From assembly GCA_937910235.1 (NCBI GenBank), contig CALENB010000047.1, forward strand, positions 1 through 64,000: DNA of 64,000 bases, in the 5' to 3' direction. Made by a program: the position numbers and the translations under genes. Origin of the DNA: an uncultured Myxococcales bacterium (lineage in GTDB: Bacteria; Myxococcota_A; UBA9042). This document shows, one piece after another, positions 1 to 64,000 of this stretch (positions are counted from its first letter, which is position 1; the number at the start of each line of letters is the position of its first letter). Under the pieces are notes generated by a model. The model was given only the letters and a program-made list of their open reading frames with translations. It was not told the origin of the DNA and searched no databases.

Positions 1-999
1 CAGCCCCGCCATGGCCGCCGAGGTCCCATCGAGCACGTGGTCAAACGGCGCCTCGTCGCCACGCGCGGCGGTCACCGCCGCGGCGAGATCGAGCGCTGCG
101 GGCAGGTCGAAGTGCGCGCGCAGCGCCATCATGGGCAGCCACGCCACCTTCAGCTTGCCGGCGATGCTGTGTCCGGCGATGTGTGGCGTCGCACCGTCGC
201 AGGCGTCAACAAAGCTCGGATCGGGGCGTGGCTCGTTCAGGAACGTGTCGCACCACAGCCCCGACAAGGCGCCAGCGCGTCGCGCGGCCGCCGCGGTGGG
301 TTCGTCGAGCACGCCGCCGCGCGCCGCGTTGAGAACGCAGGCCCCGGCGAGGCGCCCTAGCTCGGCCGCGCCGATGAGGCCCACGGTTGGGTACGCACCG
401 TCTGGGACCAACGGCACATGCAGCGTGAGCGCGTCGCACGGCTCCGCAAGGGCTCGCGTGAGCGTCATCTGCGTCGGATCGGCCGCGAACGCTGGATCTC
501 GTGTCGCCCGCGGCGGGTCGACCTTCACCACCGTCGCGCCCAGCTGCGCGGCCAAGGCCGAGACGCAGCCACCCACGGCGCCGACGCCGACGACGATGAT
601 GCGGCGCCCACGCCAAGGCGCCGGCGCCCGGAGGTCGCACCGCCACTGCCGCGCGAGCGCCCAGGCGACCCACTCTGCGACGGCGATGGCGTTGCCGCCT
701 CGCCCCGAAAACGCGGAGATCCCGGCCTGGGAGAGGGCTGAGAGGTCGATGTGGTCGGTGCCGGACGAGCACGTGGCGACCGCGCTTAGACGCCGCGCCT
801 GCGCCACCTGCGCGGCGGTCACACGCGTGACCGAGCGCAACATGAGGGCGTCCGCGCTGCCGAGATCTGCCGGCCCAGCGAGCACCTGCGCGGGGTCGCC
901 CGGGGCATACACAGAGAGGTCAAAACCAGCGAGCCAACCGCGCGGCAGCACGTGCGGAGCGCACGCGGCATGGACACTGTCGATTAATAGATGCGGCAT
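1..999 (-). CDS. pdxB: Erythronate-4-phosphate dehydrogenase-like D-2-hydroxyacid dehydrogenase (partial, runs off left edge)
   Basis: Not in ORF track because no stop lies in the window. Reverse-strand translation from ATG at 999: MPHLLIDSVHAACAPHVLPRGW...ADALMLRSVTRV...CSSGTDHIDL...GRRIIVVGVGAVGG...VLNAARGGVLDE...ATPHIAGHSIAGK; Rossmann GxGxxG and PdxB-like TPHIAG-S--GK motif. Confidence 0.8.
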   Translation of the reverse strand, partial: MPHLLIDSVHAACAPHVLPRGWLAGFDLSVYAPGDPAQVLAGPADLGSADALMLRSVTRVTAAQVAQARRLSAVATCSSGTDHIDLSALSQAGISAFSGRGGNAIAVAEWVAWALARQWRCDLRAPAPWRGRRIIVVGVGAVGGCVSALAAQLGATVVKVDPPRATRDPAFAADPTQMTLTRALAEPCDALTLHVPLVPDGAYPTVGLIGAAELGRLAGACVLNAARGGVLDEPTAAAARRAGALSGLWCDTFLNEPRPDPSFVDACDGATPHIAGHSIAGKLKVAWLPMMALRAHFDLPAALDLAAAVTAARGDEAPFDHVLDGTSAAMAGL

Positions 1000-1048
1000 T
1001 TGCCAAGGCTCCTACCATTGAGGTCTGTTGGACAAAACGAGGCACAGC

Positions 1049-2455
1049 ATGACAGGCACACACACCATCCGACCCCCGACCCACGCGGGCACATTCTACG
1101 CCGCGACCGCGGCCGGGCTCAATGCGCAGGTCGACGCCAGCTTCGCGGCGCGCGTCGCCGTCACCGGACCGGCTCCCAAGGCGTTGATCGCGCCGCATGC
1201 CGGCCTTGTCTACAGCGGCCCTGTCGCCGCGACGGCCTACGCGACCCTGGCCCAAGACGCGGCCAGCATTCGTCGCATCGTGCTGCTCGGGCCGTCCCAT
1301 CACTTCGGCTTCGAAGGATTCGTGGTGCCGGAAGCCGACACGTGGCGGACGCCGCTGGGGGACGTTCGCCTTGACACGGAGGCGCTCGCGGAGCTGCGCC
1401 AGCGACCCGACGTGCAGAGCAGCGACGCAGCGCACGCGCCGGAACATAGCCTCGAGGTGCACCTGCCCTTTCTGCAGCGGGTCTGTGGCGCGTTCACCGT
1501 CGTGCCGGTGCTGGTGGGTCACATCGACGCCGCTCAGGGCGCGAGCCTGCTGCGTCAGGTGTGGGGTGGTCCTGAGACGCGCGTGGTGATCAGCAGCGAC
1601 CTGAGCCATTTCTTCGCCCTGCCCGAGGCGCGGCGCGTGGATGCGGAGACGACAGCGACGATCACAGCGCTCGACAGCGACGCCATGCTCGACGCCGACG
1701 CCTGTGGCCGCTACCCCGTCGCTGGGCTGCTGCGTGAGGCGCAGCGGCGCGGCATGCGGGTGGAGGCGGTCGATACCCGGACCTCAGCCGACACCGCTGG
1801 GGATCCCTCCCGCGTCGTTGGCTATGGCAGCTACCTCTTCTGGGAGCCCACCGCGGCGCCACGGCGACTGGACGACACCCAACGAGGCGCCCTCGCGCGC
1901 CTCGCCCTCAGCAGCATCCAAGACGGCCTGCGCCGCGACGCTGGCTCATCGCAGCACGTCTGCGCCATGCGGCTGGATCTGTCGACTGCGCCGGCCTGGC
2001 AGCGCGAACCGGGGGCCACGTTCGTGACGCTAGAGCGGCCGAACGGTCGCCTGCGTGGCTGTGTTGGGACGCTGACGGCGTACCAGGCGATCGCGCAGGA
2101 TGTCGTCGACCACGCCTTTGCGGCGGCGTTTCGCGATCCGCGCTTCCCGCCTTTGCGAGACGAGGAGCTGCCCGAGCTGGTGGTGCATCTCAGCGTGCTG
2201 AGCGCGCCGGTCGACTTCCCGGTGGCGGATGAGCGCGACGCCTGCGCGCGTCTGCAACCCGGTGTGCATGGCGTTGTGCTCAGCGCGCTCGGCCACCGCG
2301 CCACCTTCCTGCCGCAAGTTTGGGAGGGCGTACCGGAGCCGCGCGCCTTCCTCGCCGCGCTGAAGCACAAAGCGGGCTTGCCGGCCGACCACTGGCCTGT
2401 GACCCTGCAGACCTACACGGTGCAGGAGTGGCAAGGCGAACCAGAGACGGCCTGA
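1049..2455 (+). CDS. AmmeMemoRadiSam system fusion protein: N-terminal MEMO1-family (AmrB) + C-terminal AMMECR1 (AmrA)
   Basis: IAPHAGLVYSGPVAATAY, LLGPSHHFGFEGF, EHSLEVHLPFLQ, ISSDLSHF (MEMO), followed by TFVTLERPNGRLRGCVGTL, AFRDPRFPPL, GVVLSALGHRATFLPQVW (AMMECR1). ORF opens at TTG 1028; ATG 1049 with upstream GAGG preferred. Confidence 0.9.
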   Translation: MTGTHTIRPPTHAGTFYAATAAGLNAQVDASFAARVAVTGPAPKALIAPHAGLVYSGPVAATAYATLAQDAASIRRIVLLGPSHHFGFEGFVVPEADTWRTPLGDVRLDTEALAELRQRPDVQSSDAAHAPEHSLEVHLPFLQRVCGAFTVVPVLVGHIDAAQGASLLRQVWGGPETRVVISSDLSHFFALPEARRVDAETTATITALDSDAMLDADACGRYPVAGLLREAQRRGMRVEAVDTRTSADTAGDPSRVVGYGSYLFWEPTAAPRRLDDTQRGALARLALSSIQDGLRRDAGSSQHVCAMRLDLSTAPAWQREPGATFVTLERPNGRLRGCVGTLTAYQAIAQDVVDHAFAAAFRDPRFPPLRDEELPELVVHLSVLSAPVDFPVADERDACARLQPGVHGVVLSALGHRATFLPQVWEGVPEPRAFLAALKHKAGLPADHWPVTLQTYTVQEWQGEPETA

Positions 2456-2530
2456 CGTGGCCACGCCCGACCCGGCACGATCGGTGTGCGCGCGTAGCCC
2501 ACGGATCCCAGCTCAGCGCCGAGGAGCGTC

Positions 2531-2971
2531 ATGACCGGTTCGTCTGCCCCACGGCCCCCTAAGCCGCCGCAAGTCACGCTGGCGCCAGCGGCTCCTGAGT
2601 TCGTGCATCGCGTGCACATCTACTACGAGGACACCGACCTCTCCGGCGCCGTCTATCACGCGAACTATCTGCGGTTCTTCGAGCGCGGACGCGAGCATCT
2701 GATCGGTCAGGAAGCGCTCGTGGCGCTGCTTGAGCGGGGCATCGCGTTTGTCGTCTATCGGTGCGAGATGACGTTTCGAGCGCCCGCCACGCTTGGCGAC
2801 GAGCTAGAGATCCGCACCACCCCGTCGCGTGCGAGCCCCTACCGCGCCGTGTTTCAGCAGCACGTGTTCCGCGCTGGCGAGGCGCTGCCTATCGTGAAGG
2901 GCGTCGTCGAGATGGTGGCCGTGGATCGAGCCGGCAAGCCGGTGCTGCTCCCCGATATTCCGGGGATCTAG
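2531..2971 (+). CDS. YbgC-like acyl-CoA thioesterase (hotdog fold)
   Basis: HRVHIYYEDTDLSGAVYHANYLRFFERGREHL signature. Confidence 0.88.
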   Translation: MTGSSAPRPPKPPQVTLAPAAPEFVHRVHIYYEDTDLSGAVYHANYLRFFERGREHLIGQEALVALLERGIAFVVYRCEMTFRAPATLGDELEIRTTPSRASPYRAVFQQHVFRAGEALPIVKGVVEMVAVDRAGKPVLLPDIPGI

Positions 2972-3026
2972 CGGACACCCGGCCAGCGAGGTGGGACACC
3001 CGCTTCGGGTGGCGTCGCCGACGTGG

Positions 3027-4130
3027 TCACAGCGCGACCGGCAAGCGTCGGCGCCCCCACGTGCCAGGCTGGGCCTCGAAGCGCCCGGCGAGGCGCTCGC
3101 CGCACTGCCGGCATCGCCCTTCCGGGCCGAGATTCCAGGCTCGTAGCGCGTACCAGTCGCGCACAATCAACGGCTCGCCGCATCCGCCGCAGAACGTCGT
3201 GTCGCCTTCGGGGTCGTGCACATTGCCGGTGTACACGTGGCGCAATCCCACCTCCAACGCGATCGCTCTGGCGCGTCTGAGCGTGGACACCGGCGTCGTC
3301 GGCAGGTCGGTCAGCTTGTAGTCGGGGTGGTAGGCGGAGAAATGCAGCGGCACATCCGCGCCCATGTGCTTGTGCACCCACGTTGCGAGCGCACGAATCT
3401 CCGCCTCGCTGTCGTTGAGCGTGGGGATGAGCAGCGTCGTGATCTCGACCCAGATGCCGCTCCCAGCGAGCCACGCCAGCGTGTCGAGCACCGGCTGCAG
3501 GTGTCCGCCGGTGCGCTGGCGATAGAACGCCTCCGTAAACGCCTTGAGGTCGATGTTTGCGGCGTCATAGCTGGAGAAGACGGCCTCGCGCGCTGACTCC
3601 GTGACGTAGCCGGCGCTGACGGCGACGGTGAAGAGCCCCTTGGCGCGGCAGGCGACGGCGACATCGCGGGCGTATTCGTGGAAGATGACGGGATCGTTGT
3701 AGGTGAACGCGACCGACCGCGCGCCCGAGTCGAGGGCGGCTTGGGCGATCGCTTCCGGGGTCGCCTGCGCGGCGAGCGTGTCCATGTGGCGCGACTTCGA
3801 GATGTCCCAGTTCTGGCAGAAGGAGCAGCTCAGATTGCAGCCCGCGGTGCCGAAGCTCAGGACGGGTGTGCCGGGCAGGAAGTGATTGAGCGGCTTCTTC
3901 TCAATCGGGTCGATGCAGAACCCGCTGGAGCGGCCCCAGGTGGTCAGCACCATGGTGTCGCCGATGCGGCCACGCACATAGCAGAGGCCGCGCTGGCCGT
4001 CGCGGAGGGTGCAGAGGCGAGGGCAGAGGGTGCAGCGAAGCCGACCGTCTTCCGTGGGTTCACTGAATCCGACGGCGACGACGCTCGGATCCCCGGCGAG
4101 ATCCGCCGGCGTCAGCAAGAGATCAGCCAT
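3027..4130 (-). CDS. amrS: AmmeMemoRadiSam system radical SAM protein (AmrS)
   Basis: CLYV-type C-terminal zinc ribbon (FCGGCGEPL...CRQCGERL), radical SAM motif GTAGCNLSCSFCQNWDISKS, N-terminal CTLCPRLCTL. Confidence 0.9.
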   Translation of the reverse strand: MADLLLTPADLAGDPSVVAVGFSEPTEDGRLRCTLCPRLCTLRDGQRGLCYVRGRIGDTMVLTTWGRSSGFCIDPIEKKPLNHFLPGTPVLSFGTAGCNLSCSFCQNWDISKSRHMDTLAAQATPEAIAQAALDSGARSVAFTYNDPVIFHEYARDVAVACRAKGLFTVAVSAGYVTESAREAVFSSYDAANIDLKAFTEAFYRQRTGGHLQPVLDTLAWLAGSGIWVEITTLLIPTLNDSEAEIRALATWVHKHMGADVPLHFSAYHPDYKLTDLPTTPVSTLRRARAIALEVGLRHVYTGNVHDPEGDTTFCGGCGEPLIVRDWYALRAWNLGPEGRCRQCGERLAGRFEAQPGTWGRRRLPVAL

Positions 4131-4156
4131 GTCCGCCCCCTATTGTGATCGGGTCC

Positions 4157-4492
4157 CTAGGCGAACCCGAATAACAGGATAGCTGGAACGAAGAGGCCCA
4201 ACAGCGCGCCGAACAAAAGGCTCACCAGCGCCCGGGGTCGGCTTGGGCGCAGATGGCTCGGAAGGACTGGCCCGTCACGCTGCGCCGCGACCCGGCGCAG
4301 CTCGCGCGCGCCGGTGGTGAGCATCCACATCCCGATGACGGTGCAGCCGACGACGAAGAACACCATCGCGCTCGTGCGCAGCCAGGTGTGCATCGCCTCC
4401 TCGATCGGAAAGCGTTTCGCGCCGGACAGCAACGCCAAGGCGCCGCCCGAGGCGACTAGGAAGCTGGTGAGCTGATGTCGAAGCGTTCGCAC
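4157..4492 (-). CDS. Small membrane protein, function unknown
   Basis: 111 aa, about three hydrophobic segments. Confidence 0.45.
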   Translation of the reverse strand: MRTLRHQLTSFLVASGGALALLSGAKRFPIEEAMHTWLRTSAMVFFVVGCTVIGMWMLTTGARELRRVAAQRDGPVLPSHLRPSRPRALVSLLFGALLGLFVPAILLFGFA

Positions 4493-4601
4493 GAGAACTC
4501 CAGATCGGTGTCCGACCTAGCGTCCATCCCAGGGCGCCGCGACGCAAAAAAATCGGCAGCGCGACGTCTTGCGTTGGGTTCGGTGCAGCGCGCTCGGGCG
4601 A

Positions 4602-7600
4602 CTAGCCACCGCAGACGAGCGGTTTGTCCCAGCAACAGTCGCCCGCCGAGGCGCAGAGGGCGTCGCATTGGCACATCTTGGCGGCGTCGTACTTCGCGCC
4701 GCAGATCTTCGCGCACGAGCCGCAGTCGATGGGGCAGCTGCTGCTCTCGCCGGCCTCGCACTTGCCATCGCCGCAGACCTTGCTGCTGCCCGCGAAGTTG
4801 AGCTTCACGTTGACGTGTTGGCAGACGGGCGCCTTGTTCTTGACGTTGAAGAACACCCACCCGGTCTCGTCGAAGTTGAGCAGGCCTGGCGCGTCGGGCT
4901 CCCACTTCAGCTGCCCAGTCTTACCCGTCATGCAGCAGCCGTTGGGCGCGACGCCGCTCACCGCGCTGTTGACGTACGTCTGCGCACCAGCGGGGCATTG
5001 CACCGGCGCGCAGTCCGTCTGATTGGCGCCGCTCAGGCACTGGTAGTAGGCACAGACCGTCACCTCAGAGGCCGCTGCCCAGCTGATGTCAACGACCGGA
5101 TCGACGGCATTAAAGTCGTCAACCACTCGGTATTTCAAGTAATCTACGTCGCTCAAGCCGAGGTGAACGAGCGGCTTGACCATCACCGCGTCCGCGTCGT
5201 CCGCGACGCTACCCAAGTTGATGCTCTCTGACGTCTTGGTCGGGCCCTCCCACTTGTCCGTCGCTTTGCAGAGCGCGTCATTGATCGCGACGCAGCTCCC
5301 CGGCTTGCTGGCGTCAGCCACGACGCACAGCTGCGCGGTTGTGCAGTCGGTCGCCGTGGTCCAGCTCGACCACACCCGATTGGCCGTGGCGGTGCTGCAG
5401 ACCGATGACCCGCCGGTGCAGCCGCCGTAGCTCTTGCGCACCTGCACGTTGCCGCCCGCCTCAAGCGAGCTGCACTGGTAGGCCGTCTCCAGCGCTGAAA
5501 CCCCGCATTTGGTGGCTTTCTTGGCGAAGTTGCCGGCGGCATCACAGCACGCTGCCTTCGGATCACACTGCGTCTTGACCTGCAGCCCAAATCCCAGCTT
5601 GACCCCGACCTCCTGGCAGAAAGGCGCCTTGTTCAGCACGTTGAAGAACACCTCGCCGCTGTTGTTGGCGCTGCCCGGCGTCTGCACCGCGTAGTCGATG
5701 GTGCCCTTGGCCAGCGTGGCGCAGCAGCCATTGACCGTCGCGGCGCTGACCGCGCTGTTCGAGAAAGACAGGGTCCCCGCCGGGCAGACCACATTGGCGC
5801 AGCTCTTGCCGTCTGCGGCCTTGGTGCAGCGGTAGTAGGCGCACACCATGACGGCGCCAGGCGCGCTCCACTCGACGTGCACACGCGGTTCGTGCAGGGG
5901 CGACGAGTCGGTCACCTGGTAGGTCAGGTAGTCCTTATCCGTCGGGCCGTTGAGGTGCACCGTGGGCGAGAGAATCAAGCTCGCAGACGCGTCCGTGTAC
6001 GCGCCGATGGATTTGCTGCTCGCTGTGGCCGGGGTGCCCTCCCATTTGTCGGACTTCTTGCAGTCGACGCCCGGCGCGAGGGCGCAGCCAGGCGATCCAT
6101 CGTCACCGACGGTGCAGACCGTGGTCGACTTGCAGGCGACGTGGGTAGTCCAGGCGCTCCACTTCAGGTTGGTGGCGCTGCAGGTGACTCCGTCGCCGGT
6201 ACATGCGCCCGTCGCCGTGCGCTTCTCCACCGCCAGGCCGTTCGACGCGCAGCGGAACTCGGTGCTCTGCTCGCTCGGACACACCGTGCCCTTGGCGACG
6301 GGCAGGCCGGTCACGGCGCAGCACGCAGCCTTCGGGTCGCACAGCTTCGCGGCCTCGCACGCCCCGCTGACGCCGCCGCTGCTCACGCCGCACACCTCGG
6401 TCGCGGAGCACTGCTTCTTGAGCTTCCATTCGCCCCACGCCAGATAGGCTTCAGCGGAGGAGCAGGTGTCCGAAGCGCCCGTGCAACCGGCCACCGCGTG
6501 CCGCTCGAGCAGCTGGCCGCCGGGCGTCGTGACGCTGCACTTCAGCTCGGTCTTGACCAAGGGGGTGTCGCAAGGGGTCGACTTCGGCGCCACTTTACCC
6601 TGCGCCGTACAGCAGGCGTTCGTCACGGCGGCGTTGCAGCTCGCGCCGACGACCACGCTCACACACTGCCCGGCGACGACCTTGTCCTTCACCTCACACA
6701 CGCTGCCCTTGCCGCACGCCAAGCTCGGCGCCCAGGCGCTCCAGTTCCAGTTGCTCTTCGACACCGAGCAGGTGTTGCTCTTGCCGGTGCAGCCGCGCGT
6801 CGCCTTGCGCGTCAGCACCTTCGCGCCGTCCGTGCTGCAGCTGTACTCACTGGCCTGCACCTCGTCGTCGCACTGGGCGGCGTTGATCTTGATGCGACCA
6901 GCCTTGTCGTCACAGCACGCGCCCGTCGTGCAGGTACACACGGCGGTCACGCTCCAGTCGCTCTGGTTGGCGCCCGGATCGCAGACCAAGCACCCGTCAG
7001 TCGCGTGTTTGGCGCCGCCGCTGTAGCAAGCGCCGCCGATCTTGCAGCCGCCCGCCTTCACCGCGCCGCTGCAGCTGCCGCTCTTGGGGTCGCAGACGCC
7101 GGTTTCACAGGCTGATGGCGCGCTGCAGACCTTCGCCACGTTGCCGCAGACGTTTTTTGCGCACGTGTCGACCGTGCAGGCGTTGCCGTCGTCACAATCA
7201 CTCGCGAAGACGCAGCAGCCCGCTTGGCTTTGGTTGCTGCACTTGCCGCCCGTGCAACTGTCCGTCGTACAGGGGTTGGCGTCGTCACAGTCGCCAACCT
7301 TCGTGCAGCCGCCGCCTGGCGACTGGCACACCGGGGCCACGGTGGCGCTCGACAACGTGCAGGTCTGACCGGTGGCGCAGCTCTGGATCGTCTTCCAGCC
7401 ACCCCACGCCAGGTTGGTCGCGCTGGTGGAGCACGTCGTCGCGCTCGTGCCAGTGCAGCCGGCCAGGGCCTCGCGCTTCTGCACCTGGGCGCCGAGGCAC
7501 TGGTACTCGGTCGCGACCGCCTTGTTGCCGCAAGGGCTCGCTTTGGGCAGCGCGCTGCCGCCGGCGACGTCGCAACACACGCCGCTCGCGCAGCATCCGG

Positions 7601-8663
7601 CCTGCGCCGAGAAGGAGCAGGCGCCCGTCGCCTTGTTGCAGCTCCCGATCTGGCAGGCTGTCGTGGTGGGGCAGGCCGCGTCGCTCGTGCAGCAGCCGCT
7701 CTTGCTGTTGCCCACGCAGGCGCCCTTCGCGTCGCACATGTCGCCCGTCGTGCAGATCTGGCCGTCCGTGCAGGCGGTGCCAGCTGATTTCAGGGTCCAC
7801 TGCTTGCTGTCTTGCTTCGCGTCACACACCGCACACGCGCTGCCGCCGGTGGCGCCATCGGCCACGCAGCTGCCGTCAATCGCGCAGAATCCAGCCTTCG
7901 CGGCGTGGGCGCATTGGCCCTTGGCGTCGCAGCTGTCGGTCGTGCAGCTGAGCTTGTCGTCGCAATCGCTCGCCGTCTTGCAGCAGCCGCTACCGACGCA
8001 GCCACACACCGTCTTCAGGTCCTTGCAGCAGTCGCCCGCTGTGGTGCAGTAGCTGTCGCATTGGCACGACGCCTTGGAGTCGTAGTCCCCGCAACGGCCG
8101 GCGCAGCTGTTCGGGCTGGTGATGACCCCGCCGTCTGATGAATCCGGCGTCACGTCGGAGTCGGCCGAAAGTCCCGTGTCCTGCCCGAGATCGGAGCCAC
8201 CGCCATCCGGCGCGCCCGCGTCGATCGTCGCGTCTGCGACGGCCGTATCGGGCTGGAGCGTGTCCGTCGGCTCGACGTCGGGCGCCGCAACGTCGCCCTG
8301 CGTGGTGTCGGGATCCGCGGTGTCGGGCCCTGCGGTGTCGGCCTCCGCGGTGTCAGCCTCCGCGGTGTCGGGCTGCACGGTGTCGGGCTGCACGGTGTCG
8401 GGCTGCACGGTGTCGGGAAGGGTCACGTCGGTGCCGGCGGTCGCAACGTCCTGGCTGCCCGCATCGGCCACGCCAGCATCGAAGGCGCCGACGCCGTCCA
8501 TGCCCTGGAAGGTGACGTCGCCAACCGGGTCGCCAGCGCCCGTGTCCGTCGGCCCAACGGCCTGCGGGTCGTCGCCGTCGCGCGGTGCGTCATCGCCGCA
8601 CGCGGGAGAGAAGCTGGCCAACATGATCGCGAGCAGCGCTCGCGTCTTCCACGTCTTCTTCAT
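4602..8663 (-). CDS. Very Cys-rich modular predicted lipoprotein (1353 aa) with somatomedin-B-like motifs near N-terminus and at C-terminus
   Basis: Lipobox FSPAC; Asp/Thr/Pro low-complexity linker; CAGRCGDYDSKASCQCDSYCTTAGDCCKDLKTVC and C-terminal CAKICGAKYDAAKMCQCDALCASAGDCCWDKPLVC; repeated Cys modules. Confidence 0.85.
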   Translation of the reverse strand: MKKTWKTRALLAIMLASFSPACGDDAPRDGDDPQAVGPTDTGAGDPVGDVTFQGMDGVGAFDAGVADAGSQDVATAGTDVTLPDTVQPDTVQPDTVQPDTAEADTAEADTAGPDTADPDTTQGDVAAPDVEPTDTLQPDTAVADATIDAGAPDGGGSDLGQDTGLSADSDVTPDSSDGGVITSPNSCAGRCGDYDSKASCQCDSYCTTAGDCCKDLKTVCGCVGSGCCKTASDCDDKLSCTTDSCDAKGQCAHAAKAGFCAIDGSCVADGATGGSACAVCDAKQDSKQWTLKSAGTACTDGQICTTGDMCDAKGACVGNSKSGCCTSDAACPTTTACQIGSCNKATGACSFSAQAGCCASGVCCDVAGGSALPKASPCGNKAVATEYQCLGAQVQKREALAGCTGTSATTCSTSATNLAWGGWKTIQSCATGQTCTLSSATVAPVCQSPGGGCTKVGDCDDANPCTTDSCTGGKCSNQSQAGCCVFASDCDDGNACTVDTCAKNVCGNVAKVCSAPSACETGVCDPKSGSCSGAVKAGGCKIGGACYSGGAKHATDGCLVCDPGANQSDWSVTAVCTCTTGACCDDKAGRIKINAAQCDDEVQASEYSCSTDGAKVLTRKATRGCTGKSNTCSVSKSNWNWSAWAPSLACGKGSVCEVKDKVVAGQCVSVVVGASCNAAVTNACCTAQGKVAPKSTPCDTPLVKTELKCSVTTPGGQLLERHAVAGCTGASDTCSSAEAYLAWGEWKLKKQCSATEVCGVSSGGVSGACEAAKLCDPKAACCAVTGLPVAKGTVCPSEQSTEFRCASNGLAVEKRTATGACTGDGVTCSATNLKWSAWTTHVACKSTTVCTVGDDGSPGCALAPGVDCKKSDKWEGTPATASSKSIGAYTDASASLILSPTVHLNGPTDKDYLTYQVTDSSPLHEPRVHVEWSAPGAVMVCAYYRCTKAADGKSCANVVCPAGTLSFSNSAVSAATVNGCCATLAKGTIDYAVQTPGSANNSGEVFFNVLNKAPFCQEVGVKLGFGLQVKTQCDPKAACCDAAGNFAKKATKCGVSALETAYQCSSLEAGGNVQVRKSYGGCTGGSSVCSTATANRVWSSWTTATDCTTAQLCVVADASKPGSCVAINDALCKATDKWEGPTKTSESINLGSVADDADAVMVKPLVHLGLSDVDYLKYRVVDDFNAVDPVVDISWAAASEVTVCAYYQCLSGANQTDCAPVQCPAGAQTYVNSAVSGVAPNGCCMTGKTGQLKWEPDAPGLLNFDETGWVFFNVKNKAPVCQHVNVKLNFAGSSKVCGDGKCEAGESSSCPIDCGSCAKICGAKYDAAKMCQCDALCASAGDCCWDKPLVCGG
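8371..8415. repeat. 15-bp perfect tandem repeat x3 (encodes PDTVQ on minus strand)
   Basis: ggctgcacggtgtcg repeated three times. Confidence 0.9.
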
Positions 8664-8963
8664 GATTTCCTATCCCTGGCGCTCAGCTCGAGGGCACGGC
8701 TGGCGCTCCTGCGCTGAGGCGGGCGGAGAGTAGGGAAGCCACCGGGCGAAGTCGACAGGTTTATGGCCTGTTCCGAACAAAAATGACGCAGCGCGGCATT
8801 CGATTCCCCGCATTTGCTCGCCCGCAGCGACGCGCCCGCGCAGTCCAGCGCGGTTCGTGCGCGATCGGACAGGTCTGGGCGGCGTGTCCCCTGGGCAGAT
8901 TCGTGCGGACCGAGGTACTGTCCGGCGCGCACGCACACGGGCGAATCGCGCAGAGGGGGGGCC

Positions 8964-9617
8964 ATGGCCACACAACAAGACCCAGCCACCGTTGGCGCTG
9001 CGCCGGCGGCCCTGCCACTGCCCGTCTTGTACGGCGTCTTTCTCATCTCGGGCTTCGCCGCGCTGGTGTATCAGGTCGTCTGGCAGCGCGCGTTGTTTGC
9101 CCTCTATGGTGTCGACATCGCCTCGACCACCACCGTCGTCAGCGCGTTCATGCTTGGCCTTGGCGTCGGCAGCTGGATCGGAGGCGTGCTCGCGGCGGAC
9201 AGTCGTCGATCTGCGCTGCTCTGGTTCGCCGCTTTTGAGCTAGGAATTGGGGCTTTTGGCTGGGTGTCGCTGCCGCTCATCCATCACGTCGGCGCGCTCA
9301 CCGCGGGCGCTTCGGGCCCGGCCACTTTTGCGCTGACCTTCGGGCTGGTCGTGATTCCAACGTCGATGATGGGGGCGACGCTGCCGTTGCTCGTCAGCCA
9401 CGCGGTGCGTCACCTCCACAACGTCGGCAAGTCGGTCGGCATGCTCTACTTTGTGAACACCCTCGGCTCGGCCGCAGCGGCGATCTTGACCGCCGTGGTC
9501 CTGCTGCGCGACTACGGCGTCAGCCATACCCTACGCATCGCGGTCGCCTGCAACGCCGTCGCCGGGATCGCCATCCTGGCAGCGTGGTTGGTCGCGCGAT
9601 TGCGAGGCGCGAAGTGA
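8964..9617 (+). CDS. Membrane protein, N-terminal half of fused MFS/spermidine-synthase-like family
   Basis: ISGFAALVYQVVWQRALFALYG...MLGLGVGSWIGG; multiple TM segments; ATG 8964 after a purine-rich stretch. Confidence 0.75.
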   Translation: MATQQDPATVGAAPAALPLPVLYGVFLISGFAALVYQVVWQRALFALYGVDIASTTTVVSAFMLGLGVGSWIGGVLAADSRRSALLWFAAFELGIGAFGWVSLPLIHHVGALTAGASGPATFALTFGLVVIPTSMMGATLPLLVSHAVRHLHNVGKSVGMLYFVNTLGSAAAAILTAVVLLRDYGVSHTLRIAVACNAVAGIAILAAWLVARLRGAK

Positions 9618-11182
9618 GTCTCCGCCTCGCGGCGCTCATCGCGTTCATCGGCGGCTTCATCGCGCTGTCTTTTGAGATCCTGTGGTTCCGCGTGTACGGC
9701 TTCACCACCGGCGGCACCGCGCCAGCGTTTGGCGTCGTGCTCGGCAGCTACCTGCTCGGCATCGCCCTCGGCTCCGTCGCGACGCGGCGCTTCTGCACCG
9801 ATCGCGTGCGGCGCGGCGATGTCGGCCTGCTGCGCCTCCCTGCCGTCCTCATCGCCAGCGCGAGCTTCGCGGGGTTCGCGCTGGTGCCCGTGGTGGCCTG
9901 GGCGGTCACCCGCGTCATCTGGCCGTGGACGCTGCCCGGCATCGCGCTGTTTGCCGGCGCCTTGGGTGCCGTGTTGCCGCTAGTCAGCCACCTCGGCATC
10001 GCCCCGGACAGCCACGCCGGCACGCGATTGAGTTGGCTCTACATGGCCAACATCGCTGGTTCGACGCTCGGCTCCCTGCTGACTGGCTTCCTGCTGCTGG
10101 ACGTGCTCGGCGTTCGCGGCGCCTCGGAGGTGCTGTGTCTGCTGGGGTTGGGCGCGGCTGGGTTGCTGGTCTGGGTCTCCAAACCCTTGAGAAATCAAGC
10201 GATCCGGTGGGGCGTGAGCCTGCTGCTGCTCGGCGTCGGCACCGTCGCTGCGGCCGGCGCGTTGTACGACGGCGTTTGGGAGCGCCTTCAGTTTCGCACG
10301 CACTACAGCGGCGAGCGTTTTGCCCATGTCATCGAGAACAAGAGCGGTGTCATCACCGTCCGCAAGGGCGGCGAGATCTACGGCGGCGGTGTGTACGACG
10401 GCGTCTTCTCGACGGATCTGGTCCACGACAAGAACATGATCATCCGGGCCTACGCCCTCGCTGCCTACCACCCGGCACCCAAAGAGGTGCTCATGGTGGG
10501 CCTCTCCAGCGGTTCCTGGGCGCAGGTGGTAGCCAACCTGCCCGGCGTCGAGCGGTTGACGGTCATTGAGATCAACCCAGGCTACGTCGAGCTGATCCCG
10601 CTGTTTCCCGACGCGCAGAGCCTGCTGCGCAACCCGAAGGTGACGATCGTTCACGACGACGGGCGGCGCTGGCTGCTCGCCCACCCGGAGCGGAAGTTCG
10701 ACGCTATCGTGATGAACACGTCCTGGCACTGGCGGGCGCACGCCACCAACCTGCTAGGCCGGGAATTCAACGAATTGGCGAAGACACGACTGAACCAGGG
10801 CGGCACATTTCAGTACAATACGACCAGCTCGGTGCATGTGGAGCGCACGGGTTGCGAGGTGTTTCCGTTTGGATTTCAGCTCGTCAACAACGTCGTCCTC
10901 TCCAACGATCCGGTCGCGATGGACAGCGCCCGTTGGCGGTCGGTGTTGCTGGACATGCGGATCGACGGCAAGCCTGTCTTCGATTTGAGCGTGCCCGGGC
11001 ACACCAAGCGGCTCGCCGAGGTGCTGGCTGTGCGGCCGCCCGGCTTGGCGCCGGAGAAGCCCAATCCGTGGCTGCGTAGCTGTGCCGACGTGTTGGTCGC
11101 CCACCGCGCCGCGCAACATCCAGTGGTGACCGAAGACAACCTGCTCATCGAGTTCTCGCGGCCCTGGTACTGGACGCAGTGA
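9614..11182 (+). CDS. Spermidine-synthase-like protein with N-terminal TM domain
   Basis: IGGFIALSFEILWFRVYG TM region, then YDGVFSTDLVHDKNMI...VLMVGLSSGSWAQVVANLPGVERLTVIEINPGYVELI. GTG start overlaps previous stop (GTGA). Confidence 0.75.
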   Translation: MSLRLAALIAFIGGFIALSFEILWFRVYGFTTGGTAPAFGVVLGSYLLGIALGSVATRRFCTDRVRRGDVGLLRLPAVLIASASFAGFALVPVVAWAVTRVIWPWTLPGIALFAGALGAVLPLVSHLGIAPDSHAGTRLSWLYMANIAGSTLGSLLTGFLLLDVLGVRGASEVLCLLGLGAAGLLVWVSKPLRNQAIRWGVSLLLLGVGTVAAAGALYDGVWERLQFRTHYSGERFAHVIENKSGVITVRKGGEIYGGGVYDGVFSTDLVHDKNMIIRAYALAAYHPAPKEVLMVGLSSGSWAQVVANLPGVERLTVIEINPGYVELIPLFPDAQSLLRNPKVTIVHDDGRRWLLAHPERKFDAIVMNTSWHWRAHATNLLGREFNELAKTRLNQGGTFQYNTTSSVHVERTGCEVFPFGFQLVNNVVLSNDPVAMDSARWRSVLLDMRIDGKPVFDLSVPGHTKRLAEVLAVRPPGLAPEKPNPWLRSCADVLVAHRAAQHPVVTEDNLLIEFSRPWYWTQ

Positions 11183-11292
11183 GATGAAAGCGCCCCGGAA
11201 ACACACCGTTGCCGGAGACACGCTTGTGGGGCTGTCCGTCGACTCCTAGCCTGATTTGGCTCGGGCGCGGCCCCGATTGACGGAGGTCCAGC

Positions 11293-12258
11293 GTGTCCGA
11301 TTCAGCGATGTCACGACGTACGGTGCTTCTCGGCGCCGCAGCGGCAGCCGCGGCGGTCGCTGTCGGGGCCGGCGGTGAGGCGGTCGGCGGCGAGGCGGCG
11401 GAGTCCGATGCGACGCACCGCCGAACGGGCGCAGCGCCCCTGAAACATTCGCGCGCCGCGACAACGATGCCGACGCTGTTTTTGCCCCACGGCGGCGGGC
11501 CCTGCTTCTTCATGCAGTGGACCATGGGGCCGCCGGACACCTGGCATCCGCTGGCGGCGTGGCTGCGGCAGCTGCCGGCCACGCTGCCTGCGCAGCCCAA
11601 AGCGTTGTTGGTGGTGTCGGCGCACTGGGAGCAAGGCTTGCCCACGGTGCTCTCCGCCCCGAGGCCGCCGCTGCTTTTTGACTACTATGGGTTTCCCAAA
11701 CACACCTACGCGCTGCAGTGGCCGGCGCCGGGTGCACCCGACTTGGCGCGTCGCGTGCGGGGCCTGTTGCAGACCGCGGGCATTCCGAGCGCGGAGGACG
11801 CGACGCGCGGGCTCGACCACGGCGTATTTGTGCCGCTGAAGGTGGCTTGGCCGAGCGCGGGCATCCCAACGTTGCAGCTGTCGCTGAAGGCTGGTCTCGA
11901 CCCGGCTGCGCACCTGGCGATGGGCAAAGCGTTGGCGCCGCTGCGGGACGAGGGCGTGCTGATCATCGGGAGCGGCATGAGCTACCACAACATGCGCGGC
12001 TTCATGCAGCCGGGATCGCGCGCCGCTTCGCAGCGATTCGATCGGTGGTTGGCGGAGGCGTGTGCGGCGCCCGCAGCGCATCGCGAGGCGCAGCTCAGCG
12101 CCTGGATCAAGGCCCCGGACGCCCGCGCGTGCCATCCGCGCGAGGAGCATCTGCTGCCGCTGATGGTGGCGGCTGGCGCCGCGGGGAACGACACCGGCCA
12201 CGTCGTGTTCGCAGGCGAGGCCATGGGCGTGCAGTTGAGCGCGCACCGGTTCGGGTAG
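11293..12258 (+). CDS. DODA-type extradiol aromatic ring-opening dioxygenase with predicted Tat signal
   Basis: SRRTVLLGAAAAAAAVAVGAGG leader; PTLFLPHGGGPCFFM, LLVVSAHWE, LFDYYGFPKHTY, LDHGVFVPL, GSGMSYHNMR. Confidence 0.85.
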   Translation: MSDSAMSRRTVLLGAAAAAAAVAVGAGGEAVGGEAAESDATHRRTGAAPLKHSRAATTMPTLFLPHGGGPCFFMQWTMGPPDTWHPLAAWLRQLPATLPAQPKALLVVSAHWEQGLPTVLSAPRPPLLFDYYGFPKHTYALQWPAPGAPDLARRVRGLLQTAGIPSAEDATRGLDHGVFVPLKVAWPSAGIPTLQLSLKAGLDPAAHLAMGKALAPLRDEGVLIIGSGMSYHNMRGFMQPGSRAASQRFDRWLAEACAAPAAHREAQLSAWIKAPDARACHPREEHLLPLMVAAGAAGNDTGHVVFAGEAMGVQLSAHRFG

Positions 12259-12304
12259 GTGGGTAGACTCGGCTGGGATTCTTTTTGCCACCCCGGGAGC
12301 GCGC

Positions 12305-12586
12305 ATGTGCCGCAACATCAAGACCTTGTTCAACTTCGCGCCGCCTGCGACAGACGAGGAGATCCGGGCTTCATCGGTGCAGTTTGTTCGCAAGCTCAGC
12401 GGCTTCAGCAAGCCGTCTGCAGCGAACGAGGCCGCGTTCGAACGCGCCGTGGCCGAGGTCGAGCGCGCGGCGCGTGAGCTGTTGTCGACGCTGGTGACCC
12501 ACGCCGAGCCGAAGGACCGCGCGGTCGAGGCGGCGCGCGCGAAAGCGCGATCATTGCGGCGTTTTGGCGACGGCGAGCGGGCGTGA
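12305..12586 (+). CDS. DUF2277 family protein
   Basis: MCRNIKTLFNFAPPATDEEIRASSVQFVRKLSGFSKPS N-terminus. Confidence 0.8.
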   Translation: MCRNIKTLFNFAPPATDEEIRASSVQFVRKLSGFSKPSAANEAAFERAVAEVERAARELLSTLVTHAEPKDRAVEAARAKARSLRRFGDGERA

Positions 12587-12657
12587 AGCGGCGCCAGGAT
12601 GGCGTCTTCTCGCCTGCTCCGTGGTGGTGCGAGCCAGCGCGCCCGAGCGGCGGGGCG

Positions 12658-14688
12658 CTACGCGGCGGCGTCCGGGTGCGGGGGCGCGGGCAGCGCGATG
12701 GTGAACCGCGCGCCACCCTCTGAGCGGTTCTCCGCGCTGATGTGGCCACCCATCCGCTCGATGATGTCGCGGGTCACCGACAGGCTCAGACCCGTGGCGA
12801 CATCGCGCATCTTGGTCGTGACAAAGGGCTCGAAGACACGATTGAGGTAAGCGGCCGAAATGCCGGCGCCGTTGTCCTCGATCATCACCTGCACTTCGTC
12901 GAGGCCACGTCGGAGGACGATGCGTAGGCACGGGTCGGCGACGCCACCGCGCAGGCAGGCCTCCGCGGCGTTCTGAAGCACGTTGCTCAGGGCGTGCGTG
13001 AGGCTCATCGGGTTCGCCTGCACTGACGCGGATCCACCGTAGTCTCGCTCCACGCGCACGCCCTCGATCGAACGCAGTCCGGCGAGCGCGATGGCCTCCT
13101 CCAGGCAATCCTCCAGCGCGACACACGTCGCCTCGACGTCCTGATCAGCGGTGAGACTCTGCACCGCCCGCACCGCGGTGCCGATGCGGACGCACCCGGC
13201 CGACACGTCGTCGAGATTGGCGCGGATCTCGCCAACGATCCGCGTCAAATCCGCCGCGCTGACGCCGACGAGACTGCCGTGCTGGAGGGAATCGAGCCCC
13301 TCTGACGCGAACCTGAGATTGGCCATCATGAACGTCAACGGGTTGTTGATCTCATGGCCGAGTCCAGCCCCGACCGAGTCAAGCAGCGCGAGCCTGTCGA
13401 AATGACGGTCACGGCGAAGCCCCTGGCGGCGCGTGGTCAGATCGCGACCGAGCACGGCGACAGCGGGTCTTCCCTGGTGGGTGATCGGCGTCGCCGTCGA
13501 CTCAATCGGCACCGTGGAGCCGTCTTTGCGGACAATTCGCCAGGTGTGCGGCGCGCCGACCACGCCGCTCTCCATCATCTGCCGGGTTCGTATCAGGACC
13601 CGCTCGTGCGCCTCGGGATGTACTAAGTCGAGAATAGGCATTCCGAGCAGCTCATCTGCGGTGGCGTACCCCGCGACGTCGACCAAGCGCTGGTTGGCCC
13701 AGACCAACCGTCCGTCCTGATGTACAGCCGCGGGGTCCGGCAGACTCTCAAGAATCATCTGGAACTCGGCGCGTTCACGGGCGACCGCCTGCACGTGTCG
13801 TTGTCGCAGCAGCTCAGCCGAAGCGCGCCGACTGTAGCGCTCGAGCGTGTCCATCAGCAGTCTGAAGTGTCCGATGGGGCGGGTGTACAAGGCCACGAGC
13901 AGACCGATGGACTGCTCGCCGTCGCGAACCAGCGGCACGCCGAGATAGCCATCCACGTTCATCTCGGAGAGCAGCAAGTCCTCGGGAAAACTGCGGGCGA
14001 CGGCGCTGGGATAGGCGCACGGGTCGCCTTGGAGCACGCGTTGGCACGGCGTCCCGACGAGCTCGTAGCGAAACGGGGCGTCGTTCGGATCTCCAGTGCT
14101 TAGGGCCAACATCACGACTGCGCTACCGTCCTCGGACAGCTCGCCGACAAAAACCATGTCAGCTTGGGTCTCGCGCCGGACGCTGGCGACCAGCGCCTCG
14201 AACCAGGGCGTACCGCGCAGATTCGTGGCGGCGTGATCGAACTCGCGCAGGCGGTCACGACGCAGCTGCTCGCCTTCGGTCGCGGCGTCTACAACGGCGG
14301 CGAGGTCGTCGAGCGCCCGCTCCGTCGCGGAGACCATCGACGCGGTGTCAGCGGGCTTGTGCGCGGCCGCCCGGCGGAGCTCTGCCAGCAGGTAGTGCCG
14401 CCAACCACGGACGTGAATCCCAAGCGGGACGCCGCGCCGGGCGAGGCTGACGCCGCTTTTCCGGGCTAATTGCTGGGTCCCGTGGCCGCGCAGCACGTTG
14501 CGCACGTAGCGGGCGTGGCGCTCGGCCTGCTCCGACCAAGCGTCGCCAACCGGCACGAACGGGGCGAAGCGCGGGTCGGACGCAAGCTGCTCGAAGAACG
14601 ACTCGGCCCGGGCGACGTCGGCCTTGTGGTCGCTGTCGTCGCTACGGTCGCGGTCATCGCTGGGGTCGACGAGGTCGCTGTCAGTCAT
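12658..14688 (-). CDS. Sensor histidine kinase (GAF-like, PAS, HisKA, HATPase)
   Basis: GLGHEINNPL H-box, DNGAGISAAYLNRVFEPFVTTK, GLSLSVTRDIIERMGG. Start uncertain (ORF extends to 14898; MTDSD at 14688 preferred). Confidence 0.85.
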   Translation of the reverse strand: MTDSDLVDPSDDRDRSDDSDHKADVARAESFFEQLASDPRFAPFVPVGDAWSEQAERHARYVRNVLRGHGTQQLARKSGVSLARRGVPLGIHVRGWRHYLLAELRRAAAHKPADTASMVSATERALDDLAAVVDAATEGEQLRRDRLREFDHAATNLRGTPWFEALVASVRRETQADMVFVGELSEDGSAVVMLALSTGDPNDAPFRYELVGTPCQRVLQGDPCAYPSAVARSFPEDLLLSEMNVDGYLGVPLVRDGEQSIGLLVALYTRPIGHFRLLMDTLERYSRRASAELLRQRHVQAVARERAEFQMILESLPDPAAVHQDGRLVWANQRLVDVAGYATADELLGMPILDLVHPEAHERVLIRTRQMMESGVVGAPHTWRIVRKDGSTVPIESTATPITHQGRPAVAVLGRDLTTRRQGLRRDRHFDRLALLDSVGAGLGHEINNPLTFMMANLRFASEGLDSLQHGSLVGVSAADLTRIVGEIRANLDDVSAGCVRIGTAVRAVQSLTADQDVEATCVALEDCLEEAIALAGLRSIEGVRVERDYGGSASVQANPMSLTHALSNVLQNAAEACLRGGVADPCLRIVLRRGLDEVQVMIEDNGAGISAAYLNRVFEPFVTTKMRDVATGLSLSVTRDIIERMGGHISAENRSEGGARFTIALPAPPHPDAAA

Positions 14689-14936
14689 CGGCGCTGGCTC
14701 GACTGCGTCGGGCGACGTGGCCGCTGTGCTTGCCAGCGAGGCGTCACACGTTGCCGAATCTGGAGGCGGAGGCGGTCGGCGCAAAGTGTCTGTCTCCGGG
14801 CGACGGTCATGCGCATCTGGCGCGGCTGCAGGCAGGCACTGGCGGGACGAGCGGAGCGCTCCCAGACAGGACACATCCCCGCGAGCGGACAGTAGCACTG
14901 CTGCGCCGATTCGTGCACTAGGCCAACGGGGTGAAC

Positions 14937-17414
14937 TCAGCGACCGTCGAGCCGACCATTCGTCCTGATCTGCTGGATCGCCGCCAATAACGCCACCGCG
15001 CCGACGGGTTTTTGCAGGAGCAGGTGCGGCTCCACCGTGGCTCCGGCAAACGCGTCGTCGACGTAGCCTGAGACGTACAACACGGCGACGTCGGGCCAGC
15101 GCTCGCGCAGCTGCGCCACGGCCTGCGGACCCGACATGTGCGGCATCACGACATCGCTGACGATGAAATCCACAGGCTCGGCCAGGGTGTCCGCGAGCGC
15201 CACCGCTTTCACGCCATCCGCCGCCGGGAACACCTGGTGTCCCCCCGATTGCAGGATCCGCTGGAAAGCGCGCCGCAGCAGTGCGTCGTCTTCAAGGAGC
15301 ATGACCCGCAGGGGCCGGATCGCGTCGACCTGTGGGCGAAGCAGGGCCGGCGCCGCCACGGCGCGCTCGGCGTCCCCGATGTACACCGGGAAGTAGATGT
15401 CGAACCGCGTGCCCTGCCCGACCTCGCTGTGGACCTCGATGTGGCCACCGCTTTGCTGAACGATACCCCAGACGGTGGCGAGACCGAGCCCCGTGCCCTG
15501 CCCCTCCGCCTTCGTCGTGAAATACGGCTCAAAAATGCGCTCCAGGTCGGCCCGCGCGATGCCGCTGCCAGTATCCGAGACCTGGATCCGCTGGTACGTC
15601 CCCGCGGGGGGCCCATCTGGACGCACGTCTTCAGCGCCGATGGTCTCGCCGCAGCTCACGCTCAAACGCATCACACCGGCGCCATTCATGGCGTCCCGCG
15701 CGTTCACGGTGAGGTTGACGAGGACCCGCTCCAGCTGGCTAGGGTCAACAAAAACCCGAGCTTCGCAGGCTTCGCTGACATCTAGCTCCAGGGAGACACC
15801 CTCACCGATGAGACGTTGAAGCATGCGAGTGAGGTCCGTCGCCACCGCGACCACACACGTTGGACGTGGCCGCAAGACCTGTTGCCGCGAGAAGGCGAGC
15901 AGCTGGCGTGTCAGCGCCTCGGCCCGCTGGAGCGTCTCGACCAGCGTGTCGACGTCGTCGGCAATATCCTGGTGCTCGACCGCTGCCTCGCTGAGAAATT
16001 CGGTGCACAGCTGCGCCACGGTCAGCAGGTTGTTGACGTCGTGGGCGACGCCCGCCACAAGCCGACCAGCGGTGTGCATCTTCTGGCTGTGGGCGAGCCG
16101 GCTCTCGAGCTCGACCTGCTCGGTCACGTCGTGCGCGACACCGTGAAAACACAGCGGGTTATTGAGCGCGTCGACCTGAACATCACCTTGGCAGCGGACG
16201 ATCCGGACCGTGCCATCTGGGCGGCAAACGCGGTGTTGGAGACGCAGCGGCACGCCGCGCAGCGCCGCCCGGAGGGACCGTGACAATTCGCCGCGGTCCT
16301 CCGGGTGAACAGCGAGCAGGTAGTCGTCAAAGGTGACTGGCGCGCCCACAGGATGCACGCCGAGGATGCGATAGACCTCGTCAGACCAGACGACGGTGTT
16401 GTCTGCGAGGGTCCATCGCCAGCTGCCCACGCCCGCGATCCGCTGCGCTGCCTGGAGCTGGCGTTTATGCTCGAACAGCACCATCTCTGTGCGCTTTCGG
16501 GCCGAGATATCAAGGACTGTGCCCAAAAACGAGGCGTTCGCCGCGGTGGCAGCGCCACCCTCGGGAACGACACGGGCCAGCACCCAGGCGACGGCGTCGC
16601 CCGCACCCACCACGCGAAACTCCGCGCCCAAAGCGGCGCCGACGCGACGCGCCTCCTGCCAGCGGTGCGTGATAGTTGGTAGGTCGTCGAAATGAATAGT
16701 GTCGAGCCAAGTTGTCTGCGCGCTGGCCTGGGCCAGCATCGTGCCGTGATAGCGCGAGTTAGCGTAGGTGACGTCGCCCTGCGCGTTGCACCGAAACAAG
16801 CCAAGCGGTGCGCTGTCTGCGAAGAGCTGAAATAGGGTGTCGCTCTGTGGCGCGTCAGCCGCAGCGTCCGCCGCCGACGAGGGCGGCACGGCAGGGGGCT
16901 CGTGGCCGTCGGGCAACGTGTCGTCGTCTGCCCGCGACCGACGCAGCACCGCGGTCATCAACACCCCGCTCGCCGTGCGGACCCTGGAGATCGTGACGTC
17001 AACAGCGATCAGGTGACCGTCTTTGTGGTGCGCATGCAGGCGGGAGGCCTCCCCCATCGCCCGCTGCGAGCCCTGCTCGGCGGCGAAGCGATCGACGAGC
17101 CCGCGATGGGAAGCACGGGCGGCAGGTGGCAGCAAAATGTCGAGCTCGCGACCAATGATCTCGTGGCTGGGGTAGCCGAACAGCCGCTCCGCTTCCTGAT
17201 TGTAGAGCACGATCGAGCCTGAGCCGTCGATGGTCACAATAGCGTCGGACGCGGTCGCTAGGATTTGACTGAACGGTGGGGCGTCGGCTTCAATCAAAAC
17301 CCGCGACGGCGCGCCGCTTTGGTGCGTGAGATCATCGAAGTCGTCGCGCTTCACGCCGATGGGCGTCGATGCGAACGGCATGCGTTTTCCGCGGATTGGC
17401 GCCGATTCTGTCAT
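14937..17414 (-). CDS. Hybrid histidine kinase (multiple PAS, HisKA, HATPase, C-terminal REC)
   Basis: IDGSGSIVLYNQEAERLFGY PAS; GRLVAGVAHDVNNLLTV H-box; DTGSGIARADLERIFEPYFTTK; VMLLEDDALLRRAFQRIL...DFIVSDVVMPHMSG...LQKPVG receiver. Confidence 0.9.
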   Translation of the reverse strand: MTESAPIRGKRMPFASTPIGVKRDDFDDLTHQSGAPSRVLIEADAPPFSQILATASDAIVTIDGSGSIVLYNQEAERLFGYPSHEIIGRELDILLPPAARASHRGLVDRFAAEQGSQRAMGEASRLHAHHKDGHLIAVDVTISRVRTASGVLMTAVLRRSRADDDTLPDGHEPPAVPPSSAADAAADAPQSDTLFQLFADSAPLGLFRCNAQGDVTYANSRYHGTMLAQASAQTTWLDTIHFDDLPTITHRWQEARRVGAALGAEFRVVGAGDAVAWVLARVVPEGGAATAANASFLGTVLDISARKRTEMVLFEHKRQLQAAQRIAGVGSWRWTLADNTVVWSDEVYRILGVHPVGAPVTFDDYLLAVHPEDRGELSRSLRAALRGVPLRLQHRVCRPDGTVRIVRCQGDVQVDALNNPLCFHGVAHDVTEQVELESRLAHSQKMHTAGRLVAGVAHDVNNLLTVAQLCTEFLSEAAVEHQDIADDVDTLVETLQRAEALTRQLLAFSRQQVLRPRPTCVVAVATDLTRMLQRLIGEGVSLELDVSEACEARVFVDPSQLERVLVNLTVNARDAMNGAGVMRLSVSCGETIGAEDVRPDGPPAGTYQRIQVSDTGSGIARADLERIFEPYFTTKAEGQGTGLGLATVWGIVQQSGGHIEVHSEVGQGTRFDIYFPVYIGDAERAVAAPALLRPQVDAIRPLRVMLLEDDALLRRAFQRILQSGGHQVFPAADGVKAVALADTLAEPVDFIVSDVVMPHMSGPQAVAQLRERWPDVAVLYVSGYVDDAFAGATVEPHLLLQKPVGAVALLAAIQQIRTNGRLDGR

Positions 17415-17698
17415 GAAACGCTCATCCTTCGCGATAGAACTCGGTGAGGCCGAGCGCTGTGTGGAGTGTCCGTTCAGCGTAGCAACTCGCGAAGATAGCG
17501 CAAGCTCATACGAACGGCCATGACGGCCGCGACATCGACGTTTGACGCCACACGCTCAGGCCAAAAAATTCACAAATGATGCGCAGGATCCGACTCCACC
17601 GCGGCGTCAGAGCGAGACGACGGCGCGCCAGCGCAGCCACCCAGCCGCGGCCTCGCGCTCGTCTTGCGCGCGGCAGATGTCCAAGTTAGCCCGGAGGA

Positions 17699-17998
17699 TC
17701 AGCGCTGCTCTTGCTCGCGACGCAGCTGCCACTCCAACGCGAAGGCGCCAAAGGGCACGAGGCTGGCCACCAGCGCGAGCGCCGCCTTGCCCGGCGACCA
17801 CCGCTCCGCGCGCCATACATGCAACAGGAGCAGCACGTAGAGCACTGAGAGCAGGCCGTGCACCATCCCGACGACCTTGTTTGGCGCTGGGGTGTCGGCC
17901 ATGTACTTCAACGGCATCGTCACGCCAAACAGCAGCAGGTACGACACACCTTCGGCGAGCGCGACGGCCCGAAAGCGGGCGAGGGGGGTGTCGAACAT
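17699..17998 (-). CDS. DUF3817 family integral membrane protein
   Basis: FRAVALAEGVSYLLLFGVTMPLKY...VVGMVHGLLSVLYVL. Confidence 0.75.
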   Translation of the reverse strand: MFDTPLARFRAVALAEGVSYLLLFGVTMPLKYMADTPAPNKVVGMVHGLLSVLYVLLLLHVWRAERWSPGKAALALVASLVPFGAFALEWQLRREQEQR

Positions 17999-18138
17999 GG
18001 TTGGCTCCTAGGCCCAGGGCGGGCCGCGCGCTCGTACCTCAACCGCGCGGGCGAGCGCAACAGCGGGCCCAGCCGGTCGAGCGGGGCGCTTGGTCGGGGC
18101 TGAACGTGCAGCCCTGCGCTGCGGCGACGCTTGTGCCC

Positions 18139-21100
18139 CTAGCGGAAGCCGATAAAGCGCTCTCTGGCGTCGTCGATCGGCGTCACCGCGACCGGGTCAG
18201 CCGCGCTTCCGTCAGGATTGCGCGTCGGGGGAGTGAGCGACATCAAGTAGAGTGAATGATCTCCGCCCTGCTCGCTCTCGACCAGCATGTGCGAAGCGCC
18301 GGGCACGTCGGCGACAGGCACCTCGGCGACGAGGCGCTGAACCCCGAACGTCGGGCCTACCAGCGCGACGCCTTGGCCCAATTTCGCGTTCGCGTCGATG
18401 AGGAAGGGACGCGCCGCGTCACTCGCCGTCCCGGTGCCACCACGCAAGAAGACCACACGTTTGCCGTGCTGCACCCAACGTGCCGAGACGACGACGCCGG
18501 GGTCTGCAGCCGTGAGTTGCTGCTGCGAGGGCTGGGCCCCGATACGGCTGATGTGCAGGGCCTTGTTGGCCAGCAAGAGGAGGAGGTCACCCACCTGCTG
18601 TGGCCAGCCGTGCTCGGTGGTGGTGAGCGGGCCAAGCAGCGTTGGGTTGAGTGCGTCAGCGCCGTCGAGTCGCGCGCTGACGAGCCCCTTCGGTCCGCGC
18701 AAGACCACGCGCGTGCCGTCAACGCTAGTCACCGGAGACCGCGCGATGACACCGGCGGCCGTGGCGGTCTCACAGGCCGACTCACCGCAGCCCCAGAGCC
18801 CGAATCCCTTGGGCGCCAGCGCATACGTCGCCTTGTCAGGCTGACTCGGCGAGGTGGTCGCGGACATCGCCAGCAGCAGGTCTGGATGCGGAACAGCCGT
18901 GGCCTCGACCGAGACCACCGCGAGCAGCAGCCGCCCGTCCGGCGTCGGCAGCAGGTTCAGCAGCCAGCCAGGGAGGCCCGTCGCCAGCAAGAGCGGCGCC
19001 TTGTGCTCGCTGCCGTCCACCGCCGCGGCAACCACGCTGGTGGCGCCGCCGACCTGCACGACCGCCGCGACTCGGTCGGGGTGCGACGCGCCCGCCGGCT
19101 GCGTGTTTGGCAGCATGACGAGCCGCTGAACTTGGCCCTGCAGCGTCATGATGGGCACCACGGGCACCGCGACACCCGCCGTCGCTGGCGTCGCGCTCAG
19201 CCCGCTCGGCAGCACCGCCGACACCACGCGCGTGGTGGTGTCCACCCGCTTCTCGGCGACGACGACGCGACGCTGGCCGCCTGGGAGCGAGCCGTTGTGG
19301 GTCCACACACTCACGCCGTCGCCGCCGATTTGGCGGGGTTGCTGGGCGTGCAGACCGTTGAGGGCGAACGCCAGCAGCTGCTTGTCGATGACCCGAACCA
19401 GGTGGTCCGCGACCACAGCTGGCGGCTGCAGCCACGCGTTGTTTTGGTGGTCAAGGAGGGTGCTCGGCCTAGGCATCACCAACGTCGCGGGGTTCGGCGC
19501 CGCTCCGCTTGAGGCGCCTGCGGACCCGAGTGGCTTGGTCCCCGCCGCGTACCAGCCGGGCGTCGGGGTCTCCCGCGCGAACAGGAGGTGCGCGCCTGGG
19601 CCCGAGAGGGAGGCGGGCTCAATCGCGGCGTTGGTCAAGACGGCGTTGGTCATCACGGCGTTGGTCATCACGGCGTTGCGCCACGGCGTCAGCTGGCGAG
19701 GCGTCTTGACCGGAAGCGTCGCGTCGACCACAAATCCAGCCTCTTCGTAAACGTACTCGTGTGTCAGAAAGCCCCACGGCGTCACCAACTTGCGATACCA
19801 GGGCCCCAAGTGTTGCTGCGGCGCACCGCCCGTCAACGCCAACGTCCAACCGTGCCACCCGGTCTTGGTGTTGGCGTCAAAGAGCACATGCGTGGCCGTG
19901 GCGCTCAGCACAGGCCAGGGGATCGAGCCGTTGACGACATCGTCCACCTTCGCGAGCGCGTGCGGCGGCTGCGGCGTCGCTGCGTCGAGGCGAAACCGCA
20001 GGACGGCGCCATCGCTCCGGACGCCAAGGAGGACGCCGGCGGCGTGGTCGTACGCCGTCACGTAGAGCTGGCTGGTTTGCCAAGTCGTGAGGCGTCTCGC
20101 GCTGGCAGACGCACCGAACCCCGCTTGCCACACGGCCCACTTGCCGGCGCCGTCGTCCGCCACCCAAGCCACGGCGGCCGCGTCACGTGACACCAGGACG
20201 GACAGCTTCTGGGCCGGTTTCTCGGTCAATTCGTGCGGCGCGCCGGCGTCACTGCCATTGGTTGCGACCGTCACCAAGCGGCGCGCGCCCTGGCTGGATG
20301 AGCGCAGCACGACGGCCAGCCGGTCGCCCTGCTTGTTCAGCCCGACCGAGGTGACGTAGGCCCCTTTCGGCGTCAACGGTACCGAGACGCCCGGTCCCGC
20401 GGCGCGATACAAGCGGTCGTCCGCACCACGCGCGATGAGCGTACCGTCCGGCAAAATGGCCGCCAAATACTCGGCGGCGCTGCCATCCGACGGCGTTTTG
20501 CCGCCGACCAGGACCGGCTGAGGTTGGCTCGCCTGCGAACCGTCCGCAGCCACGAGAAAGAGCTTCGAGGTGCCGCCGCCCGGGACCGGTCTAGTCACGT
20601 AGGCAAGGCGCTTGCCGTCGGGCAACCAGCGCGGCACGGAGAGCTCAACTGCAGCGGAGCCCTGGGCGACGAGGAGCGGAGCGTTGGCGTCGCCGCCGTC
20701 CAACCGCGCGACGTAGAGCGCCGAGCCGTCGATGTAGGCGACGTGCGTGTTGGTGTACGCACGATCGACCGCGTGCAGCGCGGAGGCGGTCGCGATCCGC
20801 ACGGGCTTGGTGGCGCCGCTGCCGTCCATGGGCAGCGCGAAGAGGATGGGGACGCTCTTGGCGGACTTCGAGGCTGGGGTGTCCATCGTGTAAAAGACGA
20901 CGACCACCGTCTTGCCGTCGGGCGTGATGTCGGGGTACGAGACCTCGCCTTCACCGAGTCCATACCCTGCGCCGCGACGTGGGCCGAGCTGTCTGGGCGG
21001 TAGCGCTCCTTGTGCGCCGACGCCAATCAGCCACGGCGTAGAGACACCACGGCTGGCGATATAGACGAGCCCCACCGTCGCCGGATCGCCGCCAGCGTCG

Positions 21101-21291
21101 CCGCCATCCGAGCCGCCGCCGCCCGATACGTCTGAGAGGATCGTGACGCCAGCGTCACCTCCGCCGACTGCGGCTGCGCCGTTGGCGCCGTCTGGGGTGT
21201 CGGAACACCCTGCGTGGAGTGCCGCGGTGAACAGGACCAGCAAGCACGGTAGATAGGCGTTCGACGCGTTGAATCGTGTCGCCAAGATCAT
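18139..21291 (-). CDS. Large predicted lipoprotein with WD40/TolB-like beta-propeller repeats
   Basis: Lipobox AALHAGC; repeated PDGK-type blades (SVPRWLPDGKRLAYV, SYPDITPDGKTVVVVFY, LLPTPDGRLLLAVV). Confidence 0.7.
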   Translation of the reverse strand: MILATRFNASNAYLPCLLVLFTAALHAGCSDTPDGANGAAAVGGGDAGVTILSDVSGGGGSDGGDAGGDPATVGLVYIASRGVSTPWLIGVGAQGALPPRQLGPRRGAGYGLGEGEVSYPDITPDGKTVVVVFYTMDTPASKSAKSVPILFALPMDGSGATKPVRIATASALHAVDRAYTNTHVAYIDGSALYVARLDGGDANAPLLVAQGSAAVELSVPRWLPDGKRLAYVTRPVPGGGTSKLFLVAADGSQASQPQPVLVGGKTPSDGSAAEYLAAILPDGTLIARGADDRLYRAAGPGVSVPLTPKGAYVTSVGLNKQGDRLAVVLRSSSQGARRLVTVATNGSDAGAPHELTEKPAQKLSVLVSRDAAAVAWVADDGAGKWAVWQAGFGASASARRLTTWQTSQLYVTAYDHAAGVLLGVRSDGAVLRFRLDAATPQPPHALAKVDDVVNGSIPWPVLSATATHVLFDANTKTGWHGWTLALTGGAPQQHLGPWYRKLVTPWGFLTHEYVYEEAGFVVDATLPVKTPRQLTPWRNAVMTNAVMTNAVLTNAAIEPASLSGPGAHLLFARETPTPGWYAAGTKPLGSAGASSGAAPNPATLVMPRPSTLLDHQNNAWLQPPAVVADHLVRVIDKQLLAFALNGLHAQQPRQIGGDGVSVWTHNGSLPGGQRRVVVAEKRVDTTTRVVSAVLPSGLSATPATAGVAVPVVPIMTLQGQVQRLVMLPNTQPAGASHPDRVAAVVQVGGATSVVAAAVDGSEHKAPLLLATGLPGWLLNLLPTPDGRLLLAVVSVEATAVPHPDLLLAMSATTSPSQPDKATYALAPKGFGLWGCGESACETATAAGVIARSPVTSVDGTRVVLRGPKGLVSARLDGADALNPTLLGPLTTTEHGWPQQVGDLLLLLANKALHISRIGAQPSQQQLTAADPGVVVSARWVQHGKRVVFLRGGTGTASDAARPFLIDANAKLGQGVALVGPTFGVQRLVAEVPVADVPGASHMLVESEQGGDHSLYLMSLTPPTRNPDGSAADPVAVTPIDDARERFIGFR
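19628..19672. repeat. 15-bp tandem repeat x3 (encodes NAVMT/NAVLT on minus strand)
   Basis: gcgttggtcaagacg / gcgttggtcatcacg / gcgttggtcatcacg. Confidence 0.85.
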
Positions 21292-21493
21292 GGCTGTACC
21301 TCACGCGCGACGCCCCTCAACTCGCCGCGCGCCGTCAGCCTCCCGCGTCGCAGCGATTGTGACAAGGCTTGATTCTTGGCGCTTGGAGACGACTCGGCCC
21401 CCTGCCACCCGCGGGCGTGCTCTGGCAGACCCGCAGCATCAAGCAGCCGAACGTGCGCGGGCGGCTTCGTGCGGTTTGTCAGGGAGAGACGCG

Positions 21494-22357
21494 ATGGGTG
21501 ATTGGACGTGTGGGGAGACCAGCCAACTCGAGGAGATTCGCGCTTGCGCGGCGCGGGGGCGTCCACAGGAGACCTGGCACGTCCTTGGCGCGCTGACGGC
21601 GCCGCCACATCCCGATCGGTGGTGGTTTGCTGCGCGCGACGCGCAAGGACGTGTCGGTGCGTTCGCGGCCATCGAGGGGACAAGGGCCAACCTTTTTTCT
21701 GATGATGTCGGCGCCGTGCAGGCGATGGCACGGGCGTTGCTGCGCTCCCAGCAGCTGCACACGAGCGGTAAGAGTCACCGCCACGTGCTGGTTGGGCCGG
21801 CCCGCGTCGTGGACCCGCTCTGGCAGATCTTTCAGCAGGTTGGTCGGCAGGTCGTCGCGGATCGACGACCCGCGCTGATGGTGAGCGGCGAGGCAGGCCA
21901 AGGCAGCCGCCGCATGGCGCTCAGCGTGGCCACCGCCGCGGACCAGAAGACCTGCGTGGCGTTTCTCGCTGATCGCAGCGTCGAGCTGGAGGGGCTGGAT
22001 CCGCGCAAGGTGGCGCCGGACCGCTTTGATCGCGACGTCGCCGCAAGAATCGCTGCGGGCCGGCTGCTGGTCGGGCGCGAGGTCGCTCCGAATGGCCCTG
22101 GCGGTACGGCGATGTTCGTCGGTGAGCTCAATGCGCTCTCCGACGACGTCGCGCTCCTACATCCCTGGCACGTGCCGGGCCCGATCCGCGGACGCAAGAT
22201 CCTCGTCGCTGGCGCGCTGCTGGAAGCGCGGCGCATCGGGCCGGGCGCCAACAAGGAGGTCTGGCTCCTCGTTGAGGGCGACGCGCTGCGCCTGGCGGCG
22301 GACCGCGCCGGCTACGAACACGCTGTGGCCTGGCGTGAGATCGCCATGCTGGGCTAG
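21494..22357 (+). CDS. Hypothetical protein; possible degenerate NtrC-like AAA+ domain
   Basis: LVGPARVVDPLWQIFQQVGRQ, PALMVSGEAGQGSRRMAL (Walker-A-like without Lys), GGTAMFVGELNALSDDVALL. Confidence 0.5.
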   Translation: MGDWTCGETSQLEEIRACAARGRPQETWHVLGALTAPPHPDRWWFAARDAQGRVGAFAAIEGTRANLFSDDVGAVQAMARALLRSQQLHTSGKSHRHVLVGPARVVDPLWQIFQQVGRQVVADRRPALMVSGEAGQGSRRMALSVATAADQKTCVAFLADRSVELEGLDPRKVAPDRFDRDVAARIAAGRLLVGREVAPNGPGGTAMFVGELNALSDDVALLHPWHVPGPIRGRKILVAGALLEARRIGPGANKEVWLLVEGDALRLAADRAGYEHAVAWREIAMLG

Positions 22358-22457
22358 GGCGGATTGGGCCTGCCCAACCGCCGAGAAACCGGGCTCCGAG
22401 CTGCGTACAGGTGCGGCTTGTTGCGGTCCTGCCCGGCGTCATTGCCCGCCGCACGAC

Positions 22458-23012
22458 CTACGGACAGGCGACGCTGCCGTCGTCGTAGTGGACACAAAAC
22501 GTTTTGTCGACGAACCGCACACGCACCGTCGACGTGCAGCTGCGACCGCTGCCCTGCGCAAGCAGCGTCAGCGTGCCGTCCTTGTCGGCAAACGCTGTGG
22601 GATCGGGCGGCGACAGCCAGATCTCCAGGGGCTCCGTACGCCGATGTTGGTCAGCGGCGTCACCCGGGGTGCGGCTCGGCAAGACCGTCACGAGGGGCGC
22701 GCCGCCATCCTTGGCGCCCGACAGCTTGATCTGCACCGTCCGCGGCACCGCGCCCCACAGGTGGGCGCGCACTTGCACCAGCAAATATCCCTGGTAGCCC
22801 TTGAGCAGCTCGACCTCATCACCGTCGACCAGATGCCGCGCTGTGGTCGTGCCTGCGACGTCCTGGACCACCAGACCGCAGCGCAGCTCGTCGCCGTCGC
22901 CCACGTCGCTGTCGCTGCCGTCGGGCTGCGCGGAACAGGACGGGCTGACGGGCGCCACGGCGAGGGCGAGGGCGAGGGTGAGGCTCCGCAGCGACAATCG
23001 GTCTACGCTCAT
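22458..23012 (-). CDS. Predicted small lipoprotein, function unknown
   Basis: MSVDRLSLRSLTLALALAVAPVSPSCSAQPDG; start overlaps DUF423 stop (ATGA). Upstream part of the 497-aa ORF is an artefact. Confidence 0.6.
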   Translation of the reverse strand: MSVDRLSLRSLTLALALAVAPVSPSCSAQPDGSDSDVGDGDELRCGLVVQDVAGTTTARHLVDGDEVELLKGYQGYLLVQVRAHLWGAVPRTVQIKLSGAKDGGAPLVTVLPSRTPGDAADQHRRTEPLEIWLSPPDPTAFADKDGTLTLLAQGSGRSCTSTVRVRFVDKTFCVHYDDGSVACP

Positions 23013-23398
23013 GCCCGCATCTTCCAGGTCGCCCAGCCCAGCGCGGCCCAACCGACCAGGAAGCTCAGACCGCCAAGTGGGGTGACCATGCCGAGCTTGC
23101 GAACCCCCGTGCCCACCAAGGCGTACAGCGACCCCGAGAACAGCACGATGCCCACGATGAACGCGATCCCGGCCACCCCGAGAGGCCCCCGCGCGTTGTC
23201 GTTGCCCATGTCGCGGGCGACCCAGAGCGCCGTGTCGACGCCGATGAGCGCGAGCACGTGCACAAATTGGTATTTCACGGCGGTCGCCCAGACCACGAGA
23301 TCGCTCGGCTCCACGTGTTTCTTGAGCGCGTGGGCTCCGAAGGCGCCAAGGGCGACTCCGATGAATCCCAGCAGTGCGGCCCAAGGCGTAAAACGCAT
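23009..23398 (-). CDS. DUF423 family membrane protein
   Basis: ALLGFIGVALGAFGAHALKKH...VFSGSLYALVGTGVRKLGMVTPLGGLSFLVGWAAL. Confidence 0.85.
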   Translation of the reverse strand: MRFTPWAALLGFIGVALGAFGAHALKKHVEPSDLVVWATAVKYQFVHVLALIGVDTALWVARDMGNDNARGPLGVAGIAFIVGIVLFSGSLYALVGTGVRKLGMVTPLGGLSFLVGWAALGWATWKMRA

Positions 23399-23476
23399 CT
23401 AGAACTCCGGTTTCGTGGTCCATTTCGTGTCGGCGCGTCGCGCGATGTCGTCGCTCGCGGTGCGGGTGCGCGCATG

Positions 23477-24490
23477 CTAGTTCGGCGCGACGGGACGATA
23501 GGCCCTTCCCGTCAACGCTTTCAAGGCACGCGCAGCGGCCCTGCGCACCAACGGGCTCGGGTCGGCCAGCGCGGTCTCCAAGGCCGCCTGCGCTGTGCGG
23601 GCGCGCAGGCGGTGCAGCGCGGTGATGGCGTTCAGCCGCACGTTGGTTTCTTCGTCTTTCAGCGCCACGATGAGCGCCTGGACTGCGCGCTTGTCGTCCT
23701 GCGCACCCAGGGCAAACGCAGCCTTCGCGCGCACCGCGCCGGCCTTGTCGTGTTGGAGCACGGCGATGAGCAGCGGCACTAGAACCTTGATCTTCAGGGT
23801 TGCGAGCGCGGCCGCCGCGGTGGCCCTCACGTCCCGGTCCGGCTCCTTGCGTAGGGACCGACGCAGCGTGGCGGCGAGTGGGACCCCGCCGCCGCCCAGT
23901 CGCACAACCAGCAAACACGCCTGCGACCGCACGTTGGGGTGTTCGTGCCAAATCGCCCGCAGCAGCGCGGGGCGACTGTGGGTTGGATCGCGGAGCAACA
24001 ACTTGATCAGGCCTCGGGTCGGGCGGCTGTGTACGAGGTGCTGCAGACCATCGCGCAGCTGCGGATCATCGCTGAGCTGCTGGGTCGTGAAAAACGGCGG
24101 CAACGCCTCACCGACCGCGATCGCGCCGCTGGCTGCCGTCACCGTGCGCGAGGACTTCGGCGCGCTGAGAGGCGAGCGAGCCGCGGTCTGGGGCGCTACC
24201 GCTGCGGTCGGAGACGCCGGCAGGGCGGCGTGAGGTGCAGCCATCGCGGCTTGGGGTGTAGTAGCCACCGCGGGTTGGGATGTAGCCTCCGCGGCTCGGC
24301 GAGCTGCCACCGCGGCTTGAGGCGCGTCCCCTGCGGCCTTGGGCGTCACGACGACGGCGGTCTTGGCGACGGCTGACGGCGGCGGAACGGCTGGCACAGG
24401 CTTCGCGCAGCTCGCCGTCACCTGCGCGGCTAGGCAGGCGACAAGCGCGGCGAACGGCCGCGCTGCGGTCCTGGCGCGATCACCTCTCAA
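23477..24490 (-). CDS. HEAT-repeat predicted lipoprotein/secreted protein
   Basis: Ala-rich linker then HEAT repeats (VRAKAAFALGAQDDKRAVQALIVALKDEETNVRLNAITALHRL). Confidence 0.7.
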   Translation of the reverse strand: MRGDRARTAARPFAALVACLAAQVTASCAKPVPAVPPPSAVAKTAVVVTPKAAGDAPQAAVAARRAAEATSQPAVATTPQAAMAAPHAALPASPTAAVAPQTAARSPLSAPKSSRTVTAASGAIAVGEALPPFFTTQQLSDDPQLRDGLQHLVHSRPTRGLIKLLLRDPTHSRPALLRAIWHEHPNVRSQACLLVVRLGGGGVPLAATLRRSLRKEPDRDVRATAAAALATLKIKVLVPLLIAVLQHDKAGAVRAKAAFALGAQDDKRAVQALIVALKDEETNVRLNAITALHRLRARTAQAALETALADPSPLVRRAAARALKALTGRAYRPVAPN

Positions 24491-25611
24491 CGGCCCTCAC
24501 TCTCAAGGAAATCACCGAGGCCCGGCACGCGCTCGGCGGCTTTTCGTGCGAGTTTTCGGGTCCGGGCGAAGAGATGCTCCGCGTCAAACAGGTCTTCGTA
24601 GGCCAGCGGCGCGAGCGGCAGGGTGGGCGCGATGGGCGGGGGCGCTTGGCGCAGGCGCCGCACGACGCGGTCGGCAAACGATGCGCTGAACCCAGCGCGT
24701 GCCACGTCTGTCGACGGCAAAATCTCGGCCGCGACGTACTCCGCTGTGGCGACAGAGCAGATCCCCCGCCGCGCCGCGTCCTCGATCGAACCGGCGAGTC
24801 CGTGCGCGTCGACGCGGAAGCCGCTGACGAGGGCTTCGGCGACCGCGCTCACCTCGACCGCACCTGCGAGGCCGTCTTCCTGCAGGCTCAGCGCGATCTG
24901 CAGCGCGTTGAAGGTGGCGGTCACCCGGCCCTGATAGGCCGCGTAGCGTGACGGCGGCGAGCGGGTGTCGAGATGAATGAAGACGCGGCGAACCGGATCT
25001 TGGCGCGGCAGCTGGGCGAGCGAACCGAGGATGTGCCGCACCTCGTCATCGTAGGCGCCGACGTGTGATAACAAGCTGCGCAGGCGCGTCGCGTCGACCC
25101 GCCGAGCGACGATGTCCGTGTACAGACAGTAGATGAGAGCGTCGACCTCGGCGTCGTCGCCAAAACAGATCTCGTCGACATCCGCGTCACGTTCACGCAG
25201 CCACAGCCGCGTATCGAGGTGGGCCGCCAGCTTGTAGGGCACCTGCGCGCGGACGCTGCGCAGCTTGCGCACACGGCCGACGAAGTCTTTGAGCACGAGC
25301 TTGTCGCACCGCACGCCATGGAGCCGAAACATCGCCTCGATGCGGGCGCGCATCTGGGTCGGCGAGCCGCTGACCACGATGATGCGAGCGCGATGCCGCC
25401 GTGACAGCGCGGTGAGCAAGGCCCGCATCCCAGGCACAACGCGCTTGTTCTCGGCCTTCTCCGTGGCGGCTCGGAGCAGGCCACGAACCGAGGAGAAGTC
25501 GGTCTGGACGTAGGTTTTGTCGAGGTCCCAGCGATAGACGATCTCAGGTCGGCGCGGGTCATCAACGACGGGCGCAGCATGGGCCGAGGTGTCGGTTCTC
25601 AGTTCGCTCAC
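24487..25611 (-). CDS. HAD-like phosphatase, APP1/DUF2183-like
   Basis: YRWDLDKTYVQTDF motif I, RIIVVSGSPTQMR motif II, LVLKDF, ICFGDDAEVDALIY motif IV; GTG start overlaps plsX stop (GTGA). Confidence 0.6.
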   Translation of the reverse strand: MSELRTDTSAHAAPVVDDPRRPEIVYRWDLDKTYVQTDFSSVRGLLRAATEKAENKRVVPGMRALLTALSRRHRARIIVVSGSPTQMRARIEAMFRLHGVRCDKLVLKDFVGRVRKLRSVRAQVPYKLAAHLDTRLWLRERDADVDEICFGDDAEVDALIYCLYTDIVARRVDATRLRSLLSHVGAYDDEVRHILGSLAQLPRQDPVRRVFIHLDTRSPPSRYAAYQGRVTATFNALQIALSLQEDGLAGAVEVSAVAEALVSGFRVDAHGLAGSIEDAARRGICSVATAEYVAAEILPSTDVARAGFSASFADRVVRRLRQAPPPIAPTLPLAPLAYEDLFDAEHLFARTRKLARKAAERVPGLGDFLESEGR

Positions 25612-26657
25612 GCGCCCTCCTCCTGCCACAGCTCACGCGTGGCCTCCAGCTGCCGCGCGATCTCGTCCCGCAGACCGTGGCGCACGCACTTGCTCGCCAA
25701 CCGAATCGCGTTGGCCAACGCCGCCTCAGAGGAGTCTGGATTGGCGACCAGCACGAGCCTGTCGAGCCCCAGCAGCGGCGAGCCACCGTATTCCTTGAAC
25801 TCGCTGACCCGCTTGAGCATGCCGACGCCCGGAGACAACAGGCGCAACCCCGCCCGCCAGGTGACCTTCGACTTCCAGGCATACCGCGCGGCGTCGATCG
25901 TCAGGTCGGCGAGCCCCTCGAGCAGCCCCCGCACGGCGTGGCCGGTGTATCCGCCTGAGACCACCACGTCGGCATAGCCGCGCGGGATATCCACCGCTCG
26001 CACGTTGCCTACGAACTGAAAGCCCGCGATGCGTTTCAGCGCCCGATGGGCCGCGACGACGGCTGGCGGGCCTTCCTCCAAACCGAGGCCGGTAGACAGC
26101 AGCGAGACCTGCGGTTGGCGCACGCCGCTCACGACCTTGGCGTAGGCGGCGCCCATAACCGCAAACGCGATGAGCTGGCCGGCCGTCGCGGCGGCCTCGC
26201 CCGACACGTCAAGCACCAGCGCGAAGGGGTCGTCGCCAGAGGACCGCGGCAGCGTCGGCACGACGGACGCCAGCGCGGGCGCGACGCCGGGCACGACGCT
26301 CGCCAGCGTCTCGCGCGCGAGCTGCCAGGCGACGCCGGGCGGGGCAGCGGTCACGAGCGCGTCGCCCTCGCCATCGACGAGCAGCCCGAGCGCGACGGGC
26401 AACGCCGCGCGGGCGGCTTGGGTCGCAGCGAGCGCATCACCGGTTTGGCGGGGGTAGGGCGCCGGCGCGCCGACGATGCGCAAGCGCATGGGATCGTAGC
26501 TGAGCCCGGCAAGTCGGCGTTGCAGCTCAGCGGCGTCGCCCACGAGCAACAGCTGCGCTTTACCGACCAGAGATTGCCTGGCGGCCGCAGCCAGGATCGC
26601 GTCAGGTGCGGCGTTGCCACCGTAAGTGTCTACGACGATGGTCGGCTGGTTGGCCAT
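25608..26657 (-). CDS. PlsX-like phosphate acyltransferase (divergent)
   Basis: TIVVDTYGGNAAP, QPQVSLLSTGLGLEEGP, FVGNVRAVDIPRGYADVVVSGGYTGHAV, EYGGSPLLGLDRLVLVANPDSS..A..NAI. Confidence 0.8.
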   Translation of the reverse strand: MANQPTIVVDTYGGNAAPDAILAAAARQSLVGKAQLLLVGDAAELQRRLAGLSYDPMRLRIVGAPAPYPRQTGDALAATQAARAALPVALGLLVDGEGDALVTAAPPGVAWQLARETLASVVPGVAPALASVVPTLPRSSGDDPFALVLDVSGEAAATAGQLIAFAVMGAAYAKVVSGVRQPQVSLLSTGLGLEEGPPAVVAAHRALKRIAGFQFVGNVRAVDIPRGYADVVVSGGYTGHAVRGLLEGLADLTIDAARYAWKSKVTWRAGLRLLSPGVGMLKRVSEFKEYGGSPLLGLDRLVLVANPDSSEAALANAIRLASKCVRHGLRDEIARQLEATRELWQEEGA

Positions 26658-26725
26658 GGCGACTCCAAGGGCAGAGGAGGTCGCGAGCGTACCCGATCGG
26701 GGCGCTAGGCGCCCGTCACTGAAGG

Positions 26726-27280
26726 CTAGTTCATCACCAGGAAGCCGCCGGCTAGGCCGATCAGCGCGTAGAGCTCGGGCACGCCGGCGGCGAGCAGCGC
26801 CTGACCCTGATTCATCTGACCGTTGTTGATGCTCTTGATGCACGCCGCGGCGGTGCGCGCCTGGCCGATCGCGCTCAACAGGCACGGCACGCCGCAGATG
26901 ACGCCGGCGAGCGCGACCTTCGCCATCATCGCCGGGTCGCCCCACTGGGACTTCACGTTGGCGATCATGAGGAAGGCGATGGCAAATGCGTACAGCCCCT
27001 GCGAGCCAGGCATGACCGCCGGGATGAACGCCGCGCCGCGACGATCGGGCTCACACGCTGCATAGGCCGACAGCGAGATGCTCAGCGCGTAGCCAGAGCT
27101 CGCCATGCCAAAGCCAATCGCGATGAACGAGATGAGGATCATGATGATCTCGCCCGTGCCCGAGCCGGCAGCCGGCGCGGCAGCGGCGACATCAGCGAAG
27201 GCCGGCGTCGCGATGAGGGTCGCAATGAGGGTCGCGGTGAGGGTCGCGAGAGGGGCGGTCAGATGGCGGATGTGCTTCAT
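26726..27280 (-). CDS. V-type ATP synthase subunit K (membrane rotor)
   Basis: Two hairpins: MPGSQGLYAFAIAFLM and AIGQARTAAACIKSIN...GVPELYALIGLAGGFLVM. Confidence 0.88.
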   Translation of the reverse strand: MKHIRHLTAPLATLTATLIATLIATPAFADVAAAAPAAGSGTGEIIMILISFIAIGFGMASSGYALSISLSAYAACEPDRRGAAFIPAVMPGSQGLYAFAIAFLMIANVKSQWGDPAMMAKVALAGVICGVPCLLSAIGQARTAAACIKSINNGQMNQGQALLAAGVPELYALIGLAGGFLVMN

Positions 27281-27337
27281 GTCTAGGGCCTCAGGGTGGA
27301 TGGCACGCAGGCGCGGGCAACTCAGGAAATTGAAACG

Positions 27338-29143
27338 TTAGGACGTTGGACCTCGACGCATCGGGCTGTACCAGATCTGCCCGCCGTCGAAGCAATTGCT
27401 CCCAAACTCAAGAAAAATCAACCGATTGGTGTGGATATACAGGGACAGGAGCGCGAGCAGGAAGACGAAGAAGTGGCCCAACACGGCAACAACCACGCCG
27501 AGCGCAAGCGGCAACATGCCAGCGACCTGATTGACGACCATGGCCATGATCGAGCCCGACAGCGCGATGCCAAACAGCCGCATGTGGCTCATGACGTCTT
27601 GGCCAAATCCGGTCATGCCCGAGTAGAGCGTCCAGATGACGTTGGGGATGCGCTTGTCGTCGAAGATCCGCTCGGGAAAGACCATCCACATCAGCACGCC
27701 GAGCACCAGCAGGGACTGACCGCCAAGACCAGCACCAAACGCGACCTGGGCCACGAGCGCTTCGGGGGGGTGTTTGACCACCAGCCCCATCGCCAGCTCG
27801 GGCGCGCCCTCGCCGATGACCAGCGCGATGGCGCCGAGCGCGAAGAGCAGGCTCCCTGTGGCGTTGGTTCGCCAACCGCGCTGCCAGACGGCGCTGCCAT
27901 AGCTGACGGTCATGCCGATCATGCCGACGACGAGCGAGAAGATGAAGCTGGTCATCGGGTCCGACGCGAGGGCCGTGGGTGGTCGATGACCGTCCAGAAA
28001 CCCACTCTGACCGACGACCTGACCGAAATATTGGCCAGCGATCACGCCGACGACCGTGGAAAATGCGCCTGTGAGCGCAAAAACGTTGCCAAACGCGACC
28101 TGGCCTTTGCGTCGTAGCAGCAGCCCGGCCACGAGCAGCAACAGGCCGTAGCCGGCGTCCAGCAGGCACAGGGAGCCGAAGACCAAGAACAGCATGCCGA
28201 CGATCGCGGTGAAGTCCTTCTCCCAATAGCTGATCCCGGAGAACGCTTGCACCACGGACTCAAAGCCACGCACCACGACGTTGTTCTGCAGCTTGACCGG
28301 CACCGCGTCGTCTGCGGCGGGCGAATCGAAGCGCAACACGACAGCAAACCCCTTGAGGGCGCGCTGCAAGTCATGCTGCTCCTCAGCGGGCAGAAACCCC
28401 TGGATGGCGAAGATCGGGCCGTCTTTGAGGCCGCCATCTTCGGTTTTGAGCACGACCACGCGATCGTGCAGCTGCGCGAGGCGCTGGTCGATGCCGCGCA
28501 CATAGCCATGGAAACTGCCGAGGATCTCCTCGGTCTCACGGAGCTCTCGCCGCACCTGCTCGCGCTCGGCGATGGCGCTGCTCAGCGTGCGACGCGGCAG
28601 GCGCACCCGATCGATGTTTAGGTCGGCGGCGACGTCGCCAAACAGCGCCACCCACACCTCGTCGTCGTTTTGCTGGCTGATGACGTAGGGGACGTTCGCG
28701 ACGTTGAGCTCACGCCAGTCATTCCACGTCAGCCGAGCGAGGCGGACCGGCGCGCCACGCGCGGTCAGGTCGTCGAGCACGGCAGGATCGAAATCTCCCC
28801 ACGGCGCCAGGGCGGCGATGTTGGTGTCGAGCGAACTCAGGCGCTCATGGAGCACCCGACGCTCCTCCGCGAGGTGCTCGACTCGCTCCACGACCGCGCC
28901 GACCGCGATGCCGGGCACCTCGCGACCGCTGCTATTCACCGACAAAATCGCGGTACGAGCGCGTTTGAGCTGCGCAGCGCGGTCCAGTGGATCGCGCGTA
29001 CCGCTGTGCAGCGCGGCGAGGTCTTCCGGGGGACGCATGGGCTCGACATGCAGCAGCCCGACGTCCATCACAGTGGTCAAGATCGCTTCGGCTTCGCGGC
29101 TACGGCCAACCAGCGTGGCCTTCAGCATGCGTACAATGCTCAT
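27338..29143 (-). CDS. V-type ATP synthase subunit I
   Basis: N-terminal cytosolic coiled-coil, C-terminal TM; LYSGMTGFGQDVMSHMRLFGIALSGSIMAMVVN. Confidence 0.9.
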   Translation of the reverse strand: MSIVRMLKATLVGRSREAEAILTTVMDVGLLHVEPMRPPEDLAALHSGTRDPLDRAAQLKRARTAILSVNSSGREVPGIAVGAVVERVEHLAEERRVLHERLSSLDTNIAALAPWGDFDPAVLDDLTARGAPVRLARLTWNDWRELNVANVPYVISQQNDDEVWVALFGDVAADLNIDRVRLPRRTLSSAIAEREQVRRELRETEEILGSFHGYVRGIDQRLAQLHDRVVVLKTEDGGLKDGPIFAIQGFLPAEEQHDLQRALKGFAVVLRFDSPAADDAVPVKLQNNVVVRGFESVVQAFSGISYWEKDFTAIVGMLFLVFGSLCLLDAGYGLLLLVAGLLLRRKGQVAFGNVFALTGAFSTVVGVIAGQYFGQVVGQSGFLDGHRPPTALASDPMTSFIFSLVVGMIGMTVSYGSAVWQRGWRTNATGSLLFALGAIALVIGEGAPELAMGLVVKHPPEALVAQVAFGAGLGGQSLLVLGVLMWMVFPERIFDDKRIPNVIWTLYSGMTGFGQDVMSHMRLFGIALSGSIMAMVVNQVAGMLPLALGVVVAVLGHFFVFLLALLSLYIHTNRLIFLEFGSNCFDGGQIWYSPMRRGPTS

Positions 29144-29805
29144 GCGGCGCTCCCCGCCATGGCGGTGTCTGCGGCAGCGTCCGCGACCGCTCTCGCGTCG
29201 CGGGCCTTCGCCTTGGCCTTGCCCTTGGCGATCTTGGCGCGGGCGACGGCAGCGACCTGGAGATCTCCCAAGGCGATCTTGATGCGCCGAATGGCCTCTT
29301 TGGCTTCCGGAATCAGCACGATCTCAAAGAGGTTCACCTTCTGCGTGGTGCGTCTCAGCTCACGGTCAACCAGATCGAACTGCTGCTGAATGATGTGCAT
29401 CTCGGTGTTCAGCTGCACAAACCGGCGCAAGCGAGGCAGCGCGCGGCTGACCCAGGCTGGGGTACCGAAGCGGCTGAGGCCCACGTCTGGAAAATGCACG
29501 CGGTCAAGCGTCGGCACAGCCACACCGGCCACGGTCTTGGTCCCAATCACCAACTCTCGGGCCTTCGTCAGCTTGACCAAATCGACCAGCAGCGGCTCGG
29601 CGAACAGCGGCAGCATCCCGTCCCAGCCGTGTCGCGCCTTCTCGAGGTCGGCGCGCCGCGCCTCCAGCTCGCGCCGGATCTTGAGCTGCTCGGCTTGCAG
29701 CTGCTCCTGCTTGAGCTTCAGCACCGGCAAGAACTGCAAGTAGGTCTTCACCTCGCGCCGGGTGCGCGTCAGCTCGACCTTGTTGAGCTTGTATTTGCGG
29801 GCCAT
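29140..29805 (-). CDS. V-type ATP synthase subunit D
   Basis: KYKLNKVELTRTRREVKTYLQFLPVLKLKQEQLQAEQLKI...VNLFEIVLIPEAKEAIRRIKI. Confidence 0.9.
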   Translation of the reverse strand: MARKYKLNKVELTRTRREVKTYLQFLPVLKLKQEQLQAEQLKIRRELEARRADLEKARHGWDGMLPLFAEPLLVDLVKLTKARELVIGTKTVAGVAVPTLDRVHFPDVGLSRFGTPAWVSRALPRLRRFVQLNTEMHIIQQQFDLVDRELRRTTQKVNLFEIVLIPEAKEAIRRIKIALGDLQVAAVARAKIAKGKAKAKARDARAVADAAADTAMAGSAA

Positions 29806-29918
29806 GGCGAGGCAGCTCCAAGTTCGAGTGAGCAGATGCGGACGTCAGATGCGCGGCGACGACGTACGGAGCGGGTGCGAGCGAGATGCCCGACCCAGGG
29901 CGACACAGGGCGACGGGA

Positions 29919-31214
29919 CTAGCTCGGCCAGTACACGTCGGTCAGTTTGCTTGGCAGTCCCGACTGGGTGGGCGTGAAGTGCTTGGCGAGCAGCTGCCAG
30001 CCGAGGTCAAGTTGAGCCTCCAACGGCAAGTTGACCTTCAGGTCCATCATGCGCACCTCAAACTCAGCACCGTAGGCCAGGACGGCTTGGTCGAGCGCCG
30101 AGATCGTGAAGCCCATCGACTGCTGCTGTCGCACTTTGCGTGACGCGTCAAACAGCTGAATCATCGCGGTCATGAGCGGGGCGTGGTCGTCGCGGGTGTT
30201 CTTGTTTACGAGCTGCTTGAGCCGCGACAACGAGCCGAAGGGGTCGATGACGCCGCCCTTGAGGTAGAACTGCCCTTCCGTGATGTAGCCGGTGTTGTCG
30301 GGCACGGGGTGGGTCACGTCGTCGCCGGGCATCGTGGTCACCGCCAACAGCGTGATGGAGCCGGAGCCCTCGATGTCGACCGCTTTCTCGTACCGCGACG
30401 CGAGCTGAGAGTACAGATCGCCCGGATAACCGCGGTTTGCGGGGATTTGCTCCATCGCCACCGCGACCTCTTTCATCGCGTCGGCGTAAGCCGTCATGTC
30501 GGTGAGCAGCACCAGCACGTCCTTGCCAGCGGTGGCGTATTGCTCAGCCGCGGCCAGCGCCATGTCGGGCACCATCATGCACTCCACGACCGGGTCGGCG
30601 GCGGTGTGAATGAACATGATCGTGCGCTCTTTGCTCGGCACCAGCTGCTTCTTGAAGAAGAGATAATCGTCGTACTTCAGCCCCATCCCGCCGAGCACGA
30701 TGACGTCCGCGCGGGCCTGCAACGCGATCCGCGCCAGCAGCTCATTGTAGGGCTCACCCGCCACCGAGAAGATGGGCAGCTTCTGGCTCTTCACCAAGGT
30801 GTTGAACATGTCGATCATCGGGATGCCGGTCTGGATCAGCTCCGACGGGATGATGCGATTCGCCGGGTTGAAGGACGGACCGCCGATGTCGATGTCCTTG
30901 GTCTGCTGCAACGGCGGGCGACCGTCGATGGGCTCGCCGACGCCGCTAAAAGTCCGGCCCAACAGGTTCTCAGCGGAGAAACCAAGCTGCACCTGGCGGC
31001 CCAGAAACTCGACCTCATCGCCCGTGCTGATGCCCTTTGAGCCCGCGAACACCTGGAGTGTCACAAGATCGCCGAGCAGCTTGATCACCTGGGCGTAGGT
31101 GGTGTTGCCGTCCTTGAGCCGGATGCGCGCGAGCTCGCCATAGGCGATGCCCTCGGCGTGCAGGCTGACGACTGGGCCAACGATCTGATCGATGTGCGTG
31201 TAGACCTTGCGCAT
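29919..31214 (-). CDS. V-type ATP synthase subunit B
   Basis: [54 protein letters not shown]. Confidence 0.93.
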
Positions 31215-31225
31215 GATGTCTCCTG

Positions 31226-33013
31226 CTACGCGGCGCCGCTAAGACGCGACTCCAATCGATCGAGCAGCTGTAGGTACTCGGGGGCGTCGGTGGCGGTGAT
31301 GTTCCAATCGCGGAACGTCGCCGTGATCTCGGTGAAGGCGTCGCGCGCTTGCACCTTGTTTGTGAACGCAAAGTCGTGATCGACGATGCGCGCGGTCAAC
31401 TGCAGCGACAGCGCGGTGCGATCGGCCTCTGGGCTTGCGTCCACAGCGTTGAAGGCGTTCTGCTGCAGGAACACCGAGTCGATGAACTCGGAGCCGAGGA
31501 AACGAACAAAGTCGGGGAGGCTGAGATCCTCTTCGCCCACGACCTTCATCTGATCACCGACGCGCTGACCCTCGACGTAGTACAGGGCGAGGCGCTTGAC
31601 GGTGTCGACCCAGCCGACGAAGTAGAGCTTCTCGAGCGCGGGTCTCATACGGTCGATGTACTTCGACCACGAGTCCGTCGGCGAGATGGCTGGGAACCGT
31701 TTGGCGTAGGACCGCGCGTACGTGAGGCCGAGAAAACAGCCCACGACAGCGAGGGTGGACTGGGTCACGGGCTCTTCGAAGTTACCGCCAGCGGGTGAGA
31801 CCGTACCGATGGTGGTGACGGAGCCCGTCTGCGTGCCGAGGTTCGGATCTTCGATGCGGACCAGGCCGGCGCGCTCGTAGAACGCCGCGATCAGGGAGCT
31901 GAGGTAGGCGGGGAAGGCCTCCTCGCCGGGGATCTCTTCGAGGCGACCGCTCATCTCGCGCAAGGCCTGGGCCCAGCGACTGGTGGAGTCGGCCAGCAGC
32001 AGGGTGCGAAGCCCCATCTGGCGATAGTACTCAGCCAGCGTGACGGCGGTGTAGACCGACGCCTCACGCGCGGCGACGGGCATCGAGGAGGTGTTGCAGA
32101 TGATGATGGTGCGCTTCATCAGCGACTCGCCCGTGCGCGGGTCGGTCAACTCTGGGAACTCGCGCAGCGTCTCGACGACCTCACCGGCGCGCTCACCGCA
32201 GGCGGCGACGATCACCACGTCGGCCTCGGCGAACTTGCTGACACCCTGCTGAAAGACCGTCTTTCCGGAGCCGAAGGGGCCAGGCACGCAGGCGGTGCCG
32301 CCCTCGGCGACTGGGAAGAAGGCGTCCACGATACGGATGCGGGTCGTCAGCGGCGTCTCGGGCAGCAGCCGCTCGGCGTAGGCGGTGATCGGGCGCTTAA
32401 CCGCCCACGGCATCACCATGGTGAGCTCGCGGATCTCACCGGTGGCGAGGAGTTTCACCTTGGCCACGGTCTGCGCGACGGTCATGTCGCCGGGGGACGC
32501 CAGCTCCAGCACCTCGACGGCGCCCACGATGCCGAATGGCACCATGATGCGGTGGGTGTACATCGACTCGGGCACCGTACCGAGGGCATCGCCGGCCTTG
32601 AGGTGCTGGCCGATGCGGGCCACCGGTGTCCAGGCCCACTTCGTCGTGCGATCGAGGGTCGGCAGGTAGACGCCGCGCTGCAGGTAGTAGCCGCACTTCT
32701 CAGCGAGGGCGCCCAACGGATTGCCGAGACCGTCGTAGGTCGTCGACAGCAACCCGGGCCCGAGTTCAATGGCGAGCAGCTCGTCTGTGAAGGAGACGGG
32801 GGTGCCGACACGCACGCCGCGGGTGTCTTCAAACACCTGCATGTCGCACTCGCGGCCGCGGATTCGGATCACCTCCGCCTTGAGGTTGATCGACTCGCCC
32901 TGGTCGTCGGTCATGTCGATGTAAGCGACCTCGTTCATGCGGACGTCGCCGGTGAAACGCACCGAGACCATGTTGCCGCTGACGCCGAAGACGCTGCCTT
33001 GCTTGTCGCTCAT
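31226..33013 (-). CDS. V-type ATP synthase subunit A
   Basis: Walker [60 protein letters not shown]. Confidence 0.94.
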
Positions 33014-33831
33014 GGAGTTCCCGTGCCGGGTTGCTGGGCGCCCGGTGTTGATGCGGCAGATTCCGCGGGGATGTGGAGGATCTGGTCCAAGACCGACCGA
33101 CCTAGCGCCGCGTTCCACGAAGCCGAACGCTCGAGGATGCGAAGCTGCAGGTAGTACGCCAACACGAACTCCACCGAGAACAAGTCGTACCGATTCAGCG
33201 TGTCGATGTGCGACCAGAACAGGTCGCAGAGGGTCCGTTCAGCGCGGAGCAGGTCCTCGTCTTCAAACGCGGACAGCGCGGTCGGGAGCCACTTGAAGCG
33301 CTGCTCGAGTCCGAGGCCGCGCTCCTCCCAATGACTGATGATCACGTTGGCCGAGGCGTCGAAGCTACCTTGCATCTGAGCCAGGAAAGCCGGGCGATCA
33401 GCGCCCTCCGCACGCGAGAGCGTAGCGGTCTTCACCTCTTCGACGTCGACAAGGAAGTTGGCCCAGTCCCGCAAAAAGCTGGTCTTCGCACCGCGGGTCA
33501 GCTCGAAGTAATGTCGCTGCAGGAGGCGGTGTTGTGGCAACGGCCGGTGCAGCCAGGCGGGCAGCTCGTCGGCGGTCTTGTTGTCACGGCGGTCGGTCAG
33601 CACTGCGGCGTTCAACGACGCGGCGGACACGTCTGGATCGTCGAGTTGAGCGGCGAGGCTCAGTCGCACGGTCTCCTCGACGGACTCCAGGCGCAGCATG
33701 CGCTCGAACTCCTCAAGATCGCTTCTCTCCAACTCACTGCGACAGCGGGCCACGAAGTCGGCGCGCGTCAGCGGCGGATCCTCGCCGCGCACCAGTCGCG
33801 GCAAGCCTGTGATCAGGTAGACGAGGCCCAT
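33010..33831 (-). CDS. DUF2764 protein, V-ATPase-associated (likely C/d-like subunit)
   Basis: MGLVYLITGLPRLVRGEDPPLTRADFVARC; located between subunits E and A, overlapping A. Confidence 0.8.
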   Translation of the reverse strand: MGLVYLITGLPRLVRGEDPPLTRADFVARCRSELERSDLEEFERMLRLESVEETVRLSLAAQLDDPDVSAASLNAAVLTDRRDNKTADELPAWLHRPLPQHRLLQRHYFELTRGAKTSFLRDWANFLVDVEEVKTATLSRAEGADRPAFLAQMQGSFDASANVIISHWEERGLGLEQRFKWLPTALSAFEDEDLLRAERTLCDLFWSHIDTLNRYDLFSVEFVLAYYLQLRILERSASWNAALGRSVLDQILHIPAESAASTPGAQQPGTGTP

Positions 33832-33838
33832 GGCTGAT

Positions 33839-34447
33839 TCACGCTCCTGCCATGGACAACGCGCTGCGCAGGCCGGGTTCGACGAGCGCCGCCAGCTCGC
33901 GGGCGATGGTGTCGGCGGTGAAATCCCACGCGAAGTGTTCGCCGCTGCGGACGAGGCGGAAGCCGCCCTGCCCTGCTTCGTCGACCAAGATCAAGTCGCC
34001 GGCGGTGATGCGCGCGAACAAGGCCGCCTCGAGCGCGGCGCGGTCTTCCGGCCGGATGTGCGCGGTAACGGCGCCCGTACCGGTGCCCCAGGCGACCAAC
34101 AGCTCTCCGAGCAGCTTCGCCATGAGGTCAGCGTCACCCACCGCCTCGCCCACCGCGGCGACGACCGCGGGCTGGATGGCCTGCGACTTCAGACGCTCTT
34201 GGAAGCGAAACACGAAGTCGCGCGCGGCCATGCGCAGCTCAGCGTCGAGCTGTTCACCGCGCTTTCTTGCCGCAATCTCAGCCGCTTGATGCATCGCTGC
34301 GGCGTCGGCCTCGGCTCGCGCCACGACGCTGGCCGCCTGCGCGTGTGCGTCGGCGATGATGCGGTCGCGTTCGCGCTCGCCTTCCTCCACACCGTCAAGT
34401 TTGATGCGAGAGATGAACTCCGCGATGCCGCTTGTGACCTGAGTCAT
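33839..34447 (-). CDS. V-type ATP synthase subunit E
   Basis: Ala/Glu/Arg-rich N-terminal helix (EGERERDRIIADAHAQAASVVARAEADAAA), first gene of cluster. Confidence 0.8.
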   Translation of the reverse strand: MTQVTSGIAEFISRIKLDGVEEGERERDRIIADAHAQAASVVARAEADAAAMHQAAEIAARKRGEQLDAELRMAARDFVFRFQERLKSQAIQPAVVAAVGEAVGDADLMAKLLGELLVAWGTGTGAVTAHIRPEDRAALEAALFARITAGDLILVDEAGQGGFRLVRSGEHFAWDFTADTIARELAALVEPGLRSALSMAGA

Positions 34448-34604
34448 GGCTCCTCCGGGCGTGCTTGGTAGGGGGCGGGCACGCGGCGCGAAGTGAGGCA
34501 CCGAGGGCCCGCCGGGGCCGGCACGCGGTGCTTACTGCAACGACGCCGGAAACGCAACGCCTCGGCGCATCCGGCCCGCTCGACGGCGCGAACGGAGGAC
34601 GGCG

Positions 34605-35918
34605 CTACTCTGCCGGACTGCCCACTGTCGGCGGCGCGGACACCGGCGCGGCGGACGCCGATTCGGATGGCGCAGCAGCGGAGCGGTCGTCCGGTTCAGT
34701 TGACGCAGTGATCGGCGGCGCGGGAAGCCTGTGCGTGTCGTCGAGGCGCAGATGATGCCAACGCAGCTCCTGGCTTCCGGCACGCAGCGGCCACGTATGG
34801 ACGGGTCGATAGCCGAAGTGTCGAACAAACCCCTCGTGACCCTCCAACACCCACGCGTCGGCGCCAACAAACGTCGACCACCGCTGCCCCATCGCTTCAT
34901 AGAGGTCGGTCACTTCGCGACCACCAATACGCTCGCCCACCGGTGGATTGCAGAGGATGACCGCGTCGTCTGCTGGGGCGTCCATTCGGCGGACGTTATG
35001 ACGCACGACCTCGACAAGATCAGCTAGCCCGGCCCGCTCAAGGTGAGTCCTGGTCGCCCGAAGCGCGGCGCGATCAAAGTCGCCCGCGATCACCCGAAGC
35101 CCGGTCGCATTGGCGATCGCCTCGGTGGCGACGGCCTGGGCAGCTTCACGTTCTTTCTCAAGAAGCAGCCCCATGGCTTGGCCGTGGTGGGGCCAGCGCT
35201 CAATCGGAAAGTCGCGTTTCATCCCCGGCGCGATGTTCAGGTGGCGCATGAGCGCTTCGATGATCAGGGTGCCGGAGCCGCACATCGGATCGATCAGCGG
35301 CCGACGCCCGTCCCATCCAACGGTGGCGACCAAGGCTGCAGCCGACGTCTCGCTCACGGCCTCTTCGATCGCATCAACTCGGTACGCACGGTGATGCATC
35401 GCGTCGCCGGAGATGTCGAGGTAGACGCCGCACCGGTCTCCCCGAAATCGCAGCACGATCTGCACGTCGGGGTCGTCTGCGTCGATATTGGGGCGCGCGC
35501 CCAGACGCCCGAGCAGGTGATCGCAGATCGCGTCCTTGGCGCGTTGCGCGGCGAACATGTGCGTGCGAATCCCCGTCCCGCGTGAAGGACGACCTCGGCG
35601 CTTGGGGGCCTCAGCGCTTCCTGGCAGGGCGCCGGACGCTCGGACGGCGATGGTGTGCCGATCATCAAGCCAGTGTGTCCAATCCAGGTTCCGCACCGCG
35701 TTGTAGAGCTCGTCTGCGTCGCCGCTTCGGATGTCTTCAACCGCGAGCAGCAGATGCGTGGCGATCCGCAGGTGCACCAGCGCGCGAGAGGTGGTCGTTG
35801 TGTTGAGGTCGAGCACGACGCCATCACGCCGAACATGAACGACGCGCATGCCAAGCGCGACACACTCTTCGGCAAGAATCGCGGCGGTGCCTTCTGCGGC
35901 AGTAGCGAGGACTTCCAT
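34605..35918 (-). CDS. THUMP-domain class I SAM-dependent RNA methyltransferase (RlmL N-terminal/YcbY-like)
   Basis: LATAAEGTAAILAEEC; RGTGIRTHMFAAQRAKDAICDHL; PLIDPMCGSGTLIIEAL; VILCNPPVGERIGG. Confidence 0.85.
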   Translation of the reverse strand: MEVLATAAEGTAAILAEECVALGMRVVHVRRDGVVLDLNTTTTSRALVHLRIATHLLLAVEDIRSGDADELYNAVRNLDWTHWLDDRHTIAVRASGALPGSAEAPKRRGRPSRGTGIRTHMFAAQRAKDAICDHLLGRLGARPNIDADDPDVQIVLRFRGDRCGVYLDISGDAMHHRAYRVDAIEEAVSETSAAALVATVGWDGRRPLIDPMCGSGTLIIEALMRHLNIAPGMKRDFPIERWPHHGQAMGLLLEKEREAAQAVATEAIANATGLRVIAGDFDRAALRATRTHLERAGLADLVEVVRHNVRRMDAPADDAVILCNPPVGERIGGREVTDLYEAMGQRWSTFVGADAWVLEGHEGFVRHFGYRPVHTWPLRAGSQELRWHHLRLDDTHRLPAPPITASTEPDDRSAAAPSESASAAPVSAPPTVGSPAE

Positions 35919-36164
35919 TATGACATCACGGGGTTCGGGGAATGAACTGGCGAGGAGGAAGCACCACGGAGGAAACGACGGCCAAGTGGCCCGGCGGTGG
36001 CGCGGCAGTGGCGCAACGGTGGCGCGTGGACGCCGGTCGAGACCTGCAACACGCACTGCCGCGCCATCATGGGCGCGAGCGGCGCTGCCGTAAAGCTGCG
36101 ATGTCGTGCGATGTGACGCGCAAGCCCTGCCTGCGACCCCGCCAAGGCACCGCGCTAAACGACG

Positions 36165-36356
36165 TTAACCGTCAACCTGCATCGGCAGGGGGCCACGCGC
36201 CCGCGCATCCTTCCAAGCAACCAGCCCGGCCAGCGCCGTCGCGCTCAAGAGCACGGTGCTCGCCAGGATGAACCAGCCGTAGTCGGTGTCGTTCGCGGCG
36301 CACACGGCGCACCCTGCGATCAAGGTCGTGATGCTGGTCATGATAACTACCTCCAA
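36165..36356 (-). CDS. Small hydrophobic protein (63 aa)
   Basis: Two hydrophobic segments; no family recognised. Confidence 0.35.
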   Translation of the reverse strand: MEVVIMTSITTLIAGCAVCAANDTDYGWFILASTVLLSATALAGLVAWKDARARGPLPMQVDG

Positions 36357-36419
36357 GCCAAGCGCCCTCGCAGAGGAGTCGTCAACCCAGATGAACTGTT
36401 ACGCAACCAGCGGCAACGG

Positions 36420-38804
36420 CTACGCCACCGCGGGCGGCGCCGCTTGGCTCTTCATCCAGCTCGACGGCGGCCGCTGGAGCGCGTGCTCGAGGACCTCTTC
36501 GATCCGCGAGACGAACACAATCTCCAGCTGATCCTGCGCAGACTGGGGGATATCGCGGAGATCGCGGCGGTTCTTCTCAGGGAGGATGATCTTCTTCACG
36601 CCACCACGAAGCGCCGCGAGCACCTTGTCCTTCACACCACCGACGGGCAGCACGAGGCCTCGCAGCGTGATCTCACCGGTCATGGAGACGTCGCCGCGTA
36701 CTGGCACGTCGGTGAGCAGGCTGATCAAGGCCGTGAACATCGTCACACCGGCGCTGGGCCCGTCTTTCGGGATACCACCAGCCGGAAAGTGAACGTGTAG
36801 GTCGTTGTGCTCAAAGGCGCTGCGTGCAATCCCGTACTTTTCGGCGTTGGACTCCACCATGCTCAGCGCGATCTGCGCCGACTCCTTCATGACGTCGCCC
36901 AGCTGTCCCGTCAGGCGCATCTTGCCCTTGCCAGGAATCTTTGCGGCCTCAATGAAGAGCAGATCGCCGCCGGAACGTGTCCAGGCCATGCCCGTCGCGA
37001 CGCCGGGAACCTCCGTGCGCTGCGCAACCTCGGGCTCAAAGCGCGGCGCGCCAAGGATCTCGTCCAAGTCCTCTTCGGTCACGGTGCGCTGAGTGTACTC
37101 ATCCTTCACCACGCCAACGGCGACGCGGCGACACACGTCAGCGATGCGACGCTCCAGCGACCGAACACCAGCCTCTCGCGTGTAGGAGCCGATGATCTTC
37201 GTCAGGATGGCCGGCGTGATCTCAATCTGCTCGGGTTCAAGCCCGTGCCCCTTCACTTGCTTTGGCAGCAGATGCTGGCGGGCGATGTTCTGCTTCTCCT
37301 CCAGCGTGTAGCCGCTGAGCTCGATCAGCTCCATGCGATCGAGCAGCGGCGCCGGGATGGTGTCCGTCGTATTGGCCGTCGCGATGAACAGCACCTTTGA
37401 GAGGTCATACGGCGTGTCGAGGTAGTGATCGGTGAACGTGTTGTTCTGCTCTGGATCGAGCACCTCAAGCATCGCGGCCGTTGGGTCGCCACGCCAGTCA
37501 TGCGTGAGCTTGTCGACCTCATCCAGCATCACGACCGGATTCGACGTGCCGGCCTTCTTCAGGTTCATGATGATCTTGCCAGGCATGGCGCCGATGTACG
37601 TGCGTCGATGGCCGCGGATCTCGGCCTCGTCACGCACGCCACCCAGGCTGACGCGCTGGAACTTGCGGCCCAGCGCCTCGGCAACCGAGCGACCCAGCGA
37701 GGTCTTACCCACGCCGGGCGGGCCGACGAGGCAGAGAATCGGCCCACGCATGTCTTGCTTGAGCTTCGACACCGCGAGGAACTCGATGAGGCGCCGCTTC
37801 ACCTTCTCAAGGCCGTAGTGCTCGGAGTCGAGCACCTCCTGGGCGTGAATGAGGTCGAGGTTGTCCTCGGAGACGTTGCCCCACGGCAGGTCCGCGAACC
37901 ACTCCAAGTACGTCCGCGCGACCGTGTATTCGGGCGATCCCTGCTGAATCGAGCGGAGACGTTTGATCTCCTTGTCGGCGATCTTCTGCACGTCCTCGGG
38001 CAGGCTGGCCTTCGTGAGACGCTCCTCCAACTCAGCCAACTCGTCACCCTCACCGCCATCGAGGTCGCCGAGCTCCTTCTGGATGGCCTTCATCTGCTTG
38101 CGCAGCACGTACTCACGCTGGCTTTTGTTGAGCTCGCCTTTGACCTCGCTGTTGATGCGCTGGCTGATGCGCAAGATCTCAACTTGTTGCATCACGAGCT
38201 GCAGCGTCTTGTTGAGCATGTCCGCGATACCGTCGGCCTGGAGCACCTCGACCTTCTCCTCGACGGAGACGCCAAGGTGGGTCAGCAGCAGGTAGACGAG
38301 GCGTGACGGATGCTCGAACTCCTCCTGAAGATCGGACGCGTTGATCGGCAGCTCTGGCACCATCTCGACCAGCTCGATGGCGGATTCACGCAACGACAGC
38401 ACGAGCGCCTCGACCTGCGGGTTGTCCTCTCCGGTCTCATCGAGCATCTCGACGTTCGCGGTTAAGAAGGGCTCTTCCTGCTCGAAGCCGGTGATTTTGA
38501 AGCGGTCCACGCCCCGGATCACGACGTGATACGTGTCCGTGCCGTTGCGCAGGACCTTGATGAGCTGGCCCGTGCAACCCGCCCAGTACAAATCTTTCTG
38601 CGTCGGGTTGTCGATGCCCTTGTCCTTCTGCGCAACGACGCCGACAACCGCCGTCCGTCGGTCACCCAAGCTCTCAAGCAACCGGATAGACTTGCCGCGG
38701 CCGATCACCACGGGCATCACCGCGCCGGGAAAAAGCACCGCGTTGCGCAGCGCCAGAATCGGCAGTTGCGAGAGGGTCTTGCTGGTGTCGATGGAGTCGG
38801 TCAT
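36420..38804 (-). CDS. lon: ATP-dependent Lon protease
   Basis: [84 protein letters not shown] catalytic Ser. Confidence 0.97.
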
Positions 38805-38936
38805 GAGATCCTCAGCGGCGCCCTGCGCCCAATGTGGGAAAGTGCTTGCGGAGCACGACGCCTGACGCCTCCGCAGCCCATTGTAGAAAAGCACGCCCCG
38901 CTGCAAAAGCAAGGCGATCAGACATTTCGGCCGGCG

Positions 38937-40775
38937 CTAGTCCTGTCGCCACGAGCCGGCGTTGGGCGGGGTCAGACGAGAGGCGCTCGCCAGGGATGCC
39001 GCGTGATCACGAAGGCTTGGCTCCCCTGTAACACCTGCGGCCAGGGCGAGAACGACGGCGGCTGACAGTCGGTTGCCTCGCAGAACCATGGGCGCCACCG
39101 CGTCCGTGACGCGGGTGACGCTCACCGGGGGGGTGGTCGGATCGCGGCGGCCAGCGACCACCTCGATGGTGCACGCCAGGCAAGCGAGCGCATCTGCGGT
39201 GTCCTCCAGCCCATCCTCGCGCGCCTCACGCTCGACCATGCGCACCTCCCCGAGGGTTGGCGTCTCGCCCATGAGCAAATCGATCCACCACAACGCGGCC
39301 TGCGCCTGCATCTCCGGGATGGGCTCGTGCAGCTCGCGCCACAGAGAGCGCACACGCAGGTAGGTCGGCCGCGCCTCCGTGAGTCGACCGGTCCAGAGCT
39401 CGAGCTGACCGCGCATCACCCGGGCCGCGACGATCTCGCGTGGCGACACGGTTGCGTCAGCGAGCGCTTCCAGGCCGTCCACCCGCTGTTCTGCGCTGCG
39501 ATCGCCGCTCAGCACCGCAAGCTCAGCCTGCACCAAGTCGACAGCGAAGCGCTCACTGGGCGTGGCTTCAAAGTCTGCCGGCAACTGCGCTGCCGCCGCG
39601 CTTTGCTCAAAAAGCAGGCTGCGCATCGCCAGACGCGCCTCAACGAGCCGGGCGCGGAGCTCCAGGCGCGGTCCGAGTCCACCGCCCTGTGCCTCCGCGT
39701 CCGCGGTGGCCTCGCGGGTCTCGGCCAGCAAGGCTTCGGCACGGCCGGCGTCACCCAGGCCCAACGCTACCTCACACAGCGCAAAGCTGACCTCCTGCAC
39801 CGCGCGAATGTCGCCGATCTGCGCGAGCACGGCGCGGGCCGACTCCAGCAGCGCCTGTCCCTCGCGCAGGCGCCCCAGGCGACACTGAACCGCCGCTTTG
39901 TTGACGGAGGCGGCCAAGGCCGCCCCAGGCTGGCCCATCTCAACAAACGCGGCCTCAGCCTGCTCGAAACGGGCCAGGGCTTCCTCAGGCTCAGCGCGGT
40001 CGGCCAGCACCATCCCCTCGGCCAAACGCGCTCGAGCTTCACCCTGTCGATCGCCCAGAGATTCGGCCAATTCAGCGCTCTGACCAAAGGCCGCCAACGC
40101 ACCCGCAAGATCGCCGCGCTCACGACGAAGATGGCCCATGTTGAGCAAGGCCATGGCGCGCAGCGGCGCAAACTCCTCGCCAGTGGTCAGCTCCGAGGCG
40201 CGCTCAAAATGCGTCTCGGCTTCTGCGATCCGGCCATCGGCACGACGCAGATCGCCAAGGCAGATATGCGCGTTGGCTTGGCCCGCCTGGTGAGCCAGGG
40301 TGTCGAAACCGGCCAGAGATTCGAGCAGCAGCGATTCTGCTTCGCCGTAGCGCAACAGGCGCGTCAGCAACCGACCGACGTTGCCCGCGGCGTTGGCTGT
40401 GCCCATGGGGTCGGCCTGCTCGCGACACTGGCCGAGAATGTGCTGATGCAATGCCAACGCGCCGTCAAGATCGCCCCCTAGCTCCATCAGCGCGCCGAGG
40501 TCGGTCGTCGCGGAGATCTCCTGCGCCACGAGGCCCCGTTCGCCCGCCTCAAGCCGCACCCACTCAAACGCTTCACGCGCGCTGGCGAGATCGCCCCCGC
40601 GCATGCGCGCGTGGCCGGCCACAGCGGCGGCGCGGCAGGCGGATTTGCCGTCGTCAGCGTCGACAAAAAGATCGCGCGCCCGGTCGGCCAGCTTCGCCGC
40701 CACCGTCAGCTCACCGTCCGCCATCCTCGCCTGCGCCGACGCCATCAGCGCGATCGCTACCTCACGCTCCTCCAT
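38937..40775 (-). CDS. TPR-repeat protein
   Basis: Repeated TPR-like units (RALLNMGHLRRERGDLAGALAAFGQSAELAESLGDRQGEARARL). Confidence 0.8.
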   Translation of the reverse strand: MEEREVAIALMASAQARMADGELTVAAKLADRARDLFVDADDGKSACRAAAVAGHARMRGGDLASAREAFEWVRLEAGERGLVAQEISATTDLGALMELGGDLDGALALHQHILGQCREQADPMGTANAAGNVGRLLTRLLRYGEAESLLLESLAGFDTLAHQAGQANAHICLGDLRRADGRIAEAETHFERASELTTGEEFAPLRAMALLNMGHLRRERGDLAGALAAFGQSAELAESLGDRQGEARARLAEGMVLADRAEPEEALARFEQAEAAFVEMGQPGAALAASVNKAAVQCRLGRLREGQALLESARAVLAQIGDIRAVQEVSFALCEVALGLGDAGRAEALLAETREATADAEAQGGGLGPRLELRARLVEARLAMRSLLFEQSAAAAQLPADFEATPSERFAVDLVQAELAVLSGDRSAEQRVDGLEALADATVSPREIVAARVMRGQLELWTGRLTEARPTYLRVRSLWRELHEPIPEMQAQAALWWIDLLMGETPTLGEVRMVEREAREDGLEDTADALACLACTIEVVAGRRDPTTPPVSVTRVTDAVAPMVLRGNRLSAAVVLALAAGVTGEPSLRDHAASLASASRLTPPNAGSWRQD

Positions 40776-40808
40776 GTGCCTCCAACCTCGCTTGTGTCAG
40801 TTCTCGGC

Positions 40809-41630
40809 TCACACCATGACCGCGCCGCCTGAGATGTCTATGCCCTGGCCGGTGATGGCGTCGCCACCCGGACCGATCAGAAACTCAAGGTACGCGGCCA
40901 CCTCAATCGGCTTGATCATGCGACGCACGGGCTGCTGACCGATCTGCTGCGCCGTGACCTGCTGCAATGTCTCCCCCGCCGCCTGCGCCATGCTTTGGAG
41001 TGCGTCGCGTGCCATCCGCGTGTCCACCCAGCCCGGATTTACGACGTTCACGCGGATATTGCGGCGCGAAAGTTCATGGGCCATGCCACGCGCCAGGCCG
41101 AGCAGCGCATGTTTGCTGGCCGAGTAAGCGTGGGTTCTCGGCGCACCGAAGCGGCCGAGGGTCGAGCCGATGAACAGCACCCGACCATGGGATGGCATGT
41201 GCTGCGTCGCGAGCTGGGCGAGGAAGAACGTGCCCACCAAATTGACGTCGATGACGCGGCGAAACGTCTGTCGCGCTTCGACGCTCACGTCGTCGAGTGG
41301 CGTCTCGGCGTGCACGGCGGCGTTGCAGATCATGATGTCGATCGGGCCAAATCGGCTCTCGGCGGCCGCAACCGCGGCGTCGATGCTGTTCTCGTCGGCG
41401 AGATCCATCGTCACGGCGTGGGCCTTCTGCGTGCCGATGTCCATGGCGACACCCAGGAGGCGATTGTACGAGCGCGAGGCCAACGTCAGATTGAAGTTCT
41501 TGTCCCCTAGCAAACGCGCCGTCGCCTCACCGATCCCGCGTGACGCGCCGCTGACAAAAACATGCTTCGGCCGAAGATTCAGGGCTTCGAGCAGGGCGTT
41601 TGTGGGCAGCTTTACAGTCGACTTGACCAT
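40809..41630 (-). CDS. SDR-family oxidoreductase
   Basis: HVFVSGASRGIGEATARLL; ICNAAVH; YSASKHALLGLARGMAHEL; NIRVNVVNPGWVDT. Confidence 0.9.
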   Translation of the reverse strand: MVKSTVKLPTNALLEALNLRPKHVFVSGASRGIGEATARLLGDKNFNLTLASRSYNRLLGVAMDIGTQKAHAVTMDLADENSIDAAVAAAESRFGPIDIMICNAAVHAETPLDDVSVEARQTFRRVIDVNLVGTFFLAQLATQHMPSHGRVLFIGSTLGRFGAPRTHAYSASKHALLGLARGMAHELSRRNIRVNVVNPGWVDTRMARDALQSMAQAAGETLQQVTAQQIGQQPVRRMIKPIEVAAYLEFLIGPGGDAITGQGIDISGGAVMV

Positions 41631-41640
41631 GATATCTCCG

Positions 41641-41780
41641 GCGCTGGGGCCAAGTTCGCGGCGCGGAGGCCACGTTCTCGGTGCTGAGGCCACGCTCGTG
41701 ACGCTGAGGCCAACCTCGCGGCCTTTGGCATGGGTCCGATGCGTAACGGCTGATTCCGCGGCGCCAAGGCGGTTTACGCG
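41641..41780. repeat. 20-bp-period degenerate tandem repeat filling the intergenic region
   Basis: Four well-matched 20-mers: gcgctggggccaagttcgcg / gcgcggaggccacgttctcg / gtgctgaggccacgctcgtg / acgctgaggccaacctcgcg; after one weak unit, two more in phase: gcgtaacggctgattccgcg / gcgccaaggcggtttacgcg. Confidence 0.75.
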
Positions 41781-41782
41781 CG

Positions 41783-42064
41783 CTAGGGCTGGGCTCGCGG
41801 CGACGCAGCGAGCGGAGATTGGGTGGCCGAGCGCGCTTTCAGCGCCGTTCCCGCTGGGCCGTAGACGCTCTTCCACGTGCCGATCGCGATCGACACGACG
41901 AGCCACGTGGCGATCGCTAAATACAGGCTGTACAGGGCCACGCGAAAGGCCCGATACATCGGGGGCTTGTTCTCAATGCGCTCGAGCTGCTCCCGGATCT
42001 CTACGTCCTCGAGTTGCGCTACCTGAGGCTGTTCCGGCAGGTCTGCCACGTTTGCACTCCTCAC
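41783..42064 (-). CDS. Small single-TM protein
   Basis: 93 aa with one strong TM (VALYSLYLAIATWLVVSIAIG); start overlaps stop of the upstream PHP gene. Confidence 0.5.
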   Translation of the reverse strand: MRSANVADLPEQPQVAQLEDVEIREQLERIENKPPMYRAFRVALYSLYLAIATWLVVSIAIGTWKSVYGPAGTALKARSATQSPLAASPRAQP

Positions 42065-45000
42065 GGCGCAGGGGAGGCGGCCCGGTCGCCGCCCAGCGCG
42101 TTGCGCAGCGCGCCCTGATTGATCGCCTGATAGATGTCACACACACCCGGAATCGGCACGCCGCAGCGACCCTCGGGCTGCAGACAAACATAGGACGCCT
42201 GTAGGTCCGTGCACGTCCGCCCGCTGCCGTCGGTCAACACCGCGGTCTTGATGTCGCACGTCGGCGAACAAAATGGCGGCAGGGCGTTGGGCGCGTCGTA
42301 GACGCCGTTGCCGTCCGTGTCGATGAGCACGGCGTTGGCGATCGCGTAGGGACGCACGGGGTAGAAATCAGGGAATCGCACCGGCGCGGGGAACTGCGTA
42401 TTGACCAGCGGTACGTTCGAGAACGCCATGGACGCAAGCCGAGGCAGCTGCAGCTCGCCGAACGGCACCTCCAGATAGACCGGCGACATCCAATGCTTGG
42501 GTTTGCGGCCCAGGGCGGTGACAACAACCCAGGAATCTCGGCTTGGCGCGATGAGCTCAATCGTCTTGTCGAAGTCCACAATCGCTGACGTGTCGGCGGT
42601 TACTTGCTCGCGGTGGGCGAGCTTGCCGTTCATGTAGACCTCGATGAGATCGACGCCGTACCACGACGCGGTCTGAACCTTAATCTTCACGTTGAGCTTG
42701 TCGCCGGCCTTCACCATCGCCGTCTGGCCAGGCTCTTTGCCTGCGACGAAGACCTCCAGGAACGCGCCGTAGGTCGTCATCACGCGACTGCCACGCATGT
42801 TTCGCGCCATCTCGGCCACATCGATGGCGAGTGGATCGTCGGTCTTCGAGCGGATGTAGGTGCGGGGCAATCCGGGCTCCAAGCTCGCCGCGTGGCTGTC
42901 AGACCCGCCGATCGCCGCCTTGATCAGGCCATACTCCAGGAATCTAAAGTAGTCCTCCAAGACCCCGTTGCGCTCGCCGCAGGGGCGTAGGAGGTCCGTC
43001 GCTGAGATGAGATCCGTCAACGGCTTGTCGATCCCGCTGCGGTCGACCCGACACAGGTCCGTCAGGGTCTCAAGCATGGCCTGCGCCTTGACCGCGTCGC
43101 GCCCCTTGCCAGCCACAGGCTCCCAGAGTTTGCGTTCCTCAGGCGTCCGTGACAGCTCGACGTACCACGCCTCTTGCTCTGCGGTGGTGCGAACCAAAAT
43201 CGCCGTGTTCACCGCGACGGAGAGCGCGGAGCGGTAGCGATGCTTGCACTCGAAGATGCGCTCCTTGTCGTCGCACACGCCCAGATCCCAGTAGACCACG
43301 CCGTCCTTCTCCAGCTTCTTGCCGAGCAGCTCTGGCGTCTCCGCCAGCTCAGGCAGCAGCGTGAGCTCAGGGCAAGCCATCGGCAGCGCAGCGCGCGCGA
43401 CCGCTGCGTCGATCGTCCCGGACTTCTTGTCGACGCCCGCCTCGTCAATTCGGATGAGACAGCGCTCAAACACCTGAATCTCTCGGACAGAAGGCGTGCG
43501 CACCAAGTCGAATCGCTTCGCGTTGAAGACCTCCATGGCGTCGTGATCACACGTCACCGTGCGAAACACCTGCGTGTCCTTCGCGAGGTCGGCGTCAGTC
43601 TCGTTGCGATTTCGCGTCATCGTGAAGGCGTTCAGGCCGATCGCGTCGGCCCAGCCCAGAAATCCGTCGCGGGGGTGCGCGATGATGCTGGTCGGCCGCT
43701 CGGAGGCGGCACCTTTGCCTGCTTCCTGCTCGAAACCGCTGCGCTCGAAGACCATGGTGTCTACGAGCGTGTTGGACGTCATGCAGTACCAATCCACTGA
43801 GCCGTGCGAGGGCACGTCGAGCTCCTTGTACTTGAACGGAAACCCGATGTAGTGACCGATGTCGAGCGTAGAGATCTCGACGCCGACGACGCTCTTCAAC
43901 CAGCCCTGCAGGCCCAGCATCTCAATCCACGGCTTAAAGTCCGTCACGACGTCATGATCCGTCGCCGCCACGTAGTCCACGCCTTCAGCGACGATCGTGC
44001 GCACACGGTGATCCAGCGCCATACCGGAGTCGAAACTCGGCTTCTGGTGGAGGTGAAAATCGCCTGAGATCCAGCCCGTCGTGTCGAGCTCCTGTCGCAG
44101 CACAGCCGCTACGGACATCTGCTGACCGTCCGTCACGACGAAGTCCTCCATCGTGTGCAGGCTGTATTCGGTGCCGTGGCTGATCACGAGTCGATACCGG
44201 CCCGCCGCGGCAGGAATATCGAAGCTGCCGTGCTCGTCGAACGCGATGTGCTGCACGCCCGTGCCCAGGCGCCCCTGGCCGAGATAGACACGGCGGTGCG
44301 CGTCGCGCTCCATCGGCTTTCCGAACGCATCGAGCGCCACGAGGGTCGCCTTGGCGGGCAAGCGCTTGCCGTGTCCGTCGGTCGTGTTGATGCGAATCCG
44401 CGCCGGCGTCGGCAGCGCGGGCTGGATGACGTGGGTGCGCCCCTCTTCGATCTTCAGCGGGATCGGCGCGCTGAAGAGGATACCGTCTTGGTCTTCAGCC
44501 ACGATCTGGTAGTCGCCGACCGGCAGGTCCGCCTTAAAGTCGCCGTCTTCGACAAGATCCATACCCGCGTCTGCGTCCATCGCGCTCACCACGCCCGGCG
44601 AGCCGATCGCCTTACGGTTGGCGGCGACCAGCTCGTCGATGCTCGCCCACTTTCGGCCCGGCTCTGGATCGTGGAAGGCGAAGACGTGGGCGTTTTTGGC
44701 GGCCGTCACGCTGTCTTTCCAGCGCACGTACCCCTCGACCGTACCGACCTTGGTGCCGCGATGACGATAGATCTCGCCGATGACGCTGGCTGCATCGCCC
44801 TTGCCCACCGCGAGGAAGCGCTCGTACACGTACACCCGATGCGCGTCACAGTCGGCGTCGTCGGCCGTGTCCTGCTTGCACTGCAGCGTGGCGGAGATGA
44901 ATGGCGTGGCGGTGGAGGTGAACACCGGCACAGCGACCTGCGGCTCCGGGTCGCCGTCGTTTGCCTTGACGGTGTAATAGGCGTAGCTCACATCGCCACC

Positions 45001-46062
45001 AACGGCCGCGACGTAGTTGAACAGAAACGGCTTGGCAAACGTGTCCCGGCCCGCAAACCAGGCCTCCCAGACGTCTTGCTGTTGGTCAAATCCGTGACCC
45101 GGTACGAACTGCTTGTTGTGTTTGCCGAAGAAGACAAAGTCCCCGGCGCCCATGCCGCCGGACTTCTCCGTGCTCTGGGTAACGAGGGGGCTATCGCCGA
45201 GAATTGTGGAGATGACGCCCACGCCGTCGTCGATTGGGTCCATCGTCAGCGTCTTTGAGCAGGCACACACCTCACAGCCGCTGGCGTTGACCTGAAATGC
45301 GTCGCATTTGGTCGTGCAGGTCTTGCTGATGTCGGTGCAGGCGCACGTACCGACCGGGGTCGTCGTGTCTTTGAACCCGCAGGTTTGGCCCTCGGGGCAC
45401 AGCTTTTTCGCGGTGCACGTGTCGAAGACGTTGGGTTTGTCCGTGAGCGTCAGCGTGGTCTTCATCCGCACGAATGACTCGCCGGGACGAACGGTGTAGT
45501 CCGTGACGAAGCGCATGTTCGCCTTGAGATCTTTGAACTGCAGCCCCTGCAGTTGGACCATGTTGTCGCGGATGGCGTACAGCGAGTGCAGCATGGCGTA
45601 ACCGCCGCCCTCGACCCGAATCACCGCTTCTTTGCCATCGGAGCCGTCGTTCACCACGGAGATCTGGCTGTCTAGCGGCGCCGGGGTCAGCAGGTTGGCG
45701 AGCGGAAACACTTCAGCAAAACGATCACGACCGCTGCCCTCGGGAAATCGACCGTCTTGGCGGCGAATGTCCAAGTCCACCAAGCTGCCGCCGAACAGAC
45801 CCGGCCCGAACGAACGGCCGGTGTCCAGAATCGCGGCGCGCAGCTTGTCATTCTCCAGGACAAAGTCGCCGACATCGGCGTAGGCGACAGGACCGCCGAC
45901 CAGCTCGTAACGGCTCTCGGCGCGTTTGGCGCGCAGCAGATTCGGCGTCTCCTGCGTACACGCCGGCAACCCGACCAGCAGCGTGAGAACGGCGATCAGC
46001 GGGCGTGCCAGCCGGCGCGACGGTCCAGCGCTTTCGGGGGCATCAGAGGTGGCAATACTCAC
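42061..46062 (-). CDS. Large predicted lipoprotein with PHP/CehA-McbA-like metallohydrolase domain
   Basis: Lipobox LVGLPAC; SGDFHLHQKPSFDSGM, VDYVAATDHDVVTDF, VGVEISTLDIGHYIGFPF, GGSDSHAAS. Confidence 0.8.
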   Translation of the reverse strand: MSIATSDAPESAGPSRRLARPLIAVLTLLVGLPACTQETPNLLRAKRAESRYELVGGPVAYADVGDFVLENDKLRAAILDTGRSFGPGLFGGSLVDLDIRRQDGRFPEGSGRDRFAEVFPLANLLTPAPLDSQISVVNDGSDGKEAVIRVEGGGYAMLHSLYAIRDNMVQLQGLQFKDLKANMRFVTDYTVRPGESFVRMKTTLTLTDKPNVFDTCTAKKLCPEGQTCGFKDTTTPVGTCACTDISKTCTTKCDAFQVNASGCEVCACSKTLTMDPIDDGVGVISTILGDSPLVTQSTEKSGGMGAGDFVFFGKHNKQFVPGHGFDQQQDVWEAWFAGRDTFAKPFLFNYVAAVGGDVSYAYYTVKANDGDPEPQVAVPVFTSTATPFISATLQCKQDTADDADCDAHRVYVYERFLAVGKGDAASVIGEIYRHRGTKVGTVEGYVRWKDSVTAAKNAHVFAFHDPEPGRKWASIDELVAANRKAIGSPGVVSAMDADAGMDLVEDGDFKADLPVGDYQIVAEDQDGILFSAPIPLKIEEGRTHVIQPALPTPARIRINTTDGHGKRLPAKATLVALDAFGKPMERDAHRRVYLGQGRLGTGVQHIAFDEHGSFDIPAAAGRYRLVISHGTEYSLHTMEDFVVTDGQQMSVAAVLRQELDTTGWISGDFHLHQKPSFDSGMALDHRVRTIVAEGVDYVAATDHDVVTDFKPWIEMLGLQGWLKSVVGVEISTLDIGHYIGFPFKYKELDVPSHGSVDWYCMTSNTLVDTMVFERSGFEQEAGKGAASERPTSIIAHPRDGFLGWADAIGLNAFTMTRNRNETDADLAKDTQVFRTVTCDHDAMEVFNAKRFDLVRTPSVREIQVFERCLIRIDEAGVDKKSGTIDAAVARAALPMACPELTLLPELAETPELLGKKLEKDGVVYWDLGVCDDKERIFECKHRYRSALSVAVNTAILVRTTAEQEAWYVELSRTPEERKLWEPVAGKGRDAVKAQAMLETLTDLCRVDRSGIDKPLTDLISATDLLRPCGERNGVLEDYFRFLEYGLIKAAIGGSDSHAASLEPGLPRTYIRSKTDDPLAIDVAEMARNMRGSRVMTTYGAFLEVFVAGKEPGQTAMVKAGDKLNVKIKVQTASWYGVDLIEVYMNGKLAHREQVTADTSAIVDFDKTIELIAPSRDSWVVVTALGRKPKHWMSPVYLEVPFGELQLPRLASMAFSNVPLVNTQFPAPVRFPDFYPVRPYAIANAVLIDTDGNGVYDAPNALPPFCSPTCDIKTAVLTDGSGRTCTDLQASYVCLQPEGRCGVPIPGVCDIYQAINQGALRNALGGDRAASPAP

Positions 46063-46071
46063 GGCAACCTC

Positions 46072-47277
46072 CTAGAGACGCAGCATGATCTTGAAGAGCA
46101 GCGAGTCATTGTCGAAGGGTAGGCCGGCCTGCTCCCTGCGGTGATCGTACTGGAGCCACACGCGCAACAAGTTGCCGACCAGCGTCCGGCCCACTGCCGC
46201 GCTGACCCACATCTCGTCATCGCTGTTTTTCACGGTAGTGTTGGGGTTCACGAGCTCGACACGCGCCGCAAACGTCATCTTGTTCCAGACGTAGCCCAGC
46301 TCAGCGCTGATCGCCTCGCGCGTGAGCGTCTCCGGGATCGTCGACGCCGTGGTCGGGCGATCCTTAGGCGAGGCGTTGTCGCGAATCCACTCGGCGAGGA
46401 GATGCACACCAGCGACCTTCAGGTGGAGATCTGCCGAGTAGCCCGCGCCGGTGATGCCGCCGCCGTCGTTCATGTACGCGCCACCGCCGACCGCGAGCCG
46501 CAGCTTGCCGCCGCTGAGATCGTGGACCGATGGCCCGATCTTGCCCATGGGCTCGACCTGCAAGCGCGCGACCGTGCTCAAACCGTGGAACTTGTTGCCG
46601 TGCAGCCCGCTGCTGTTCACCGCGCCTAAATAGAATGTCGCGCCCCGGTCGAAGCCATTGTAGACGCCCAGGCGCCAGCTCAGGCCAAGCAAGCCGTAGT
46701 CTCCGCCGACCGTGAGCCCCACCTGCCGAAAGGGCGCCATGGCGTTGGACGAGCGCGAGCGCTCCGACAACGCTGCGTCCGCAGAGCTCAGGATAGCCGA
46801 CCTTGAGAAGGGCACCGTTCGCGCGCCGAACCACATCTTCAAAAAGTGGAAGCGATCGTAGCCGATCCAGGCGTCCGTCAACGGGCTGCCGACCAGATCG
46901 GTGACGATGGTGAACGGCACATGCTTCGCAAAATGGCCCTGCAGCCCGAATCGTGCGCGCGGGATGGCAAACCCCGGCCGCTCGACGAGATCGCCGCGGT
47001 CGAGCTGATTGTCCTCGCCTGCCAGCAGGCCGGCGCGCAGCTCGATGCGCGTGTGCAGACGTATCTGCATCTCGCCGCGCTCCACCACGGCCTGACCCGG
47101 ATGATACTTCGGGTAGCCCGGCGCGGCGTAGCCCGCGTCATCCGAGGCGGTTGGCTCCGCCGCCAACGCGGTTGCGGCAAACGACGTGCTGGCCAGCCAA
47201 GCGCTGGCAAGCAACGCGGCGAGCACGAGTGAGGTTGGGAGCCACCGACGTCGGCGACCGTTAGATTCCATACGCAT
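46072..47277 (-). CDS. Predicted outer-membrane porin, OprO/OprP-like
   Basis: Signal peptide; IQIRLHTRIELRAGLL-type strands, IPRARFGLQGHFAKHVPFTIVTDL, LTDAWIGYDRFHFLKMWFGARTVPFSR; C-terminal LFKIMLRL. Confidence 0.72.
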   Translation of the reverse strand: MRMESNGRRRRWLPTSLVLAALLASAWLASTSFAATALAAEPTASDDAGYAAPGYPKYHPGQAVVERGEMQIRLHTRIELRAGLLAGEDNQLDRGDLVERPGFAIPRARFGLQGHFAKHVPFTIVTDLVGSPLTDAWIGYDRFHFLKMWFGARTVPFSRSAILSSADAALSERSRSSNAMAPFRQVGLTVGGDYGLLGLSWRLGVYNGFDRGATFYLGAVNSSGLHGNKFHGLSTVARLQVEPMGKIGPSVHDLSGGKLRLAVGGGAYMNDGGGITGAGYSADLHLKVAGVHLLAEWIRDNASPKDRPTTASTIPETLTREAISAELGYVWNKMTFAARVELVNPNTTVKNSDDEMWVSAAVGRTLVGNLLRVWLQYDHRREQAGLPFDNDSLLFKIMLRL

Positions 47278-47473
47278 GTTCACCCTCCGCGGAGTCGGAC
47301 GGAGGCTATCAGAGGCCATGAGACTCGACTAGCAGGTCGGCGACCCGATCGCGTCGATACCCGCAGGCATAGGACACAGCCCGTCGCACGGCCGCCGCCA
47401 CCGTGGCAGCATGCCGTGCGGACTCGCCGCGCGCAGCGCCAATCGCGGCTGCGTCGTGCCACCTGGAGAGAGC

Positions 47474-48139
47474 ATGCGACGTACAGAAAAGGCCAGAAAG
47501 ATCGCCCTACAGCTAGATGCGCTGTACCCGGAGACGCCGATACCGCTCGACCACAGCGACCCGTTCACCCTGCTGGTGGCGGTCATGTTGTCCGCGCAGA
47601 CGACCGACAAGAAGGTCAACGAAGTGACGCCAGCGCTCTTCGCCGCCGCCCCCGATCCGGCAGCCATGGCGGCGCTGCCGGTCGCCAGCATCCTCGCTTA
47701 CATTCGACAGCTTGGCCTCGCGCCGACCAAGGCGAAGAACCTCCAGCGGCTCAGCGCGATGCTCGGCGAGCTGCATGGCGGCGAGGTGCCCGCGACGTTC
47801 ACGGCGCTGGAGGCGCTGCCGGGCATCGGCCACAAGACGGCCTCAGTGGTGATGTCGCAGGCCTTTGGCGTCCCAGCCTTCCCGGTGGATACGCACATTC
47901 ATCGGCTGGCGGCGCGCTGGGGCCTGTCTGACGGGAAGAACGTCGACAAGACCGAGCGCGACCTGAAGCAGCTCTTTCCCCGTGACACTTGGAACAAGCT
48001 GCACCTGCAGATCATCTTCTTCGGTCGCGAATATTGCCCGGCGCGCGGTCACGACATGCTGCGCTGCCCCATCTGTGGGTGGGCGTCGACGAAGAAGGCC
48101 GTCGCAGCGCAAGACGTGAAGGATCGCCGTCTCCGGTAA
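47474..48139 (+). CDS. nth: Endonuclease III
   Basis: DPFTLLVAVMLSAQTTDKKVN; LEALPGIGHKTASVVMSQAFG; FPVDTHIHRLAARWGL. Confidence 0.93.
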   Translation: MRRTEKARKIALQLDALYPETPIPLDHSDPFTLLVAVMLSAQTTDKKVNEVTPALFAAAPDPAAMAALPVASILAYIRQLGLAPTKAKNLQRLSAMLGELHGGEVPATFTALEALPGIGHKTASVVMSQAFGVPAFPVDTHIHRLAARWGLSDGKNVDKTERDLKQLFPRDTWNKLHLQIIFFGREYCPARGHDMLRCPICGWASTKKAVAAQDVKDRRLR

Positions 48140-48203
48140 CACACGCACGTCGATCCGGCAGCGCGGACGCATCCAAGTCGGCGACGCCTCGCGGCCAAAC
48201 GAC

Positions 48204-48250
48204 GACCGCCCCCTGACGCTTGTACGGCGTCAGGGGGCGGTCTTCATTTC
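48204..48250. terminator. Strong rho-independent-like terminator between convergent genes
   Basis: Perfect 16-bp inverted repeat gaccgccccctgacgc-ttgtacg-gcgtcagggggcggtc followed by ttcattt, between nth (+) and the 50239-48293 gene (-). Confidence 0.85.
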
Positions 48251-48292
48251 AGGCGGATTGGCTCCGCCATCCCTCGGGCAGAAGGCGGAAGC

Positions 48293-50239
48293 CTACTTCT
48301 TGAGCGGGCCCATGTACTCGTACTGGTGCCGGCTATGATTACCGTTGGCGTTCCAGGCGTGGTAGGGGTAGCCGTCGCAGCCGCTGGCGTAGTAGCGGAT
48401 GTAGAACGTGTCGCCCTTCTTCATGGGCCACATGAAGTCCACGTGGCTGTCATGCCAGCCGGTCGTGTGATTCCAGTTGTAGCCATAAGACCGTTGGACG
48501 TTGTTGTGGAAGAACTGCGAGTGCTTCGTATTGCAGCCGTGCTGAATCGTCCAGGCCGTGATGCGGTACCAGCCGCCCTTCTGGATCGTCACGATGCCAC
48601 TGGCGGGGTTGCTGATCGTCAGGTAGCCCTGCGCTGTGTTGAACTCCGTGCGATCGAGGCAGTAGTTCATCCAGCCCGGATTCGTGCCCTTGTGGGTGCT
48701 GCAGCCACCGGACCAGACCGCGGGCGCTGCCTTCGCGGCAAACCACTCCCACGTCTTCACGCCCTTGTTGTCCAGGTTGACGTCGCAGACCTGCATGCCC
48801 ATCGACTTGTCCCAGCGCAGCGAGCCTTCCTTGGCGGCCGTGCACACCGTCGATGTACCGACCTGAACGCTGCCGCCGGCGGTGATGTCTTTGGTGACGT
48901 CCAAGCTACCCGAGGTCTCCTGGTTACCGTTGACGGCGATCTTCTGGTTCGACACGTACTGCATCTTCACCGACCAATCGGTGATCCAGCCGTCCTTCTT
49001 GGTGATCACGTTGCAGTAGGCCGCGTTGCCGGGCGCCTGAAAGATGCAGAAGCTTGAGTCATTCGCCTTCAGCGTCCACAGACCCTGCAGGTTGGCGCCG
49101 ATGAAGTCCTGGAGCGCCTTGCCGGTGCCCTTCTGGGTCTGAGGCAGGGCCTTTGGTGTGAAGGTCTTGTCGTACTTCTTCTCGTCCTTCTTGCCGCACG
49201 GATCGCAGAGCACCCAGCCGGTCTTCTTGTCGTCCGGCGGCAGGAGCGTCAGCGACACAGTCGACAAGTCGGTGTTCTCCACCTTGACGTTGATCTCCAG
49301 GGTCTGCGCGGTGCCGATGTTCGGGAACGTGATGTTGCTCACGGCCTCCGTGCCCTGGTTGTCGGGAATCAGGATCTTCTTGATGGGCGCTGCCTCGGTG
49401 TACACGAACTGATTGGTCAGCATGTTGTTGCTGATCTCGTTAAGTCCATCGGCCGGCAACGCGCTGGGATCGAGCGCCGCGATGCACTTGAGCGTCCCGT
49501 CGGCGTTGATGCCCTTCACGACCTCGCCGTTCTTGGTGCACTCACCCGACGGCGTCTTGATGCCCGTCAACTTCGAGCCATCGCCGAGGTAGCTGCTCGC
49601 CGTCACGCTGGCCGCGGCGATGCCGCCGCTGAACGTGCCGTTCTTGGCCTTCAAGCTGTTGCCACCCAAATCGAGGTCGGCGTCGAACTTCATCTCGCTC
49701 ACCGAGACGCAGCCGGTGCACTTCAGGTCGCTGGCAGGGCCACCCTTCGTATCACTCCCCGCGTAGTTGAAGCCGAGTTTCGCGGCCGACAAGGAGCCGT
49801 CCTTCACCTGACTCGCGGTCAAGCAGCCTGTGCAGGACAACGCGTCTGCGCTGCCCGCGTGCAGCGCGAACAGCGTCGCATGCACCCGGGAGCGCGGCAG
49901 CATCGGGTCCGCGGCGATCTTCACGCCCAGCCACTGCGCCTTGAGCGCGCCGAGCGTCTTCATGTCGAGCGGCGTCGTTGCGCCGATCACGTGGCTGAAC
50001 TGACCACCTTTGACGATGACCTTCACTGGGCCTTCGCTCCATGCCGCCGTGCCGCCGGACTCCGACTCCCACAGCGAAAACGTCGCGTCGTACGTGCCAT
50101 CCGCCGCCGCGCCGCCGCCTGAGGACGTCAACATGCCCTCAATAAGACTCGTCGCTGGCGCCGCGGCGAACACCGGTCCAGCTACCAACGCGCTCGCCAC
50201 CATGGCGAACGCAACCCAACTACTCATGGCCTTCTGCAT
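48293..50239 (-). CDS. Secreted fibre-like protein with P-domain-like region and C-terminal beta-rich domain
   Basis: Signal peptide; ASSYLGDGSKLTGI fibre motif; ITFPNIGTAQTLEINVKVENTDLSTVSLTLLPPD...LQGLWTLKANDS; C-terminal GIVTIQKGGWYRITAW...KKGDTFYIRYYASG. Confidence 0.6.
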   Translation of the reverse strand: MQKAMSSWVAFAMVASALVAGPVFAAAPATSLIEGMLTSSGGGAAADGTYDATFSLWESESGGTAAWSEGPVKVIVKGGQFSHVIGATTPLDMKTLGALKAQWLGVKIAADPMLPRSRVHATLFALHAGSADALSCTGCLTASQVKDGSLSAAKLGFNYAGSDTKGGPASDLKCTGCVSVSEMKFDADLDLGGNSLKAKNGTFSGGIAAASVTASSYLGDGSKLTGIKTPSGECTKNGEVVKGINADGTLKCIAALDPSALPADGLNEISNNMLTNQFVYTEAAPIKKILIPDNQGTEAVSNITFPNIGTAQTLEINVKVENTDLSTVSLTLLPPDDKKTGWVLCDPCGKKDEKKYDKTFTPKALPQTQKGTGKALQDFIGANLQGLWTLKANDSSFCIFQAPGNAAYCNVITKKDGWITDWSVKMQYVSNQKIAVNGNQETSGSLDVTKDITAGGSVQVGTSTVCTAAKEGSLRWDKSMGMQVCDVNLDNKGVKTWEWFAAKAAPAVWSGGCSTHKGTNPGWMNYCLDRTEFNTAQGYLTISNPASGIVTIQKGGWYRITAWTIQHGCNTKHSQFFHNNVQRSYGYNWNHTTGWHDSHVDFMWPMKKGDTFYIRYYASGCDGYPYHAWNANGNHSRHQYEYMGPLKK

Positions 50240-50281
50240 CGCAACCCCAATCGCCCGAGCCGGGCAGCCAGCACAATAATT

Positions 50282-53200
50282 CTACTTGAGTCCCAGCAGA
50301 CCTGAGATCCACTGGTAAAATCCGAACTTCGCGGTGTACTTCGTGCTAGCCGCTGCGCCACCGACGGGCGTGCCACCGGCGAAAGCCCTGATCGTCAGCT
50401 TGCCAGCGGTGCCCGCTACGACGGCGTTACCGTTCCGCGCCAGGAACGCGGTCGGAGCGCAGCCCTCATCGACAACGCCGCTGCAGCTGTTGTCCTTGCC
50501 GTCACAGATCTCGTTGGCCGGCTTCGTGTCGCCGACGCAGGTCCCGAGCGTGCCGTCCGCGGCGCACTTCTGCACGCCGTCGTCGCACAGACCCACCTTT
50601 CGCGTCTTGGGCGGTCCGGTGTAGCAGGCCACCGACAGGTTGGTGTTGACGGCGTTGCTGCAGCCCTTGTCTTTGTCGCAGGCGTCTTCGGTGCACGGGT
50701 TGCCGTCGTTGCACGTCAGCGCCTTGCCGCTCACGCAGGACCACGCCCCGACGCTGTCCGTGGCGCAAACGTCACCCGATGTACACGCGTTGTTGTCCGA
50801 GCACGACTGGATGAGTGGCTTCGTCCCGCACTTGCCGGTCTGCTTGTCGCAGCTGTCCGCCGTGCACGGGTTACCGTCATCGCAGTTTGTATTTTTACCA
50901 GCCTCGCACTTGCCCAACACGCACTTGTCGCCAGCGGTGCAGGCGTCGCCGTCCGCGTCGCAGGTGCCACCCTGGGCGGTGTGGACACACCCCTGCTTCG
51001 GGTCGCAGCTGTCCGCGGTGCACGGGTTGCCGTCATCGCACTTCAACAGCGTCCCAGACAAACATTTGCCCGACTTGCAGGCGTCTTGCGTCGTGCACAG
51101 CGAACCGTCCGCATCACAGGGGGTGCCGGTCGCCTTGACGTCCTGCTCGCACTTGCCGGTCTTCACCGCGCACGCTGTCTTCAGGCAGTAGTTGTCCGCG
51201 CTCAGGTCGCATTTCACGATCGTCACCGGGTTCACCTTGCACTCGTTGTTGGTGTCGCAGTACAGCGTGCCATTGCACAGGTTGCCGTCCTCTTTCGCGG
51301 CGCAGTCCGTATCCTTTGTGCAGGCGCAGGTGTTGACACCGCTCTGGCAGAGACCCTTCACGCAGGCGTCATTCTGGGTGCAGCTGTTGCCGTCGTCGCA
51401 GCTCTTGTTGACCAGCGCGGTGTTCGTGCAGCCGGTCTTCGGGTCGCACGCGTCGATGGTGCACTGGTTGCTGTCGTCGCAGGTCTTGGAGACGTTGACC
51501 GCCTGGCCCTTGCAGACGCCACCCTGGCAGCTGTCGCCGGTCGTGCAGGCGTCGCCATCTGAGCAGGCGCCTGAGAGCGGCGTGTTGACGCAGCCCTCCT
51601 TCGGATCGCACGAGTCGCTTGTACACGCGTTCTTGTCGTCGCAGTTGAGCAGGGCGCCTGGCTTGCAGAGCCCCGCAGCGCACGCATCGCCGGAGGTGCA
51701 GACGTTGTCGTCGGCCTTGCAGGGCGTGCCGTCGGTCTGCTTGAGGATCTCACACTTGCCGGTCTTGGCGTTGCAGCCGTTTGTTTGGCAGGTGCTGTTC
51801 ACGGACTTGTCGCACGTGACGATCGTGCCGGGGTTGACCTTGCAGCTGAAGGGTTGCGCGCTCTTGTCGCAGTACAGCGTGCCGTTGCAGACGTTGCCAT
51901 CCTCAGACGACGCGCAGTCCGTGTTCGACGTACAGCCACACGTGTTCACGCCGCTGTTGCAGGTGCCGCCCTTGCAGTAGTCGCTCTTGGTGCAGGCGTT
52001 GCCATCGTCGCAGGTCGCGGCGTCGTCAGGCGTGCTCACGCAACCCTTCTGCGGGTTGCAGCTCTCGATGGTGCAGACGTTGTTGTCGTCGCACTTCTTC
52101 TTCGGGTCGAACACAGTACCCGCGCACAGCCCCTTGCTACAGGTGTCCTTCTCGGTGCAGGCGTTGCCGTCATCACACGCCTGACCCGACGTTACGGGCG
52201 AAAAGACGCAACCCTTGTCCTTGTCACACTGGTCCTGGGTACACGGGTTCTTGTCATTGCAGACGATGGCGGTGGGCCCAAAGCAGGTGTAGACGCCGAT
52301 GGTTGGCTCTTTTCCGCACTGGTCATCGGAGGTGCAGGCGTTGCCATCGTCGCATTTGTCGACGATCGGGGCGTGCAGGCACTTGCCGGTCTTCGGGTCA
52401 CAGGCGTCCTTCGTGCACGACTCTTTGTCGTCACAGTCCGCCGTCGTACCCGTCACACACGTCGCCGATTGGCAACTGTCGCCGCTGGTGCACAAGCTGT
52501 CGTCGGCATCACACGGGTTCGTGTTCGCCTTGTGCGCGCAGCCCTGCTTGGGGTCGCAGCTGTCGTCGGTGCAAGGGTTCTTGTCATCACAGCTGACGGG
52601 CGCGCCCTGAAGGCACTTGCCGCCATTGCAGGCGTCGTTCTCGGTGCAGACGTTATTGTCGGCATCGCACGCCTTACCCTTGACCTCTTGCGTGATGCTG
52701 CACTGACCGTCCTTAGGATTGCAGGCGTTGTTCTGGCAGGCGTTGTTCAGGCTTGTGTCGCACGTGACCTTGCTGCCTGGCTTGAGCTCACACTGGAACG
52801 GCTGCTTCGACGTGTCGCAGTACAACGTGCCATTGCAGAGGTTGCCGTCTTCCTTCGACGCACACTGCGCGTCGTTGGTGCAGCCGCACGTGTTGACGCC
52901 CGACTTGCACTTACCCGCATCGCAGCTGTCGTTCAGGGTGCACGCGTTTCCGTCATCGCAGCTGCCCGACGTCTTCGCGGCGTTGACGCAGCCGGTGTCG
53001 GCCGCGCAGGTGTCGAGTGTACAGTCGTTGTTGTCGTCGCACGTGCCGGTCACGTCGATCGCGAGCCCTAGGCACTTGCCGTCTTTGCAGCTGTCCTGCT
53101 GCGTACACTTCGAGTCGTCATCGCACGGGCCGGCAGCCGCCTTGTGCGCGCAACCCTGTTTCGTGGGGTCGCAGCTGTCGACAGTGCAGGTGTTCTTGTC

Positions 53201-54559
53201 GTCGCAGTCGAGCGCCGCGCCCTTGCAGACGTCGCCCTTGCAGATCTCGCCGGACGTGCAGGGGTTGCCGTCATTGCAGGCGTCGCCGTCTTTGTTGGTG
53301 TAGTTGCAGGTGCCGTCCTTGATGTCGCACTTGCCGAGGATGCAGACGTCGCCGCTGTCGCAGGCCTTTTTGTCACCGGCGGCGCACTTGCCGCTCTTGC
53401 ACACGTCGTTGACGCTGCACGGATTGTCGTCCGCGTTACACGGGATGTTGGACGTGTCCTTGTGTACGCAGCCGAGCTTGGCCTCGCACGAATCCTCAGT
53501 GCACGGGTTGCCGTCATCACACTTCATCGCTGCGCCCGCTGCACATTTGCCGTCTTTGCAGGTGTCAGCCTCGGTGCAGACGGAGCCATCGGCGTCACAA
53601 GGCTGCCCAGAATCATTGGTGTACTTACAGCCCTCGCTGCCACCGCAAGCGTCCTTGGTGCACGGGTTGCCGTCGTCGCAGGTGTCTTTGTCGGTATCGC
53701 CGTTGCAGTCGTTGTCGAGGCCGTCGCAGGTCTCAGTGGCGGGCTCGGGCGTGTCACATGCCGACAAGCCGCCGCCTTTTGGTGCGCCAGTGGCGCCGTC
53801 CGCCAGACACTTGCGGGTGCCGCGGCACTTTCCACCGTTTGGGTGGCTCGCGAGGCAGAAGGTTTTGAACTCGTTCTTCATCGCCACGTCTGAGCACACG
53901 CAGCTCTCGCCCTTCGGGAGCACGCACTGCTTCACCTTGGCGCCGGTCACGTCCGTCACCTCGTCGCAGCTGTAGCCCTTCGCGCAGTCCGCGGCCGCCG
54001 CGCAGGACGTGCCGCAGAAGCCGCCCTCGTCACCGCGATCGATGCACGCGCCGTCGACCGAACCCAGGCCTGTGCACTGCTCATTTTTCTCGCATGGATT
54101 GCACAACGAAGCGAACTTCAGCGCGCAGATCTTGTCCTTGTTGCTGCCCTTGCCCTGGACCTCCACGCACGTCTGATCGTCGGGGCAGGTGCCGTCCGCG
54201 CAGGTCTTAGCGCAGATCTGCACGCCGCCGCTCTCGACGCAGTGGCCCGAATAACAGGCGTCATTGTTCTTGCAGAGACAGCCCGTCGCGCCGGGGCAAA
54301 CAGGGCCGGTATCCGTCCCGCCAGCGTCGCCGATGCCACCGGTGTCGCCACCGCTGTCGCTCGCGAACGTGTCCACGCCGCCGCCGATGTCCTCGGTCGT
54401 GTCGGCGATCGTGCCGGTGTCGGCCGAGACCCCACTGTCCTCGCCCTTTGTGCCTTCCACGCCACTGTCATCGCCGCAGCCGACGGCACCGGCCGTGACG
54501 AGCAACAACACCGCGCAACAACGCGCCGCAGACACCGTAAGATTCCGCATCGTCTTCAC
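50282..54559 (-). CDS. 1425-aa Cys-rich repeat predicted lipoprotein (CDDGNPCT-type array with MopE-like motifs)
   Basis: Lipobox VTAGAVGC; many tandem CDDGNPCTxDSCDxxxGC...CDADxxxCTxxDxCxxGxC units; CDGLDNDCNGDTD and CDGKDNSCSGVVDEGC. Confidence 0.85.
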   Translation of the reverse strand: MKTMRNLTVSAARCCAVLLLVTAGAVGCGDDSGVEGTKGEDSGVSADTGTIADTTEDIGGGVDTFASDSGGDTGGIGDAGGTDTGPVCPGATGCLCKNNDACYSGHCVESGGVQICAKTCADGTCPDDQTCVEVQGKGSNKDKICALKFASLCNPCEKNEQCTGLGSVDGACIDRGDEGGFCGTSCAAAADCAKGYSCDEVTDVTGAKVKQCVLPKGESCVCSDVAMKNEFKTFCLASHPNGGKCRGTRKCLADGATGAPKGGGLSACDTPEPATETCDGLDNDCNGDTDKDTCDDGNPCTKDACGGSEGCKYTNDSGQPCDADGSVCTEADTCKDGKCAAGAAMKCDDGNPCTEDSCEAKLGCVHKDTSNIPCNADDNPCSVNDVCKSGKCAAGDKKACDSGDVCILGKCDIKDGTCNYTNKDGDACNDGNPCTSGEICKGDVCKGAALDCDDKNTCTVDSCDPTKQGCAHKAAAGPCDDDSKCTQQDSCKDGKCLGLAIDVTGTCDDNNDCTLDTCAADTGCVNAAKTSGSCDDGNACTLNDSCDAGKCKSGVNTCGCTNDAQCASKEDGNLCNGTLYCDTSKQPFQCELKPGSKVTCDTSLNNACQNNACNPKDGQCSITQEVKGKACDADNNVCTENDACNGGKCLQGAPVSCDDKNPCTDDSCDPKQGCAHKANTNPCDADDSLCTSGDSCQSATCVTGTTADCDDKESCTKDACDPKTGKCLHAPIVDKCDDGNACTSDDQCGKEPTIGVYTCFGPTAIVCNDKNPCTQDQCDKDKGCVFSPVTSGQACDDGNACTEKDTCSKGLCAGTVFDPKKKCDDNNVCTIESCNPQKGCVSTPDDAATCDDGNACTKSDYCKGGTCNSGVNTCGCTSNTDCASSEDGNVCNGTLYCDKSAQPFSCKVNPGTIVTCDKSVNSTCQTNGCNAKTGKCEILKQTDGTPCKADDNVCTSGDACAAGLCKPGALLNCDDKNACTSDSCDPKEGCVNTPLSGACSDGDACTTGDSCQGGVCKGQAVNVSKTCDDSNQCTIDACDPKTGCTNTALVNKSCDDGNSCTQNDACVKGLCQSGVNTCACTKDTDCAAKEDGNLCNGTLYCDTNNECKVNPVTIVKCDLSADNYCLKTACAVKTGKCEQDVKATGTPCDADGSLCTTQDACKSGKCLSGTLLKCDDGNPCTADSCDPKQGCVHTAQGGTCDADGDACTAGDKCVLGKCEAGKNTNCDDGNPCTADSCDKQTGKCGTKPLIQSCSDNNACTSGDVCATDSVGAWSCVSGKALTCNDGNPCTEDACDKDKGCSNAVNTNLSVACYTGPPKTRKVGLCDDGVQKCAADGTLGTCVGDTKPANEICDGKDNSCSGVVDEGCAPTAFLARNGNAVVAGTAGKLTIRAFAGGTPVGGAAASTKYTAKFGFYQWISGLLGLK

Positions 54560-54765
54560 TCCCTATCTCACGATCTGCGCCTCACATCCGAATGTGTTCG
54601 ACGCACCGACCTCGTGAGACCTCCAATGCTCGGACGATGCCGATTCCGGGCGACGGGGTCAAGTTGACATCGCGATCATTGGCCAGCCCCGTCGGGATGC
54701 GGGGAAGGGTCCGTGGGGCGCAAGAACACGACATCGCGCGGGGGCAACGGCGTGCGTCGAAGGCG

Positions 54766-56520
54766 CTACTTGCACACGGGCGGTGAGGTCTTCATCGACA
54801 AGAAACACGACGTCCCAGCCGAACACACCTTGTAGCTCTGCCACGCCTCAGACGCAGGCTGGCTTTGCGAGCACTTGTTCGCCTCTTCTGGCTTGCCGGT
54901 GCAGCCTGGGAAGAGCTTTCGCTTGAAGCCGTTGCCACCTTCGCACTTGTACTCCGCGCCGATGCTGAAGGTGCTGCACTGGGTCCCGAGCGGCTTCAGC
55001 TTGCCAGCCGGGATGTCACAGCAAACGCCGGCGGAGCAACAGCTCGGGTCTGGTTGTGTGGCACACACACCGTCGCCCTTGCACACGACCTTCTCGCACG
55101 CCTCGGGGTTCACCTTGCCTACGCAATCTGCGTCGCTCTTGCAGCAGTTCGGCTCCGTCTTGCCTTTGCAGAGGCCGTCGGCAATGCAGAGCGTGTCGAT
55201 GCTGCAGGGGTCGTCGTCAGCGCACGCGGTGCCGACTTTCTTCGCTGTCCAGGCCGTCACCGACTTGCTGGTGTCGCAGGTCTGGCAGCCAAATGCCCCA
55301 GGCTTGCTGGCTCCGGTCGCGACACACACGCCGTCGATGACACAGAATCCAGGCTTAGGTGTCAGCGTCGCCGACGACTTCGTCGGATCGCAGACGGCGC
55401 AGCTCGCGGCCGGGTCGCCAGCGCCGGTGTCGTAGCACTTATCACCTACAGCGCACTTGCCGCTCACGCCGCTCCAGCCCGTCTGCGATTGGCTGGGTTG
55501 GCAGCTGGCGCAGTTGGGGTTGGCCAAGCTCGTGGCGCCACTCAAGTGGCACTTGCCGTCGATGAGGCACGCGCCGCTGGCGACGCTCCACGTCCCCGTG
55601 TCCTTGCTGGGATCGCACACCCTGCACTCGCCGACGCTGGTCGACGCGGGCTCACCGCTCTTGCTGCAGATCCCGTCGATCAGGCAGGTCCCGGGCTTCG
55701 AGGTCCATGCGTCCGGGGCCTTGTCGGGCTGACACAGGACGCAGCCGCCGCTGCCCGGTTTACTGGCGCCCGCGCCGTGGCAAGCGCCGTCGATCAGACA
55801 CTTGGTGGACGACAGCTTGTGCGAACAGTCACCGGTGGTCGGGTCGCAGGCGTCGATCGTGCAGTCGACACCGTCATTGCAGTCCTTCTCTACGTCGCTG
55901 CACGTACCCTGGAGGCAGGTCGGCGTGATGCACTTGTTCTTGCCGGCCGTGCCGCAGGCCGCGTCCGAGTTACAGCAGCCAAAGAACGGCAACTGCTTGC
56001 ACCACTTCTTGCCGTCGCTCGTGGTGGCGCATTTGTCGCTCGTACACTGGTTGCCATCGTCGCAGTCACTCAGCGTCTCGCAGCTGCAGGCCGCCGTGAA
56101 GTCCGCGCAGCAGTCGCTTCGCGCGATGCAGCCGTGGTCGCAGTGGCAAGCGTTGGCCTCGAGGTTGATGCCGCAGGAGCCGGCGCAGCTCGTGATCGCG
56201 ACAGGTCCCGTGTCGGGCGGTCCCCCGTCACCTGACGTCGCATCCAGGCCGTCGGTGTCGGCGCTGGCGAGACCGTCACCGATGACCACGTCGACCGAAG
56301 GTTCGACCGTGTCGAGGCTCGTGGCGTCGGAGCTGGTGTCTTGCTGAAACGTCCACCCGGACGTGTCCCCGCCAGCATCCGCGACGGCGAAATCAAGGCT
56401 GTAGACGGTGGCGTCCTTCTTCGTGCTGTCGTCTTCGCCGCACGCGGAGACGATCAAGCAGAGCGCGAACGCGCAGGTAGCGGAGAACTGACCGGTGCTG
56501 GTGGAGTTGATTCGACGCAT
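54766..56520 (-). CDS. Cys-rich modular predicted lipoprotein with somatomedin-B-like motif
   Basis: Lipobox LIVSAC; CAGSCGINLEANACHCDHGCIARSDCCADFTAAC; five CxIDGxC/CxxC units (one reads CAVGDKC); C-terminal CC...GCTG module. Confidence 0.82.
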   Translation of the reverse strand: MRRINSTSTGQFSATCAFALCLIVSACGEDDSTKKDATVYSLDFAVADAGGDTSGWTFQQDTSSDATSLDTVEPSVDVVIGDGLASADTDGLDATSGDGGPPDTGPVAITSCAGSCGINLEANACHCDHGCIARSDCCADFTAACSCETLSDCDDGNQCTSDKCATTSDGKKWCKQLPFFGCCNSDAACGTAGKNKCITPTCLQGTCSDVEKDCNDGVDCTIDACDPTTGDCSHKLSSTKCLIDGACHGAGASKPGSGGCVLCQPDKAPDAWTSKPGTCLIDGICSKSGEPASTSVGECRVCDPSKDTGTWSVASGACLIDGKCHLSGATSLANPNCASCQPSQSQTGWSGVSGKCAVGDKCYDTGAGDPAASCAVCDPTKSSATLTPKPGFCVIDGVCVATGASKPGAFGCQTCDTSKSVTAWTAKKVGTACADDDPCSIDTLCIADGLCKGKTEPNCCKSDADCVGKVNPEACEKVVCKGDGVCATQPDPSCCSAGVCCDIPAGKLKPLGTQCSTFSIGAEYKCEGGNGFKRKLFPGCTGKPEEANKCSQSQPASEAWQSYKVCSAGTSCFLSMKTSPPVCK

Positions 56521-56595
56521 GGCGCGCGCCATTGTACGGGTTCCGCCAACACAGGCAACCAGGGGCCGATCAAAGTGACGAACCATGTCGGACGT

Positions 56596-57945
56596 GTGCT
56601 CAGCCTGCGCCATCGCCCAACGGCACGAGAGAGCCACGGCTCTGCTGCGGCCTGCAGCCGGTGGTCTGTGCACGGTCGGGGCCAGAAGCGCCGTCGGCTG
56701 GGTCCGCGGCAGGGTCGCCGGCTGCGAGGCCGGATCGCCGGCCTGCTAGCGCTGCTCGGCTGTTTCTGCGGCCCCGTGGCGGGTCACGCCCACCTCATCG
56801 ATGAGGTGGCTGAGAGCATCGTGGTCGACATCCGCACGCTGGATCGGCGCCTATTCGAGTTGACGTTTGTCCTGCACTCCGAGCGGCTTGAGGCCTACTT
56901 CCATCAAGCGGAGCAGCTCGGCATCGACACGAAACGCAGTGATCTAGGGTTCGCCCAGAGGTTGGCCGCTGGGTTTCGTTTCGGGGCGTGTGAGCTGAAG
57001 CCAGCGCCGACCGGCGCCGTGGCCAGGCCTGTACGCGGCGGGCGATTTCGAGCCTTTCGGCTGGTGGCTCGGTGCGACGCTCCGGTTGAACACGCCTTGC
57101 TTGCCCGGGCCGACTACGACCGCGCAAAGACGCGCACGACGCTCTATCTCACTGTGCGCGTCGGGGACACGCCGACCCGGCGGTTGTTGCTGCCGCCGCG
57201 GCTGTCTGGGCTCGACGTCCCACTCACAGGCGGTGCACCCCACACGATGGCGGCGAGCCCGAAACGGCGCGCCGGGCCGCCGGCGCAGCGCACCCCGTCG
57301 CCAGCGGATCCGGTGGACTTGTCGCACCTGCCTACGGCCGCGACCGCCACATCGGCCTGGCGTCGATCCCTCACACCACCGCCAGCTCGCATCCTGCAGA
57401 TCTGGGCGGAGTCGGGCGCGCGGCACCTCGCGGGCGGGCTGGATCACCTCCTCTTCTTGCTGGCGCTCACGCTCGCCGCGCTGCGCTACCCACGTCTCGT
57501 GCTCGGCGCGATGGCGTTCTCCGTGGGTCACATGCTGACGATGGCCGCGGCGATCGCCTGGGCCTGGCCCCCCGTCGCCGCGATCGAGGTCGCCATCGGG
57601 CTCAGCATCGTGTGGTCCGCTTGGCGAGCGCGACAGCCGGGGCTAGGCCGCGCCGAGCTGCTGGGCGCGTTTGCGTTCGGCCTGATCCACGGCACCGCGT
57701 TTGGCACCGAGCTGCGTCACCTCGTCGGCGGCAGCGAGGGCTTGCTCTGGCCGGTGCTGTCGTTCGGCGTAGGACTCGACGTCGCGCAGCTGCTCTGGAT
57801 CAGCGTCGCGTTTGTGCTGTGGACCCCGATTCGCAGGCGGATTGCGCCCAAACAACCGCTACCGGCGGCGCAACGCATCGCCGGTGCGCTGCTCATCGCC
57901 GCCGGGCTGGCGTTCGCCATGCGCGCCGTGTGGCGTGCGCTCTAG
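56596..57945 (+). CDS. HupE/UreJ-like membrane protein
   Basis: Signal-like segment then GARHLAGGLDHLLFLLALTLAALRYPRLVLGAMAFSVGHMLTM...GLIHGTAFGTEL; start codon uncertain. Confidence 0.75.
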   Translation: MLSLRHRPTARESHGSAAACSRWSVHGRGQKRRRLGPRQGRRLRGRIAGLLALLGCFCGPVAGHAHLIDEVAESIVVDIRTLDRRLFELTFVLHSERLEAYFHQAEQLGIDTKRSDLGFAQRLAAGFRFGACELKPAPTGAVARPVRGGRFRAFRLVARCDAPVEHALLARADYDRAKTRTTLYLTVRVGDTPTRRLLLPPRLSGLDVPLTGGAPHTMAASPKRRAGPPAQRTPSPADPVDLSHLPTAATATSAWRRSLTPPPARILQIWAESGARHLAGGLDHLLFLLALTLAALRYPRLVLGAMAFSVGHMLTMAAAIAWAWPPVAAIEVAIGLSIVWSAWRARQPGLGRAELLGAFAFGLIHGTAFGTELRHLVGGSEGLLWPVLSFGVGLDVAQLLWISVAFVLWTPIRRRIAPKQPLPAAQRIAGALLIAAGLAFAMRAVWRAL

Positions 57946-60584
57946 CTCTCGTCAGGTTTCGGCGCCGGCGCGATGCCGATGCGTAGATCTCGGTCGCCAA
58001 CTTGGTGGGTGGGCGCGGCGTCCGCGTGGCCTTCGGCTGGCGCTGACCATGAGATCAGATCAGCGCGCGCGGCAGCTCGCCAATCGACGCTCACCGCCTC
58101 CACGTCGGCCCGGCCCTCACCCGTGATGTACACGGCCTCCAGCGCACGACCAAGCCCGATACGGCCCTCCGTCTTGAGCTGTCTCACGGCCGCGACAAGA
58201 TCGATCAGCAGCCCGCCGAGACGCTCAGCGTCCGCGTCCGCCTCGCCACCGAAGACATCGACAGCGCCAGAGCTTTCGTCCACCGGCCATGGCGCGCAGT
58301 GCAGGCTCGACGGCGCCTCGGCTCCGAACGCTGGCCGCAGCGCCGCTTGGTAGAGCTCTTCGGTGATGAACGGCAGCACCGGCGCGAAGAGGCGCAAGAG
58401 CGTCCAGGTGCCGTAGAAGATCGTCGTGCGCGCGGCCTCCACCTGCCCGGGCTCCCACGCGTCAGGGTTGCGGAAGCGGTCCTTCACGATCTCCAAGTAG
58501 TTGTCGCACCAATCTCGCCAAAACAGCTGCTCGGTCGCACGCAACGCCTTGTTGTACTCGTAGCCCTCAAAACCCGCGGTGGCCTTCAGCGTCGTGTCGA
58601 TGATGCGCGCGCGGATCCAGCGATCTGCCGCCGTCGGCGTCTCGACGGTCGCGCCGGCCGGGTCGTAGGCGCCGATGCTCATGAGGGCGAACCGCGTCGA
58701 GTTCCAGAGCTTGTTGAGCAGGCGCTTGCCACCCTTGACGTCATTTTCCAAGTAGCGCAGGTCGTGGCCAAGCGTTGCACCAGCGGCCCAGTAGCGGAGC
58801 GAATCCGCCGAGTATTTCTCAATGACCCCCGCCGGATCGACGAAGTTGCCGAGTCGCTTCGACATCTTCTTGCCCTGCTTATCGAGCCCCCAGCCAGAGA
58901 TCATCACGTCGCGCCACGGCAGGCTGTCCGTGTGCATGTGGGCTTTGGCGACCGAGTAAAACAGCCACGTGCGGATGATCTCAAACGCCTGGACCCGAAC
59001 GCCCATCGGGTAGATCTCACGGCGCGGCCGCTCATCGTCGGGGCATGTGTCCGGGTCTTTGTCCCAAGACGCCCAGTTCGCGTTGATCAACGGCGTGAGG
59101 GAGGACGTCATCCAGGTGTCCATCACGTCCTGCTCAGGACGCAGCACCACGCCCGCTGGAACCTGAGCGCGGACGGAGGCGGGCGGCTCGTCGACCAGCG
59201 GATCGATCGGCAGATCCGACTCGATCGGCAGGACCGCCGCGCCGGTATCCTCGCGGTACCACACCGGGAGCGGCACACCGTAAAATCGCTGCCGGCTGAT
59301 GTTCCAATCCCACTTCAGCCCATCGACCCAGTGGTCGTAGCGGTCGCGCATGTATGGCGGGTGCCAGCGCAGCTCACGACCGCGTTCGAGCAGCTCCTCT
59401 TTGAGGTCGAGCAGACGCACAAACCACTGCGGCACGACCTGAATCTCGATAGGCGTGCCGCTGCGCTCACTCACCGCGGCGCGGCTGACGTTGTCCGTCA
59501 TGCCGAGCAAATAGCCGTGGCGCTCGAGCAGCTCCGTGGCCGCTTGCCGCGCTTCAGGCAGCTTGCTGCCCTTCGCCAAGACATGCACTCGCTTGCCGTG
59601 CAGCGTCGGAAGCTCGGGGGTGTCCATCTCGCCGTTGGGTCCAATCACCATAAACAAGTCGAGCTTGTGGGTACGCCACTTGATGATGTCTTCCTGGTCG
59701 CCAAACGTGCAGACCATCATCAGGCCGGTGCCGAACTCCGGGTCGACCGATTCATCTCGGATGAGCGGCACGGTGCGGTGCGCCACGGTCGACCCGTCAG
59801 CGCGCAGCTCCGTGAGCGGCACCTTGAACCGAACGTTGGGCGCGGCGGCGAACCGCTCGTCGGTTGGGTGACACGCCAAGGCCACGCAGGCGGTGACCAG
59901 CTCAGGACGTGTCGTGTCGATCAGCCCTGGCGCGCCGTCGTCATCACGATCAAAGCGCAGCTGGTGCATCGGCCGATTGATCTCCGGTCCCGGCTCGACG
60001 TCCGCCTGCGCGAGCGCGGTCTGCATGCGGGGATCCCAGAGGATCGGGTCGGCGCGGCGCTCGATCCGGCCGACGCTCGCGAGCTCGAGGAACGACTTTT
60101 GGGCGTGCAGCGTCGCGCGCGGCGCGATCGTCGTGTAGGTCATGCGCCAGTCGACTGAGAGCCCGAGAGACCGCCACAGATCCTGATACACCTTGGCGCC
60201 GGCACGCGTCTCCTCAAGGCATAACTTGATGAAGTCGGCGCGGCTCGTGTTGCCCTTGTGCACCTTGTATTTCTTCTCGACGTAGCGCTCGGTGGGCAGC
60301 CCGTTGTCGTCGAAGCCCATCGGGTAAAACACCTCGTAGCCGCGCATGCGCTTGTACCGAATCACGAACTCGGCCTGGCTGTAGCTCATGGCGTGGCCGA
60401 CGTGCAGGTGGGCGGCAGAGACGTAGGGCGGCGGCGTGTCGACGCTAAACAGCCGTCCGGCCTTGGCAGCGGCGCTCTCGGGGTTGTAGCGGTACAAACC
60501 GCTGGCCTCCCAAGCCGCGATCCACTTGGCCTCCACCTCGTGGAAGTCGTAGCTTGTGGGCAGTGCTGCGTCGGTCTGACTCAT
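57942..60584 (-). CDS. valS: Valyl-tRNA synthetase, archaeal/rickettsial-type
   Basis: PPPYVSAAHLHVGHAMSYSQAEFVIRYKRMRGYEVFYPMGFDDNGLPTERYVEKKY; GKKMSKRLGN; WMTSSLTPLINANW. Confidence 0.93.
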   Translation of the reverse strand: MSQTDAALPTSYDFHEVEAKWIAAWEASGLYRYNPESAAAKAGRLFSVDTPPPYVSAAHLHVGHAMSYSQAEFVIRYKRMRGYEVFYPMGFDDNGLPTERYVEKKYKVHKGNTSRADFIKLCLEETRAGAKVYQDLWRSLGLSVDWRMTYTTIAPRATLHAQKSFLELASVGRIERRADPILWDPRMQTALAQADVEPGPEINRPMHQLRFDRDDDGAPGLIDTTRPELVTACVALACHPTDERFAAAPNVRFKVPLTELRADGSTVAHRTVPLIRDESVDPEFGTGLMMVCTFGDQEDIIKWRTHKLDLFMVIGPNGEMDTPELPTLHGKRVHVLAKGSKLPEARQAATELLERHGYLLGMTDNVSRAAVSERSGTPIEIQVVPQWFVRLLDLKEELLERGRELRWHPPYMRDRYDHWVDGLKWDWNISRQRFYGVPLPVWYREDTGAAVLPIESDLPIDPLVDEPPASVRAQVPAGVVLRPEQDVMDTWMTSSLTPLINANWASWDKDPDTCPDDERPRREIYPMGVRVQAFEIIRTWLFYSVAKAHMHTDSLPWRDVMISGWGLDKQGKKMSKRLGNFVDPAGVIEKYSADSLRYWAAGATLGHDLRYLENDVKGGKRLLNKLWNSTRFALMSIGAYDPAGATVETPTAADRWIRARIIDTTLKATAGFEGYEYNKALRATEQLFWRDWCDNYLEIVKDRFRNPDAWEPGQVEAARTTIFYGTWTLLRLFAPVLPFITEELYQAALRPAFGAEAPSSLHCAPWPVDESSGAVDVFGGEADADAERLGGLLIDLVAAVRQLKTEGRIGLGRALEAVYITGEGRADVEAVSVDWRAAARADLISWSAPAEGHADAAPTHQVGDRDLRIGIAPAPKPDES

Positions 60585-60844
60585 CGCGTGCGCTCCAATT
60601 GTGGCATCAGTGAGGGCCTCAGCGCCCGGAAAGCGCGGCAGGCTAGCCTGTACCTCTCCGCAGACGCAACGACCGAGGGCGCGCCCACGAATTTGGGCCC
60701 GTTGACGTCCCTTGAACCGCGCGGTGCGGTAGGCTCGGCTAGGTGGCCGGCCTGAGGGCCTTGGCGTCCGCCGACAGGCGTGAACGACTGCGGCAGACCA
60801 ACACCTGAGCCGCGCAACAATCCAGCGCCGTCTCGGGCCACGGA

Positions 60845-61498
60845 GTGGGTATGGAAGGCACAAGTCAGCTGGCGGAGTGGTTGCCCAACGTCGTGATCGC
60901 GCAGCTACAGCAGGGCGCCGACCTACCCTCTGCGGGGGTCGCTGACGCGGTGGGCGTCGCCGTCACCGCGACTGTCTTCATGGTGATCGTGCAGATGACT
61001 GGGGCTGTGCTGCGTGGGCTGCGAAACGCCATGGCGGGGCGCAGCCTCGTCGTGCGGGCCGATGGCTTCCTTGGCGGGCTGCGTCGCCTAGCTGCCTTGG
61101 CCGTTGTGGCGATCCCTTGGTACCACGTGGCGCGGATCCCGATCGAGGGGGTGTTGACGACCCACGCCACAGATCAGGCCCTCCTGGCTGGTTTGGCGTG
61201 GCTGGTGTTGGGCGCCGTTGATCACAAGGCCCTCTGGCTTGACCTCCGTGAGGGTGTGGTGCGCGCGCGGCGTGGATTTGCAGTCTTTCGGCGCCATGAC
61301 CTCGTGCTGAACCTGAACCAGGTCTTCCGCACAGCGGGTGGCCGGCCGGTGGGAAACCTGGCGCAACTCGGCGACCGGCGCGTGTCGATCGACGCGGCGG
61401 CCATCAGCGCGCTGGCCGCCTTCCAGGGCGGCGACGAGCAGGCGCGTCGCTATCTCGAAGCTGTGGTGGTGAAGGCGGGCGGGCGCGTGACGCGATAG
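60845..61498 (+). CDS. Hypothetical membrane protein
   Basis: 217 aa, several hydrophobic segments; no family recognised. Confidence 0.5.
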   Translation: MGMEGTSQLAEWLPNVVIAQLQQGADLPSAGVADAVGVAVTATVFMVIVQMTGAVLRGLRNAMAGRSLVVRADGFLGGLRRLAALAVVAIPWYHVARIPIEGVLTTHATDQALLAGLAWLVLGAVDHKALWLDLREGVVRARRGFAVFRRHDLVLNLNQVFRTAGGRPVGNLAQLGDRRVSIDAAAISALAAFQGGDEQARRYLEAVVVKAGGRVTR

Positions 61499-61544
61499 CC
61501 CCACGTCCCTGCGTGGCGCGTGACGGGGCTGGCACCCCGGAAAC

Positions 61545-63500
61545 TCAGCTGAATCGCGTGACCAGCCACCAAGCGGTACCGGCCACGGCGGCCAACGCTG
61601 CGACGATCGCGCCGACCATCAACACGGTCGACACCAGACTCCGCGGCGCCTCGACCGCCGGCGCAGCTGGCGCGGCGGCAGGGCCGGTAGACGAGCGGCG
61701 GCGCCGCGCTGCAGCCCCGGGTGGCGCGGCAGGCACAGGTGTTTGCGCGGCTGTCCGGATGGCGGACGTGTCCAGCGGCGCGCGCACGGAAGGGGCGACG
61801 ACCTTGAGGTCCCGCCGGGTGAGCGCGCTCTCCGTCTCGGCGGCTGGTTTGGCGCGGCCGCTCCCCGCGGTCGCTGGCGTAGGTGGCGCTGGAATGGGGG
61901 GCCCTGCGGTGCGGGGCCCTGGCGAGGAGGGCCCTGGCGAGGAGGGCCCTGGCGAGGAGGGCCCTGGCGCCGCTGCCGCCGCGTCACTCGCGCCGGCAGC
62001 GGCGAGCGTCTCACGGCGCAGCTTGCTCTGCAGACGCGCGCGACTCACTGGCGGCGGAGGTACATTGCGAATCACGATGGACGACGGCGCCGACACGGCA
62101 CGTGCAGCCGTTGGCGGTCGCGGAGCTGGCGTCGCCGGTGGCGCTGCGATCGCGGCGAGCGCCTCCGATGCCTTGGTCCGGTTGGCTTCTCGCTCAGCGA
62201 GCGCCGCGCGCACTTGGACTGCCAGACCAGCGCCGATGAGCGTCGCCGCACCTAGCCCAGCGGCGCCGGGCAAGTCCGCTGGCATCGACGCGGACTCTTG
62301 CGCGGCGTCGCTGTGCGGCGTCTCGCTAGCCGTCGAGTCCGCCGCGCCAGAGAATGATCCGGGAAGATCCGCAAAAACCACCGGCAAGTCAGGCGGCGGG
62401 GACGCGCCTGGGAACGCGGGCGGCATGTCCAGCAACGGCGGCGGGCCTTCCTCGCTCAGACCAGCCGGCAGGTCGACGGGCGAAGGCGCCGAGAGCGGCG
62501 GCGGTTGATCCGACGTGCTGCCTCCGGCCGCGCCGGCTCGCCGAAACGCCTCGATATCGGCCTCGGAGACCTGCGGTCGCACCTCGGTCGGAGGCGCACG
62601 GGAGGGCGCGCGCCGCGTCTCGTCGATCATGCGCTCGAGCATGTGCTCGACCACTGTCGCCGATTCGGGCCGCTCGCTCTCCTTTTTCGCCAGCAACCCG
62701 TCGACGAGCTCCGAGAGTCCGTCGGGAAGCCAGATGCCGAGCGCGCTGAGCTTTGGCGGCTCAGACCGCGCGTGCTGCAGCAGAATGTCGATCACAGAGT
62801 CGCCATCAAACGGAGGCTGTCCGGCGATGCATTCGTACAGCACGGCGCCGAGGGCGTAGAGATCGGTCTGCGTACACACCGTGCGGCCCTCTACTTGCTC
62901 AGGGGCCATGTAGTGGGGCGTACCGAACACCGAGCCGGCGCGTGTCAACGCCGCTGTGACCATCGCCGAGGGCAGCTTGGCGATGCTGAAGTCGAGCATC
63001 TTGATGTAGTCGCCGCCCGACTCCGTGTCGATCAGGAACAGGTTCTCTGGCTTGATGTCCCGGTGGATAATCCCCGCACGATGGGCGACGGCGAGGCCGG
63101 AGGCGACTTGACGGGCGATCTCCAGCGAGCGCAGCACATCGATGGCGCCGACCTGCTCCATGACGTCGGACAGCTCGGAGCCGACCAGCACCTCCATGAC
63201 GATGTAGACCATGCCATCGGCGGTGCCGACGTCGTGCATCGTGATGATGTGAGGGTGGTGGAGTTGTCCCGCAGCGCGCGCCTCGCGAATCAGTCGCTTC
63301 GCGGCGACAGGGTCCTTGGCGATGTCCGTCCGCAGCACTTTGATCGCCACACTGCGGCCAAAACTGCGGTCCTGCGCCTTGTAGACAACGGCCATTCCGC
63401 CTTTGCCCAGGCGACCTTGGATCTCGTAGCGATCGGCGAGCACCTGCCCGATCATACGGTCTTTCTTCGTCTTTCGCGGGTTCGCGGACGGGTCGGCCAT
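61545..63500 (-). CDS. PknB-like Ser/Thr protein kinase with C-terminal TM
   Basis: [65 protein letters not shown] repeats; C-terminal [22 protein letters not shown]. Confidence 0.93.
61921..61965. repeat. 15-bp perfect tandem repeat x3 (encodes PGPSS on minus strand)
   Basis: ggcgaggagggccct repeated three times. Confidence 0.9.
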
Positions 63501-63754
63501 GCGCGCCTCCAGTGGGTGCAGACAGTAGACCGCGCGGGGCGGCGGCGCAATACACGCCGCGCCCGGTCACGCGGGACGCGGATGCCACGCTGGCGCGCCA
63601 AACCGTGTCGAATCAGGGACCTGCGGCGAACGACCGGGACGCCGTGTCAGCGGCGGTGACGAAGAAGATCGATGTCGTGTGGGACGCTTCGACATCGTCG
63701 TTGACGGACGCTCCGGAATCCGTAGACTCTGCCGCCCTACTCCGAGGAGACATC

Positions 63755-63976
63755 ATGGCTCGTATCACGATTGAAGACTGCTTGGACAACGTACCGAATC
63801 GCTTCGCGCTGGTCATGCTGACCGCGAAACGCGCGCGCCAGCTACGTGTAGGTGAAGGTCCGAGCATCGAAGCCCGCAAAAACAAGGAGTGCGTGACGGC
63901 GCTCCGCGAGGCCGCTCACGGTCATCTCCGGTTCACGGAGGCCGTCGGTCCGATGATCGAGCGCCGAGAGCGCTAG
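63755..63976 (+). CDS. rpoZ: DNA-directed RNA polymerase omega subunit
   Basis: [44 protein letters not shown]. Confidence 0.92.
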
Positions 63977-64000
63977 TCAGCGCCCATTCGGTCCGATCCG

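Follow-up and report, generated by a model that had tools for sequence, protein, structure and literature searches.

A Conserved Cysteine-Rich Unit Shuffled between Secreted Proteins of Uncultured Myxobacteria

Introduction

Cysteine-rich repeats of secreted myxobacterial proteins are represented by the models TIGR02232 (myxo_disulf_rpt) and TIGR04201 (Myxo_Cys_RPT), both of which are shorter than the unit described here. Another small extracellular module relevant to the present proteins, the Somatomedin B (SMB) domain, is best known from animals. With respect to function, TraA of Myxococcus xanthus has been characterized as a Cys-rich surface receptor for cell–cell recognition in myxobacteria (PMC3325183, PMC6626042). 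In this study, a 64,000-nucleotide stretch of DNA from an uncultured Myxococcales bacterium (hereafter, the window) was analyzed, in which two genes encode proteins sharing a cysteine-rich unit of another kind. We describe its copies, predicted fold, partner domains, and distribution, and discuss its probable role.

Results

The larger gene is a minus-strand open reading frame with an ATG start, whose 1353-residue product is ordered as a signal, an Asp/Thr-rich stalk, SMB, CTDC-like repeats, U1, a further CTDC-like region, U2, U3, U4, X1, U5, X2, and SMB, where U and X denote the unit and a second repeated domain, respectively (Table 1). A nearly identical module order was observed in its two orthologues. 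The initial annotation had counted five unit copies in this protein and a sixth at the end of a second lipoprotein, and all six were scored by a profile constructed from the 14 unit copies that the host genome carries on further contigs, and thus independently of the window. This profile gave 45–88 bits for U1–U5 (domain E 6e-13 to 1.8e-26), while the top domain score among 2000 composition-preserving shuffles of the 1353-residue protein was 9.9 bits. The SMB domains, domain X, and the wider unit family were absent from that annotation of the unit copies.

Table 1. Positions of the genes, unit copies, and partner domains in the window.
Feature	Position	Strand	Remarks
Gene of 1353-residue secreted, probably lipid-anchored protein	4602..8663	-	Orthologues L043, L048
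Unit copy 1 (U1)	7326..7592	-	Independent profile, domain E 7.5e-22
Unit copy 2 (U2)	6663..6932	-	Independent profile, domain E 6.7e-21
Unit copy 3 (U3)	6357..6638	-	Independent profile, domain E 6.4e-23
Unit copy 4 (U4)	6084..6341	-	Independent profile, domain E 6e-13
Unit copy 5 (U5), AlphaFold2-modelled copy	5292..5567	-	Independent profile, domain E 1.8e-26
Domain X1, about 155 residues, β-rich, directly C-terminal to U4 (boundaries approximate)	5586..6062	-	Alignment
Domain X2, second copy, directly C-terminal to U5 (boundaries approximate)	4791..5270	-	
SMB, N-terminal in 1353-residue protein	8001..8111	-	PF01033 above cut-off
SMB, C-terminal in 1353-residue protein	4608..4718	-	PF01033 above cut-off
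Second lipoprotein gene, 584 residues, lipobox VSAC (SMB, CTDC-like repeats, one C-terminal unit)	54766..56520	-	
Unit copy 6, C-terminal domain of second lipoprotein	54772..55038	-	Independent profile, E 2.2e-14, 50 bits
SMB of second lipoprotein	56083..56193	-	PF01033

Each unit is about 86–94 residues long (~92), contains ten cysteines, and begins at a Cys located a few residues ahead of a CC pair; R, G, and W..W are conserved as well. In profile numbering, the conserved positions are C1, the CC pair at 6–8, C21, C32, R43, C49-x-G51, and C56, followed in the C-terminal part by W65, W68, C74, C80, and C91. The Cys/Trp motif read initially is real, but it omitted the first Cys, the last Cys, and the conserved Arg, and the length of ~80 residues assigned to the unit was slightly too short. 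Among the 296 distinct copies identified using a single profile, exactly 10 cysteines were found in 230 and 12 in 33 (10 or 12 in 263), and the number was even in about 90%. The twelve-Cys form, which occurs in distant genomes, has one extra Cys in a hairpin loop and another at the C-terminus, as if one bond had been added. Since cysteines are almost never lost among the aligned copies, their co-loss is uninformative on pairing. Three VKOR homologues scored above cut-off in the host genome, consistent with folding under oxidation outside the cytoplasm. The even and conserved number of cysteines, these homologues, and the compact predicted fold agree with the earlier proposal of a disulfide-bonded domain, the bonds themselves being predicted. 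No conserved polar constellation suggestive of an enzyme was recognized in the unit alignment.

The structure of one copy (U5) was predicted with AlphaFold2, using an input of sixteen aligned rows taken from the window and from its two named relatives. The model had a mean pLDDT of 96.1 and a pTM of 0.79, with strands at residues 27–32, 40–49, and 70–74. Prediction of a single copy, which had been suggested as a check on the domain, thus gave a compact fold (pLDDT 96) and not disorder, and the unit is confidently predicted to fold.

In the host genome (7.1 Mb, 593 contigs), 26 unit matches were detected in all. Twenty copies, spread over five proteins and four contigs, were read: the six of the window (five plus one), seven on C31, six on C181, and one on C502. 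The unit was present in 22 of 22 sampled genomes of the host's family, the host included, with 3 to 38 matches each. Phylum-wide, 34 and 33 positive genomes were obtained in two samples of 379, about a dozen lying outside the host family. The proposed restriction to a clade is therefore borne out only partly: the unit is universal in one family but scattered through the phylum, and a divergent copy resides in a predicted phage contig. From stretches of the positive genomes, about 98 distinct proteins with 303 unit matches were collected. A search of the whole 1353-residue protein against genome contigs gave two relatives, one of which is from Myxococcales bacterium isolate GY13CH_bin.24, while tblastn against plasmid and phage records returned nothing relevant (one partial Rhizobium match, E 0.5). 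The divergent copy (E 1.4e-5) is contained in a 233-residue lipoprotein-like ORF of a 63 kb IMG/VR contig (L195, 4596–5297, plus strand). A Mu-like Gp48/baseplate gene and a tail-fibre-like gene flank this ORF, which has the opposite orientation and is perhaps a phage-carried accessory lipoprotein. Similar modules of the form GCPWG...CSGSS presumably occur also in candidate-phyla genomes.

The unit is a real, conserved, and mobile domain that is shuffled between secreted proteins. Its partners in the host family are SMB, CTDC-like repeats, CARDB, and domain X. Domain X was located only directly after a unit, wherever it was found, and exhibited no match to Pfam; the model of X2 was of low confidence and β-sandwich-like, being too weak for naming a fold. 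SMB gave 33 matches above cut-off in the host genome and none in 14 control genomes. Adjoining the second lipoprotein, a 1425-residue protein (50282–54559, minus strand) contains 13 Dicty_CTDC repeats (PF00526, E 1.1e-57). The partners found in distant genomes are Amidase_3 (L086), RCC1 repeats plus EGF (L090), Lcl_C (L084, L169), FG-GAP repeats (L151), P_proprotein, which is the proprotein convertase P-domain (L162), and MopE-like motifs (L086, L166). At a further locus (L176, 2–1522, minus strand), two units follow an N-terminal Cys/His arrangement that resembles a C39-type peptidase by eye, and the sole Pfam match was weak (Peptidase_C70, E 0.0076).

In most unit proteins, the N-terminus carries a lipobox-like signal together with a stalk that is acidic and Asp/Thr-rich. 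Such a signal was detected in about three quarters of the ~98 proteins using a crude search pattern, some matches of which are false. The lipobox sequence is SPAC in the 1353-residue protein, which is non-canonical, VSAC in the second protein, and LSAC in the orthologue L048; the latter two are the reason for assigning the 1353-residue protein as a probable lipoprotein.

A tree was built from 108 copies of 20 host-family proteins. The copies grouped in it largely by their position in the protein across genera, unit 1 copies with unit 1 copies and unit 2 copies with unit 2 copies, for instance, with modest support. This indicates that much of the tandem array predates the genera and that each copy has retained its identity. 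The unit gene evolves under purifying selection; comparison of the window gene with its two relatives gave dN of 0.27–0.29 and dS of 0.79–1.29 (NG86), with dN/dS of about 0.22–0.34. In at least 7 related genomes, the five-unit gene directly adjoins APP1-like and PlsX-like genes. These are about 15 kb away in the window, which points to an insertion or rearrangement in its lineage. They lie there together with V/A-type ATP synthase genes (22458–33118, minus strand).

Discussion

On balance, we consider it somewhat probable that the unit represents an extracellular domain not described before, which folds autonomously, and that its copies form a surface array binding external ligands. The unit proteins would be exported by Sec and usually lipid-anchored after the acidic Asp/Thr-rich stalk, and their cysteines would be oxidized outside the cytoplasm by VKOR-type enzymes. 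Each unit may adopt a small three-strand β fold with about five intramodule disulfides, in which the conserved Arg and W..W are placed in or near the strands. The units would then be displayed as a rigid tandem array beside the SMB, CTDC-like, CARDB, and X modules. A fixed scaffold combined with variable loops would most likely serve to bind ligands outside the cell (glycans, matrix, prey, or neighbouring cells, for example), and the 1353-residue protein could act as a multivalent adhesin or receptor on the cell surface.

The main rival to ligand binding is a rigid spacer: the units would bind no ligand themselves and only keep the functional X, CARDB, amidase, β-propeller, and SMB domains at a distance from the membrane. 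Such a role could not be told apart from binding on sequence alone, and we regard it as conceivable, though rather doubtful. It is consistent with the distant genomes, which often place a single unit between the acidic Asp/Thr stalk and a partner domain, and with the great variety of partners. However, units also close proteins at the C-terminus, as in the second protein of the window and in proteins of 6–7 units (L011, L054, L060), and their copies differ from one another yet are position-conserved across genera, which is needless for a plain spacer. Ligand binding is preferred because of these two features, the terminal position of some units and the position-specific sequences of the copies.

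It is unlikely that the unit is a divergent form of a known small disulfide fold, for example a thrombospondin type 1 repeat or a disintegrin. Similar to TSP_1, the unit has three strands in its model, W..W, a middle-strand Arg, and, in distant copies, a CSxxCG-like hairpin; a TSP1-like strand-B pattern CSxSCGGxVQxRxxxxC was seen by eye in the L086 and L090 copies together with W..W. The Trp pair is, however, late in the unit, not in the first strand as in TSP_1, and the unit has 10 Cys in about 90 residues. Neither TSP_1 nor any other consistent Pfam family was matched across 46 scanned members (E<=10), and no PDB chain was obtained at E<=10 using the unit sequence profile; membership in TSP_1 is not supported by these profile searches. 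The first part of the unit resembles a disintegrin in its G-CC ... GT-C spacing, while its second half is unrelated. Disintegrin (PF00200) is the sole Pfam family touched by two members (2 of 26, best E 1.7), which is not significant. A Foldseek search of the unit model gave nothing significant against PDB (best E 3.0, TM 0.29), although this method performs poorly on very small folds rich in disulfides, nor against viral models (best E 1.7).

The remaining candidates were likewise set aside. Neither whole window protein matched NCBIfam, and no consistent NCBIfam family emerged among 26 unit members: TIGR04201 matched one of them (E 0.064, below the curated cut-off) and TIGR02232 none at E<=1. 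UPAR_LY6 (PF00021) gave a single match among 20 members (E 0.12). The Somatomedin B model (PF01033) was called only outside the units, so the units themselves have no match to it; SMB is likewise a small disulfide-rich extracellular module of the same proteins, but it has about 40 residues and stands separately beside the units. Dicty_CTDC (PF00526; CDDGNxCTxDxC) forms separate 24-residue repeats between the units, and such a repeat replaces the first C...CC part of the unit in some proteins. Judging from these comparisons, the unit appears to be of a known kind, a small disulfide-rich extracellular module, whose family is unnamed in the Pfam, NCBIfam, and PDB sequences searched. This agrees with the initial annotation, which had assigned the unit to no named family and proposed the profile search. 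No description of the unit was found in the literature.

A protease-inhibitor or anti-predation module, multi-headed and Cys-rich like Kazal or TIL arrays, is quite improbable: the units are tandem and disulfide-rich with variable loops, but they exhibit no evident conserved exposed reactive loop, and the adhesion-type and cell-wall domains fused to them point to binding at the surface. A low-complexity sequence that is periodic by chance can practically be dismissed in spite of the high Cys content (about 11% after the stalk), since the scores of the independent profile (45–88 bits versus at most 9.9 bits in the 2000 shuffles) refute it, as do the shared spacing in about 300 homologous copies and the pLDDT of 96.

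Because the unit is unnamed in current libraries, whole surface proteins of uncultured myxobacteria lack annotation, and a profile made from the collected copies would annotate at least 98 proteins. Its confidently predicted fold, for which the search gave no solved relative, lends itself directly to structural study. Furthermore, since units are fused to a wall hydrolase and adhesion-type domains, they provide a way of testing how these bacteria make contact with their environment. More tentatively, the small-protein fold of the unit may itself be new, serving myxobacteria and perhaps a phage of theirs as an interchangeable surface recognition module with fixed cysteines and with loops that can vary in specificity. 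As such a recognition module, it would be comparable in role to the EGF and TSR modules of animals, and the proteins that carry it would resemble TraA, a Cys-rich surface receptor of myxobacteria, in function only.

Follow-up and report, generated by a model that had tools for sequence, protein, structure and literature searches.

Somatomedin B (SMB) is taught as a module of animal extracellular proteins, and the general role of animal SMB domains is compact protein binding. Serpins are the partner family of the vitronectin SMB, which binds PAI-1, and Tyr27 and Tyr28 of vitronectin are binding residues of this SMB. Among surface proteins of Myxococcota, TraA of Myxococcus xanthus combines a variable domain with Cys-rich repeats and a MYXO-CTERM (PMC13184517). 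A search of PMC, with subscription journals lying outside it, found no paper joining 'somatomedin B' with myxococc*. Papers joining somatomedin B with bacteria or prokaryotes concern, by title and abstract, animal vitronectin or other matters, and none about bacterial SMB was among the matches listed for PF01033. Bacterial members may be listed without discussion in domain databases.

Here we analyze a 64,000-nucleotide stretch of DNA (the window; contig CALENB010000047.1) from an uncultured Myxococcales bacterium. A sequence-only reading of the window had pointed to an SMB-like eight-Cys pattern in the segment 7995-8120 of a supposed lipoprotein, mirrored by a second copy at the extreme C-terminus. 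Both segments belong to a single protein, P0001, which is compared below with its orthologues, with other bacterial SMB proteins and with the animal domains.

Results

Layout of P0001

P0001 (Table 1) contains 129 Cys, or 9.5% of its residues. The Cys block of the N-terminal SMB (CAGRC...TVC, about 8004-8105) is in frame with that of the C-terminal copy (CAKIC...LVC, about 4611-4715) in one ORF, and after the latter only GG and the stop codon follow. P0001 is likely a lipoprotein, as the sequences of its relatives suggest: canonical lipoboxes of two orthologues (SLALLLSAC-GDD in L147, IIAIMSAAGC-GDN in L160) back this part of the earlier reading, although P0001's own FSPAC-GDD is unorthodox. 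In the Cys-rich array, the Dictyostelium CTDC profile (PF00526) scored 15.6 bits against a cut-off of 27. NCBIfam gave no useful name for P0001, for a second protein of the window or for the paralogue L025, and a promoter and terminator scan gave no signal above shuffles. The neighboring genes in the window code for unrelated kinds of protein (thioesterase, radical SAM, LigB, spermine-synthase-like), and none points to binding as the function of P0001.

Table 1. P0001, its parts and the third SMB of the window. All lie on the minus strand.
Feature	Positions	Strand	Evidence
Gene for Cys-rich surface (lipo)protein P0001, 1353 aa	4602..8663	-	ORF
Signal peptide, ending before probable lipobox Cys22 (FSPAC-GDD)	8601..8663	-	sequence; canonical lipoboxes in L147, L160
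D/T/P/A-rich stalk, ~160 residues, Cys-free beyond the lipobox Cys	8112..8600	-	sequence; fast-diverging
N-terminal SMB, residues ~185-222	8001..8111	-	Pfam, PDB search, AlphaFold/Foldseek, shuffles
Cys-rich array including sub-threshold Dicty_CTDC-like DCDDGNxCTxDxC repeats	6984..8000	-	PF00526 E=0.015
Beta-rich unit A, 162 aa (DKWEG...VKLGF)	5583..6068	-	
Beta-rich unit B, 163 aa, predicted all-beta	4788..5276	-	no convincing PDB relative
Linker motif CGDGKCEAGESSSCPIDC (CGDGxCxxGESxxCPxDC), ahead of C-terminal SMB	4725..4787	-	sequence; conserved in orthologues
C-terminal SMB, last Cys 2 residues ahead of stop	4608..4718	-	Pfam, PDB search, orthologues
Third SMB, directly after stalk of lipoprotein ORF 54766-56673	56083..56193	-	profile search

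P0001 has two copies of the beta-rich unit and L025 has four; the unit, with conserved Cys and an NGCC motif, has neither a Pfam match nor a clear PDB relative. Its model was fair (pTM 0.73) and its Foldseek matches were poor (TM <0.35 to the query); a PPC/collagen-binding-like sandwich would be only a guess. The sequence-only reading counted the two P0001 copies correctly but missed the third SMB of the window, as well as the genome-wide expansion described below. Another probable lipoprotein of the window (50282-54559, minus strand; 1425 aa, 187 Cys or 13.1%) is without SMB; in it, 13 stretches match the Dictyostelium CTDC repeat PF00526 (E=1e-57).

Sequence and predicted structure identify SMB domains

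The two P0001 segments are genuine, homologous SMB domains. Pfam Somatomedin_B (PF01033) matched the protein in two stretches with E=2.1e-10 and 41.2 bits against a curated cut-off of 23.1, and the N- and C-terminal copies each exceeded this cut-off alone (34.7 and 35.0 bits), which bears out the earlier reading at both ends of the protein. The eight Cys follow the order C-x3-C ... C-x-C-x3-C-x5-CC-x6-C, and the spacing of the first copy, C3C8C1C3C5C0C6C, is close to the C3C9C1C3C5C0C6C of vitronectin and ENDOU domain 1 in the PDB. When the N-terminal copy alone was searched against the PDB, the 41 sequences retrieved up to E=1 were all SMB-bearing animal proteins. With a profile built from 77 SMBs of bacteria and archaea, all 43 sequences retrieved were animal SMB proteins, ENDOU ranking best (66 bits) and followed by ENPP3, snake venom phosphodiesterase, ENPP1, ENPP2, vitronectin and SUSD2. 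None of the 77 rows departed from the eight Cys or from the Asp of CCxD, the latter partly by construction, since the DNA pattern used to collect many of the rows requires this Asp. Apart from a few Asp and Gly, residues between the Cys were variable.

Structure prediction agreed at the level of the fold. An AlphaFold (AF2) model of the domain had a pLDDT of 89, and all 50 Foldseek matches listed were SMB-bearing, with rmsd of 1.0-1.3 A to ENPP1 and 1.2 A to vitronectin (3bt1) and 36-39% identity to these two over about 36 superposed columns; with so small a domain, E-values were modest (best 0.008). Superposition, together with the Cys register in alignments, suggests that P0001 has the disulfide topology of SMB.

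SMB is a standard module of a Myxococcota family

Profile searches of the window's genome (7.1 Mb, 593 contigs) found 33 SMBs over the cut-off, counted in 18 genes. All 22 genomes sampled from the same family encode SMB, with 8-35 domains each. More widely, SMB was present in 31 of 36 genomes comprising the window's own and 35 relatives, in 73 of 284 Myxococcota genomes, and over the cut-off in none of 14 control genomes. SMB is thus a standard, multi-copy module of this family and, with dozens of copies per genome across it, not an animal speciality. The earlier observation of an animal-type SMB in a bacterium is true, but not as an odd single case.

A DNA pattern scan of GTDB genomes yielded at least 110 loci, which were inspected by HMM with the HMMER filters off and nearly all confirmed as SMB. 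Seven were rejected as Asp/Cys-rich runs or out-of-frame matches (L065, L069, L081, L085, L086, L129 and L130). Most loci were labelled Myxococcales, Polyangiaceae or Deltaproteobacteria; others came from Phycisphaerae (Planctomycetota), Neomarinimicrobiota, Bacteroidota, Nitrospirota, Hydrogenedentota, Woesearchaeota and another DPANN archaeon, and single MAG records from outside Myxococcota may be mis-binned. SMBs over the cut-off were seen in four DPANN archaeal MAGs, three of Woesearchaeota and one of Ca. ainarchaeum (L073, L092, L139 and L150), one of them sitting on a sortilin/BNR propeller. Eukaryotic contamination was ruled out by the intron-free bacterial genes, their lipoboxes and their occurrence in tens per genome, as well as by family-wide conservation and contigs up to hundreds of kb.

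Conserved bracketing and varied partners

That the bracketing by two SMBs looks architectural, as had been proposed, agrees with its retention: full orthologues in G001 (65% identity) and in G014, of another genus (50%), have both SMBs at the same ends. A truncated orthologue in G003 keeps the C-terminal SMB, and the paralogue L025 has two N-terminal copies and one C-terminal copy. A relative in G009 (46%) has two N-terminal SMBs, with no C-terminal SMB found in the stretch compared. The domains are among the best conserved segments of the orthologues, being 75% and 80% identical in G001 against 63% overall and 64% and 63% in G014 against 48%; the stalk reaches only 35-37%.

In the window's genome, SMB is joined to CTDC, MAM-like/choice-anchor J, lamin tail, LamG, thrombospondin type 3 (TSP3), CARDB and SNase domains. 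Partners in other genomes include M4 thermolysin, M12B reprolysin, peptidyl-arginine deiminase, redoxin and a sortilin-type propeller. Two of these proteases, an M12B reprolysin (L099:6416-7909, minus strand) and an M4 thermolysin (L060:4333-6093, plus strand), each end in two SMBs. A lipoprotein of the window's own genome (L021:3117-4184, plus strand) has tandem SMBs followed by a staphylococcal-nuclease domain, and its possible orthologues are ORFs of G001-G003 that have tandem SMBs and a similar length.

Disulfide-forming machinery

The thiol-oxidation set of the window's genome is unusually large. It comprises 26 DsbA-family and 3 VKOR matches, which equips this genome to make disulfide-rich SMB proteins. 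The VKOR matches fall in ORFs of 866, 852 and 428 aa, each of which, judged by contig, place and length, also has a DsbA match. Examples from this set in the genome (G000) are C364, C254, C353, C363, C414 and C40, and several ORFs carry multiple DsbA-like stretches. Between genomes, DsbA and SMB numbers were correlated (Spearman 0.64 in 35 genomes, and 0.65 when the family is left out and 14 genomes remain), a relationship confounded by kinship.

Discussion

We consider it probable that P0001, with its genuine SMBs, is a lipid-anchored surface protein on which these domains are candidate protein-binding knobs. In the arrangement we propose, P0001 would be held at the outer surface of this uncultured Myxococcota lineage by its lipobox, from which a flexible D/T/P-rich stalk of about 160 residues would lead to the first SMB knob. 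Beyond it, a long rod, rich in disulfides and including two beta-rich units, would carry the second knob at the distal tip. Small, protease-resistant and pinned by disulfides, the knobs could bind proteins in cell-cell, cell-matrix or prey contact, and the family may have reused them as accessories of surface proteins and of secreted enzymes. Surface exposure is itself a prediction from this layout. A compact protein-binding knob would suit both the succession of anchor, stalk, knob, rod and knob and the way SMB recurs on many extracellular proteins; together with the role of animal SMBs, these features make binding the most likely function. A vitronectin-like mode of binding is unsupported, since no serpin (PF00079) matched in the window's genome and the positions of Tyr27 and Tyr28 align with Thr and Ala in the N-terminal SMB.

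Whether these domains might merely resemble SMB, as an unrelated eight-Cys bacterial knot, deserves consideration because the fold is tiny and driven by its Cys, and bacterial-animal identity averages 19% when Cys are left out. We regard such convergence as very improbable. When non-Cys residues were shuffled with Cys fixed (50 shuffles per domain) and scored with an HMM built from eight animal SMBs, the mean fell from 43.3 to 21.7 bits, and 72 of the 77 real domains beat all 50 of their own shuffles. Half of the score against the animal profile therefore comes from residues other than Cys, so that convergence on Cys spacing is insufficient as an explanation and homology is much more likely. 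The predicted fold, the same at about 1 A, argues in the same direction, as do the PDB sequence searches, in which neither the bacterial profile nor the window SMB queries matched any non-SMB protein.

Given homology, the main rival to binding is a structural one, in which each SMB is a rigid disulfide knot that seals an extended Cys-rich rod at its end against proteolysis or fraying and has no specific partner. This possibility, which we hold to be unlikely but worth weighing, draws on the two-ended bracket conserved in orthologues, the variable residues between Cys, and the presence of SMB within 8 residues of the C-terminus in 53 of 109 C-complete SMB ORFs, a fraction that is no unbiased census because the set was gathered partly by DNA pattern. 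Caps at rod ends would account poorly, however, for tandem arrays of up to seven SMBs (L061), for SMBs beside globular enzymes that lack a Cys rod, or for SMB segments better conserved than the rod itself. Next in standing, and decidedly less probable, is a sorting or anchoring tag, a terminal SMB being recognized, like MYXO-CTERM or T9SS tails, by a system for secretion or attachment. Unrelated proteins, among them metalloproteases and a redoxin, do end in SMB with 0-3 residues to spare, as such a tag would. Yet terminal SMBs contain no extra motif, their non-Cys column entropy (2.52 bits) lying near that of internal (2.57) and N-terminal (2.45) copies; a lipobox-like motif, by a simple rule, is already present in 49 of 100 N-complete SMB ORFs; the SMB protein L027 uses a MYXO-CTERM-like tail instead; and of the 20 C-complete SMB genes in the window's own genome, just 5 have SMB at their end.

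The sequence-only reading had called for a phylogeny that would separate transfer from convergence; convergence is disfavored by the shuffles, but the tree gave no direction. In a maximum-likelihood tree of 86 SMBs, animal sequences did not form one clade, and eight of nine fell into a supported sub-group (97/92) with 27 prokaryotic SMBs, including the window's three. This sub-group corresponds to the CQCD long-loop type, to which the window copies belong. We claim no direction of transfer because the alignment has 42 columns, the tree is unrooted and eukaryotes are few, and a 38-residue domain cannot root a tree. That SMB is primarily prokaryotic and centered on Myxococcota, with animal SMBs descending from a bacterial donor, is a tentative idea to which we give minor weight.

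The occurrence of SMB throughout a Myxococcota family, in up to 35 copies per genome and in double-ended and tandem arrangements, changes the range assumed for this domain and supplies a large new sequence set for the study of its evolution. It also suggests a surface system rich in disulfides in these bacterial relatives of multicellular predators. With wider sampling, the direction of SMB movement between bacteria and animals becomes addressable.

SMBs of vitronectin, ENPP1-3, ENDOU and SUSD2 have in common with the bacterial domains the eight-Cys spacing, the CxCD motif, the Asp of CCxD and the predicted fold, and in both groups the domain often stands close to the N-terminus, and tandem copies are frequent. 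Bacterial SMBs differ in their lipoprotein context, in their number per genome and in often lying at the extreme C-terminus. Animal ENPP and ENDOU proteins join tandem SMBs to a phosphodiesterase or ribonuclease, a layout like the tandem SMBs and nuclease domain of L021; the catalytic families differ, however, and the analogy does not imply common descent. The Dictyostelium CTDC repeat is a frequent neighbor of SMB in the window's genome (16 stretches in L026), although it stays below the cut-off in P0001. As proposed for P0001, TraA is a Myxococcota protein that couples a surface recognition module to Cys-rich repeats (PMC13184517). TraA has a MYXO-CTERM and a variable domain, whereas P0001 has a probable N-terminal lipid anchor and SMB knobs, and the likeness is drawn at the level of layout.
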